A stretch of DNA of 64,000 nt from Mactra quadrangularis (lineage: Eukaryota > Mollusca > Bivalvia > Venerida > Mactridae). The notes under the pieces were generated by a model. That model searched no databases, was not told where the DNA came from, and saw only the letters and a program-made list of their open reading frames with translations. Below are positions 1 to 64,000 of this stretch, one piece after another (position 1 is the first letter of the stretch; the number at the start of each line of letters is the position of its first letter). The stretch spans positions 35,725,380 through 35,789,379 of the forward strand of contig CM046303.1 in NCBI GenBank assembly GCA_025267735.1, in the 5' to 3' direction. The translations under genes and the position numbers were made by a program.

Positions 1-3000
1 AATCATTTACTTTATAGAAAATCTAGCAAAGTTCTATGTTTGTTTTTTGTACGAGAGTTTGCAAGAATTCTTCTATCGATTCTGGTTAGATGATGCAACT
101 TTGAATTTAAACAAGACGAACTTATTAAATGTTTGCATGTTGAAGTGTGATTACCCTTCAAACAAACTAAAATACAAAAAGAAAACTTGAGTATTTCAAC
201 TTTTGTTTTACATTAAGCATTGATGGTGAATACCATTACTCAATACAACTTTTTAATGTTCTAAATACATGCAACATCTAATTACATTGTACATTTTCAA
301 GACTTCTATACACTCTGTAAACAGTATTGTACACGCATAACGTCCCAAATGTAATACTTTTTACAATTTTATTCAATCTTAGAATTCTGTATTGTTTAGA
401 GAAATCACCTGTTTAAAACTTCAACGTTTACATTGCAAGAACATCAATATTTATTGGTGACGTATTTTATAGACAATTGCATGAAAACAATTTGTAAATT
501 AAAGTATGCCTTTGTAATTTAAAAAATAAATGTAGTTATTCGTAGAATGTCATACAAGATGCTAAATCTTAAAAATGTCTGTCTGACTACATAGTGTGTT
601 TTATACAGTGTTTATCTCAATTTTGGCCGTATGGAATTATTCTAATTATTCGAATAAGTATTAAGCAAATAATATAGATTACATGTAAAATTTCTTAAAA
701 GCAACTCATCTTCAAAACTTGCCCAAGAAATTAACCCTTAAATAATTTTCCATGAATTGCCTTTCTTCGTCTACATCGGTACCACGCTTTAGGCATAAAC
801 TTCTTTATATCAGTTAGATACTGGACAAAGCTGAAATATCTTCTAGCGTAGTTCAGTATCCAACTGATACAAAGAGATTTTTACGAAAATAGTTCAATAT
901 ATATTAATGCTAATAGCCCAATCCTACGTGATGCCGCCTAAACCGCATTAGTATCCGTTTTTAATTCCCATGTGATATATTTAGATAAAGAACTATATAA
1001 GCACACTGTTATCAAGACAACGGTTGACTAGACTTTGTCTTAGCTTTGCCTTATTTAAAATATCTTTTTGATCACAGACGTAGCGTAAATATTGTGTCAG
1101 CGTTTATCTAGCCTTTACTTAAGAACAAAGTACACCAGACCCGATAATTGACAACATCAAAGTTAAATATAATAGTAATCAGATGACATCTTTTCATTGT
1201 TTAATTGTTTTTATTAGTATTTCGTATAAATAAATCGCCTCTGTGACAAGGATGATAAGACTATTGGTAAATAAATCCTATTTCAAATTTTCAGACAATC
1301 AGCTTGGGAATTAGGATAGATTGTTGTAGATTGAACTTTTATATTAGTTTAGTATGTTTAGTGCCTTACTTTTCTGCTGGCATTAAGCTTGCTGTGTTTT
1401 AACATGATCTTTGTTGTACGCTGTATCTGTCACTTTTCGTGAGTCTACAGAGTATAGTATTCTTGGCCCCAGCCAATCCTACGCATTGATTGGTGGACAC
1501 AAAGGTCATCTCGACCATAAGAGATTCTATACGACACCGGTCTATAGGATATCTGTTTACAGAGATTGGACCGAGGCAGGTTATCCCTGTCATTAGAAGG
1601 TTATATGTATGTATAAGTTTATTCCTTAGAGGGAAATGATAGCTCCTTGTGGAAGGGAAAACAAGTATTGAACCAAGAAAGTTGATTATGAGAGCAGTCA
1701 TCTTACATGAGCTAGTATTAATTGATGATAAACGGTATATAATCCTTTTATCGAATTAAAAACAAAATATGTTGAACGTCAACAATTTATAATACAAAAA
1801 ATTCTACATAACGTATACAAATGTAAACACTTGTTTAGAAATTGTGCAAATGTTTATCAGTAAATAAAAATATGCAATAAAAATACTTCACGAGAAAATA
1901 TAAATACATATAGATTCAAACATGTATATAATTTCATATCGAACGCATGTACTTACAAGATATTTTGTTCTGAAATCGCTGCAATTTAACATTCACCAAT
2001 GAGTAATGCCTGACATAAAAATAAATACCATGAGATGCAAAAATAGAAAATGCTGAAGAATTTTGTTTCTAAATGTTATTTTCAATTTACTTCATGTACA
2101 AAAACACTATTGAATATCCTACATCCTTAATACAAATTCAGGCTGAAGTATTACATACGTTTTTATATTTTATCACTTGTCACATGTAATTCCTACTCCC
2201 TTATTATCAATAATATTTTCTGTAGATGTACACGCAATTTAAGAACATGCTCCTATCGAGTAGATAATGTTGCTGTAATCTTCCAGTGGAGTATATAGGT
2301 CTTCCATACAGCAAAAAAAGAGGGTAATGCTTTATATTGTTAACGTTTGTAATAAAAAGAATGTCACTAAAGAAAGAAAGAGCCTAAAGGGGCCTTAGAA
2401 CGGACAGTAACAAAATCTTTTGGAGAGGGGGGTACCAGATTCAAGGATGCGCCAACAAGGCTACTAGTCATAGTTGTCTGTTGTAGAGGAAGCGCGTCTG
2501 ATATTGAACAAGGAACAATAGAATCTATGACCGATTGTAGGTTACATGCAGTTCCTTAACTTACGACTAGTGCATTCAATGAACGACGTCTAGGTAAACA
2601 GTTCGACTTATTATGACTTGTACGTACCAGCAATGACGATTTGTTCAACTGCCCGCTTCTTATATCCTGTGCATCCAAAAACTGTGATTAGGTGAACTGT
2701 TCGCCTTATACGTACAACTGATGCATTAAATAAGCGATAATTCGGTTCACTGTCCGCTTATCATATAATATTTCTCTTATTGTTAAAAATGGTGTAATCA
2801 AAAGCAAACAAAATCATATATTCTAGATGCTGCATCTACATGATTGGTAAAAATTAAATGATGATTAGGTAAACTATCTGCTACATTTGTATAATTATGA
2901 ATCTAAATGTTAAAGTGTTGTTAACAAAAACAAATGAACAATAAATATTATGATATTATATACCATATTTATATGGCTGAGATGAAGTAGAAATATAAGT

Positions 3001-3753
3001 ATTGGTATATACTATAAAATATTCTCATAAGAAACCAACAAGTGTATATCACATACTGCTAGGGGGTTCTCTGGGGAGTTAATATTATTATTAAAGTAAC
3101 AGGCGTGTGAAAATATTTATATCCAGACAAAATCAATAATGTTTTCCCTTTTAAACATTGTTGTGATGAATTCAAACACAACGCTGCCTTCAAAGGACGG
3201 ATTTACCATTGCAGCCTAAAGTTTTACAACTTGGTCGAATTATTTCATCCGAAAATTCATACACTAATTTGTAAAAATACTAATCAGTTTAGTTTTACGT
3301 CACATGACTCATTGCAATTTTTGCAGTGTATATAAATGGTAGAAATCAGGAAAGCAAGTGTAGCCTACAGCTAAATTCAGCAACTTTTTGTCTAAAACTG
3401 ATCGACCCATAGCCCTTGATTGCGTCATTTATCAGCTTTTACTCAAGCTCTGACAAGAAGAGCAGCTAACCCAATTTATTGAATTAATTTCAGAAGACAG
3501 CGTCTGCGATTTACTATCCTAAGGTGCTAGAAAGTAATGCAATGTATATATTAGGAAAGGCATAGTTTGGTTAACTTTTGATTGTAAACATTCAGAGAAA
3601 TAATAGTAAATATTTTCAACCTAATGTGCGTAAGAAAATATTTGTACTTAGTTGAATTATATAGTGTTGTTTTTATATTGGATTTTACGTCGTTTAAAAG
3701 TACTTTTTATAAGGTTTCGTTCGGTGGCCATTCACCGATGAATCTTTCCTGGA
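1..3753. other. AT-rich stretch, no gene seen
   Basis: No open frame with exon-like composition or recognisable protein was seen on either strand. A loosely repeated pattern (AGGTGAACTGTTCGCC-like) occurs around 2,580-2,760 but is too diverged to define a unit. The stretch is probably the first intron or upstream flank of the nAChR gene, because the exon at 7,256 needs an upstream exon ending in phase 1 that I could not find. Confidence 0.5.
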
Positions 3754-4061
3754 CATTTTTCTTTACCAGTGCAAACTTATCCTTCCATATAGAGCAAACA
3801 ACCTCACCTTCTAAGAAGGAACCAAGTATACATTTTTCTTTACCAGTGCAAACTTATCCTTCCATATAGAGCAAACAACCTCACCTTCTAAGAAGGAACC
3901 AAGTATACATTTTTCTTTACCAGTGCGAACTTATCCTTCCATATAGAACAAACAACCTCACCTTCTAAGAAGGAACCAAGTATACATTTTTCTTTACCAG
4001 TGCGAACTTATCCTTCCATTAAGAGCAAACAACCTACCCTTCTAAAAAGGAACCAAGTATA
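3754..4061. repeat. Minisatellite, 77-bp unit x 4
   Basis: Four head-to-tail copies begin at 3754, 3831, 3908 and 3985, exactly 77 bp apart. Each unit opens with CATTTTTCTTTACCAGTG and ends with GGAACCAAGTATA. The first three differ by only a few bases and the fourth is more diverged. The 81-codon frame across it is an artefact of the repeat. Confidence 0.93.
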
Positions 4062-4099
4062 CATTTAGTAAATTTAATATCGAATATATGGATGGATAT

Positions 4100-4166
4100 A
4101 ATCGGCCAAGGCCAGGATCGAACTCCATACCTTCTGCACTTTACCATTACGCCACGAATGGCCTGT
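4100..4166 (-). repeat. tRNA-like SINE remnant
   Basis: Read on the minus strand, this has an A-box-like TGGCGTAATGGTAAAG and a B-box-like GAGTTCGATCC about 30 bases apart, with partly complementary GGCC ends. The anticodon arm is too short for a working tRNA, so it is more likely a SINE head abutting the 77-bp minisatellite. Confidence 0.45.
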
Positions 4167-7100
4167 CAAAAATCACTTCTTTAAAAGTGCTCTGGAACCA
4201 AGCAGATATTGGAACAAAAATGACATTTGAAAACACGTGGTCTTAAACTCAGGTTTCAAAGTATGGTATAACAATCGCAAAAAATTATCAACGTTAGATT
4301 GTAATGAATACGTGAAATCACGGTAATACCACGGACTATAGTATCTAATTGATATCACTACCGGGTTACAATTTCGTCTATTCTTAGAAGAGATCCAATA
4401 CAATAGTGACACTTTCTACATCATTTAAAATATTTAAATTTTCACTCTCACTTTAATCTGTTCTCGGCGATAGAAATTCAATTTCAATCCGATTTGTTGA
4501 TAGAAAATTAAGAATTATGGATGAATTTGGGAAAATCCTGCGTGCTGTTACAACACTATCAAATAAAGGAAAATTTGAGATGACTATAAGAAGAATTAAG
4601 CTACATGTAACAACAGCTATAAAATAAGTGATGTAAACGTGTTGATTTATGACTTCTTGATTTAAGTAAAAGGACGATATTTCTGCCACCGTTTCGGGAG
4701 ATAAAACCGTACATACATTCAAAGAAAACAGGCTACAGATTTTCTCTTATTCTGAAAACTAGATATAAAGTAAACAGGTTGATTGGAAAGTAAATTGCGG
4801 ACAAATGTACATTTGAAATTTGTCAGAAAATATACAAACACTTTAGAGCTTTTTACCGATTCAAGATAAAAAAAATCTTCCAACTGGTAATCATTAAGTT
4901 ACAGTCATTAGTTTGCATGAAAACCATAGGAAGTTACAACAAGATATTAGTACATTTCGTTTATATAACCAATACGTTTATGAACAAGTTCAGGTTATAA
5001 AAAAAAACAATACTTTTGAGGTAAAACATTGTATTGTACAATTAAAAAGTTTAGTAAGTTTAAACATATTTACATTCCTGTCCATCGCTCGAAAGTTTTT
5101 ACTCGAAGGGAGCGTAAACGAATTGTGTAGACATAACAACATATATAATTTACAATGTACATACATGTTTATGCATTATCTACAATGTACTTGTAATGTC
5201 AAATTGGTCGGTTAACATTAAAATGTTTGTACGTGCATCACCATTTTCGCCTATTTAGCGGACGAGTCTGGTGTTTAAGCACATAACTACACGTGACATA
5301 ATATACAATCTGTAGCAAAACACAATTTTGTAACAAAATTTCAGTCTCATTTCGTAGCTTTATAATACACGTACAGGGTTAAATTCCATTTTTTCTGCTT
5401 GAAGTGGAAACTAATGATAAACTTGTTCCGGATCTAAATGCCCTTGTCCAGAATTGAAAACTGTTTGTTTATAAGTAAAAATATCACTTGTCCACGGACA
5501 GTGGGATAGAAATATTTACTTGTCCACAGATTTAAATGTACGAGTCGGACAAGTTGGACATAGGAATTCCACACCCCTGCCATGTAACGTGTTTGTTATA
5601 CACACTATATTGTCTGAACCTTGTCCATGGACAACATTAAGCTACAGAAAAACAGTAAATCTGAATGATATGAATGTCTATATAATACCTTTGGGTGTAA
5701 CTTAACAGACATTGCGCGACAATAATTCTTTATGATGATAGTTGACAATATCAATGTCTAGCAAGAAAAGAAGATAAAACGCCGCAGTTCTGGTACTTAC
5801 TAGAATGTGTGATATGTCATTGACTCATAGCTACTTGAATGTTGTGGCAAAGCTAAACTATAAATAAGTTTTAATAGTTGTACCTTGTTCTGCAAAGAAT
5901 CTTGAACATGTAGATCTCAATGTTCATTTCTCGATAATCAGCTTATCGGACAATATCATATCACAGCTAATGTCATTGGTAAATGTCATGATCTGAGTCA
6001 AAATATTATCTTCTATCTTTAACAGAACTGGGTGTTAGTAAACTTTAGATATAGCCGTTACCCTAAAGTTTGTTGGCTTCGTTTAGAAAATCGAACCCAA
6101 AACCTCTATGTTGACAGCCAGAAGTCCACATAATAACTGGGTGGGTTGGCTCGCATCGTAAAAAAACAATAGTTTAAAAAGCCGATGTCTAATGTCCGAA
6201 TTACACAAAATACTAATTCAACAAAGCGAACAATGTCCTCTACGTTACAAAAAAGCGTGCGCTACAAGTATTGTCAACCACCTCTCTATTAGATACAATA
6301 TGAACTGGTTTTCCCGACCTATATTATCATTGAAACTAAATCTATTATCCATTCACGTTATCTGTGTTTACGACCAAAATGTAGTTCTATTAAGTTAATT
6401 AAAGTTGACAGTGGCACCACTGGGATTTCTGTATAAGCTACTTATAAACTCTTCAACGTGACATACAGGAAGAAATAGGAAAGTATTCTCCATTGTAAAC
6501 ATTGATAAAAGACAAATAAGTATCTGTTCATTGTCTTAAGTTATCGTAGTGTATACGTCATTTTCAAATTTTGTCTAAAATTTATCTGAGAACTATTGAG
6601 ACGTTTGAATGTCCATGACGTTAGTTACCAGTTTTAAGTTAAAATGGCTATGTTACATAGCTACTGCTGATGACACGTAATTTGACCCCAAAAAACCTAT
6701 TCATAAAATATTAAGAATCATTTTAGAAGGCTAAAAATTGATACAAAATACACTTCATTTTCATTGTGCACCCTGACTACACAAACAGTTAATTTTGTAG
6801 TATATTCACAGCTAGATGTTTATTCGTCCAATTGTATATTTACACATGTAACTGCTTTCATAATGTTTATAGTCAGCTTTTAAAATTTTTGGAAAGTATA
6901 TTCTCATGTTTGAAATCTGTGAAGCGCCTTTGAACATATATTAACCTTTTAAATACAGAATTTCCACAATAGCCTAGTCCGTGTTCAATTTTTAGACAAA
7001 TCTATTGTCATTTTAAGGATTTCAGGATAAAAATTGTACAATGAGCAGCAAAATGTAAAGAGCTTGATCAGCCGGCACATGTTGTGATGGCTGATCTGAC

Positions 7101-7255
7101 ATTTTGCTGGTGGCAAAGGCTTTTTATATTTAGTTCCAGCATTGTAAGAGTTAAATATGAATAAGGCGCTATACAAATATGGTATATACAAATAGATATA
7201 TACATGTACTTACACACGTACATGTTTTGATATAGTATCATTTGCATATTTACAG
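4167..7255. other. Non-coding stretch before first nAChR exon
   Basis: I see no supportable gene. Short frames at 4,173-4,412, 4,453-4,722 and 4,913-5,215 have AT-driven composition and no family resemblance. The segment just before 7,256 (pyrimidine-poor, ending TTTACAG) is the acceptor of the first recognised nAChR exon. Confidence 0.5.
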
Positions 7256-7482
7256 GTTTAGATGAGAGATGTCCAATAGATTGGTCAATGTATGAGTCTG
7301 TATCAAAAGAGAAAGCCTTGATAAAATGTCTACTAGAAAGATATAAAAACTACACAACAGTAGGGCGTCCTGTAACCAACACATCTGATATGATAACTGT
7401 AGAGTTTGGTCTTAGTTTGATTCAAATTATGGATGTTGATGAAAAGAACCAAGTACTTGAGACAAATGTCTGGTTTACTTAC
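7256..7482 (+). CDS. nAChR subunit exon: N-terminal ligand-binding region, through loop D
   Basis: First recognisable exon of a nicotinic acetylcholine receptor subunit, a pentameric ligand-gated channel of the plasma membrane. The acceptor TTTACAG precedes 7256. The exon opens with two bases completing a codon (phase 1) and reads 75 codons to the donor GTAAGT at 7483, ending in phase 0. It contains the family signatures [34 protein letters not shown] and NVWF; the Trp of NVWF is the loop-D aromatic. Two N-glycosylation sequons are visible (NYT, NTS). The frame is open from the acceptor, so the internal Met at 7288 is not the start. The signal peptide must lie on an upstream exon I could not identify, perhaps outside the window. 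The vertebrate 45-nt exon 3 appears fused here with exon 2 (from memory of vertebrate gene structure). Confidence 0.93.
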
Positions 7483-8229
7483 GTAAGTAAATATTTGTTT
7501 TGTTCACTAAATTATCCCAAACACTAAACTATAAGTAAACAGTAAGAATATATACTTAACAAAAAAGAAAGTAAGCTCTTGGATTATTGTTTTCAGAATC
7601 GCAACAATCTAAAGCAACAAATGGCGCGGCAATACCTGAAAGCCTTTGATGAGTGACTAGAACAGCGCGGAAAGTAAAATTGGGAAAATCATGAATATCG
7701 TAACTTTGGCGTTTAAGATTTTGAGAATTAATAAAAAATGGCCATTCAATAAGGTTTAAAAACTAATTGGCAACAAAATTGTGGCTCTTTAATTTAAATT
7801 TGATAATCATTATTACAATGATTTATGAGTGAAAAATTCATGAATGGAAATTAGAAATTGCAGATTTGTTATACATGCACCGTTAATTAGCCTACAGAAT
7901 TTTAGTTTAAGAATGATGGCAGTAAATGGTCACCTAAGAGTTTGGAGTAACTGAGCTCTACAATCAGAAAACATCAGAAACAGTCCTCTTTGGAGCTCAA
8001 CTTTTTATGAGTTTATATTTTCATATTGCTCTTTCACGAAAATTGTGTTGCCCTCTAAACAACCATAAACTTTCTTTTTGTGCAAGTATATAATATTATA
8101 TAATAGATACACGCAGTAAAGTTTTGCTATTATACGTGTCCATGTACGTTGGCAGATTACATATTAGTTTAGTGATGAAAGTAGAACTAGTAAATCTACG
8201 TTGTAAAATCAATACCAACTATCTTATGT

Positions 8230-10420
8230 TTGTCATATTTATTATCCTTATCTGAGCTAAATCTTGGCACATGAATTGATATATAAAATGTATACAAACA
8301 TCTCATACCATGTGCTGCATGTGTCTATTTAATGAAATGTGCAAAATAAGATTTTTAGAATATATAAAACAAAAAACGGCACTAAATCTATACCCAAAAT
8401 GGCAGAAAACGTCCCATGGGATTCCTACAGACGAGTCAAAGATATTTAGTCATGTATAACAGCGTGTATGAGATTTTGAGGCTAGAAATAAAATGTTACA
8501 TTTGATGTCAGATGACATGCATTGTTCAATACAAAATTTGCATTAAAAGAAAAAAAATACTCAAAACATATGGCGTACACGTTACTAGATTTTAATTTAA
8601 AAATATTGTTCGTTATGATTTCATCTCAAAGAAAAGTTAATTTTACAATAAAAGGTTACGATTTTTTGTGGCATGTTAATGTTTTATGAAATATAAAAGA
8701 AACACGTAGTTATAAATTAAGACTTTTTAAATTCAATAATCGTATTAAACTGTTGGTGTGGCTGAACCTAGCAAGTGTATAAACAGATAATATGTATTTT
8801 AACAGAAAATTAAACCAACTAGTTGCAACGAAAGACTTGTGTTGATTCAGTACTAATTCCTATGTTTGGCATTATTTATTATTTCAATGTTAACTCAATC
8901 TAGACATAGGATTTGATGTATAATATCAAAAGTATGTAAAAATCTATCCATCGCAATACTTGTATTGCGTGTGTTTCCATTTATTGCAAAAAAAGACTTT
9001 TGAAGTATCAAGAACGAAAACAACACAAAATCTACACAACGAGAATTATTTTGTTATACGGTTATACTTGTGCGGAGAACATTAATGTTTTAATTTGCAT
9101 TAGAGCATTTTTTCAAGACCAATACCCGAAATGACAGAAAACGGCCCAAAGAATTTCTACAGAAGATTCAACGTTCTTGAGTCTTGTATAACAGTGTCTA
9201 TAAGATCAAGAGAATACATTCAAAATGAATGTTACATTTTATTTTAGTTAACATGCTCTATTCAATGCAAAAATTGTCATGAAACAGAAAAGTACAAACC
9301 ATACTATAAAGAAACTGGCGAAGACGTTACTAGATTTTAATTCAATACTGTAGTTTATTATGATTGCATCTAAAAAGACATGGCATGTGAATGTTTTTAT
9401 GAAATATGAAAGAAATACGTTGTTATCTTTAGGACTTATGAGAGTCAAGAATAGCATTAAAGTGTTAATGGTCAGTTGCATACATGTACATGTATTGTTT
9501 CATCACATTGTGCCTTAACCAACCTAGTTGTAAGACCGATATTTTGTATTTCAACGTAAATTTAAACCTATTTGTGACATCAAAAGAGTTTCTATTTTGA
9601 CATAACATTTCATATACACAACTTAATTAAAATCTCTTATCCATCAAAATATATGTACTGAGTGTTTCAAGTTATTGAAATATTCACAACAAGATTTAAT
9701 TTATCTTGACATAAAATTTCATAAACACAACCTATATCCAATCTCGTAACCATCATTATATTTGTTCTGCATGTTTCCAGTTATTGAAATATGCACAAAG
9801 AAAATTAAAGAACAAAAACTACACTAAAGCTGCACAACGTAAATAATTTTTTATAGTTATACTTGTACGACGAAACTTTAATGGTTGGATTTGTATTAGC
9901 GTATATTTACGGGATCAACGTTCAAAATGACAGAAAACGTCCGAAGGGATTTCTACAGACGAGTCTTAGTTCTTTATTAATGTATCACAGCATCTATGTG
10001 ATTCTGAGGCTATATATGAAATGATACATTTGCTGTCACATGACAAGAACTGGTGTATGCAAAATCTTCTTTTAAGTAAAAGACAAAACGAATGATACAA
10101 AAATAGCGAAGAATTTGCTAGACTTGTATTCAAAACTTGTTTTTTAATTACAGTTTCTACATTTCAAAAGAAATTTTGCTTTTACAGTATAAAGATTTGT
10201 TTAAGAGATATGAATGCACAGTGAAAACCATAAATTCGTTGTTATTTTTAAGATAATAATCGTATTGAACTGTTTGTGTTTAATGACATAGTGATTCATA
10301 ATCATTATTTTGTACTGGTAACTAGCAAGCTGTGACCAATATTTTCTAAGAAGGCAAAGGTCATTGATCAAACCGAAACACAAACATTTGAAACGTGTAG
10401 CATATTTTATAGCATTCTTT
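8230..10420. repeat. Three degenerate tandem copies of a ~0.75-kb unit
   Basis: Three diverged copies follow each other. Anchors recur in order: AATGGCAGAAAACG (about 8,398), AATGACAGAAAACG (about 9,130) and AATGACAGAAAACG (about 9,926). Each anchor is followed by TTCTACAG, then a ...TGTATMACAGCRTSTAT... segment, then GTTACTAGATTTTAATT or a variant, then a GTTGTTAT...AATCGTATTRAACTGTT-like segment. Spacing is about 730 and 795 bp. No open frame is shared, so this is an old non-coding segmental duplication or a mobile-element relic. Confidence 0.75.
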
Positions 10421-11289
10421 ACAGAGCCTTAATTTATGTTGGTCAAGAACGTTTTTTGCGAACTTTTACTTTGTCTATTTTACCACAGAAACATTTTGTA
10501 CCCAGAAGTCTTTATGCAGAGGTCAATAGAATGTAAGACCAAATACGATTTATACATATCGATGTCTGTTTGGCAATAGTCCATTGTTTATGGATTTATA
10601 CCCTTTAAATTTCGGTTAACTATGCATTCTTCTGATTCATTTTAAATGTGAATAAACTGGTCATTCTTATATGGATGCCCTTAGAGCAATACACGAGTTA
10701 GTTTAATTTAATTTAGCCACTTAATTATTAACATAATATTATCATTCCCATTGTTGATAAACAATCCATCAAAATCAATTGTCATTATTTTGCTATAAAA
10801 GAGAAAACAAAATGTTTACTATAACAACAAATACTGTGGGATGACTGACCTTAATTAAACATTTATCACTCATTATACGATAAATAAGTACATACCGATG
10901 GGTCAGCGTAAACTAGTCCACACCCTTCTTTATTTATATATAAACAGTAAGACTGCTTTTGAGCTGACCTATCGATATAGGTTATTATATATATATATGT
11001 TTATCCTACCCCAAACTGATCTTTTAGAAGGAAAACCTATTGACCAAATAAACCTATCTTTATTCGGCACCGTTGCTTTATTCGGCAGTCACGTGACTAC
11101 GCATTGACGGACTACTTTTCTGCATAATCATAACATTGGGCATCAAAAGCGGCTGCGTTTCATTCTTTTAACGACAACCTTACAAATATATTTTACACAA
11201 AATAATCTTATTAGGAATTTTACAAACAATTTCAATATAAATCTTAAATCACTTACTTCATCACTCAAAAACAAAAACTCAATCGTCGA

Positions 11290-11760
11290 CGCTGTACAGT
11301 GCCTAACTCCTAAATTTGCGTTTCAATCCTTTCTGGGTATAAGTTGACGAATATCCAGCCATTATACAGTAAATACATAGGTTGACTATTGTTTTACCAA
11401 AGCCAAGCCACGCATAAATTGAATATAATGAAACTGGCTTCAAAAAATTATCATCGTCATTCACGACACAGACCGTCCTGCCTCCTGCAGTCCTGGCCAT
11501 TTTCTGAAAATTGTTGACATCTTTCAGCGTCGCTGGCTCGCTGCGAGTGTATTTCCCTTAAAAAATCCTTTCATCCAAATATCCTATTGTCTATTTAAAG
11601 TTTGAATAACAAATTATCCTGATAATATTGGTTAAATCCATGATAAATAATAGAAAACGCGTCAAATGACGAATCCTACAAACGCTCCTAAATACGACCG
11701 CCATGTTGACAACAAACTTTGCTTACATGACGTCATAAAAACTGATTCGTCCTCGGATAA
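11290..11760 (-). other. Locally GC-richer patch with a 65-codon minus-strand frame
   Basis: A minus-strand frame (11500 down to 11303) starts at an ATG in good context (AAAATGG) with MARTAGGRTV. It sits in sequence visibly richer in G+C and CpG than its surroundings, and upstream of it (11,728-11,736) is a CRE-like TGACGTCAT. It could be a small gene, a first exon, or part of an old repeat; the ATTCGGCA motifs nearby hint at repeat origin. I recognise no family, and nothing else shows it is expressed. Confidence 0.18.
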
Positions 11761-12045
11761 TTCGCAAGTGATTTATTCGTCCAAAAATGAATTTTTCCTT
11801 GTTTATTTATAAACCGAGTTTATTTTAGTATTTTCTCTTCTTCTTTCATTTAAAATATTGCCTTTACTAATATATACAATGTAATGGAGTCAGTCGTCGG
11901 GATTATTTCTTGACGCGCCAACAGTTAAAAGACCGTTTAACACAATTACTGCTCTTCAAATTCGGCCATCTGAATTTAAAGCATGTTAAACGCAGAATTT
12001 TCGGATTTTAAATTAGTAATTCAAGCAAATGCGAGTAGGATAAAT

Positions 12046-12189
12046 AGAATATTAGGTTAGTGTCAATCTGTACTTAGTTTATCCGGCTCGTCTCCAAAAG
12101 GATTATTCGACTCGGCAAGCCTCGCCGAATAAACCTTTCTCCAACTTGCCGGATAAACTAGATACAGATTGACACTAACCTAATATTCT
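12046..12189. repeat. 144-bp hairpin (inverted repeat)
   Basis: The left arm starts AGAATATTAGGTTAGTGTC at 12046 and its reverse complement ends at 12189. The complementarity continues through an AGTTTATCCGG / CCGGATAAACT core, with an inner partly palindromic CGGCAAGCCTCGCCG. It ends 8 bp before the 12198 element, so the two may be a composite or this may be a separate foldback MITE. Confidence 0.85.
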
Positions 12190-12197
12190 CTATATAC

Positions 12198-13335
12198 GTT
12201 ACAGGCAATTTGTAATTTTAGGCAATTTGTAAAATGCCTGAAACTTTTAGGCATTTTATAAATTGCCTGGCCATTTTAGACATTTTGTAAAATGACTAAA
12301 ATTTCTAGGCAATTTACAAAATGCCTGAAAAACAGCTCAATATTTTACACATTGCCTAAATGTAGTTTATGGTCATGAGGTTTAGGGATTTCATTCATTC
12401 TTATCAAATTAGTATTTTAATAAGGCCATTTCTTCCTTTCTTTACATCACAATATTGTCTCTCTTATTCTGAATCACTATCAGCAGCCAATAAAAAGATA
12501 TTCAAAGGAAAATAAAACATCAAATAAGAATATTAACATGTGAAATGTTGTATTATTACGTTCATAGCACATTGTAACTCCATCTAATTCAAAATTGTAG
12601 ACTTGACAAAATGTATTGTGATTTTGTAGTAATTTAATTGCGTATTGTGTATGCTGTAATTACTATAAATAGTTATGTTATCTAGAGATTCATAATGTTC
12701 AACAGTAACTGGTAAATCTTGTTCTGATGACAATTCCATATGCTAAATAAGACTACTCTTTCTTTGAAGTTGAACAAATTCATAAGAAAATACAGTTGAT
12801 GATAAATTTGTTGTTTTTTTCCCCATCAAAACAGAACAATTCATTATATATGCTGTCTGTATGCCCAAAAAGTAGTTGTTAGTGGCAAGTTAAACAAATT
12901 TTATTGACGTCCCCATCGATTCCGTCTACAATTCCTTTCAAGAAATCAAAAATGTCACAGTTTACCATTACAAGGTAAATATCAAGCTGTCTACAGGCCA
13001 ATTGTTTTTGGCTGCAATATGGTATTTTGTTACGCTCCAATTAAAATGTAAGACTTGATTGTGAACGTTTCCAATACTAGCCATTATTAGATGGATGAAA
13101 ATAACATGCAAACGTTATTATGCACTAAGATTTACATATATTAATTCAAATATATTTTCATGACACTTTTAGGCAATTTGTAAAAAAAACCCTTTACTTG
13201 AAATTTCAGTCAATTTGTAAAATGCCTAAATATTTTCAGGCATTTAACAAAATGCCTGACTCATTTAGGCAATTTACAAAATGCCTGTTTTTTAGGCATT
13301 TTACAAATTGCCTAAATTTACAGATTGCCTGTAAC
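12198..13335. mobile_element. Non-autonomous DNA element with TIRs and palindrome arrays (1.14 kb)
   Basis: The left end reads GTTACAGGCAATTTGTAA and the right end, read inverted, GTTACAGGCAATCTGTAA; the inverted repeat continues inward through a shared TTTAGGCAATTTGTAAAAT segment to about 45 bp. Inside each end is a cluster of variants of the palindrome AGGCATTTTACAAATTGCCT (about 12,214-12,355 and 13,168-13,320). The ~800-bp middle has no open frame of note. Flanks are TA-rich (TATATAC / ATATATA), so the target duplication is ambiguous. No transposase is present, so the superfamily cannot be assigned. Confidence 0.8.
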
Positions 13336-13574
13336 ATATATATATTTTAAACCATGAACTAATCATTGTTGAGCAGAGTACACGCCTAAATTCTAATTTT
13401 AATTTGCTATACGATATAAAGGGAATCATTTTTATTGATAAAGCACGAACCAAAAATGCCCAATAGCCGTAATTACATCTAGTGTATGATCTATTTATGA
13501 CCAGTTTGAGAAAAGAAATCGAAAACAAATTTTCAAGAAAAGTATATTCGATTAGAAATTCCCAAACTCTAACC

Positions 13575-13969
13575 ATTCTCTTTTCTCTCTGTACAAACAG
13601 TATCCCATTCTCTTTTTTCTCTCTGTACAAACAGTATCCCATTCTCTTTTTTCTCTCTGTACAAACAGTATCCCTTTCTTTTTTCTCTCTGTACAAACAG
13701 TATCCCTTTCTTTTTTCTCTCTGTACAAACAGTATCCCATTCTCTTTTTTCTCTCTGTACAAACAGTATCCCTTTCTTTTTTCTCTCTGTACAAACAGTA
13801 TCCCATTCTCTTTTTTCTCTCTGTACAAACAGTATCCCTTTCTTTTTTCTCTCTGTACAAACAGTATCCCATTCTTATTTCTCTCTGTACAAACAGTATC
13901 CGATTCTTATTTCTCTCTATACAAACAGTATCCCATTCTTTTTTCTCTCTGTACAAACGGTATCCCATT
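13575..13969. repeat. Minisatellite, 29-35 bp unit x 12
   Basis: Twelve copies of a pyrimidine-rich unit built around CTCTGTACAAACAGTATCC. Unit length varies with the spacer (CATTCTCTTTTTT, CTTTCTTTTTT, CATTCTTATTT). Both strands stay open for over 140 codons because the unit lacks stops, giving low-complexity peptides (YREKKE-type); these are not evidence of a gene. Confidence 0.95.
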
Positions 13970-16244
13970 TTGACTAGTTTTTGCTGCCCAAACATAGTAA
14001 ATCTGTTGAGTGTTTGGAATGAAAGTTGTTTAAAAAAATTTCATAGTGGTTTTGATCAGCATACCTTTGTGTAAAATTGTAATGAAATATTTGTGCGTGA
14101 CTCAAAGAGCTGTGAAGAGCAAAGAAAATCCCTAAAGTAAAGTAAGAGCCGATGAGATTCACACAATCATATCTACTATATTGTAATATAATTCTAGGTT
14201 TTATATTTGTCTACCATATATTTATTATTCTCATTAAAATCCTGTCTTTATTTCTGCTCCAATACATTTCGCTATGCTGGTATTCATAGAATAAAGCATT
14301 GAAGCGAGAACGTCGAGGAAATTCAAAATAAATAAAATTACTCAATGTTAAGCATTTTCTAATATAATTTAAAATATGTATGAGACAAATCTCATTAATT
14401 TATGTTTTAATCAAGAATTTTGTGAATAGATTTTTATGAATGAAGTTTTGAATTTTCTCTTCTGTCACAGATCAACATATTGTCTGTCAATTTAGGGCCC
14501 TATTGCATATAGTGAATTATTTTCAACATTTTGGTCCTTTGATGAATATGATATAATATAAATGTATCTTTACTTTCATATATTCTGTCTTTGGGCTAAT
14601 GAAGACAATTTATACTAAAAGTAAAATCCAGTCTTATTGTGTGCTTTTTGGTAAGCATTTAAGCGTTATTCTTCATGGTGGTTGAAGGTAATGTTAATTG
14701 TTTAGAAAAATTACAAACAAAGCCAGTGGCCATTAGGTTTAGTAGCAATGTCAGCTATCAATGCTACACGTCCAGTTTGTACTTGCAAATTATCCGGACC
14801 AAACAACTCATATATATGGGCCAGGCTCTGTAAAAACCGGGCTTAATGACAATTTCTTTTATTTTTAGTTAACATTTTCGGAAAGAACACCATTTCCGAT
14901 GCGTGAAACCGAAAACCTTTTCAGAATCTGACAAATATATACAATTTTACAGCTGAATGAATGTAACGCATAAAGTTATGTATCTTGCAACAACGACGTT
15001 GTGAATTATCCAAAATGGCGTCTTACGCGTGGTTAACCACGAGAAGAGTTGGATACGACAACGTCATTATGCTAATAATAAAGGGTACAGCTAACTTAAT
15101 TTGATATTAAACACATCCAAAATCAAAGTGAAAGTTGGTTAAAATATTTAGTTCAACATAAAATGAGAAAATTACGTAATACGGAATTTGCTAACCTTTT
15201 CTTTGAAAGATCAAAGAATGCCGACAAAACAATGCTTTCGGGAGCCAATATTATCAAAGAAATGTGGATATTTGAAATTTGGATATGATAGTCGGCGATC
15301 CTTTGATAGTTCAATTGGCCCAAGGAATGCAAGAGCAGTTATGGTTGTGGTACAGCTGATAAAGATATGAAAAATCCGGCTCTAAATTATCACGAAAGCT
15401 GCGTGCTATTTCAAGTTACATTCAAGTTTGACTTAAGTAATGGGATCGACGATGACCTGTGAATATGTTGCATGCTCCATTATTTTATGAAAAATTCAGA
15501 TTGCAAGATAACGCTTTGATACTGCTATTGTGATAAACAGAAAACAACAGGAACAAAACGCCATTAACTTCTTAGACCCAGGCCTACTCACACGAAGAAA
15601 GATAAAACATCACTAGACTACGAAATGTACTCTCACATTACACTTAATATTGCCATCATTTTGTTTCCTGCAAACTGTTGGTAATTATTCGTAACAAAAT
15701 CAAAAGTATTTGCAGTTTGGTATGACGAAAATGATGTGATCAAACGAACTCGTGGCTGGTTTTAATGGTAATTAAGAAAAAACACATCTATGACGTATAC
15801 CAATTTGGTGTTTTATCACCATGATTTATAGGTAGATGGAAACATAAGGTTTCTAATACTGTTATTTCATTCGATGTTTCGCCATTGGAAAACTTATACA
15901 GGCAGTCTTAATAAAAACGGGTCCATCTAGCTTGATTCACTAGTGTTATCTTGCTCGGCAGTTGTGATGGATTTCTAAGATCCACCAGATAGATGTGGTA
16001 AATAGAAAGTGGTATAGTTTGCTAAAAATATGATATTTTTATCAATGATGTTAAGTCGAGCCTTTTTTAGTCAAATTATGAAAAAATAATGAATATCTAG
16101 CAGGACAAAACCTGACAGTTGGAGCTGCTGAACAAGGCCTACAGACTGTTAAACATTATTTTGGTTAAATTATCATATTTCAATTTTAATTATGATTATA
16201 AACGATAGCAATGCAATAGCAAAATTATGTCATGGTGTTACATT

Positions 16245-16650
16245 GTTCAAAATACTGCAGCTCGTCTTATAACTAGAAAATCAAGATTCGAACATATAAC
16301 ACCAATTTTAAAAGAGCTCCATTGGTTACCTGTAGAACTCGTGTTCGACACAAAATTTTAACTCGTACATTTAAAGCTCTCCATGGTCAATCTCCAATCT
16401 ACATAAGTTATTTACTAGAAAAGTACATGTATGTACCTAGGAGAAACCTAAGATCACAAAACAATGATACAACATTAGTAGTGCCAAAAAGCAGAAGAGT
16501 GACGTACGGTGATAGGAGTTTTATCATCGCAGCTCCAAGACTTTGGAATGCCCTTCCATCTGCATTAAGGGAGAAAAACACCATCGCCTCTTTTAAAAAG
16601 TCTATTAAAACTCACCCTTTTTATTCAAGCGTATGGAAATTAATACAGTG
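16245..16650 (+). pseudogene. 5'-truncated LINE: reverse transcriptase C-terminal fragment
   Basis: The reading starts with VQNTAARLITRKSRFEHITP and LKELHWLPV in one frame, then continues after a frameshift near 16,335 with KILTRTFKALHG, SYLLEKY, RRVTYGDRSF, APRLWNALPSALRE and SFKKSIKTH. This order is the conserved C-terminal tail of many animal non-LTR retrotransposon ORF2 proteins (jockey/CR1/RTE-X-like). The polymerase and endonuclease domains are missing, as usual for a 5'-truncated insertion, and the frameshift makes it inactive. It ends near the Lys-rich tail about 16,650. It lies in the nAChR intron, same strand. Family assignment within LINEs is uncertain. Confidence 0.85.
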
Positions 16651-17174
16651 TGACTTTTTATGGACATTTTATTTTTTTATGTATAAGTCGAACGTAGTTA
16701 CGAGTAAACAATTTGATGTCAACACGTGTAGAAGCCGTTATCTATCGACATTTTAATTAAATGATACCGAAATTATGCGTGTAATTCTCTTGAAAAAGAA
16801 CTTATAGTTTATTTACTTAGCAGTAAAATTAAAATAATAAGCACAAATGATCCAGAATATTTTATATGGAAAGTAACAAGTTAGTCTACTTTTTAAAGAA
16901 TTCACACCACACGATGGTTCGGCACGTTGACGAAAGTCGGATGGAAAACACAACTCAAGACTGTCAACTATCCTTAATTTTAAGCTATTTAATAATGATT
17001 TATTGAAACATTGATACTTATAGTCAGTAATATTTAACAAAACATGAATTTATTCACTTTAATAAATGAAAGAGAGCCTAGTATAAACAATGCAATAATC
17101 ACACAAAGTATGAACATATATCAGGAAAATCAACAGTAAAAACCTACAAACATCCCACAAAACCAAAAAGCAGT
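16651..17174. other. LINE 3' flank, nothing further seen
   Basis: The region holds only AT-rich sequence. A 75-codon minus-strand frame at 16,813-17,040 has no recognisable content. Part of it may be the 3' UTR of the LINE fragment. Confidence 0.4.
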
Positions 17175-17290
17175 AACCTCAGAATGGTCAGTTGGTAGTG
17201 TCTCTCTGACTATCCGAGATTGTTGGTTCGGTTTTCGTGCTCGTGCTGGACAAATTTAACGTCATGGACTTTAGTCATGGCATTCTTTGT
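17175..17290 (+). repeat. Degenerate tRNA-like SINE head
   Basis: A-box-like TGGTCAGTTGGTAG is followed about 35 bases later by B-box-like TTGGTTCGGTTTTCG. The anticodon and T stems do not pair well, so this is an old SINE rather than a tRNA gene. Confidence 0.45.
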
Positions 17291-18117
17291 ATGGCAGCTT
17301 TCTCTCTAACGTTCGTCTTTATCAAATATGGTTACTGTCTGTTACATGTTAATATATGTGTTTAGAACTGATCAAATCTTAGAGGTCTTGAGATCTTAAC
17401 ATCTCAAGCTCTGGAAAGCTTGACTGATCATTTTGTTATATTTGTAATTGAAAAAGTTTCAGCTTATACAACATAATACAAGTCATCTAAACACTGATAA
17501 AACGGGATATCAAAATTTACTAACTGCTACAAATATAACAAAATGATCACTATTTCTCCCTGCCTTTCTCTCGCTAAAACCATGTAAGGATCATAAAATT
17601 AATTGCTTCTTTTATCGACTCCCTTTGGGCGAATCATGCCATTATTTATTCAAACTGTTCACACCAGTTGTAAGCCAACAGACAGTCTATTTATTATCAC
17701 CGTTTGAGAATCAAATCAGATTAAAACACATTTTATTGGAAACGTTGAAGCATTTGTGACATAATAGAATGTACGTTATCGACAATTTCTATAAGCTTGG
17801 CAACAAATGCAACATTTTACAGAGCAGATGTAATTTGCTTACTGCATGTCAAATTACTGTGAAATGAGACGAGATGTTCTATCGCCAATAATCTTGTCTG
17901 TGCTTGCATGATGTGTGAACCAAGAAATAAACGAAGACAAGTATGTTAATATTCTTCCTCCCTTAAAATCGAAATGTAATTGCGACAAAATTACGAAACA
18001 TAGTGTGCAACGGTTGTTCTGAAATCACCTGGTTAAATGTCATAGCATCTCCTAGTGGAGTTGACACTTTGTGCTGAAAATTACATTCACACTGAACTGT
18101 CAATAGTCAATTGCTGT

Positions 18118-18180
18118 TTTTTCGTTTTTTTGTTTGTTTTTTTTTTTAGTTTTTTTGTGTTTTTTTTGTTTTGTTTTTTA
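18118..18180. repeat. T-rich low-complexity tract
   Basis: A run almost entirely of T with scattered G and few other bases. The 70-codon frame through it (Phe/Val-rich) is an artefact. Confidence 0.85.
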
Positions 18181-21100
18181 ACTCAGTTAATTTATTCAAC
18201 TTATTCAACTCTTTTTTTTTCCTACACGTGTGTAAAGCTATTATCACTGGTGGATTATACCTCATAGTAAATAACTATGATTGACTGTCCGAAAGACGTC
18301 TCTCTTTCCCAGGTTTTAAACTCAACTGGAACCAGCTGTCAGCACAATCCATGTCGTACTTACTCTTGAGGAGTTTAAGAAAGTTGTGCTTACTTTGCAG
18401 CCCAATATTCATCGTCAGCGAAGACAAATAATAGGTATTTTAACTTTAACATTTTAACCAAATAATTATACGAATTTATTTTGTGAATAAGTATGTATAC
18501 TACATGCGAGGACTGATCAGTTATTCCTAGTTATATTGTTTGTCTTGATTTATTATCATGACCTGTGATATAATGTTTAAAAAACAAGTATATTTTTTTG
18601 TTTTAAAAGACGATTAACAAACCAAGTTTATCTTAGATAAATCATGTCTAAAAAAAGAACGGTACTCACCTTTTGATCAAAGAAAAATATCAACACTATA
18701 AAGTTTAGATTTCTTTTCCGGATGGGTAAGAGCAAATCAGGAAACAACCGTTTTGCTGGAATTGTGTAGACAGTTAGTGATTTGTACTTCTATGCATCAG
18801 AAATGAACGCAGTAATTGACACAAAATATCGGAAACAAATTGTAATTCAAAAATAAACTTGTGACTTATTTAACCAGAAACTAACTTTCTTTTTGGATGA
18901 ATGATTGATGTTGATTATCTTCTACTCTCATATGCTTTCACTGTTCCGTGTTGCTAAGCAATTTCCTGCAGTACACGGAATGATAGGCATATTCGTTACG
19001 CACGCTAATCTCAAAATCACCTCATCAAATTGTTTGCCAAATTGTAGTGTTTCCAGGAAAATCGCACATCCGTTGTCAGTCCTTTTCCCAAATTACAAGT
19101 TTTTTGTCCTCACGATGATAGATGGCTGACCTGTCTAGAGGTTTTACGCATGTATATTTGTAAAACTTATTCAGTAAATGTCCTAGTTTGGGAAATTTGT
19201 ATTGCGCTGTTTTTTACATACAACACACATCTCAGCTGTTTAAAAATATTTTTACTTACGAAGGCACGCTGGGAACTTCTCATTATTGACAAATTAAAAG
19301 TGCTTAGAAAAGGTCGCATTTTTGCATTTATAGTTTTGTTCCACACATTCTGAGAAAGAACGTGTCACAGAAAAAGAAGAAACATGCACTTAATATTACG
19401 GTCAGGTTTCGAATATCAAGTGCAATTAAGTCTTATTAAAACATAAAAACCATTCATTTATCGTACGTCTTTTACCAGTCATCTTATCTAACTCTCTAAT
19501 ATTTAAAATATATTTGATAAACAGCTCCCATGTAGTTATTACTGCGTGTTATACCAAGACATGTTTTCCGAATACAACACGCATGCTATATTTTCAGATT
19601 GTTAGCACAGATATGACAATTACTTTTAGGTTTATACTAAGCTATTTCATTGTTATTTGGTTTTAATGCTTAACAACAGAAATGTATTTCTAAGTTTTCT
19701 CCAAAAAGGTTTTAATATTGAACGCATTATATACAAAACCTAATATATACATGTACATTTAGAAATTACTTAGAAAGAAATGATTGTTTATGTTCAATAA
19801 GTTATGAAATCCTACAACGTCCGCTTTAAGCGTTGTGCTAGTTGGTACATGTATATTAATTTTAATTTGTGGTAGACATGTTTTGGATTTGAAAAGATTG
19901 CCGTCATTTAGAAATAATAGATAGGCCTGGTTTTACTGCCTTATACTGTATTGAAGTGATATAGACGTAAATGATCTTGAATACACGTTTAAGTAAATTG
20001 ACCAGCCCGGCGAATACAAATGATATTGGTGTCACGTTAAAGCGAAAACCTTTAGCTATATATTCATATATAAATCTTTAAACATAATGATTTGTAATGG
20101 AGAAACTGACCACTAATTGAACTTCTTAGGCAAAACATACAAGTATCTTTAGTTAAATACCTTATATGTATATACATTGTTCAGGTTTTTGTCTCGGAAC
20201 CCTTCCGCTTGCCTATGCTTAGAACATTAAAACAAGGCACGTTACAGACATCAGCAGAGAGCATATGGTACTTTGAATTAGTCTGGTACCGAAATAGTAA
20301 CAGCAATTCAAATAGAATTTTAACTTCATCTAGTTATGCTCACCAGACGTCAATTCGTCTAATGCATGTTTCTTGTTTTCACTGACTATTTCAAACATGC
20401 GTGGGTTAAATGTATTGTCATCAAAACAAAGACATTTTAATTTGTCCTGGATCTTTAACATTTGAAAAAAATCTCAGTGATTTTTAATAGTCCAACATAA
20501 AAATTTCAAGTTTGCTGGAAGTTTGATAAAAGAAACTGTGAAAATGGGGATGTTTTATTCTTATAATTCAAACGAGGAAAATAAATGTTGTATAAAAAGC
20601 AGGAAAAACATATCAGGATCAGCAATTTAAGAAAAAAACACAGACCTTCCACACAACCCAAAATCAAAGAGTGAAAATATATCAGGAACAAACGCCTTCT
20701 ATCTTTATGTGTACATATATATTTCATACAACACAAAATATTTTATCAATTCAAATAATTTGGGAGATGGAACATCGAACATTTTAGAGAAGGGTCGTGA
20801 ATGAATTTCAGCAATATTAAAGCAGTGAATACTGCACCTTTTGTTCTAACATGGTTGTTATCAATTCTTTGCTGAATTTGACCAAGTGGGACACAAACGG
20901 AATATGGGAGTATTGTTCAATTTGATATTTAAATGCATTTCAGAATGGCAATATTTTGTGTAAAATGAAAATACTGTGTCATACATGACAAAATTAGGAT
21001 ACAAACCGTTCGTTGTGTTCACGATCACACATGTATTATGTTCCACAATGATGAACCGGTTCCTGTTTTTTTTTACAGAACAAAAAATCCCAAAAAACTT

Positions 21101-21759
21101 ACACTTGGAAAACAGTGTGTGTTTCTCGTCAGTTGCAATTTCATTAGTGGTACATATTAAATTAGGTTTATTATACCGGAGTCTATGAGGTTTGCTTGAT
21201 TGTTGATTATGTATTGGTAGAAAGTAAAGAATTCATCATCGAGCGGTGATAAAATTTAAATTCACAAAATTTAAATTTCAAATCAAGTTGTGGATCATGT
21301 TTTGTTTATTTATGTCTTCCCGTGTGATGTTTTAAGCTCAGACCTGTTTACTTGTCTTGAAACGTAAATATATTGAATTCTGCGAGCGTAGAAATGTCCA
21401 CGAATGCATTTACTTTAGAAATGTGCATTCATTCGCTTGGACTGCTTTCACAGTGAGAAAGTGGAAAGTACATAATTTTAGTTACTATTTGTATACGTGT
21501 ACTAATTATGAATTCTTTATTCTAGATTTTAGATTATTGATAATGTTTCGTAATATAAATATTGTTCATAGCAAAATGTATCGTTTTGTTTGACATTATG
21601 CAGCTTTTTCGCCAAATCTTTAGCTATATTGTGACAGTTATCGATCAAATCACTGTCCATGAAGAGGCTAAAAGCTTGACCTTAGTAAATACAAATGCAT
21701 CAAGTATACTAAGCCAGTAGCTGACCACTACTTTTCTTAATTCATGGACATACGAGAGA

Positions 21760-21838
21760 GACTGGCCGCAACATGTGATTTACTATTGGTTTCGTAGTCT
21801 GACTCACTACCCACTAAGCTAACCTAGCAGGCCTTTAC
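21760..21838 (-). repeat. Possible tRNA-like SINE head
   Basis: On the minus strand GGTTAGCTTAGTGGGTAG resembles an A box near an unpaired, weakly B-box-like segment. The match is one-sided, hence low confidence. Confidence 0.25.
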
Positions 21839-23501
21839 ACAAAGCACTTTGATTAACTATGACACGTTTTATTTTTTTTATTGCCGTCCGCGCCGAAGCG
21901 CGACGCCCTTTATGGAATGAAATCAGGTTTTGTGAAAGGGCAACTGCAAAATCTCGGACCTTTTCGTCAGGCATAATAGCCGATTATTAAGGGTCCTCCT
22001 AAAACACTGACCGCTTAACTGAAGAGTTAAATATAGTGCGCTTAACTGACGAGTTTAATATAGAGCGATTATGTTCTTAAAAGACGAGTTAAATAAAAAA
22101 GGGATTAAACTTGACTGTATTGCTTGCGTGTTTTGTTGATATTGTTGTTTTATTACAACGTTTAGGATTATATTCTGATACATTATTATATAAAATAATG
22201 CCATTTTAAGAAATTATGATTAGATCTAGATAAAAACATTGTTTTAGAAATGGCAAAAAAGATACTACTGGAATCAAAATAAAAATAATGAAAGAGGAAC
22301 TTTTTTGCTGGGTAAGAGGGGTGGAATATGAATCTAACGATTGACTTATTCTGGCCGAATGTTTGAAGGGGAACAACATTCTCTTAGTTCTTTGAACATT
22401 TTTTCTAAGCATCGTTTCGTGATTTATTGCAATAAAGCATCATAATAAGGAGCTATGATTGTTTTGGATTTTTTTCATTAAGTGAAAGTGCGTAGGCGTT
22501 TAAATGTTACAAAATAGCTTTTTCGGACAAAACACTGCACGATTTGCGTCACTGAAAAGATTGATCAAATTAAAGAAGCAGAAAATCGAATGATTTACTG
22601 ATGTTTTCCAATCAGTTAAAGGGAAAAAGACAGACTTATTACTTAACGTTGATTTATATTCTAATACTTTTATATTCTTAAGTCTGTGTGGTCAGGAAGA
22701 TAACATAGTACGTGGCTTTAGCATTAGCTTAAGAAATATCAACGTGCTTTTGGTTAAAGTGTGAATGAACAATTTTGTTTTCTGATTAAGATTGTGTTTA
22801 TTTCGCTTACAAACAATATTTTTGTCTTATTATGAATAATGTAACTAATATTCTTAAGTGAGTAAATATCAAGCATCGGACTTATCTGACTTGCCAGAGC
22901 GTTTGCCTGAGCCTGATGCCATAGGTATGGTTTACAATGTGCCACATCATTTATCAGATTAATTTTCAATGATAGGAAATGAAATTCTTGGACTTTACAT
23001 AATTAAATACAATATATATGTTAACCAGGACAGTTCAAGAGAGAAAAAAGTGTTAGAATTTGGAGACACAGCACTTTACATTATGCAGATATTCTTTAAT
23101 TGAAATGTAAATGGCCAGCGAGAAAAGACAACATTAACACCAAAAAGGATGAATGATTGACAGTCGTATTCATATGGAAATATATCTTCATCCTATATAG
23201 ATTAAATCATCCTATATGTAAATTAAAGTACCGTCCAATGAACAGAGAGATGATTTATAAAATTGTGAAGTCGGCGAAAACATGTGAAGAAACTGTCTTT
23301 AAACCGCATTTTAACTTCATGTTTTGTTTGTTTTAGAAAGTATTTAGGCTCAGTTGACAACGATCTTGCTTGTTTTTTTTGTTTAATAATTTTGCTATTA
23401 GCCTATTAACCCCTTAGTATCCACCCATTCCTTTACATACATTAAAATGTATATGTGCCAAATTTACAATGATCTTTAAGTTTCCTTCCATTTCCACACA
23501 C

Positions 23502-23560
23502 TTTTCATGTGTACACCAAGGACGGATAAAGAGGGGCGGTACAAAAGTGGAGTACCCATG
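23502..23560. repeat. ~55-bp repeat, inverted relative to 27171-27234
   Basis: The string GTGTACACCAAGGA, a GGGGCGGTACAAAAG core and GGAGTACCC occur here. The same string occurs reverse-complemented at 27171-27234, inside the element at 26440. This marks a shared mobile-element fragment. Confidence 0.75.
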
Positions 23561-23570
23561 TGTGTTATAG

Positions 23571-23745
23571 CATGTTTGCCATTAGCGCATGGAATACATG
23601 GTTTACGCTCATTTCTTTTTGTACTAAGTATAAATGCTTAGTTAACAGTGACTCTTCGTGTTTCCTGTAACACCCAATAACTCAGAGTGTAACATCATGT
23701 GGCGTGTTTGCAATTAGCACATGGAATACGTGCTTTCCGTCCATC
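23571..23745. repeat. Two diverged copies of a ~45-bp segment, ~130 bp apart
   Basis: GCATGTTTGCCATTAGCGCATGGAATACATG-like sequence near 23,571 recurs near 23,700 (GCGTGTTTGCAATTAGCACATGGAATACGTG), both followed by a YTTWCGYYCATYYYT-like stretch. Non-coding. Confidence 0.65.
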
Positions 23746-23843
23746 CTTATGGTACATTTCAAAATAAATTAAATATCCTAATTTTATAATGGCATGCAAG
23801 TTGAATATTCCTGACGTAGGTTAAATAAATACACATAACAAGA

Positions 23844-23983
23844 GGTCAGTTTTCTAAGCATATCGCTAGCTAGCGCTTTGTCAATTGGTACCCTTCTTAC
23901 ACCCAAAGTTCTAAGTATGTGATATCGAATCGAGGGTACCAGGGAACGAAGCGCTAGCTAGCGATTTACATAGGAACCTGACC
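23844..23983. repeat. 140-bp foldback element
   Basis: The outer ends GGTCAG / CTGACC pair. Inside them ATCGCTAGCTAGCGCTT faces AAGCGCTAGCTAGCGAT, and GGTACCCTT faces AGGGTACC, around a ~30-base loop. Related sequence (CGCTTTG..., GGTACCCTTC..., GCGAAGCGCTAG) forms the host of the nested MITE at 34,929-35,340. Confidence 0.82.
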
Positions 23984-24539
23984 ATAGGCTCTGCTACAAA
24001 AAGATTGTACTTTTTGCCTGTAATATTCTGTAATCATGACAATATGTGTATGTCAATCCCCAACATTCATAGTTTACTAAGATTTCCTAATAACTGAACT
24101 GTCTATTACGTTTAATTTATGCTCAGAAATTTAAAATTTCTTTAAAGCTATAATTTAAAATTTTTCATCTGGGAGAGTTTCCCTGGAATAATCTTTAACA
24201 TTAATATATCGTGACAGACAGGTATATTTAACGTTCTTTTAGAAAAGACAATGAAAATGAGACTAGTTCAATACTAGAATTGTTAAACTATTTCAAATGA
24301 AAGAGACAGTATGGGACATGCTAATTCAATTCTCATCTCTTGAGGCAGTGGTATTTAGTTTATGAAATTTTCAATTTTGAACATTTGCCTAGTACAACTG
24401 TAGAACTTTCCATATAAACATTAACATGTTCCAGAGTGAAACAATATTCCTTATACAATGTACTGACAATTTGAATAGACTAATATATTTGATTATATAA
24501 CGTGTGCCTCCGCCATACAGGATTAAAATCAATAATACG

Positions 24540-24660
24540 GGGAGAATGATCGTCGAAATTATTTCATGGCCATACTCCACGAAAGTATGTCCCGTCTGGG
24601 AATCAAAACTACGACCCCACGATCAGAAAACGTGTGTCATATCCGGACTGACTTGTGTTG
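24540..24660 (-). repeat. SINE fragment, same family as 49838 and 51187
   Basis: It shares GGAGAATG...CG, the ATTTCATG segment, CACGAAAGTATG, GGGAATC and ACGACCCC...GATCAG with the two fuller copies near 50 and 51 kb. More diverged, and the tail half is not recognisable. Confidence 0.65.
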
Positions 24661-26439
24661 CACTATAAGCCCTAAGAGGTAAAAAAGCTACATGTAATTT
24701 GTTTACTAATTCATTAAAACAATTATTACAAAAACACACTGTGGTCATTGTAATGCGAAACCATTAAAGTTTTATTATTCTTGAAATATATGTTTGGTAA
24801 CAAAATTATGTCAGCTATAGCTTTCTTACGCTTTTCCATGGGTTCACTTACAAAACATTCTTAAAAAACAGCAGGATAAAAGCAAACATGACGACTTACT
24901 GTTATGAGTCAAATCTTGCCATACGTTTTGAATTCGTTTAGTCACACGTGACTACATGTATATTCAACTTACATTTAAGCCATACCAATGTCTAGATTGC
25001 TAGAACTGTATTAACTTGTTTTAGTACTAACTCATTCTTTCAGTCGGTTCAAATTAACTGGGAAGAAAACATTAATTATACATGGAACTATTGCATGCGC
25101 ATGTTGTTAATGGGTATTTTCATTATACTGAGTGCAACCCAGTTGATTATAGCGTCTGCAATACTGTTAATTCAAACATATGGGAGATAAGCAGCGGTTG
25201 TCAGATTCCTTAGTACATTCAGTGCTTCACTTATACTCTTTCAGAATAAGGCATCACGGTCAAAGGCAACGTGGCCATCAGTATCTTAGTCAAAGGCCAA
25301 TAATAATTTTAAGACCTATGGTTATGTTTTAAAATTCCGTACGAATATAACCCATCTAAGATAAAAAACAAGACATTAACGCTAATGTTTACCACAAACA
25401 AAACAAACTATGTAAATTCATGAAAAATACAGCTTGTATGGTTTAAACCTTCTTATAGACAGAAATCTCCCAAATGTCGCCACTTCTTGACAAAGGTCAC
25501 TTTAAATTTTTCCCTCGTGTATTTTTCGACAGTAATTACCCCCCTCCCCACTTATAGTATATGTTCCGGTCACTAATTAAAATAGCAAATACAGAATAGC
25601 AGATACAAAAATGTCTTTCTGAACGGCCGGTAATAACTGAATATACAATTAGTAACAGAACAGAACAAACCTTTATTTCTCAAATCATGATACATGAGTA
25701 ACGTTCAATCATTTTGTAAAACGTTTATTAGAACGAAATGTATTGTTCAAAGCTATTCACTTGTCGTTGGTACATATATTAATCCCGCAGATATCAATAC
25801 TCACTACATTTCTTCTGTTGTCACGTTCGATATAAAGAGATATCCGTATTAGTGTATGGGGATTATCAAACAAATACCCAATATTTAAATCGGCCTAGTT
25901 AATTTAAGCGCCACTGACAGTTGCTATCGTAAACGACTATCATGAGCTTTTATTTTCTTACGACTTCATGGTTCAATATTTCAGAGTTATGTTTGCTCAA
26001 GGTGACCTTCTATCAGTGTTTCATTCGTTGTTTGTCTGAACCTATTTATTTCAAACTACATTTTTGTATATCTCTCTTTATTTGACTAGACAGTGTTGAA
26101 AACGTTCAGAATTGTTCTTTAGACGTTCTCATTTATATTTGATTAACTATTTAAACTGTTTGAAACTCACTCAAGACATGCAATCTGAAAATGTGTGAGC
26201 AATCATTGGCTTATATCCAGCTTATGTCTGACTTTTAGTTAGTTTAAACATAGCCCGAATGTTAACTGAATCATTTTATCAGAGTTCCTAGCAAATTGTA
26301 GCCCTAGTTTTTATCATATATTAAATAGCGGTTAATCATTTTAAAATGACACAAAGTACACACACGGGTTCCTGTGGAGGTCATGTTCCATTTTATTCTG
26401 GAAACCTAGAGTTGTTTCGTGCCAAGAAATATCGACGTA

Positions 26440-27446
26440 TGTTGAACCTCATTTTTCACAATCCGTGTTTTTCACAACTTGGGAAAATTACGAACGTGTT
26501 TTTCACAACTTGTGAAAAATACGTGCAAGTTTACACAAATGAGCAATGTGAAAATTACGTTAGACATAATTTTCGATTTTTTGTCCGAACGCATTTTTCA
26601 CAACAAGGGTTAATATCATAGTATATCTTAAAGTTTATAAAAAAACAAAACAAATGTTTCAGATATTTTCAAATATTTCATTTAGATGCTTAACGTCGCA
26701 ACATTGACACAAGATGTCGCAACCACCCTAAGGTCTTCAACAAGCCAGTATTGTGCCTTATTTAACCACCTTTAGGTTTAAGCGACCACTCTAGCACACA
26801 GAGAAGCTATCTTAAGGTACATAGTAAGCACACATGTCCCATGGTACTGTTTTAATGTCCGTATTAACAAGTTTCGCATCGAAAGCAACTGCCTCGAGGT
26901 CCATAGCAGCTGTTCAAGCACACTTAGCAACAGTTTTATTGTCCATAGTAATTAACCATTCCCAGTGCGACCTTTCTATTTGAATAACAATACATCTATC
27001 TGCTCTGTTCTGTTCATGAAATTTAAAAATTATCATATTTTTTCTAAAGCATAAAATGTTTCCAAGGTAGTTAAACGATATGTAAGCATTATTTGTACAA
27101 CATAGGTATTTGTTATTATACTTGAAAATCTTTGTTTTAATGGAAAAAAGCTCTAACCCTTGACTAGGGAAAGGGTACTCCGCTTTTGTACCGCCCCTTT
27201 TAATACATCCTTGGTGTACACATGAAAATTGGGCATCCTAAAATTCCGAATCGAGAGAAACACAGCTGGCAACTTAAAATTTACAGGTGTGAAAAATGCG
27301 TTCGTACCAAATAATTCAAATTTTTCAAACACTTTTTCCGTCACATTTGAAGTTGTGAAAAATGAGTTTCTATGCTCGTATGAAATTTGTACGTGTTTTT
27401 CACACAAGTTGTGAAAAACACGGGTTATGAAAAATGAGGTTCAACA
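26440..27446. mobile_element. Non-autonomous DNA element with TIRs and palindrome arrays (1.0 kb), 6-bp TSD
   Basis: The left end is TGTTGAACCTCATTTTTCAC and the right end is its imperfect reverse complement, ending GGTTCAACA. Complementarity runs about 50 bp through CCGTGTTTTTCACAACTTG. The direct repeat GACGTA flanks both ends (26434-26439 and 27447-27452). Subterminal zones on both sides hold variants of TTTTTCACAACTTGTGAAAA. The internal region includes AT-rich sequence and the ~55-bp segment shared with 23.5 kb. No transposase frame. The architecture closely mirrors the element at 12,198 although the sequence differs. Confidence 0.82.
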
Positions 27447-28549
27447 GACGTATCGATAAGTCCTTAGAGCTGTTTTACTGAAGCGCATGATGTTGAGTCA
27501 AAAAAGTGTTACATGAAAAAAACGCCGTCATAATTTCTAAGTCCAAAACTGGCTACGTGACTTCAAGAAAACAAGTTTGTCTAGCTATACCAAATTAACA
27601 TTTTTATCAATTTTATATCAACCAAAGACAAAACTTAAATAACCGTTTAGTAAAAATTATAATTTGCATTAGACACTGAATGCTATTATTTTTTTCTTTT
27701 AGACTCAATGAGTTAGTAACAAAAGCAACAAATGTCGAATATGATGTAAACACAAATGTAGGGGAAGGAATCGGCTAGAAGCAGTACCAATTGTGGTCGC
27801 CACCCGTAATTTTACAATTGACTTATCATAATTTGTTTTGTAAAAAGTAAATTGTTAATAGGCTGTAAATTTTATTGATTTCCTCCTCATACACAAGTTC
27901 TTTAATTATCCACCATGCTCCTTTAGTAAGGTGTGTCAGAAGTTAACCATGTACCTTTCCAAATTCATTTATTCAATGCCTTTTATACCAATGTGACTAT
28001 GGTAATTGTTTAGAAAGGTAGCGCTAAAATGGGATCATATGGCGTCATGTTGTCTCTTATGATTTCTCGTATGACAATTCAAGTAACATAGTTTGTCAAT
28101 TTTAATATATTACAACGTCATCTCTAAGAAGACATAATGGAATTGGAAACCTTATAATGACAAGAAGACAATCGTCGTTGTAATCCATTCTAGCACTCTC
28201 GTCACCAAAACCACCACTCACGTGTTACTAACATCTAATCGTAGCTGTGATACTTTTCTCTTGGAACCACATTAAACGATTCTTTGATTCAATAATACAA
28301 TAAAACTACAAGAGGTATAGATAGCTATATAAAACTAAGTTAGTTATTCAATATTATCAGGAAAATGATTGACAAAGAACATTTGTTTCTAGGAAAGCAT
28401 TTTACATGAAATTTCAGTTTTCTTATCTGATCACATACTCTATACACCATTTATCACCAAGACATAGATTACCTGCCATGAAACAAATCCACCAATATAT
28501 TGTCATCTTGACTTTTCCAATCCTTTACGTATGCTTTTATGTATCTCTT

Positions 28550-29726
28550 CATTCGAAACAACCTCGGCGATCATCTACGAATATATTCCTCGGAATTCAG
28601 GCGTAGTAGGAAAACAACCAGGTTATAAGGTCCGGCGATTAACTCCCCGGCAAGTAGTTTCATTATTGTTTATACATGGACGTGTAAAGTCAAAATCATT
28701 ATTTGACAGCATTAAACATGCACTTTATTAGTTTCCGTATCGATTTACGTCTTACTTCGTATACATTCGTCAAGTTTCGTTGCTTTAATTAGTGACAATA
28801 CTAATTATGGATGGAAAAGTAACGATTGTATTATATCAAACGGTTTGTGGTGCAGAGGTAAAGTACTGACTTGTCAATCGAAATACCCCAAATTCCATAA
28901 AATTCATGTTTTCTACAGAATCTTGCGAACACTAGTAACATAGTAGCAACATTATACTTATCACTTTTACTAATTGACTGAATATTAATTATATATCAAT
29001 TAACGACATTTGTTGTCTCTTCATAATCATACAATTTTCTTTATTTATATTTTTATGGTTAAAGGCTGAAGGACTTACATAAATGAATACGCCTATAATG
29101 TGTGTAATACACTTTCGCTCAGTTTTTATATAAATAGAATCATGGAATCCGTATGCCGTCGTGTTAACAAGTATTTGTAAAGCATGTACTGATTATGTTT
29201 AAATTACAAAAAATAAGGTGAGATCGAACCCGTAGCCTCTTGATTGTGAGTTGGTACGTTTAACCACTACATCAAGTCTTTAGATGCCTCTTTGTGTCCT
29301 ATTACTAAACCTTAAAATAATATATTCGTGAATTTACGGAGATATAATTCGGAAATTCACGACTATGCATACAGTGCATGTTTAATGTTGCCTAATAAAT
29401 ATCTAACAATTGGCGTGCAATTATACTAATTAGCTACATAACAACATTCAGAAGTCTTAATCGTAGCAAATGGTCATGGATTGTCTACATAAACATTGAA
29501 ACACGCCTACCTGTCATTTTCATGTACAACACTTAATAATAGCATTGTTACACACTTTTAAACATTTCAACACTACATCGTATTTCTGTGCAGTACAGAA
29601 TATATATAAATCTAAACCAAATTCCATAAAATTCATGTTTTCTACAGAATCCATGTTTGATCTACTTTTCACCTTATGATATCCAAGGTTTATCTGCGAG
29701 AAAGATCGCCGAGGTAGTTCCGAATG
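28550..29726. repeat. 35-bp direct repeat with flanking ~23-bp inverted repeat
   Basis: A 35-bp segment containing AATTCCATAAAATTCATG is identical at 28888-28922 and 29617-29651. Outside these, a CATTCGAAACAACCTCGGCG-type segment (28550-28572) reappears inverted at 29704-29726 with two mismatches. This may be the outline of a ~1.2-kb mobile element whose ends are those inverted segments; the interior has no gene. Confidence 0.55.
29219..29285 (-). repeat. tRNA-like SINE head
   Basis: The minus strand reads GATGTAGTGGTTAAACG (A-box-like) then GGGTTCGATCTC (B box). It lacks a well-paired acceptor stem, so it is likely SINE-derived. Confidence 0.5.
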
Positions 29727-30317
29727 GTATTTCTTATGCTTTTTTATTTACCCTTATTTTACTCACTTTAACTCACCTTTTCGTTTCTTGCATTTTCTAC
29801 ATTCGTTACCGTTTACTTTACCCATATGTCCCTTCTTTCTAACATATTTTCCTGATTTGTTTTATATTTCTCTATCTAACAGCCTTTCCCCTATTATCCC
29901 TATTTCTCTCCTTGTTATATTTAGCCTTTGCCTGTTCCTACGCGGAAAGCTTTAATGCTCATTATTCTGTTATTTATTTGATGTTTAAAGAAAATCTAAA
30001 AGCATATTCCCTCTTTATTTGTTGACTGGGTGGTAGGTATGTATGGAATACTATTGCTGCATTTGGTATATTTTCTTACTTCGTGTTCGATTGGGTTCAG
30101 TCACTTGAAATCACTGTAAACTTTACGAACAGCATATCGTGGGGTTGATCCCGGCTTCGAGATAGTAGAAAGTTGTTTGCAAGAGACGTGTTTCCTGAAA
30201 AATGGTAAATTCCAGGAAGTACGATCAGATAATCAGTCTATCTCATATTACTTGATATGTTAAAAAGTACGATAAAACAAACAAAAACAATAATGTGATA
30301 GTCCGTATAGCCATACA

Positions 30318-30685
30318 TACAGTTCCCTCCAAAAGTTTGGAGACATTTTTATTTTTTACACCTACTACATAGGTTTAATAAGAAAATTATTTACTGTTTG
30401 TTTTTATATGGTTTTAAAGTTTTGCTTTATATTTTTTGGTTATCATTTTATTTATATTAAGTGAGACTACAAAAATAACTTAAAATCTATGTTATGGAAT
30501 AAATTACATTTTACATGGTTTTGAGGCTGAATCTCAAAATTGTGTAGCATTCATGAACTTTGTTTTCAATTTGTCACTAACAATACTTAAATATATTAAA
30601 AATAATGATTCTACAAAAAATAATCATCAAATTTCAAGAATTGAAGTAAATTTCTAATGTCTCTAAATTTTTGGTGGGTACTGTA
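30318..30685. mobile_element. 368-bp MITE with Tc1/mariner-type ends
   Basis: The left end TACAGTTCCCTCCAAAAG, continuing TTTGGAGACATT, is matched at the right end by the inverted TACAGTACCCACCAAAAA followed by TTTAGAGACATT. A TA dinucleotide sits at each edge, the Tc1/mariner target. The interior is AT-rich with no frame. CAGTNCCCNCCAAAA is typical of Tc1-like terminal repeats. Confidence 0.88.
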
Positions 30686-31651
30686 GGTTCTGCGCTTTAA
30701 AATAAACTTTCATCGTTTCAGGAGAAATAACGCATTTCCAATATGTTAACTAAACTTACCTTTACCAGGGTTGTCTGAAACAGGCTACCATTATAAAAAC
30801 TTTCATTCTAAACACATGGACTATACTAGTGGATACCGGGGAAAAACTGATGGATACAAGGAGTTGTCTGTCTCATAGGACTTCAACTACTAGAATGAGG
30901 CGGCACTTAAGTAAATAAAAACAGAAAATCTCATCCTTCGCATATCACCCTCCACTTTCTATTTCACAGATTGCTAAAGTAATCATTTTATTTAATTACT
31001 AACCAAACATCAGGTGGTTCTTGTAACATAACCAAATTATTTTTGATTTATGAGAAATAAACTGTTGCTTTTCTTGTACCAAGATTTTCTATGACAAATT
31101 TTGTTCTAATAATGATTCTGGAAACTTTACTATTCCTCTGTATGTTGTCTCAGTATGCCACGTGTTTCCGACTGCTGTAAACATTGGAAGAATAAAACCT
31201 ATTATCACATGTTTGCACTTCTTATTAGGTAATGCGAAATTTCGAAACTAAAGTTTAGGAAAGCTTTAAACAATGACTCAAGGTTTCACACGCTGCGTAT
31301 CATACTCATACATAACGTTCGTAAACAATATGCAAACATATCAAGAACAGAAATAGTATTAAAGCACGCACCTAATAAACCATCAAAAAGCAAAGAGGGC
31401 GTTGTTTTAAACGTTTTTTTTTAACTTTTAATATAAAAAGACACCACAAACAAATAGCGAAAACAAGAACCTGAGGAGTTTCCACAATGGAATACACAGT
31501 GTAATCATAATACAGTGTTAAAAGTTGTTGGAGGAAGTTGTTGCTACTGATCACTTCAACAGTAAAGCATGCTTTGTGGCCTTTTGTGCGCGAACTTCTT
31601 GATGATGTATATAATGTTTCTCATGTGTTATTTATATTATTTTCTTTTTTT
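30686..31651. other. No gene or repeat recognised
   Basis: AT-rich intron sequence with short random frames only. Confidence 0.5.
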
Positions 31652-31953
31652 GTAATGTATATTATGTTGTATACTGTCTTTCTTCATTTTTTTTTATTTT
31701 TTTTTATTTTTTTTTGTAATGTATATATGTTGTATACTGTCTTTCTTCATTTTTTTTCATTTTTTTGTAATGTATATATGTTGTATACTGTCTTTCTTCA
31801 TTTTTTTTCATTTTTTTGTAATGTATATATGTTGTATACTGTCTTTCTTCATTTTTTTTCATTTTTTTGTAATGTATATATGTTGTATACTGTCTTTCTT
31901 CATTTTTTTTTATTTTTTTGTAATGTATATATGTTGTATACTGTCTTTCTTCA
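31652..31953. repeat. Minisatellite, 51-bp unit x 6
   Basis: GTAATGTATATATGTTGTAT begins at 31652 (variant), 31716, 31767, 31818, 31869 and 31920. Spacing is 51 bp after the first unit, which carries an expanded T tract. The two overlapping frames of 144 and 170 codons are repeat translations (Phe, Tyr, Cys rich), not genes. Confidence 0.95.
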
Positions 31954-33989
31954 TCGTCATTTTAATAAATGACATATTCAATCTCATCACTCTTTGTCAT
32001 TCTATATGTTTTATTTTATATTTTGTTATAAACTGGCTACATCAAGAACGAGCTGCTGAAAATGACTTGACCACTTCAGCTCAGTTTATCACTCTGACAA
32101 AGGTTGTGGATATAAAGTTGATTTGGTTTAATGTAGAGAAGTTCAGAATTAAATCATACACTAAAATAAAACTAATAGACCAAATCGTTTACGTAACTTT
32201 TTTTCTTCACTTACAATGTAAGCTGCCGTAACATTGTAAGGGTGAGAAGTTACATCTAATAGAAAAAATGTTTAATGGTCATTTCCATGACTTATTTTAA
32301 TTAACAGTTTTTTGGTTATAAATGAGTGGTGGTAAAACAATAGAATAGTTGGACAATAATATAAGTATAGATGGGAACACAACCAAGGCCAGTTTACCGT
32401 TTACGTCTTGCCATATTATGGATTACCAACGTGGTCTTTTTATTATTGCACCTTAGAGATAAATCAAACATGAACAGAACAAAATACGTGTACATATCTT
32501 GTGAAAATAAATCTAAAAACTAAAAATTATTTAGACACTATTTGCGTGTAATAACATAGTTATAAACAACGTTGTTACCGAAGCGCGTAATTCATTCATC
32601 GGTCTCGGGTCAATTTGCACCAGCAGTGTTAAAAACGATCATAACCTTACATGCAAGCGGAAACCTTCTGATTTTCAATGTATTATTCTGTCTCAGGTCA
32701 GTTTGAACCAACTGTATGAAATTTCAGCCAAATGAACCTGACCTGATATCAACACATAAAGCATGTAGTGGAACGTTATGTTGTCTGATTGTTATGAACT
32801 TAGTTCTTTGTCAGACACAACACACGCAAATTCAACATTCATAAACAAATGTACACTTTAAATCAATCAATATGATTGCTGTATCCAGCATCGACCATTG
32901 AATATTTTATAGTAATTTGTCGTGTTATTTTCCGCTTTTTCTTCACTCACAAAAAAACAACAAAAAATTTCTCGTATATCAAGTTGGCTGTCAGAAATAA
33001 TGCCTTTAAATGTGTCATTATGTTGCCATGTGACCAGTAAATACATTACATTGTATGATTGAGTTGTGAAGTATTAAAGTGACATCATACAAACCTATTG
33101 CAGTCGGTCTTTGATATACGCATATTTTCATGACGCATGCGCATTACGTATTAATAATATTGTATTGTATTAAATAGGTTTTTTTGCAATTTTATTCGTT
33201 TGTAAAAGCAATAACAAAGCTCCATAGAGGAAATCTGTCAGTTAGTTAGATTCTCAAGGGATATTTAATGTTTTAGCGTTATTTCATATATACGCTGTGT
33301 AGAAACGTATATATACTTTATATGCTTTTTGCTTTGTATTTATAACATGGTTGTTTTCTTTGTCTGAGAAATAATTCATTTGGGAGAATGCTTATCTTAA
33401 CAATTTATTCTAAAGACTTCAGTGTCTTTCATCGTATGAACACTCACTTCGTATTAATTGAATGTAGCAAGATTACAATGGACTGTTGGTTTGTAACAAG
33501 AACTAAACAATGAGTCTCCTATTAAAAAAGGTTTAAACTGATTCAAACGGAGTCAAATTATTTCATTGGCGTGAACACAGTTCTTTCAAGGACCACACGT
33601 GTTGATGGTTGAATTCAATTGGTGTTGATTCTACTTAGATAAAACAGTGTAAATCGTACAATCAGTTGTTTAAAGATAGACCACACAGGATTAATCTTGA
33701 GTTAAGCCTTTGGCTCAAAAGTCTTAAGTTAGTAAACGCAAATCGAAAACTATTATTGAAAAAAAAATCACTTGTCACTCGTCCCAGTTTCACGGCGGAG
33801 TGATATTACGAGGGTCAATTGATTTTTAGACATTTTCCGTATTCTTGACTTAATATTCATCACAATGCAATAAAATTCTGTCCGACTGACCAGTATATAA
33901 AATGTATTTGTATCTCTAAATTTCCTAGTCCTCTTTGAATATATAACAGGTTGGTGTCTCATCTACGTGTAGGACGTCAGGTTACTGTA

Positions 33990-34180
33990 TATGAGCAGTG
34001 GCCCAGTGGTAGTACGCTCGCTTATGGGTCGAGAGGTCCATGGTTCAAACCCTTCCATAGACTCTACTTATTTCCTTGAATGCACTCAATCCAGTCGTAA
34101 TTGGGAACTGTGATGGGTCACCTGCATGAAGGAGATTTCAAAAAGTAGGCTGAACAATGAACTGACGTTAATCTGCACAA
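33990..34180 (+). repeat. tRNA-derived SINE
   Basis: TGGCCCAGTGGTAGTACGC (A box) and GGTTCAAACC (B box) are 30-odd bases apart, followed by ~110 bp of SINE-like body. It lies about 160 bp upstream of the loop-A exon. Confidence 0.6.
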
Positions 34181-34338
34181 TAACTTTTTTTAAATATAAC
34201 GTGATGTAGCCGATTGGCAAAGAATATAATATATCTGTACAGTGACAGTAACATAAGGTTTATCAAATCCTCAACATGAATTGTTGGTAGTTCGCCAAAT
34301 AAAGTAAATAATTTGTTTTACTTTGTTTTGCATTTCAG

Positions 34339-34448
34339 CAATGGAAAGACGCATTATTGAGATGGGACCCTGCGGAATTTGACGGCTTAGAAAAAATAAT
34401 GGTTCCGCCAGAAACTGTCTGGATCCCCGATATTGTATTATATAATTT
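34339..34448 (+). CDS. nAChR subunit exon: loop A (WIPDIVLYN)
   Basis: A 110-nt exon between CATTTCAG and GTAAGT encodes QWKDALLRWDP, then the loop-A signature VPPETVWIPDIVLYN, ending with two bases (TT) of a Phe codon. It enters in phase 0 and leaves in phase 2. The 110-nt length and both phases match the conserved exon 4 of vertebrate nAChR genes (from memory). The loop-A Trp-x-Pro-Asp and the following Tyr-Asn are intact. The TT is completed by the first base of each of the three downstream alternative exons (T, C or C), always giving Phe and so YNFAD. This supports all three being partners of this one exon. Confidence 0.96.
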
Positions 34449-34928
34449 GTAAGTACAAAATTTAAATTAAATATCTCTATAGCATTTAAATTTAATCATA
34501 GAAGATGTCTGTTTTCAGTACGCCTAGCACTGTCACAAAGTCCGTTCAATTCAGTTAAGTCTTTGCAGTTAAGAGAAGGATTTTACACGTACTTAGAGTT
34601 AGTAGACAATCCCTTTTAAAACACTAGTCTCAAGACAAGAGACATATTCTTTAGTAGTGTTTAAGTTAATTGAAATATATATTAACTTACCGTGACTTTA
34701 ATGATGCGTTTAAGCAACCAGCTACATTTCTTAAAGAGATGTCACAATAACGCTTGAAATAGTTTTTAATGTTATCAATATATGTTTATGACGATCTGAC
34801 TTTAAAGTCGAGTTGTAAATGATGACTGAATGAAACTTCTCTATGATCTAGGACCATGAGTTTAAGCTTATTTTATGCCATTTTTATGTGGGAAATAAAC
34901 TGCCAACGTAAGTGTTTAATACAAGTTA

Positions 34929-35340
34929 ATCCAAAGGCCGCTTTGCCCACTGGTACCCTTCCTACTCCAAAAATACCTAATCGGGAGTACTAGAGTACGG
35001 TGGCATTGAGGTGACATGGAGATATATTTAAAATTTACGTTATAATTGACCAATAAGAGTTGTCGAAATTGGCGACCATTTTGTTGGGTGTGCGCACGTA
35101 CAGCTATTGCGTGGCCACGTAAACGTTATTGCATGCGCAGGTAATAGCTACTGCGTGCGCACGTAAAGCTATTACGTGGTCACGTAAACGTTATTGCGTG
35201 CGCACGTAATAGCTACTGCGTGGCCACGTAAACGTTATTGCGTGTGCACGTAAATTATAATATATATCTCCATGTCACCTCTATGCCACCGTACTAGAGG
35301 GCGAAGCGCTAGGAAATTGGCTACATGTCTCGCTTGGCCG
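34929..35340. repeat. Palindromic element interrupted by a nested MITE
   Basis: Left part (34,929-34,995): GGCCGCTTTG, GGTACCCTTC and TACTAGAG. Right part (35,294-35,340): CTAGAGGGCGAAGCGCTAGG followed by CTTGGCCGCG. Together they resemble the foldback at 23,844-23,983 opened up by insertion of the 298-bp element. Confidence 0.65.
34996..35293. mobile_element. 298-bp MITE with CpG-rich palindromic core, 6-bp TSD
   Basis: TIRs TACGGTGGCATTGAGGTGAC (left) and its inverse ending GTCACCTCTATGCCACCGTA (right) extend to about 34 bp with one mismatch. CTAGAG is duplicated at 34990-34995 and 35294-35299. The core (about 35,090-35,265) is an array of ~21-bp units such as GTGGCCACGTAAACGTTATT and GTGCGCACGTAATAGCTA, unusually rich in CpG and ACGT for this AT-rich region. 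Confidence 0.88.
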
Positions 35341-35756
35341 CGATTTTTAAAATGATCGTAAAACAAAACAACAAAAACACTGATAATTTTATTTTAGAAC
35401 TGCAAAAGGGGTTATCTACTTTACTTATGTAAATTTCAATATAATGACTTTTTACTTTAATAATACAACACTTTGTGATTGAACATGTTTATGCTATGTT
35501 TATGATTGATTTGTTTTGGTAATATGTTGATAGCTTACTCTGTATGCATTCGAATCCTATTAAAATTAAGAGCGTTGTTTTTGTTTTTATGAGCAAGGAA
35601 CTTGTTGTTTAGTACCTTAATGCTTAGTACTAGGGGAACTAGGAAGGCTTTAAAGTACATCGTAAATAGATATCAGTTGGTTTACAGTCTAGCTTAAAGT
35701 ACATTGTATTGAACACACTAATAAACCATTTTCTTTATTTGAAACTGTAGATGTCT

Positions 35757-36003
35757 GGTTTGGTTCCGAATTAAAAACACTATATATAGATGTTAGATTT
35801 ATTATTCCGTATATAGTAGTTTTAAATACCAAAATTCAAAAACTTTAGATATTCGTGCATTTTTTAGCTATTCGTGCATAAAATTAGAAGACGGAAAAAT
35901 ATAATTATTTAAATTGGAGAAAAAGGCCTCTAAAAGCTGCCATTTTTGGAAAAAATATACATTATATGTATATACATGTATAGTGTTTTCTACTCGGAAC
36001 CGT
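35757..36003. repeat. Small inverted-repeat element
   Basis: GGTTCCGAATTAAAAACACTATA near 35,760 is matched by inverted TATAGTGTTTTCTACTCGGAACC ending about 36,001. AT-rich interior with no frame. Same termini as the smaller element at 36,152-36,233. Confidence 0.65.
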
Positions 36004-36151
36004 GTCGATCACCTATTTTGAACAAAATCGTGATAAATTTTAAATAAACTAGATAATTATTGTATTATAACGTAACCTTAGAAATCCGACACCTTTAGGA
36101 CCGAATAGCGTTTCAAATTTTCTCATTTGTGATATGTATAATCATAGGCAG

Positions 36152-36233
36152 CCGGCTCGGTTCCTCGTCTTAAACACTATAGATACATATGTATATAAAA
36201 ACTTTAGTGTTTTTGACTCGGAACCGTTCCGGC
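36152..36233. repeat. Short inverted-repeat element
   Basis: CCGGCTCGGTTCCTCGTC...AAACACTA faces TAGTGTTTTTGACTCGGAAC ...CCGG around ~25 bases. Shares terminal sequence with 35,757-36,003 and looks like an internally deleted relative. Confidence 0.65.
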
Positions 36234-36532
36234 CGACTACCAGTGAATCGAGAAAATTGTCTGGAAATAAAAGCACCTGTGCGGCATATTCATATAAAAT
36301 CGCACTATGATATGATAACAGAAATAATACCGACTTACGACGAAAAGAGTGCGTACGATTGTGGATAATGCGGAAACAAGAGCTAACCATGATAATGGAG
36401 TCTGTGCAATCTGTAAATAAGGTCTCGTAACGGATTTTCGTCGTAATACGTACTAAAGTTTGTCACATTTTTTGTAAGCTTTAATTTCATTATATTTAAA
36501 ATGGTCGTATTTCTAGGGTTGCCTTGTATTTG

Positions 36533-36616
36533 AATATCGCAGGTTTAGCGCAAACGGTCGTAACTAACTCTTTTCTTATATTGAGTTACGACCATTTTTG
36601 CTAAACCCGCGATATA
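36533..36616. repeat. 84-bp hairpin
   Basis: ATATCGCAGGTTTAGCGCAA continuing ACGGTCGTAACTAACTC pairs with GAGTTACGACCATTTTTGC continuing TAAACCCGCGATAT around a ~12-base loop. It lies ~540 bp upstream of alternative exon A. Confidence 0.8.
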
Positions 36617-37155
36617 ATTGTGCATTAATATACTTACGTATATTATTTCATGTTAGGCCAATCTCATTCAAACCAAACAACTTAAAGCTCCACCGAATTT
36701 CCCACTACAGTGGTAGCTTTTACAGAGTCTGATTTCAATGAGATAATTGTTGATATATTTATTGACCCTGCAAGGTGAATACCGTACAATATATAACTAT
36801 AGATCAAAGCTGGAATCTATTCATGAATCTATTCATGAGGCTGCAATCTCTAAAACTCTGCTTACTTCACTCTGACTTCTAGCATAAATACTTTGCACAC
36901 TGCTTTACACATTAACCTACTAATCTGATAACCATGATTTTATTCAACTTTTAGTTAGTTTTAAAAATGCTATTTCAACACTTATTAAGATGGCTGTTTG
37001 GAATTATAATTTTTCTGCATTTTCAAGACATTTTTACTAGAGATGATTATTTACACTGTCTAATGAAAAATGTATATATGTTATATATGTATTTTTGTTT
37101 GTTGTACTAACTGTTACACGAAGCTATTTTTTAATCACCCATCACATTCTTATAG

Positions 37156-37613
37156 TGCCGATTCCCGTCTGGAAGAACAGCGTAATGCTCTTGTCAACGT
37201 CTTCCATGACGGTTTAGTAATGTGGGTTCCTCAAGCTATTCTTCGAAGTACCTGTGCATTCAACACTTTATTCTTCCCTTTTGATGAGAATGAATGTCAT
37301 CTTAAGTTTGGGTCTTGGACGCACGATGGCAGCAAACTGGATCTCCGATTCTTTAATAACATAGAGAAATTTTTAGTGGAAGATTTTGTGCCTGGAAATG
37401 AATGGGACTTAGTTGGTAACCGTGGAGAGAGAAATGTTAAAATATATGAATGCTGCAAGGATACACCATATCTGGATCTCAAGTTTTACATTCTACTGAA
37501 GAGGAAAACTGCTTTCTACAGTTTCATTTTACTCCTGCCATGTACTCTTTTATCCTGCCTGACTTTGGTCATATTTTGGGTACCTCCGGAATCTCCAGCA
37601 AAACTCATGCTTG
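37156..37613 (+). CDS. nAChR alternative exon A: loop E to start of M2
   Basis: 458 nt, acceptor TTCTTATAG, donor GTGAGA (weaker than the other two). It completes Phe of YNFAD and encodes 152 further residues: loop E (WVPQAILRSTC), Cys-loop C-x13-C (CAFNTLFFPFDENEC), loop B (SWTHDG), loop F, loop C with vicinal cysteines (YECCKDTPY), M1 (TAFYSFILLLPCTLLSCLTL) and PPESPAKLMLG entering M2. The vicinal Cys pair makes this an alpha-type, agonist-binding subunit. SPAK replaces the cation-channel SGEK: Pro at -2' and Ala at -1' instead of Glu, as in anion-selective Cys-loop channels. The pore 2' residue is Met. Unlike exons B and C, no N-glycosylation sequon lies in the RFFNNIEKF region. Confidence 0.95.
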
Positions 37614-37848
37614 GTGAGAAAACATGCACACATATGTAAAGACGTTTCTTCACCCTTAAATTTAGAATACATTTTAACTTTACCTATACGTATACATGTT
37701 TGCATCTTCCTCTTATACATAACGTATGCATGCACATGTCACGTTAGAGTAATGCATATAAATTAAGTCTATATTAAGTCATAGCTTCTAGCTGCTGCCA
37801 CGTGTAGATTATTTCACGATAAATTGGTTCATTACAGAGTCCTTTTAT

Positions 37849-38213
37849 TAGGGACTTTAGTCAGTTATCTTTCCCTGATAAAATCTGAAGCAATTCAATT
37901 GGTAAGTAGGTCCTTACAGTTGGAATCCTCGGATTTTATCATTGAGTTCCTATGTAAGGATAACAAAATATTTCATCTTATATCTTTCTTATTAATGGCG
38001 ATATTAACAGAAGTGATGAAATTTAGATAGTTCTTTACCCTAAAAATACTTATATTGAATTCTAAACAAATTAAATGATTTACAATAAAGTTATTTAAAA
38101 TTAATTTTGGCAAATTGACATTGAAAAGTAAAGGTAAAATCCGAGAAATCCAACTAATTGGACCTACCCATTTGAAAAGTATACAAGGGGAAATAACTGA
38201 CTAAGGTCCCTTA
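37849..38213. repeat. 365-bp inverted-repeat element just downstream of exon A
   Basis: AGGGACTTTAGTCAGTTAT faces ATAACTGACTAAGGTCCCT, and further in TAAGTAGGTCC...TTGGA...CGGATTTTATC faces GGTAAAATCCGAG...TCCAA...GGACCTACCCA, giving arms of about 95 bp with interruptions. It begins 235 bp after the exon-A donor. Probably a MITE; the strong predicted stem could affect splicing nearby. Confidence 0.8.
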
Positions 38214-40198
38214 TTACAATGTACACTTGTATAAGTAAAGTAAAAGGGTCTCTCTAATTATAAGTAATTAAACAGTAGGACACTATTCCACATGTTAAGG
38301 TCCTTAAACTTTAAGAAAAGTAGAATAGTAGAATCAGATTCTTTATCTATGACCTTTAATTATAAGTAAAGCGACAAAATGACCCTGCACATTTTATTTA
38401 TTCAATTTGTTAACAAATCGAGCCATTAATTGTGATTCTTTAACTTAACAAACCATGTACATATTACTAATGTAATGACAAAACCACTAAACGACTACAA
38501 GTATTTTTGACGTATGAGTAGCAAACTGATCCTTTTACTCAAAGTCACATTAGTAAAAATGATGTTAGAACCAGAACATTAGGTATCAGCATATATGAAC
38601 CAAATACTGTAAATTTAAGTAAAACACTTAAAGTCGCCTCGACTACATTCGAAAAACCCCTTTGATAACTAAATTTGCTCATCAATTGACATAGGAATGC
38701 GTGTTTTGATTTGTTAAAATGATGCCTGACGATCGAGCATGTTAACTTCACCCCATACAGTACGTTATTAACGAAATAATTTGAACAAAGCTTGATTTGT
38801 TCAGCGTGTAACAGTGCCAAGCAGTTCACTATTTTATGTAATGATATGTTCAAAGTTTGCATGAAAGACACATGAACATGCCCTCCTATCGAAGGGTATT
38901 TGTTATATGACATATTTTTCTGGAATTCAAATTAAGGGTACAAGCACAATCTAGTCACACAAATTTAGCATATTTCGTGTTTTAGCAATAATGTGTAAAA
39001 CCTAGTTTTCGTACCTGATTAATCTCTCTCTTTGCTTATGGCTATTTGGAGGGTCTGAGCATTTGCCTGTCGCTGTTCCTAATAGGTTTTCAGATTCTCT
39101 TTCGTCAATGCGGGTCGGAAATCTAAATATTGAACTTTAAATAACATAAAGAAAATATAATAACACTTACTTACCTTTTTGATTTATGAGGCGGTTTGTT
39201 TTGGTTTCTACTTGAATTTGTGGCGTTCGGTCACGTGCTATACCAACCCTTCAAAATACCATATACGGTGTAACCATCTTAATACCAGACACGTGACATT
39301 AGAGCAATACTTACCGTAACACTAAACAGTACCAACTGATCATTTACTGTTTGTTTTTGTAAACAATGCGTTTATAAACAATTTTCGATTTCTCATAACC
39401 AATATTTGGGTGTAAAGCAAATCAACAAGTTTAGTTAGTTTGAAGATGTTTTATTGACGTATTATCACAATAAATAACCAATGGATATATGCTAGGTAGA
39501 CCTTCCACATTTATATGGACAATTTATGGAAAATAAAAAAATAAAAAAAATCCATCATCCAATTCGCCTATTGAATGGACACGTCCAAAATGAAAGTACA
39601 TTGTACATAATATGCATGATATTTAACTGATGCAAATGTACAAGAAAACAATTTTTTATCCCAATACTTATAATTCCTCAGAAAGCATGAACTATTAAAT
39701 AATGATTTAGAATCTACGATTTGACCAAATCATTTTCTAAGTCATTTTAAAAGCTTGAATCGAGACAATTATATTTAAATGCACAATATAATGTACATTG
39801 CAATTTTGAACACAATATTTTAAATATGTAGCATGTTGTATGTCAATGAACCTTATTATAATTTATGCACATACGGGTAAGGGAATACAAGTAGCAATTA
39901 TTGAATTATTCATACGGAGGAACATTTTATATCGGGGCCTACATAGGAACCCGCAGATTTAGCATGTTTAAAATGATGTAGGAGGGGGTAGGGGACCCAA
40001 CTATTATGGTTTGCGCAACATACATTTTTTATAGACCCCAGAATTTTTGTGGGGTATTTCTTTTTGGGTATACCTATACAATACCTTTTATACGTTTAAC
40101 AGACTGTATATAGATATAGGTTCATATCATTCTGTTCTGGGGTTTGGTTACTATATATTTTGATATATCAATGAAAATAAGGTCAAAACCAGCTTAAA
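38214..40198. other. Intron sequence, nothing recognised
   Basis: A 122-codon minus-strand frame at 38,545-38,913 has no recognisable domain, no splice logic and AT-driven composition. No other feature seen. Confidence 0.45.
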
Positions 40199-41755
40199 TA
40201 TATACTAATGGACAAAAGTCTTGTCCGGTCTTCAAAAACCATAATATCTCTTTTGTTTGTTATTGCCCACTCATAAATGTGGTATCGTTAGAAAGAGAAT
40301 GTTATTATGCATTGAATAAAAAAAGAATTGTGAAATTTGAGCCAGTTCTGTCGGTACAGTAATGTGTTGAAAATTGACATTGAGGGTTTGCAAGTAACAA
40401 ATGATTGCATCGACGCAGTTTTTAAACGAAACATTTTTTTCAATAGTGTGTGTGACCCCCATTAACCCGAATGAGTTCAGTGATCCTTCTACGCATCGAT
40501 GCTACAAGTTTGCGAAGGAATCTAGCCGGAATTTGGTCCCATTCTTGAACAATAGCGTCACGTAATTGATGCACGTTGTACACGTTCCGAGCCCTAATCT
40601 TCCGTTTCATGAAGTCCCAAACGTGTTCGATTGGGTTCATGTCAGGCGATAATGCCGGCCATGGCAATGTTTGGACATTGTTGGCCAACAGGAAGTTTTG
40701 AGTGAACCTTGCAACATGGGGCCGGTTTTTGTCCTGCTGCAGGACTGTGCCTGGATGGGCAATAAGGAAGGGCAACACAATCGGTTGCAACACTTGGTCG
40801 ACGTAACGTTTAGCCACGACCACGTCCTCGACCATATTCAAGGAATACAAGTTGGGTTTTATGATGATGTGTAAACCCTGCCTAAACAATGACGCTCGGC
40901 CCACCCCAGCGGTCATTTTCAATGACACAGGCGTCCGCTAACCTCTCACCAGGGCGTCGATAGACGTCCGTCGCCTGAATCAATGTTAAATTTACAATCA
41001 TCCGTAAACAGAATGTTTTGCCATTGATTTTAAGCGCCACCTTTGATGACGTAACGCCCATGCTACCCGTAGACGCCTGTGATTGGGAGTTAATATTGCT
41101 CCACGATATGGCCGTCGGCAACATAACCCGGCTGCCTTGAGACGTCGCCGTACCGTTTTGGCACTAATGCGAGGCCGATGACGACCAGCTGTGTTTCGTG
41201 CCGTGTCATTTGGGGCGGCAAAACGATTACGTAAGTGGGTAAGCTGAATATGCCTGTCCTGACGTAACGTCGTTTCGTGCGGCCGTCCGGAACGTGAAAA
41301 TCTGCCACGGAGCCTTGCGTTGCGAATTTTGTACGTAACCGACTAATGGTTTTCTCATTAACTCCGAATTGACGGGCTACATGTGCAGCAGTTGCATCAG
41401 TCTCAAGTTGGCCTATAGCGCGCGCACGCTGCTCATTTGAAAGCTTCATTTAAGAATAAAATTCAATATTTTATTAAAATATTCTGATGTCTTCCGATTG
41501 GGATATCGTTACACAAGAGAATAAGGTAAATCATTTTATCAAACTAGGCGCAACACTGTATACACGAGAGAGCACGTGAATAACGTGGCCGGAAGTGTAT
41601 CTCCTTTGTTAGAGCAAGGACGACAGTCAAAATTTAGAAACCGGTTTGAAAAACAGGCGATATAAAGTAGGCTAAATTTCAAGATTGTAATTTCACGTGT
41701 TGAAAAGATATTATGGAAAACCATACCGGACAAGACTTTTGTCCATTAGTATATA
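40199..41755 (-). mobile_element. Complete Tc1-like transposon, 1.56 kb, inactive
   Basis: Perfect ~30-bp terminal inverted repeats carry TACTAATGGACAAAAGTCTTG at 40199-40228 and its reverse complement at 41726-41755, with TA-rich edges fitting TA-target insertion. A single-gene transposase on the minus strand fills the interior (separate entry). The TIRs themselves are partly palindromic. It lies between alternative exons A and B, antisense to the nAChR gene. Near-perfect TIRs suggest a fairly recent insertion despite the broken gene. Confidence 0.95.
40440..41449 (-). pseudogene. Tc1-type DD34E transposase, frameshifted
   Basis: The start at 41449 gives MKLSNEQRARAIGQLE and a helix-turn-helix (HVARQFGVNEKTISRLRTKF). 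The frame is then lost near 41,300 and conserved pieces continue in other frames. The second Asp region (TDDCKFN) falls about 40,990-41,010. The C-terminal half (from about 40,905 to the stop near 40,440) reads QQDKNRPHVARF and LSPDMNPIEHVWDFMKRK. Between the Asp of QQD and the Glu of NPIE I count 34 residues, the DD34E spacing of Tc1 elements. At least two frameshifts make it non-functional. The enzyme would bind the TIRs and cut and paste the element. Confidence 0.92.
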
Positions 41756-43501
41756 TACATTTTATTATCGTGTCTTGACATTTAAACATTATTTTACATA
41801 ATTATGTAGAAAATGTCTGCTTTATGAAAAGTTTAAAGTATTACTACTACTAGTTCTTATCTCAGTCAATTTTGACAAATAACCCGTTGAGAAGCCCATT
41901 GAACGTTGCACTACAGCAGACTTGGATACAATTTTAATTAAATCATACATTTTAAAACGATATGATTTGATGGCAAAGTAATGTGACGACCAGCAAAGAT
42001 TGCATCTTTTGATGCGACATTGGCTTCATAGGATAGAGTTTTACTGGATTAAGATCCACTACTAAACATTTCTACGTCCAAAATATAGTGTCTTTTATTT
42101 ACCTAACGGTGATCTTAGATAAATACTTTGCTGGGACAAGTGGCATAATTCTCCCCAAACATGTGTAAGTTAAGTACATTTCCCTGTTTTTGGAAATCTG
42201 CGACATGACAACAAGCTAACAAAGGCATTCACTGAAGCAGATATGAAAACATTAAGAAAACAAGAAATATCATTGAAAAGATATTCGGCGCTGTGCAGGG
42301 TTAACCGTTTACAAGACTTTATTGGGACCCGCATATTGAAAATTTGGGACAGTATACTGAACTTCATTTCGGGACAACCAATGGTATATACATTTATCCA
42401 TTTCTCAATACCGCTAGTGAATTTCATTTAACAAACAGAAATGGTAGAACAAATTGTATTGGTTAAAATACAGGTCAAAAGGTGGCTTAGACAGATGTAC
42501 CGGAAAAAAACATAAAATACAATTTAATATTGCAATGTGTTGCTCTGATGTGACTAGATATTAATTTGCAGCTAGTAGAGTATTAGTTATAATTTTTAGA
42601 AACATAGAAATACTACACCCTGGCTACGTGTGTGTGTTTGCTTTTAACGTAGAAACCCTTGCACAATGGCTGCTTGTGTTTGTGTGCCTTTAACCTAGAA
42701 TACCTTGCACTTCTGGTCATCTGTAAGTTAGTAATGTGCCTAATCGAAACTATTCATACTATAATTATAGTTTTGTAGCTGATCAAACAGTATTATTAAA
42801 ACTGATGACCCTTTTTGAGATAACGCCATATTGCATTTTTAAAAAGCAGTAACAAATTTCTAAAACAATTTTAATGCTATTTTAAACATATAGCTTGACT
42901 TAAACTTACGCGTATCCTTTTGCTTGAAATTCGTAAAATGTTTCTTTTTTTTCGATGAAAATTACTGTGAAGTTTATTTTCAATGATCATTGTGGTTGTA
43001 ATTTTTGTTTATTCGTAGTTCTCACGTGTAACGTTTTGTCGTGGTTTTTTTTATCACGAACCCTCATTTTTTTACATTTTGTTTTAATTAGCATTTTCTT
43101 TATAGGCGAAACTTGCTCATTATCATCCTTTGAATCTAGCTATCTTGTCAAGCGTTTCATTTCATCTGAACGAACTGGTCCTAATGGATTAATTTATCAT
43201 TTAAGGTAATATATTCATCATTTATTGTAAGATAGGTCTAAAATAAATATAACATTAATTTGCAATACAATAAATTTCCCGGGAATCCATGGGATTGAAT
43301 TTAGTGTTTCGAGGCACAGGTACGTCGATGATCAGCGAAAGAGGAGTTACTAGATATGCTTCAAGCACAACACTGGGGAAATGGTCACTCACACTATTCA
43401 GACATATAGGTTTTATGTTCTTGTTATGCCCGCCTTATTTTGGTATGTGTTATACTGTACATAACACGGTGCAAATCATGTATGCGTTTATTTGGTTGTA
43501 G
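41756..43501. other. Intron sequence before alternative exon B
   Basis: No gene seen. A segment at 43,106-43,205 has an AG/GT-bounded open frame (34 codons between TTCTTTATAG and GTAATA) but no similarity to nAChR or any family I know. Frames at 42,170-42,431 are random. Confidence 0.4.
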
Positions 43502-43959
43502 CGCCGACTCACGACTTACCGAACAGCGTCCAGCATTGATTAATGTATTCAGCGACGGGACGATACTTTGGATGCCACAAGCAATCCTTAGAAGCACATG
43601 TGCATTCAAATCAAGATACTTTCCATTCGATCAAACTGAATGCCATTTAAAGTTTGGTTCCTGGACCCACGATGGATCAAAAATGAATCTCACATTCTTT
43701 GAAAATCTGGAAAAGTTCATGGTAGAGGATTTCATAGAAGGAAACGAATGGAAGCTGATAGGAAATCGCGGTGAACGAAATGTTAATTACTACGAATGCT
43801 GTGCTGACACGCCTTATTTAGACTTGAAGTTTTTTGTTCACTTAAAGAGAAGAACGGCGTTCTATAGTTTTATCTTACTCTTGCCTTGTGCATTGTTATC
43901 ATGCTTAACCTTGATTATATTCTGGGTCCCTCCGGAATCTCCAGCGAAACTACAACTTG
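43502..43959 (+). CDS. nAChR alternative exon B: loop E to start of M2
   Basis: 458 nt, identical in length and phase to exon A. By hand count 34 of 152 residues differ from A (about 78% identity). Landmarks: WMPQAILRSTC (loop E), CAFKSRYFPFDQTEC (Cys-loop), SWTHDG (loop B), YYECCADTPY (loop C), TAFYSFILLLPCALLSCLTL (M1), PPESPAKLQLG (start of M2, 2' Gln). It carries an NLT sequon at MNLTFFEN, absent from A. The acceptor region (TTTATTTGGTTGTAG) is purine-interrupted and looks the weakest of the three; the donor is consensus GTAAGT. Most A/B differences fall in loop E, the Cys-loop tip, the loop F region and beside loop C, the parts that set agonist affinity and coupling. Confidence 0.95.
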
Positions 43960-46227
43960 GTAAGTCAACTTCGCAGCACCATATGCCTGCTAAAAGTAAC
44001 AAAGTTATAATTATCTGGAATTTCATGCAAACCTTTTTGGTTCATAAAATGGAGCTACTTTGTATATAAATATTACGTGTATTGTTAGATTTTATAAGAA
44101 TTTCAAGGCACTCTGAACTATGGGCATCCATTTCTGAGATAATTTTTAATATGCTCAAACTGTCAGGAAATTATTCGTGCTAGTAGGACTGTTTAAGTTA
44201 CTCGTAGGACTTGACGTGTTTTGATTATTAATTTTATATACCCTAGCGTTTTAGTTGTTGTGCATGTTTTTATTATTTTTGATTGTTCTTATAATTTTGG
44301 ATGAGTTTAAACACCTGTTAAAAATTTTTTAAATACGAATTAGTCAGTTAACGTTGTTCCTCCAAAGACAAACATGTGTTAACATAATGTATAATGCTTG
44401 ATAAGAATATCATAAAAAATTTATTGTCAAAATTCTTATTTAAAAAAACAACAACAACAATCTGTTAATATATTCCATCAGTTTTGGTATTTTGTCGTTA
44501 AAAAGACATAAGCATCAGCTGAAAATGAACATTACGTTCACGGTTGGGACTTGTAGATTTTATTCTTATACATGTATGTAATGGTATCATATTTGTACAA
44601 ATTGAATTGTAGCTATCATTCATTCTTTTATTTGCACGCAGTTAACATAATTAAAGTACGCAATTAAAATTGTGTTCAAGCGAAACGTTAAAAGTCGACA
44701 TTTATTTCTTATTTATTTCATGTAATTTCATCAACGCATTTATTTATATACAACTCTCGATTATAAGCATCTAAACGTAGCAAGATTCAAGTCGTTCAAC
44801 ATTTTGAAATGTTATTTTATTTCTTGTTAATGTCTAGAAATATTTAATGAAAATGGTAATCTGATTAAGATTATGCTTTAAAAAAATTTAAAACGCTCTC
44901 TATATATTTTTGTACAATGGAACATCCTTAATTCAATAAGAAGCGTTAACTTACATTTATATTAATGGATTTATATACCAATTGTAAGCTTACTAACAAA
45001 CAGCATAAAAAAACTCGAACCATTTTTGTGACCAAACGAAGTAGAATTTCGTTGCAAGCATATGCATTTTATTCATACTAGTCGTGTTATCCCTCCTGCC
45101 AATAGAAAGTTTATTAGTTTTGCACACGTATATTTTCAGTAGTTGTTATATGTAGTTGTTTGTTTTTAATATATTTTGTGTATTTGTGGCCCATCAATGA
45201 TCAAATCCTTACAACCAAAATTGTCCCTCACATTGTCTTCTCCTCTCTCTCTCTTATACCCATCTATATCTCTCGTTGTTTCTATATTCATCTTCTAAAC
45301 AATTTTTATCATGCATCCGACAACTTTCCTTAATTTCGACTTTTTTTAAGTTCACTTTTGTTCCTTCATTTCGTTCATTTAAAACATTACTTGGCAAGTG
45401 TTTGTACTATTAGAGCAAGGAGTAAATGTACAGGAAAAAACTGTGGACATTGCCAGCGTTCCTATGATTCTGTTTTGGCACATGTGAGACTTCATCATAT
45501 CAAACTTGTACCAACATATCAGATGGATGCACAGGGACTTCGATCTCACCGAAACACTGATGCTGGATGTCTAACCAAATGTTACTCGCCGCAAAATGCA
45601 AAAACCAATGTTTTCATGTCATATATTGTTTTTGTACACGTTCACGTTCGTCAGTCACGTGTGTCCAGGCGTCACCACGTTTTGTACATTTATACATGAA
45701 ATGTGAGCATTACTCAACAAAAATGTTATTTTTTGCGACATACATGCTGTGTCACCCTATCATCAAATTAACATTTTAACACCAGCATTCACATTTTTTA
45801 CTTGAGTAGAAATTTCATGTTATCATCTGTTGCCAATTTTTTCATGTTAATTGCTTAGCTTGCTTTAAATTGTTTCTTGCATGAATATTCAGAAAAAAGA
45901 AACGATTTTTTTTTCACGAAATGTTTTAATAACGCACTGATTTTTTTAGATTATTTTTTGTGACTAATCAGTTAAAAACTTCGTATCATTAAAAATGCAA
46001 GAGCATATTTGTCGATAAAAAGCAATGCTAAATTATTTTAGGGAGCTACATTTTAGACCTTTTTATCAATGTGATGGTAACTCCTTAGCCTAAGGAGTTT
46101 CAATTGATTAAATTTTGTATATGCTTTTGTATATGCTATGGTAGACATAAAGATAATTTGGATTTATTTCATAACTTTATTAAATGTTTGGTTTCTACTT
46201 AATATTCCTACTTTAACTGAATCAACC
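43960..46227. other. Intron sequence after exon B, no gene
   Basis: A 113-codon frame at 45,358-45,699 contains a CTGKNCGHCQ...LAHVRLHH string reminiscent of a zinc finger, but the spacing fits no known finger and no splice sites or neighbours support it. Otherwise nothing seen. Confidence 0.4.
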
Positions 46228-46528
46228 CGGGTCGATAGCGCAGTTGGTAGGGCGTCAGAATTTGGAATCTCGTGTCCCAAAGGGGGTACGGGTTTGAATC
46301 CCATCCGGGGAGGTTATACCTTCCATGAAAATTTGCCAATAATGTCAATTTCTTCCATTGATTAGATAATATGGAAATGTTTCCGGCCTTGTGGAAGGGT
46401 AGGTTAGTACTGGTTATAGACAAGGGTCCAGGAAAGCTAGTAAGGTGCGCTGGACGCCGTAAAATGACCTAAATTGTGTTGATACGACGTTAAACCCAGC
46501 CAGCCCAAAAAAATACAATAAAAAACCT
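46228..46528 (+). repeat. tRNA-derived SINE, full length
   Basis: The head has A box TAGCGCAGTTGGTAG and B box GGGTTTGAATCC. A ~200-bp body ends in GACGTTAAACCCAGCC followed by an A-rich tail. GTTAAACCC is also the 3' end of the unrelated-headed SINEs at 49.8 and 51.2 kb, as expected if one partner LINE recognises that tail. Confidence 0.8.
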
Positions 46529-46559
46529 TACTGAATTAATAACATTTAAATATATATTT

Positions 46560-46880
46560 TGAAATTAATGCTATGTTACCCCAAAGCAGTTACATATCAA
46601 TACTTATTTTATTCACTAATATTTGGTACTCCCCAACCTTATTTAAAATTCAATTCAATAAATACGCCAGTATATTTAGTTATAAAGGCTATGTTTGGGT
46701 TAACCCCTAAGGAATAACATGTCAATACTTGTTTTCTTAAATAATTTTGGTACTCCCCAACCTAACTTAAATTCAATTCAATAAATGCCGAGTATATTTT
46801 TAATAATTTATGAAGACTATGCTGGGGGTTTGTAGGTAACATATCAGTTCTCATTTACTTTATATAGTTTGTTCTACTAG
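46560..46880. repeat. Degenerate tandem repeat, ~125 bp x 2.5
   Basis: TTTGGTACTCCCCAACCTTA-like segments near 46,622 and 46,746 are each followed by AATTCAATTCAATAAAT and AGTATATTT and preceded by CATRTCAATACTTRTTTT. A third partial copy starts near 46,820. Confidence 0.75.
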
Positions 46881-48039
46881 TAAATATTTCATCCGGTACA
46901 ACAAATCTTACGCGAATAACTTGTTTTACCAATATACATGCATTTCATTTGTTATATAAAATTGTCCAAAATCTCCAAAACTGAAGCCCATTGTTAATTT
47001 GCTTGGCTCTACTCATTATTACCAAATTGATAAAATACACATTTGACCGCAAAAACGAAGTACATTTCTTGTTTCAATACACCTTCGTGAAGATTTATAA
47101 AGCAATGGAGGCATATCATTGTCGATAAGTCATTTGATAATATTAATTGTTCTCACAAAGTTCCAAAATTATTTTTTATTCTATACAAAAATGTGAAACA
47201 ATCATTTAGTCTTTAGCGTTCTTACGACCCGTAATAGTATTGAAGGCCATTCACTTCAATCAACTAAATTATTTTGGGGGAGGGACTTCCTTATAATCAC
47301 AATAAATGTTTTTCATTGACATATCTCCAAAGAATTCAGCTTGTTGTCAAATCCAACACCTATCATAGTGCTCTGCCAAACTACTTTCGTGTGAATAACA
47401 AATACACACTCTCAAAACTCGAATAGAAAACTATAAATATAGTCAAAACTTTGAAGCGTAGATAAATTTTCCAACTGGGATAAGATAACGTGCTTAAATA
47501 ATTAGCAATAATGTTATTACATCAAGAGTGTACCATGTTCCATCTAGGTTTTATTTCGTGTTTGTTGATTATATTTGTATTTCAATTTCCACATTTTATG
47601 ATATTTTTATATAATATTATTTGCATGAAATGTTTCACTTGAATCTGTTCACACTATTTTGTATAATCATCATCATCATTATTATCATCATCACGTGTGT
47701 AAGCATCATTATGTTCAACTAATATGCCTTGCAAATTCACCATATCTCATTCACTATCAACTTTGCTTAATAATTTTAACTCATCCAGCAGAGTTCGGTT
47801 GCTTTTCGTTCGTCGCAAATAGCAATTCAAATAGCAATTCTATATCGCATTGTTCTTGTTCAATACCCACCGTTTTCTATGTATTTTATGTACACACAGA
47901 GAAAATATCTCAGAACATTGTTGTGTATTGGAATCAGTTAATCTTAAATGTGTCAGTTTTTGATGTCTATGAAAACTGTACCGACCAAACCAAGTCTGTT
48001 CAATGCTGATTAATGATTTTCTTCTGCCCCGACTTCTAG
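46881..48039. other. Intron sequence before exon C
   Basis: Nothing supportable apart from a short CAT-rich microsatellite-like patch near 47,665-47,700. The acceptor TTCTTCTGCCCCGACTTCTAG at the end is the strongest pyrimidine tract among the three alternative exons. Confidence 0.5.
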
Positions 48040-48497
48040 CGCTGATGACAGACTACGTGAACAAAGACAAGCCCTCGTCAATGTTTACGCTAATGGAGAC
48101 ATTCTGTGGATACCACAAGCCATCTTGAGAAGTTCTTGTGGATTTGAAACCAAATATTTTCCATTTGATACCCAGTCATGTTATCTACAATTTGGATCAT
48201 GGACGCATGATGGTACTTATATGGATCTGCAGTTCTTTCAGAACACTTCAAGATTTATGGTTGATGATTATATAAAAAGTAACGAATGGGATATATTAAT
48301 TAACCGTGGTGAAAGGAACGTTAAATTATACGAATGCTGTAAAAATGTGCCTTATTTAGACTTGAAATTCCATTTGACTGTAAAAAGACGTGTGGCCTTC
48401 TACACTTTTATATTAATCATGCCTTGTGCGTTATTGACTTGTCTAACATTAGTGATATTCTGGGTTCCTCCCGAAGCTCCTGCCAAACTTAGCCTGG
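48040..48497 (+). CDS. nAChR alternative exon C: loop E to start of M2
   Basis: 458 nt, same phases as A and B but more diverged. Landmarks: WIPQAILRSSC, Cys-loop CGFETKYFPFDTQSC, SWTHDG, loop C LYECCKNVPY, M1 VAFYTFILIMPCALLTCLTL, then PPEAPAKLSLG, so the 2' pore residue is Ser and the -1' Ala is kept. It has an NTS sequon at FFQNTSRF, close to the NLT of exon B. Relative to A and B it has YANGD for the FHDG/FSDG turn, and NVPY instead of DTPY after the vicinal cysteines, directly in the agonist pocket. Strong acceptor and consensus GTAAGT donor. The internal Met at 48125 is not a start; the frame is open from the acceptor. Confidence 0.95.
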
Positions 48498-49462
48498 GTA
48501 AGTATAATGTCGTTGCTCTAATGCGCTCTCTACTCTCTTCAGTCTATAAAAATATTCAACGAATTCATGTTATTGCAAAGCACCTTTCGGTATTACGCTT
48601 TAAGTACATTGCTTGTTTATGAATAGTTATTGACTGCGAGAAATTGAACATGTTTTTACACTGGAAAATGTTGGAAGCTCTCTCTTAACACTTGGGTGAT
48701 GGACGATCACTATTATCTGCATTTCATTATACTAAACGTGGAAATATTGCACAGTCACCTGCCCAAATATGCGCTTGTATGTTAAAACCGCTAATTAATC
48801 TTAGTTAATTTATAAGTGCAATTGTTGCAACCATCGAACAAAAATTCACGGAAGCATTTGACAAAATGGCATCATTCATTATTTTTACAATTTCTTTTCT
48901 TTTTCCTTTCAACTATTAGTTTGTTTTATATATTGTTTGGTATATTTTGTTCTTTGCTTGGTTTACGAGATCACGTTTTTCTTTTAATTCTAGCAGTGTG
49001 AACCCTTGTGTTAACTGAACCTTTTATTATTTTTTAGTTTATCCCAGATTTTTACAGTAGCACTATTTTATCTAAAATATGTCATGAGCACCCGTACTTT
49101 CTAAATATGCACAAAAATCGCATGTTATGATCATAAACAAATAATTTTTAAGTACTTTTATTATACATTTTTTAATCGGAGAGTGATAGACATTTGATGG
49201 TTTAATATTTAACCGCACTTAAGTATTAAGAAAAAATACAGGTTTAAATGAAAGTTATCCAGAAAGTGTTCTTGTTATTTGCAACTTTTAAATCGTTCTT
49301 TTAAATTATAATATCATTCAAAATGATCTTCTATGTAATTTTAAATTAATTAAGTTTACAAATGTATTTTCATAATTTCTATATTAATGTTTCTTAAAAA
49401 ACTGTTTTATTTTAAAGCGACTCACTGTACAAAGATAGTTATTATGACGGCGTATTTTTCAG
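48498..49462. other. Intron between exon C and the M2 exon
   Basis: 965 bp, the shortest intron of the cluster. No repeat or alternative exon recognised. Pyrimidine-rich stretch ends GTATTTTTCAG at 49462. Confidence 0.6.
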
Positions 49463-49549
49463 GAATGAATATTTTTGTGGCGTTTTTCGTCTTGCTGCTG
49501 TTACTTTCTGAGTCAACACCGAAGGCGGCAGAGTCCATACCTCTTATTG
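49463..49549 (+). CDS. nAChR subunit exon: M2 pore helix
   Basis: 87 nt, acceptor TATTTTTCAG, donor GTAAGT. Entry phase 1 completes the Gly codon (G|GA) opened by each alternative exon; exit phase 1. It encodes GMNIFVAFFVLLLLLSESTP and then KAAESIPLIG, aligning to the M2 helix and M2-M3 loop (alpha7: ...SDSVPLIG) with Glu at 20' and Pro at 23'. By this alignment 4' is Gly, 6' Asn, 9' Val and 13' Val. The usual 9' Leu hydrophobic gate is replaced by Val and the helix is unusually rich in Phe and Leu. The 87-nt size matches, from memory, the M2 exon of vertebrate CHRNA7. It is common to all three isoforms. Confidence 0.9.
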
Positions 49550-49837
49550 GTAAGTAATATAAAGTAACATGTATTTTATAGGTATCGTTCCCTCTTAAAG
49601 TCCCAGGTATATTGGAAACTGTAAAGGAGTATATGTGTATCATAGTGTGAATAGAAATCCATGAAAATTAAGCATAAAACGCAAATTCATTTTAATTTAG
49701 AAGAACTTATAATGGACATTCTAGATTTTGTAGTCAACAATTTAACAAAAAACACATATTCTACAAAACGTTCCCGAAACACACAAGATGATACCAAATA
49801 ATAACAGAGGCATATTTGTTCGAGCAATTTCATTTTT
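49550..49837. other. Start of intron after the M2 exon
   Basis: No M3 exon or other feature was found. Confidence 0.5.
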
Positions 49838-50125
49838 TGTTGGGTTTAACGCCGTAGCAACACGTTGTATAGGTCATATAACTGCGGTCAGTCAACCTAC
49901 TTAATCCTCCTGGATGGCTAAATCTCTTGATTAAGCTGTTAACCAACTACAAAGCGAATACTTTCGTCAGTGACATAATCAAAAATCATTTGTAGGAGGG
50001 AGAATGGCCGTAAAAATAATTTCATGACTAAGCATCACGAAAGTATGCCACGCCCGGGAATCGAACCCACGACCCCTCGATCAGTAGACTTGCGTGCTAC
50101 CAACCAAGCTAGCAGGGCGGCTTTT
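49838..50125 (-). repeat. SINE with tRNA-Lys-like head (copy 1)
   Basis: Minus strand. The head near 50,125 reads GCTAGCTTGGTTGGTAGCA then GGGTCGTGGGTTCGATTCCC. The body runs down to GTTAAACCCAACAAAAAA at about 49,838. It aligns over its length with 51,187-51,513. Confidence 0.88.
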
Positions 50126-51186
50126 TTTAAGCAAATTATATCAATATAACTTGAACTGGGTTGAGCATGCCCTTAACTTGTAATGAATTGTAAGATATTA
50201 GCTTTTTTTGAAATTGTGGTTAAGATATCTATTGTAATCATTAAATGTTTTTTCCAAAAATATTTCTTCTAAAAATAACCTCCAACAGAAGTTTTCCCGA
50301 TAATGATAAAATGGCCACTAAAAGTCTAAGAATTGTGATTTAGAATGTACAAAATGTAGAAAATATCAATATATAAATAACATTGTATTAACAAATATTC
50401 CTATTAGAACATATTACTCCAAAAATATAGAAATAAAAACATAACAACTAGGCTGATTTCTGATAAGTTTTGGTAGCACTTCGCCTTAATATATGTGATT
50501 TTTCTTAATACCTTCTTTAACGTCTGTAAATATTCTATAAGCCAATTTTAAATTGAGTCATTAAGAGCTAGTTCATATAATTTGACTTTAATTGTTTTAA
50601 TTAATCCCAACTATTTTAAAGGTTATTCTACATCATGCTGAAGACTGGCGCAAGTGGCTTTATAGATAGGCCCACTTTCGGATCGTGGTTTTGCTTTGTA
50701 AAGTGCATGGTTAGCCTAATGTACGCCTTTTACATGTTTATCTAGTTTAGACTGTAGATTTAGAATATGTAAATAACCTACGATGTGTCAAATGCCGCTC
50801 GTTGAATATAATGCAATGTACAGTTTGCTGGAGGAATAGTCTAGTTTCTCTGCTTTTGGGGGAATCTTAAGTTGATAGTATTGCGGTATTGCGACATATA
50901 GACTTGTAACATATAGTACATAAACCTTGCAGAACTAAGGCAAGTGTCAGTGGCAATGCACGTATCAAGCAACGGAGTCAGCAAACGAAATTGTTAATAA
51001 AAAAGGTTAACTAAACTCTAGAATATTATGCACTAATTTATTTGGCTTAATGTCTTATAAATATGCTGATAGTTAATAATTTTACACACTACGATTTTTT
51101 GCCGTCAAATACTAATCTTCTAATTCGTGAAGATTGCTAATAGCTCTCAGTTTGGCCTCAAAAATAATATTAGCCATTACATTCAA
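50126..51186. other. No gene or repeat recognised
   Basis: AT-rich intron sequence with no supportable feature. Confidence 0.5.
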
Positions 51187-51513
51187 TTTTGTTTGTTTGT
51201 TTGTTTGTTTTGTTGGGTTTAACGCAGTAGCAACACATTGTATAGGTCATATAACGGCGGTCAGTAAACCTACTCACTCCTCCTGGAAAGGCCAAATCTC
51301 TGGATTTAGCTGTTAACCAACTACTAAGCACATACTTTCGTCAGTGACTGACAACTGTCCTACATAATTGATAATCATTGGTAGGAGGGAGAATGGCCGT
51401 AGAAACAATGTCATGACCAAACTCCACGAAAGTATGCCCCGCCCGGGAATCGAACCCACGACCCTTCGATCAGTAGACTTGCGTGCTACCAACTGAGCTA
51501 GCCGGGCGGCTTT
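51187..51513 (-). repeat. SINE with tRNA-Lys-like head (copy 2), (AAAC)n tail
   Basis: Minus strand. The head has GCCCGGCTAGCTCAGTTGGTAG (A box, close to eukaryotic tRNA-Lys GCCCGGCTAGCTCAGTCGG from memory) and GGGTCGTGGGTTCGATTCCC (B box). It ends in GTTAAACCCAACAAAAC and an AAAC-repeat tail (51,187-51,212). The anticodon arm does not fold as a tRNA-Lys. The minus-strand frame through it contains QLVARKSTDRRVVGSIPGRG, the usual mistranslation of such SINE heads. Confidence 0.92.
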
Positions 51514-54500
51514 ACATTCAATTTTGACATTTATAGCAACGGCTGGTCTATCGCACTGATAACTTATGTTTGAACTTGAGAAATAGTTAAAAAATTTCGG
51601 AATAAATGAAACATTGGAACTGGTAAAAAACATCACGGACATAACTGATCAAGTTTGCTCATTTCCCAAATATAAAATCAGTCTAATTTATTAAATACAG
51701 TCAGAATGTTCACTCTTAACGCATACAATTTTAGAACAAAAGAATGTTCTTATATTGATGTGACGACCAAAGTGAAGTTAAATGCTTTTACTAAAACTAT
51801 TCCTTTGTCGAGGTGTCAAATTAATTTTCAAGTTTGTAGTCATTAATTTACAGAAACAGTTTCAGTGACATTTTGTTGTTCCCATAAACTGGTTAATTAT
51901 TTGAATGCTGCAAGTTTACTTGTAGCCGTTGTTAGTCACAAACTTAACGCTGCTGTAAACAAATTGGATATATAGAAACACAGTAATAATAGTATACTCA
52001 TAAAACTTTGTTTATCATCCTGTCTTACCAGATGAGACTCCATCGTTACACCATAATTTACTGTTGCCTCTACCGTTTATGTTGCGTTTTTGTCTCAATT
52101 GTTAAAAAAAACTTTATTAAATTTAACTATCTTTGCATCGTTCACTTTAGTAAATTTACTGTTTCATTTATGTAACAATTTCACGCAAACTCCATCTGCA
52201 CTAAAATTAACTCATATTTAATTCAATTTACCATGTATGACATAGTCGTTTATTTAATAATCCGAGTATTAAAGTAATAATAACGTCAATAACATAAACA
52301 AGACATACACATAAAATACACTTACCTTTTGTACACGTGTTATTCCCTTAAAAACAAACACCAATGTAACAAAATATTCATAGACAAGTAATATAATATG
52401 CAAAAATAGTTTCGTGCTATTTCTATACTTAAGACTCTAAAGGTTATTACGAAAACAATCTTTGATAAGAAAATGAAACATTTACATAAATGTAAACATT
52501 AGTACAGACATCATATACACTTAGACTTGCATTAAATGTGTCTCAATTTTATCAGGCATTTATAAGCATTGTAGATACAAATGTTTCATTCTGGAACTGT
52601 TTCATACAGTTATTTACACACGTAGCAGATTAAGCAGAAAAAATACTAGACGATGCACTTACTGGATTTATTTACTTGATTTGAGGTTCGTTTCATCGCG
52701 TTTGATGCTTTGTATGCAATATTCTGATCAACACTAACAAAAAAATCTAAAACTACTCGTTATTACTAATAGAAAAAAATCAAGGATGTTGGATATTAAC
52801 TTGCATTTAATGTAGCTCAAGTTTTGATCATTATTTATTGCAAAAACACTGACCTTTTTGTCCTCGGAGTCAATGTAATGCATTGAACAAAAAGATAACT
52901 TTTGACAATGTAAATCAAGTACTCTGACAAAAATTAAATCGTTTTTGGATAAACTTTAAGTAAAAATTGAAATATATATGACGTCACTAAGTAGCATCGA
53001 TTTTTTGACAGTTGCATGCTGATGGCATAATTTCATCTACTTATTTTGTCTTTTACCTTTGTCATTGCGTTGAAGCCAAACGTCATTGACTCAGGAAAAG
53101 AAGTCAGAACCGACAGATAATGTCATAAAAGGTTAAAATGACGTACATTGACTGAAGAAATGAAATGAATTTTAAAAAGTGGCTAAAAAGAAATCTGGCA
53201 ATCCTGTCATTATATCATATCAATGCAAAATACAAAATGACATATCATATTGAAATAAGAGCACTTCAGTAATAATTTATGACTAATGACGCCGTTAAAT
53301 GCCAAAGCATGGACATGATTGACAAAATGTTATAAACAGAACAATAATTACAAAATAACAAAAATCATGGCGATTGTTGCTATGGTAATCGTTGAAGGAA
53401 AATAACACTTTTGTAATCATATTCTAAGTAAGTTATCATACTCGGTGTCACATTTATGAAATTTTTCATCTATCATCTTTTCTGGGTTTATCAGATTTGT
53501 ATTTATCAAATATTTGTGTCTGTTCTGCAATTAGACAATATTGGTACTTTTTGTATACTCGGTGACAAACTAGAACAGAAGGTCATTTAATGTTTTGTTT
53601 TGTTTTTACTTTTATTTATGCAACAGTTCGACTAATTTAAGCCTACAACATCTCTGTGTCTGATAAACTATTCTTATGAAATTACACATCTGATTAATGA
53701 TTAGTTTATTGCCCACAAACACGGTGTAATGCTATTTTGTATAAGTTCGTAGGGGTCATTTTGGTTTTTTAAGCGGATTAAATACAAGATAATGAACGAG
53801 ATAATGTGTTGGTTGCCGCTAGATTTGACTTTTTTCAGTGTAAGTATTGGGTGTTTTTATGTAGGTTGTATGAAACATACTCTTGATACAATAAGTGCTG
53901 ATGTCAAACTTGACAACAAGTGTAATAGAACGATGGTTTTCAGTGTAAGATTAGATTACTGAATGGTGTAAAAAGTCTCTGTATATTGAGTACATGTATA
54001 TGACATTTAACCATTTAATTATTCAGCTTGTTTCTATTACTTGTTCGTGAACTAGTATCCCTTGGAGGCTTTACGTCAATCGCACAGTTTTTGTCGGGCG
54101 TTGCCATTCCTTATTTTATTCAGTGTCAAATATAAAAGGAAGAAAACGACCGATATAATTTGATGTTATATTGTGGAAACACTTGATGATACGATGAAAA
54201 TAAACAAAGAAAGCCCGCATGTAGTGTTTGAGGTAAATCAAATTCAGGATAACACTGAGAGGCAGAGGCGCGAAGATTGTCAGAATTTTTATATATTTAG
54301 AAGGATATATAAAGCTCGTACAAAGACGATTTTATTGAGTGCGTTTCGTGGTTTTAATAGAATGTATAGACTTTTACTTATACAACCGGTAGGCTTTTTG
54401 TGAAAACCCGCTGTTCATGACTCCCGCATCTTAAACAGCAATTTACTTTCCACTTTAAAAATAGAAAACTAAAATGACTTTTTTCAAATTCTAAGATTAA

Positions 54501-55344
54501 CTTCATCTTGCAATTTGATCTTTAAGAAGGGTAGAAACTAATGTTTGTGTTTTCTTTATTAATTGGGATAAACGTCGTGTCAAAACAGTTGTGATCATTT
54601 TAAGGCGGTCACAGCACATTGCCTAGCCTCCCTGGATCGTTGCCTATAATCAGTACTCACCTAACCTTCCACTAAGTCAGCAACTTCTCCAAATACCTCA
54701 TCAATTGTCATATACTCTTACCCACGATAACTTGATAAACGCTAATCATACCCTGAACAAAATTTGCAGTGCATTGCTTCGTTTCTAGATCATTCGTGCT
54801 GTTGTAAGAGAAAGACAAATGCAAATTGATGCCGCTTGGAGCGTATTCCGCTCCTTATGTAGTAGTTTCTTTACATCAAAATATAGCTTGAAGTATCTCA
54901 AGAGCAAATCCATTTAACGAATTAAACCTAACTATTTTATACCAACACATATATAATTAGAATACTTTCTAGTATCTAAGTAATGCTCGATACAATTACT
55001 ATACTGAGCCAATAAATCACACAAATAGATTAGTCACTAGGTTTTTATACCATGATTACTGGATGCAATCATTGACTTCAGAAAATCAAATTGTTCCATT
55101 TGCTTCGAGTCTCAAATAATCGCAATTGTCATTGAAAACTGTTTTACACTAAACATAAATGGTATCAAAGTGGTATATATCTACTTATTTTAAAGAATGT
55201 TGCGGACTTCGTGCAGTTTTACAATGTAAGCACGTAAGCGATACTGGTTCACCTTGGGTCACGGCAGACCATACACACCGTTAGAAACAATGAACAATAA
55301 TATCAACTTTCATCCTGATATGGTTAAGTTTTTGGCATCTCTTA
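51514..55344. other. No exon found, including M3 search
   Basis: I read the + strand here for M3 (an STMxxVxLS...V-type helix followed by HH/HR and MPxW) next to splice signals and found none. A 76-codon frame at 54,173-54,403 is unrecognised and probably random. Confidence 0.45.
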
Positions 55345-55571
55345 GTAAAGTTCAGTTGTCTAGGAAAACTGGTTAGGTGAGTAGTCTATCGAAATTTATA
55401 AAAGCAACAATATCTATAAACGGCACAGATACAAGCAAACACAAAACTTTTTTCTCACAATGTATAGGATGAGTACAAATTTAATTTGCATGTGTTATAT
55501 ATATTTTATTAATTTTATTAATTTCGATGGACTACTCACCTAACCAGTTTTCCTAGACAACTGAACTTTAC
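55345..55571. mobile_element. 227-bp MITE with ~50-bp TIRs
   Basis: GTAAAGTTCAGTTGTCTAGG... continuing AAAACTGGTTAGGTGAGTAG and CTATCGAAAT at the left is matched inverted at the right with one mismatch. AT-rich interior. The very similar arms suggest a recent insertion or a strong foldback. Confidence 0.9.
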
Positions 55572-57737
55572 AAAGTATTGGGGGAAATACTCGATAATCA
55601 ACTAACTAATAGAGTTAATAGAGCGTATGACAGTTGATGTAGGTTTCAAGGGATTGTAAAATTTAGCCTTAATAGTTTTAAGGGCCATTTCTTCGCCTTT
55701 CTCTCTGTATCATGTAAGGTAGTTGTTCGCTAGTGGCGAGTGAATGTGCATAGTTATTGTTAATCAGCCATTAACAGTGAGAAAGACGATTGCTTGCCGC
55801 GATATGATAAAGTGTCAAAGAGCTGCGCAAATTCATTCAAACAAACCATTAGATCAAAAGCGATGATTACGACTGGCGACCTGTCAAAGAATCAAGCCGT
55901 TGATATGTATACATTTTGTTAAGAATAGTTTGTGTCCAATTAACTATGTCTGGTGTTATACCTCTAAATGTCAAGAATTATTATTATATAATTTGTTCGA
56001 GTCAACAAATGTTCAACAATGATTGTCACATTGTGTATACAAATTAGTCTCGATGCTTGGTCCGATAGTTTGGATAAGATCGTTTTTGGACATAGATGTC
56101 AGATGAGAAGTTTTAAAAGATATAAAATTTTACAGATGATACCACATAATTTTCGGAAAGTATAATGTTTTATTGGTTTCATATTCTAATAACTCAGGAA
56201 CTAAGGACCTTTGTAAAACATGAACACACTCTTTACTCACACACTTAAAATTAATTCAAATAAAATTTGATTCAATAGTAGCGTTCATAACTTGTCCATT
56301 GTGTCACTTTGTTCAACTATGCTTAGTTTAACAAACAACAACAAACAATTTTTTCTAGATAAATAGGTGCGTGCATTTCGGAAAAGATACACGTTTTTGA
56401 TTTATTGTCATAAATAGCTTTATACATTTTGTTCAGTCACCAAGCTCAAAATAAAATTAGTTAATTGGTTAAAAGTTTGGGTTTTGAGAGCTAAAATTAA
56501 ATATGAATTGAACATCTGAATTTTTAATTAAACCATTTTTATCAAGTATATTTAGGCTATGTACGACCTAACCCTCGCATTTTTAGGCCTCATATGCATT
56601 TGTCCTTACCGCCAGGTTTCGCTCTCCACAAAAAGCTGACAAATTATCAATTTGTGGAAAAAAAGTTACGTGATCAAATCCTGGTCTTTTGGATTTAAAT
56701 TTGATGCGCTGTATCACTGTTCAGGGCCAAGGGGAAAACATCTTCAAACAGAGCATGCAGTGCGCAATCGGAATAACAGATACTTCATTAAAGAAATGGT
56801 GTTTTTTGTTGGAGTCTTTTTGCCTTTTTAATTAGTTTGTTTTGCAGTCAGAAACGATTCTGAATGATATTCGGAGGTTTTTTAATTTCAAAATGATTGA
56901 AAAGTTTCTTGTATGAGTTTCGGTTTTAAATTACGACATTACAACCTACCTCCGCTGATCAAAATTGTAAAGCCAGAATTGCAATTTATTTTGCAAGAAC
57001 AAATAACAAAAATCAATTTATAACAAAATGTATGAGATTTTTTTCGTCTTTTCAAGATGAAGAATTTTGATGTGTGTTTTATATGTAATTAATTGTTGCT
57101 ACATATTGTGTGTTGTAAGAAGAGCAATAAAACATTATTTTATGGAATCAATCAATGATATCAATCATCTCTGCAATTCTTTAACAATTCATATACCAAA
57201 TTGAAAATGTTATAAATACTCATATTTCTTTCAATGAGAAATGAATACTGTCATTACTGCGTTTTATCATAACAATTTATTCCTATTCATGTATCACGAC
57301 TGAGTTCCTTCTCAATCTTTTGGCTCTATTACTAGCTGAAGAACGAGATAAAAACATTTATAATCCATTTTTCATTTAAAAGTCGCTTAGTTCAAATAAA
57401 GGACCGTAATAGTGATAGACGTTGGCTTTAACCTATTGAGTGCTACTATCGGCAATGATCTGTTTCTTGTTGATTTTTTGTGTTCGATATTGGCTAAAGG
57501 TTTGGGTTTGAAGAGCTTAGCTTCTCCAAGGATCATGGATAGAATAACTGGCCGCCACGATAAGTCTGAACAAATGTTGAAAAACAGCATAAAGCAAAAT
57601 ACATAACATTTAATGTTTCATTGATATTTTTGTAAAACTTGAACAAGCATAAATATTAGCCGAAATAAAACGTTAAAGGTCTACAAGTTTATTTGTATAT
57701 ATTTCTTTTTATTTTATAACGTTTTTACATTGTACAG
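55572..57737. other. No supportable gene
   Basis: A 64-codon frame at 57,412-57,606 (VGFNLLSATIGND, then SILAKGLGLKSLASPRIMDR) has non-random-looking composition, but I do not recognise it and it lacks a clear acceptor. It could be a fragment of an unrecognised coding exon or repeat. Confidence 0.35.
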
Positions 57738-57802
57738 CGGACGACACATCTAACAAGAGTGCTGGAGAAGTTTTTCCAACTACTTGCCTACTCTTTCACT
57801 AG
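57738..57802 (+). CDS. Possible short terminal exon, phase 1
   Basis: A long T-rich tract ending TTTTTACATTGTACAG precedes an open frame (phase 1) encoding xDDTSNKSAGEVFPTTCLLFH and a TAG stop at 57800-57802; AATAAA follows 86 bp later. Phase matches the M2 exon donor, so splicing would give PLIA followed by this tail and a receptor truncated after M2. It could equally be the last exon after unseen M3/M4 exons, part of another gene, or chance. No family resemblance. Confidence 0.25.
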
Positions 57803-57887
57803 GAGCTGAACAATTCTCTGTTCAAAAAAATATACTGGTCCAAAATGATAGTATACTTTCATCCTCGTGACAAGAAACAATTGAAAC

Positions 57888-57893
57888 AATAAA
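57888..57893 (+). promoter_or_regulatory. AATAAA polyadenylation signal candidate
   Basis: Canonical hexamer 86 bp after the stop of the possible terminal exon at 57738-57802. Common by chance in AT-rich DNA, so only its position supports it. Confidence 0.25.
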
Positions 57894-58097
57894 AGTCCTT
57901 TTGTACATATTATAACAATGATAACCCGTGTCTAGTACGAATGACTATTTGGTTGGTATTAAAATGGCATGACAATCATATTCATATTTTTGTACCCAAC
58001 TATTTGTACCGGATGGTTATAACCTCTTACTATAATTTCACAAAAACACAAAAATAGTCGTGCACTTGATGTTATACAAATAACACATTGTCCTTTA

Positions 58098-58140
58098 TAC
58101 AGTGCCCTTCAAAAGTTCCTGGACAAATGAAATTTTAAAG
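58098..58140. repeat. Solitary Tc1-like terminal repeat
   Basis: TACAGTGCCCTTCAAAAG followed by TTCCTGGACA resembles the ends of the MITE at 30,318 and of Tc1 elements generally. I found no matching inverted end within ~1 kb. The 150-codon frame starting here (58,102-58,554) is unrecognised and may be transposon-derived or random. Confidence 0.5.
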
Positions 58141-59066
58141 ATAAACCACACATTCATACTGCGAGAAATTTTCAAACAACTTAAGTGTTATCATTTCATA
58201 CAGTTTGAATCTCTTGCACCAAAGTCCCTATCTTATGATTATAAAAATGCGTACGTCCCTGAGCATACATACATGTACACTACCTTATATATAATATACA
58301 TGGTATTGAACCTTTTCCACAGTGCTAACCGTTTTTCTTCAGAAAATGTCGGTATCGATTTAAAATCAAACATTCCTCTAACATCATGCAAAGTTACAAG
58401 TTTGTATCTACTAACTAAGAGACAATTTCTGGAACCAAAGCAGACACTACAAGAGTATGCTCTAATTTTAACTACAATAAAAAATCATAGACTCGATATA
58501 AATCCAAATATAGTAAAATATATGAACCAAATAGACTGTTTTAACCCTAAATAATTCCACCAATTTTACCATTATCATTATTGATATCCTCCTTATTGAG
58601 AAAAGTTTCGATTCTTTGTGGAAAGGTACACAAGCGAGGATTGGTAAATTAAGTGTTCATGAAATCAGTTTAGTTAGTCGGTCGACTTACATAGCATAAT
58701 AAAACGTGCAAATAAATGGCGTAAAATCCATTTAAAATAGAAAATTGACATTATCTTATATTGTCTCGTATTTTCTTTCAAGCCCTAAAAACTAAGGCAA
58801 TAAAATTGACATACTACATTCTCATTGAAATTGGTATCTAATTTAAACACTATGTTTTACATTTAACGATATCATAACCTATTTCATTGACATAAAAAGC
58901 AAGAATTGTGTGATCATAGATATAAGCTACAGAACTTCATTTAAATCATTTCTCATAATTTTCATATCTATTGAATTTATGTTTATCTAAACTATTTAAT
59001 GAATATATTAGATAATAAAACTGATTTAGATTGTCATTTCTCGATTTAGTTACTGATAGGTTTTTG

Positions 59067-59455
59067 TGTTTCTACGGCCTTGGTTTCTTCAAACGCTTTT
59101 TCAACGCGACCCTAAGATACGGAGAGACACAAATTGCAACAAATCCACTCATGTTTAATTTGGTAGACAAAATACAGAATGTCATATATTGATTCAATAT
59201 TTGATAGTATTATGAGTTTCTACGCCGTTTATACCTTCAAACGCCTTTTCAATGCGGTCTCTGAGATAGTGAGTGTCACAAATAGCAACAAAATCCACTC
59301 AGGTAGTTTAGTCGGTTTATAGTCTAACGACAAATCCAGAATATCTTATCTTGATTCAGTACTTGATAGTATCATGTATTTTTACGCCTTTAATACATTC
59401 AAACGCTCTTTCAAATGCCGTATCTGAAATACAGTTAAGTCGGTTGCGCTTCTGA
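59067..59455. repeat. Degenerate tandem repeat, ~150-160 bp x 2.5
   Basis: TTCAAACGCTTTTTCAACGCG near 59,089, TTCAAACGCCTTTTCAATGCG near 59,236 and TTCAAACGCTCTTTCAAATGCC near 59,397 anchor three copies. Each is followed by an AGATA-AG...CACAAAT-CAACAAA-TCCACTCA-type segment (lost in the third) and a GATTCARTAYTTGATAGTAT segment before the next copy. Confidence 0.85.
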
Positions 59456-60194
59456 AGACAAATTCAGAAATCTTGACTTCGATTTCCAAGTCGGATTTTT
59501 ATGCCTCTATTGAATTTTATCATTAATATGTATACTTTTACTGACGTCCTCTATTCCTTTTCTCAATAGATCAGTTGTAAGCCCCAGGCGAAGGTATGTG
59601 TATGGCACTGGTTAAAACCTAGGTTCAGAAATCTAGAGGGAGTTAGTATGTCTTCTGACCACCGCGACGTACCTTAACAAGTGTGGAAGACGTGGCGTTA
59701 TGCATCATTATTATCACAATATCAGAATCGTATATAACAGATAGAAATAATTGTCTAAGAGAGATAACTGTGAAACTTATAATTTCTGTACATGTTTCTA
59801 ACGTTTAACTTTGATATAAAGATTCTCTATTGACTTCAATTGTTCACATTCGCCATTATGGTGGAAAGCTTGAGGGAATCGCCTTCAAATCACTAAATCG
59901 ATAACGTAACTAGTGTTATGTGTTCAAGCCTAGAAAAAAGCTATTGGCCATGAATTTTAATGTGATAAACGCATTCTGTCGTTCAAGGGTGGCGGCAACT
60001 TATACTCGCGCAAAATGGTACGATAAAAATGTAAACTGTCGATCTTATTGACTCTCGTTGTTTAAAAGGGACACATAACAGCAATCTAACGTAGCATTAT
60101 TTCCAAATTATTAAACTGGCGTACACCGTATTGCAAATAAGTCCCAACACATTAATCACACTGACCACGTTGGGCGCGAGCTGAAATTACCAAC

Positions 60195-61260
60195 TTGTAC
60201 TTTAACAAACATATTTGTTTTCTTCACGCTATTCCTTCAAATTTATTGATCGATTAAACATCGTGTCAATTTGATCTTGTTAACGTTAAAATGTGGATTC
60301 ATGCAGAAAAATGACTGTTACTATTCGCGTTTAATCCGAAAAAACAAATTTAGACACCATTTATGTTGTTTTCTCGCCTGACATCAGTTTAAAATCAAAT
60401 AAAATGATGATTGAACATGAAGATGGCTTTGGCAAATTTTCATAATTTCCATAGTGCGTGTTTAATTGGAAATTTAACTTTCAATAATTTGATTACTGGC
60501 TTTTTGTTTCTTGTATTTTTTAATTTCATTTCTACATCAATCTCTCTAATGTAATCAATAATGAACTTGGTAGTTTGAACATTTGTTTTAGAATGCTTAA
60601 ATGGCTTGAGATGTTTATATTGATAATGGTTGTAAACTTTCTTAGCTAAATGTTCAAGCTGTTATGTTGCCTTGATTGGTTTTGTTTCTAGCTAAGTTTT
60701 ATTATCAAGTTTATCTGACATTATACGTCAGATACAGCTTTATAAACTAAAAAAGCACAGATTTTGAAGTTATGTACGCGTTATTATGAGACAGACCCAT
60801 GATACCGGTTACAGTGTAGATGTCATTAAACAGTCAATTAAAGACAACATTATTCTAAAAACGAAACATTTGTCCTTTTTTCACGCTATTCCATCATTTG
60901 TGGAGTTCGATTTGATATTGTGTGAATTTCATCTTGTTAACGTTAAATTGTGGATTCATGCAGAAAATATGACTGTCGCTTATCGCGTTAAATCTCAAAA
61001 ACAAATTTAGGTACCATTTTACATTATTTACACGTCTGGCTATAAAATGATGATAAAACATCATATAACTCGTTTAAATATTTAAAAAAAATGTTCATAA
61101 ATGTCACTGGTTGCTTAATTTCATGTTTAGCTTTCAATACTATTGCTATTAGCCTTTTGTTACTCTTTCATTTCATTTCTACGATCATATCTTGATATTA
61201 CCGCCCGCAAATAAACTCGATGATATTAGCGTTTCTTGTTAGAATATTTGAATGATGGTG
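60195..61260. repeat. Tandem duplication, ~657-bp period
   Basis: ATCTTGTTAACGTTAAA followed by TGTGGATTCATGCAGAAAA occurs near 60,274 and 60,931. Flanking similarity includes TTCACGCTATTCC before, and CGCGTTTAATC...AAAAACAAATTTAG plus TTTCATTTCTAC after. No conserved frame. Confidence 0.8.
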
Positions 61261-62092
61261 TAATATTGACCAAAGTTGTACACACTTTTTAAATGAACAT
61301 TGTCAAGATATTCTGAATGGTAAGATGCTAAGATTAAGTGTTTTATTCAGTGTGTCAATTGTTAGCATAAGATGCGTACAACTTCATGCAAGTAGTGAAT
61401 GAAATCAAAGTAAACATGCACTTTAAGTAAATAAACGTACTTCTACTGACATACTATTTTACAAACAGTTATTTTAATTTTATAATGGTAAGAGTCCTTT
61501 TATAAAGTCCTATATCAGGACAAGTCAAAATTTAAAAAATATCGATTACTCCCACTTAAAAACAAACACAAATATTTTAAACGTGCAACATATTTTTGAA
61601 ATCCTAGTATAAATAGACGGTAAAACGGATTCATTTGCTAAACATATGCGCGTTTCTCTTGGGCTGTATTAAGACATGTATGTATTAATCAACAGATACT
61701 TACTGTTACTAAGTGTCTTGAAGCTGAGGTCATCAACATGAAAATCTATATAAAGCGTTAGACGTCTTGGTGTTGTATAGTCAATCAGATATTTAATATT
61801 ATAAAACTTTTTAAATAGAATATTAATACTGATAAGTTATTTTAACATCAAGTTGAACATCATTTAAATATCAGTGCTCCTGTATCTACATCTATATGTT
61901 TACTGGCTTTGGAAACAAATTAATTCAATTCATTTAGTTTTGACACATTTACGCTGAATACTTACATAGCAATTACATTAAAACATTGCACTGTTTATTT
62001 ACAAAAATAATTACAGAACATAATAGAATTTTATTTCTCCCACATCAATGCATAGGAAAGAAACAATAAGAATAATCACCATTAAATTTCAG
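61261..62092. other. No exon recognised
   Basis: AT-rich. The final ACCATTAAATTTCAG is the acceptor of the next entry. Confidence 0.45.
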
Positions 62093-62268
62093 AAGACATT
62101 GATTGGAATGAACTACTGTGTCTTGAGAAAGACTCCCACACGTATGAAATAACACAACCGAATTTCAATTCTTCTATAACTGGTTACTACAACAGAATTG
62201 TTGGCTTCTTCATTTTACTGTCCAACCTTACACAGGGTTTTGTCGTCTACTTCTTTCCATTGTCATAA
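62093..62268 (+). CDS. Candidate terminal exon with membrane helix (possible nAChR M4)
   Basis: After TTAAATTTCAG an open frame (phase 1) reads xDIDWNELLCLEKDSHTYEI, then SSITGYYNR and the hydrophobic helix IVGFFILLSNLTQGFVVYFF, ending PLS and a TAA stop at 62266-62268. A polar stretch, then an (D/N)R pair entering a single C-terminal helix just before the stop, is how Cys-loop receptor M4 ends. The phase suits the M2 exon or any phase-1 upstream exon, and the strand is correct. Against it: I found no M3 or cytoplasmic-loop exon in the 12.5 kb between, and the helix is too diverged to identify by eye. It may belong to another gene. Confidence 0.4.
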
Positions 62269-62568
62269 TATTTTGTAACTAAAATTTCTGCCAAAATGAG
62301 ACAAGCCATTTTATATTTAATATATTGAATTCAGAAGTTAAGAGCCTAGGTCATTTTCCACTTTCTAGTACTTTGAGGCTATCAGTATTCATAAATAATT
62401 TCATGTTATTATAGTTTATTCTTAACAGAAAACTTGCTACTATAAAAATTGTTGATTTCAAAAACAAAATGTAATGATTCTATGACAAGTATGTTCACGC
62501 TTGTTGGATATTTATAGGGCTGAAACTTTTTCAAAGTGTTAAAGCAATTTAATATAATCACGGGAAAC

Positions 62569-62574
62569 AATAAA
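62569..62574 (+). promoter_or_regulatory. AATAAA polyadenylation signal candidate
   Basis: Hexamer about 300 bp after the stop of the candidate terminal exon; a second occurs at 62753-62758. Consistent with a 3' UTR but weak alone. Confidence 0.3.
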
Positions 62575-62767
62575 ATTTTTCACAGTAAAGTGTGAATATA
62601 ACACATGTTAACTTTAAAATACAAAACATTGATTCTTTAATGATTTCAAAATGTTATTGACTATTGTATGTGATGTTTCTGCAGACATAATATCGTAGTT
62701 TTGCGCTTGCAAAATTAATAGAAAAAAAACTGCAAACTTTGCCGATTTTTAGAATAAACGTTAGTTC

Positions 62768-63223
62768 TAGCTCACCTGAGCAAAAATGTGAGTTAATGTG
62801 ATCGGTTTACATCCGACGTGCGCTGAGCCGTAAATCGTGCATCAACAATTTCTTAAACCATCTTCGTGTCATATGGACTACAGTTACCAAATTTGGCATG
62901 TAGCACCATCTTAAAGTCCTCTACACATATATTTAAAATTATGCCCCTGTTTTACATAGAGTAACATAAGAAAATGTTGAAAACTCCTTTTTTCTAATTT
63001 TGTATGACCGAGAGCATTTCCACTTGGCGTGTAGTATCTCATAACTCTACAAAAAAAGTTTAAATTTTGACCCTGGGGATTACTAGTTTTATAAGCTTTC
63101 ATATTTGGAATGTGACCTCAAGGTTTCATATATATGAACATTAAAGTGTTACAAGATTTTGTGTCAGATGCTCTTAAAATCTAGTTCGCAGGTGAGCGAT
63201 CCAGGGTCCTTATTATCCTTTTG
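62768..63223. repeat. Mollusc-type interspersed repeat (AGCTCACCTGAGC family)
   Basis: Opens CTAGCTCACCTGAGC and ends GCAGGTGAGCGATCCAGGGTC followed by CTTATTATCCTTTTGTT, with CTCACCTGAGC / GCAGGTGAG inverted ends. The interior holds GATCGGTTTACATCCGACGTGC-like sequence. I recall near-identical ends in many mollusc genomic sequences. Non-coding; the 63-codon minus frame inside is not a gene. Confidence 0.75.
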
Positions 63224-64000
63224 TTTACATGCAAAGGGGGGAGGGGTCAATATTTCACACTCGTCCGTTGTCCATTTTTACACGTTCTTAATTTCATAGT
63301 TCGAAGGAGTGATAGAAACTCGTGCACTTAACTACGTACGAGAACAGTATTGTATACTGTATAATTCAATCAAGAAAACATAACAATGCAAATTTACATT
63401 AAGTTGAAACAATACATGATAACCTTTTAATAATCAAGAGTCAGATAAAGTATTCATTCAATTCAATTTTGTTACAATTTAAAATAAGTTCTTATATACG
63501 AACAAGTGAGGACTGATTTATACTAGTCCTTTGACAAATAAGTACGAGACGTCCAACTAGGGAAAAAGTATGCCTTACCACTACATTTAGCGTATGCTTA
63601 CTATATTATAACTCACATTTACGACATAAGACATATTCTTTACGAATAAACAGTCTGTTTCGGCTATATATGTACTTGGTTAGACTATAAAAAACAACAG
63701 ACTAAATATGTACAACGTCGAAGCAGTTTTTCATGTTTCTGCCATTTTCCAGGAAACATGACTTATTTCCACACTAATCTATAACAGCAGAACCAAGTTT
63801 AGTAGATGTACATTCATTTTCTAGATGCAGTTTTAATCAAGATCAATGGCACCACTAAAATAAAAGTGTTCTTATAAACTACCCTGTAGAGAATGAATTC
63901 ATATTTTGTCTGAGATAATAATTTATATTCAACCAATACATCATATTTACAGATATTCTTCACAAAATTACTGTATACCGATGACGTATAGGATTTTCTA
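63224..64000. other. Window end, nothing recognised
   Basis: AT-rich, no supportable feature. The nAChR gene may or may not continue past the window. Confidence 0.4.

Follow-up and report, generated by a model that had tools for sequence, protein, structure and literature searches.

Mutually exclusive exons are well described in the insect nicotinic acetylcholine receptor (nAChR) gene alpha6, where exons 3a/3b and 8a/8b/8c are alternatives, exon 8 comes in three versions in most species, and the exon duplications are reported to predate the insect orders (PMC1919356). Exon 3 encodes loop D (45 bp in Tuta absoluta; PMC5111602), and exon 8 is assigned TM2 and the TM2–TM3 loop (PMC8505678). For bivalves, 99–217 nicotinic receptor genes have been reported in each of five species, their diversity being ascribed to retroposition and tandem duplication (PMC6896357), and in molluscs and flatworms nAChR-like subunits (Lymnaea nAChRs, SmACCs) are described in which Pro-Ala replaces the Glu that selects for cations (PMC4055736). 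Among the titles of open-licence literature that were listed, none described a molluscan cluster of mutually exclusive exons of the kind considered here.

The locus lies in a 64-kb stretch of Mactra quadrangularis DNA, referred to as the window, and is best read as one gene in which three tandem, mutually exclusive exons (A, B and C) stand between single loop-A and M2 exons, a reading to which we give a probability of roughly 0.9. Exclusive splicing of the three in M. quadrangularis is what we infer from the gene structure, whose features are as follows.

7256..7482, plus strand: constitutive exon from the mature N-terminus to just before loop D (227 nt; phase 0 at its end), placed by tblastn of relatives
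34339..34448, plus strand: constitutive exon for loop D/loop A (110 nt; phase 0 at its start, phase 2 at its end), reading QWKDALL...DIVLYN followed by TT
34449..49462, plus strand: interval between the loop-A donor and the M2 acceptor, containing A, B and C and the introns
37156..37613, plus strand: putative alternative exon A (458 nt; donor GTGAGA; 2' residue Met)
43502..43959, plus strand: putative alternative exon B (458 nt; donor GTAAGT; 2' residue Gln)
48040..48497, plus strand: putative alternative exon C (458 nt; donor GTAAGT; 2' residue Ser)
49463..49549, plus strand: constitutive M2 exon (87 nt; phase 1 at both ends), reading MNIFVAFFVLLLLLSESTPKAAESIPLI

The first-pass annotation had proposed three tandem homologous exons of the same length (458 nt) and phase, and its coordinates, splice sites and frames were all borne out: each copy has an AG acceptor, a GT donor and a single open frame, laid out as 1 nt, 152 codons and 1 nt, with a phase-2 intron before it and a phase-1 intron after it. 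The 152 codons per copy likewise agree with its estimate that each exon would swap about 152 residues, covering loops E, B, F and C, the Cys-loop, M1 and the start of M2. At the protein level the copies are 65–78% identical (A/B 118/152, A/C 99/152, B/C 100/152), and substitutions at codon positions 1, 2 and 3 number 39, 16 and 87 for A/B, 49, 24 and 94 for A/C, and 49, 25 and 83 for B/C, an accumulation at third positions that points to purifying selection on all three. When the exons were compared by blastn with 1500 nt on either side, nucleotide likeness extended at most about 6 nt beyond the exon edges, and further out there were short matches of 13–30 nt with E values of 0.01 or worse. 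Chance likeness is excluded, since mutual tblastn among A, B and C gave E values of 1e-74 to 1e-84 against 1.8 for the next best match; no fourth copy was found on either strand of the window.

All three exons match the Pfam family PF02931 at 94–96 bits, while PF02932, of which the exon holds only the start of M1–M2, remained under its cut-off. Each carries a 13-residue Cys-loop (C-x13-C) and YECC in loop C, and in the PDB the top match is a nicotinic alpha-4 chain (5kxi, E 2.3e-54), with whose GEK the Pro-Ala-Lys (PAK) of A, B and C aligns. The gene product is probably an anion-type (Pro-Ala) alpha-like nicotinic acetylcholine receptor subunit, as judged by this motif, and chloride selectivity is predicted; the earlier suggestion of an anion-type subunit is upheld to that extent, the Pro-Ala motif preceding M2 in all three versions. 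An ion-selectivity switch through exon choice was considered and rejected, because Pro-Ala-Lys is kept in A, B and C and in 70/70 rows of the tree described below.

The surroundings of the triplet were searched by tblastn with 109 proteins, the regions of exons A, B and C being set aside and matches of at least 24 bits on the plus strand of the window being counted. One loop-D, one loop-A and one M2 exon were found, and the other matches, at 24–31 bits and scattered over a few further places, were noise; extra copies of the flanking exons, which the first-pass annotation had held to be lacking, were thus not found in the window, nor was a loop-A or M2 exon belonging to each copy, as separate genes would have. 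The exon at 7256..7482 is colinear with a Mactra antiquata protein (P0111) as far as residue 98. Exons for M3–M4 and the signal peptide were not found within the 64-kb window by tblastn of relatives, and pattern searches of the window for M3, M4 and loop D returned only apparent noise. Pfam comparison of read-through frames from 20000–34449 and 49400–64000 returned no receptor domain, these frames being too diluted, as the loop-A exon was missed too; one unrelated match appeared, under its cut-off. The introns between 34449 and 49462 measure, in order, 2707, 5888, 4080 and 965 nt, and every one is GT-AG. It had also been claimed that using none or two of the exons breaks the frame, and the five other combinations tried (none, AB, AC, BC and ABC) all shift it and meet a stop; because of the frame, skipped or doubled products carry early stops.

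In a tree of 70 rows, exons from other clams fall together with A, with B and with C, in three groups (support 99/97 for C, 96/88 for B and 92/76 for A, the last under the starred level). The window's three exons are not one another's nearest kin, and their clustering was rejected with a p-AU of 0.000244, on which ground a recent lineage-specific triplication was discarded. The 2' pore residue follows the classes (Met in 11/11 A rows, Gln in 12/12 B rows, Ser in 9/9 C rows), the A and C rows having been chosen by this residue and the chosen sets matching branches that the tree shows. When the last 8 residues are dropped, C (100/98) and B (94/90) are still branches; A is absent as a branch from the best tree, though forcing it to be one costs 0.0003 log-likelihood units and is not rejected (p 0.426). 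The class counts do not include rows that lie close to a class and differ in their 2' residue, or that fall outside the three branches, namely P0026 and P0253 (Val, beside C), P0115 (Gln), and P0013, P0018, P0022 and P0034 (Gln, beside A and B), and across the relatives as a whole the Met/Gln/Ser triad does not hold generally. Two points go beyond the first-pass annotation: the 2' pore residue is set by the cassette, and exons of all three classes are found in other clams.

The same swap is visible in database protein entries of Ruditapes philippinarum, isoforms X1 and X3 (P0112 and P0113; 503 residues each), which are the C and B versions, respectively. Outside the block (residues 136–287) they agree at 351/351 positions, and their 51 differences all fall at 138–286, inside it; exon C is 91.4% identical to the block of X1 over 152 residues. 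The 'isoform X' label presumably marks an automated prediction. Their gene is apparently the ortholog of the window gene, with the same exon swap in its C and B versions. Loop D, loop A, B and M2 of the window line up colinearly with the M. antiquata protein, to whose block exon B is 92.8% identical over 152 residues, and a Mya protein (P0114) is 75.7% identical to both A and B, its assignment to B being by the tree alone; among the proteins listed, these two clams have the B version only. No full-length protein with an A exon was seen among the relatives' proteins, where the A class consists of open frames and of a stand-alone 163-residue entry from Dreissena (P0009). An A and a C row (P0028, P0031) lie on the same contig of 5,738,529 bp and a B and a C row (P0015, P0251) on the same contig of 5,414 bp, sameness being judged in both cases by that figure alone. 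The relatives' unspliced frames have Ser before the block in 14/14 class rows that reach there (A 7, B 4, C 3), which is what AG plus Y would give, and after the block Gly-Glu in A (10/10) and Gly-Lys in B (8/8) and C (7/7), the B counts of edge residues including one exon twice (P0014 and P0016). By these frames, the predicted splice edges are at the same residues as those of the window exons.

The triplet might instead be what is left of several separate receptor genes once arrayed in tandem, two of which have lost their flanking exons, with one copy in use and the others decaying. Tandem duplication of nAChR genes is reported as common in bivalves (PMC6896357), and the two annotated relatives, M. 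antiquata and Mya, with B alone among the proteins listed, would fit such a history; A, B and C are, however, all intact and constrained, all three classes persist in other clams with acceptors and donors in the same places, no further loop-A or M2 exon was found in the window, and the B and C isoforms of R. philippinarum have identical flanks. We hold this origin to be very improbable, and separate tandem genes were rejected as the main reading on the strength of the intact, constrained copies, the single flanks and the R. philippinarum isoforms. One gene with three mutually exclusive exons, as first proposed, stands as the best reading, X1 and X3 differing only in the block. The exclusion itself might not be strict, with skipping or double inclusion acting as a regulated off-switch via nonsense-mediated decay, for which speak the early stop in each of the five skipped or joint products tried, the in-frame double inclusion of exon 3 documented in silkworm alpha6 (PMC1919356), and the existence of reads joining mutually exclusive exons in human clusters with incompatible frames (PMC5740500). 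This we consider unlikely, and as a minor route it is compatible with the choice of a single exon.

How such a choice could be enforced is narrowed by the introns, which are long and all GT-AG, and therefore make steric hindrance and U2/U12 incompatibility unlikely and call for another device: simple steric exclusion was rejected because introns of 965–5888 nt are too long, and U2/U12 incompatibility because GTRAG donors and AG acceptors, judged by eye, occur throughout. Competing intronic RNA pairings of the docking-selector (Dscam) type, picking among A, B and C, would be one such device, to which we give a low probability. In a scan for duplexes, 6 exon-flank regions were paired with each of 4 candidate docking regions, and every one of these 24 pairs was set against 30 local shuffles. 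None of them paired clearly more than chance would allow, and the best z, -1.97 with 0/30 shuffles as low, is not unusual for the best of 24; the test is a weak one, its shuffles keeping composition in 10-nt blocks and not dinucleotides.

On the single-gene reading, each mRNA would take just one of A, B and C between the loop-A and M2 exons, and the choice would replace 152 residues, namely loops E, B, F and C together with the Cys-loop, M1, the M1–M2 linker in which the selectivity motif lies, and M2 as far as its first turn. Constant in all versions are the Trp of loop B, YxCC in loop C and Pro-Ala-Lys, from which every version is predicted to bind acetylcholine and to be permeable to anions. 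Loops E and F vary, as do the Cys-loop, M1 and the residue at pore position 2' (Met, Gln or Ser), and the isoforms are therefore predicted to differ in agonist and blocker sensitivity, gating and conductance. Functional differences among the isoforms, and a regulator of the choice, are thus postulated. The chances seem about even that the triplet is a conserved imparidentian three-way splice switch retuning one inhibitory acetylcholine-gated chloride channel, in which a 152-residue cassette would set the binding interface, coupling loops, M1 and 2' residue, and a neuron's splicing state would set the pharmacology and conductance of cholinergic inhibition.

In contrast to diversity by gene duplication, the diversity here would be packed into one gene, in a cassette that spans the greater part of the agonist site together with the coupling region, M1 and one pore residue, between constant flanks. 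The three versions would amount to a set of natural chimeras from which to learn what region of a Cys-loop receptor governs pharmacology and conductance, and they would offer a case in which to study how exons kilobases apart come to be chosen singly. Annotation seems to break on the cluster, an A-class exon of Dreissena appearing as a 163-residue protein and Mactra and Mya showing B only among the proteins listed.

Like insect alpha6 (PMC1919356), the clam gene is an nAChR gene with tandem exons, here putatively mutually exclusive, but its block has almost no overlap with alpha6 exons 3 and 8 (PMC5111602, PMC8505678). The first-pass annotation had placed the Dalpha6 alternatives in a comparable region, which did not hold, Dalpha6 exon 3 being described as loop D and exon 8 as TM2 with the TM2–TM3 loop (PMC8505678); these regions are single exons in the clam window (34339–34448 and 49463–49549). 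Pro-Ala nAChR-like subunits are shared with the Lymnaea nAChRs and SmACCs, whereas the alternative exon cluster is a difference, none being mentioned for those subunits in the part of the source drawn on here (PMC4055736). Closer in position is insect alpha4, whose tandem alternatives 4/4' (Drosophila, Tribolium) change loop E and the Cys-loop surroundings; there, two versions are described against three in the clam, and exon 4 is described as loop E and the Cys-loop only, to which the clam block adds loops B, F and C, M1 and the start of M2 (PMC2064938). Alpha4 is moreover an insect gene, and the clam gene encodes a Pro-Ala subunit of a mollusc. Also comparable, as two or three alternatives in an anion channel of the same superfamily, are exons 3 and 6 of insect RDL and exon 3 of GluCl, with exon 3 near loop D, RDL exon 6 near loop F, and GABA or glutamate as ligand (PMC2064938). 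Alpha4 exon 4 and RDL exon 6 (loop F) overlap the clam block better than Dalpha6 does (PMC2064938), and the mutually exclusive exons already on record for insect Cys-loop receptors affect other regions of the protein or a smaller share of it.

Exons A, B and C lie at exactly the coordinates, and have the equal length, proposed by the first-pass annotation; AG and GT flank each of them, and each is open in a single frame across 152 codons, with one split codon at either end.

Exons of the nAChR gene in the window
7256-7482, + strand, upstream exon, encoding the mature N-terminus and stopping just short of loop D
34339-34448, + strand, loop-A exon, its last two bases, TT, forming part of a split codon
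37156-37613, + strand, exon A, 458 nt, AG before and GT after
43502-43959, + strand, exon B, 458 nt, AG before and GT after
48040-48497, + strand, exon C, 458 nt, AG before and GT after
49463-49549, + strand, M2 exon, starting GA

The codon opened by TT is completed to Phe by the third base from A, B or C alike, and the final G of each joins the GA of the M2 exon to encode Gly. In all five other combinations computed (no exon, AB, AC, BC and ABC), the frame is shifted and a stop codon follows, bearing out the earlier proposal that using none or two breaks it; the claim of no extra neighbour copies also stands, no second loop-A or M2 exon having been found within the window, nor were a signal-peptide exon or M3–M4 found there. 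A search of both strands of the window for a further exon-like stretch returned noise only (next best E 1.8). Protein identity is 118/152 for A/B, 99/152 for A/C and 100/152 for B/C, with substitutions at codon positions 1/2/3 of 39/16/87, 49/24/94 and 49/25/83, respectively, and similarity ends at most about 6 nt beyond the exon edges.

A transposon insertion is present inside the exon cluster, between A and B, where remains of a Tc1/mariner-like transposase occupy several frames at 40440-41449 on the minus strand (PF13358 DDE_3, PF01498 HTH_Tnp_Tc3_2, PF01527). The intron before A holds a foldback element at 34994-35295, a 43-nt inverted repeat (88%) flanking a 22/65-nt tandem array. Minisatellite arrays occur at 3753-4066, 13573-13969 and 31689-31954 (units of 77, 32 and 51 nt); a two-copy repeat at 49835-50124 and 51208-51513 (80-, 59- and 152-nt blocks, 89–93% alike) is tRNA-like by eye, with no tRNA detected in it by ARAGORN; and a 159-codon open frame at 16277-16756 on the plus strand looks by eye like the C-terminus of a retroelement protein, with no Pfam match at E 0.01.

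Relatives were collected by protein searches (109 matches, the best 120 of 1395 and the best 120 of 132). The 501-residue Mactra antiquata protein P0111 is colinear with 7256-7482 (to its residue 98), 34339-34446 (99–134), exon B (136–287) and the M2 exon (from 288), exon B and the block being 92.8% identical. Two Ruditapes philippinarum proteins of 503 residues each, P0112 (isoform X1) and P0113 (isoform X3), differ at 51 positions, the first 138 and the last 286, and are identical at 351/351 residues outside the block (136–287); this identity and their shared contig size of 321,097 bp point to products of one gene, the isoform labels sitting on differing base names (alpha-2-like, alpha-10-like). 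In the block, X1 matches window C at 91.4% identity, and X3 matches window B at 82.9% and A at 77.0%. No full-length A-version protein was seen among the relatives' matches listed; X3 belongs to a 90%-identity cluster of seven sequences, among which there could be an A-version isoform. In Dreissena polymorpha, an A-class exon has been deposited as a stand-alone 163-residue protein (P0009, DPMN_093317), probably an annotation artefact of the exon cluster. P0108, an open frame of 235 aa (longest contig 2129 bp), carries two M2-type exon sequences about 90–100 residues apart (MNIFVAFFVLLLLLSESTPPA… and GMNIFVAFFLLLILLADVTPPA…); another receptor gene may thus offer a second example of exon duplication, here at M2.

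Many other matches are open frames running intron–exon–intron on unannotated contigs, in which the splice edges are visible. Among class members outside the window, with spliced proteins and short rows set aside, Ser stands at the acceptor in every unspliced row reaching it (A 7/7, B 4/4, C 3/3), which fits AG + Y; past the donor, unspliced rows read Gly-Glu in A (10/10) and Gly-Lys in B (8/8; P0014 and P0016 share one exon and are both counted in B) and C (7/7). Read from residues rather than codons, the relatives' donors would be GTGAR (Gly-Glu) and GTAAR (Gly-Lys), and the window donors, GTGAG after A and GTAAG after B and C, agree with these residues.

A tree was built from 67 of the 272 proteins collected and the three window exons; proteins were admitted if their best match to a window exon was at least 61.5%, extended to exon residue 150 and spanned 75 residues. 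Support was 99/97 for C (9 rows), 96/88 for B (12 rows) and 92/76 for A (11 rows); a tree constrained to group A, B and C of the window is worse by 146 log-likelihood units and is rejected (p-AU 0.000244), and the copies therefore predate Mactra quadrangularis as a species. All species-named class members are Imparidentia, comprising the Venerida M. antiquata (B) and R. philippinarum (B, C), and the Myida Mya arenaria (B by tree, by identity equally like A) and D. polymorpha (A, at the branch base). The unionid Sinanodonta woodiana protein P0115 lies beside A+B with modest support (88/81), and none of the named oyster, mussel, scallop, pearl oyster, Solemya and gastropod proteins in the trees belongs to any of the three classes. 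The simplest history, with trees midpoint-rooted, would be a triplication within heteroconch bivalves, C splitting first. Judging sameness by equal contig size alone, A and C co-occur elsewhere on one contig of 5,738,529 bp (P0028, P0031), as do B and C on one of 5,414 bp (P0015, P0251), P0251 being identical to R. philippinarum X1 at 80/80 residues. Two extra exon lineages, P0013, P0018, P0022 and P0034 (2′ Gln, then Gly-Glu) beside A and B, and P0026 and P0253 (2′ Val, then Gly-Glu) beside C, may reflect a different exon set in other clams.

Window A, B and C all share the 13-residue spacing of the Cys-loop, the loop-B sequence GSWTHDG, the loop-C sequence YECC and the PAK that precedes M2; with region limits drawn by eye, variable positions number 3/10 at the block start, 8/20 in loop E, 10/18 in the Cys-loop, 3/12 in loop B, 17/32 in loop F, 5/18 in loop C, 12/31 in M1 and 2/11 in the linker and M2 start. 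Twelve positions have a majority residue of at least 80% in every class yet differ between classes, two of them three-way. One, residue 45, lies two positions ahead of the second Cys of the Cys-loop (Asn 9/10, Thr 10/11, Gln 7/7); the other is residue 151 (Met 11/11 in A, Gln 12/12 in B, Ser 9/9 in C), where exon lineages close to the classes but not part of them have Val or Gln. In the alignment to nicotinic alpha-4 chain 5kxi, residue 151 is matched to the Thr of GEKITL, which is 2′ in the usual M2 numbering. Classes A and C are delimited by this residue, and a tree without the last eight residues thus matters as a check; in it, C and B hold, and A is neither recovered nor rejected. The earlier assignment to an anion-type subunit is upheld by PAK in all three exons and by Pro-Ala in 70/70 tree rows, which rules out a switch of ion selectivity through exon choice; in the accessible text of PMC4055736, nicotinic chloride channels of Lymnaea and schistosomes have Pro-Ala where cation channels have Glu.

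We infer the function of the A, B and C versions and the exclusive use of one. The reading phases would act as a filter, as any transcript that takes up no exon, or more than one, loses the reading frame and should not persist; beyond this, some device would have to select one exon. Steric hindrance is unlikely, the introns across the cluster (2707, 5888, 4080 and 965 nt, all GT-AG) being too long at 965–5888 nt, and in a duplex scan of flanking regions, a weak test, the best score (z -1.97, 0/30 shuffles as low) was no more than expected from 24 pairs. Conjecturally, the class-specific donors, Gly-Glu after A and Gly-Lys after B and C in the rows compared, may set the strength of A apart.

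Mutually exclusive or alternative tandem exons are already known in insect Cys-loop receptor genes. In the portions of the cited papers available, the alternatives of insect alpha4 exon 4 span loop E and the Cys-loop (PMC2064938); those of alpha6 span loop D in exon 3, 45 bp long in Tuta (PMC5111602), and TM2 with the TM2–TM3 loop in exon 8 (PMC8505678; PMC1919356); and RDL exons 3 and 6 and GluCl exon 3 are tandem alternatives (PMC2064938). Compared with these exons as described there, the clam cassette covers the alpha4 exon 4 region and the RDL exon 6 region, in each case plus more in one unit. New, as predicted from the sequence, is a single 458-nt unit in three versions that unites both regions with loops B and C as well as M1 and the first M2 turn. 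To our knowledge, no pentameric receptor cassette this large is known.
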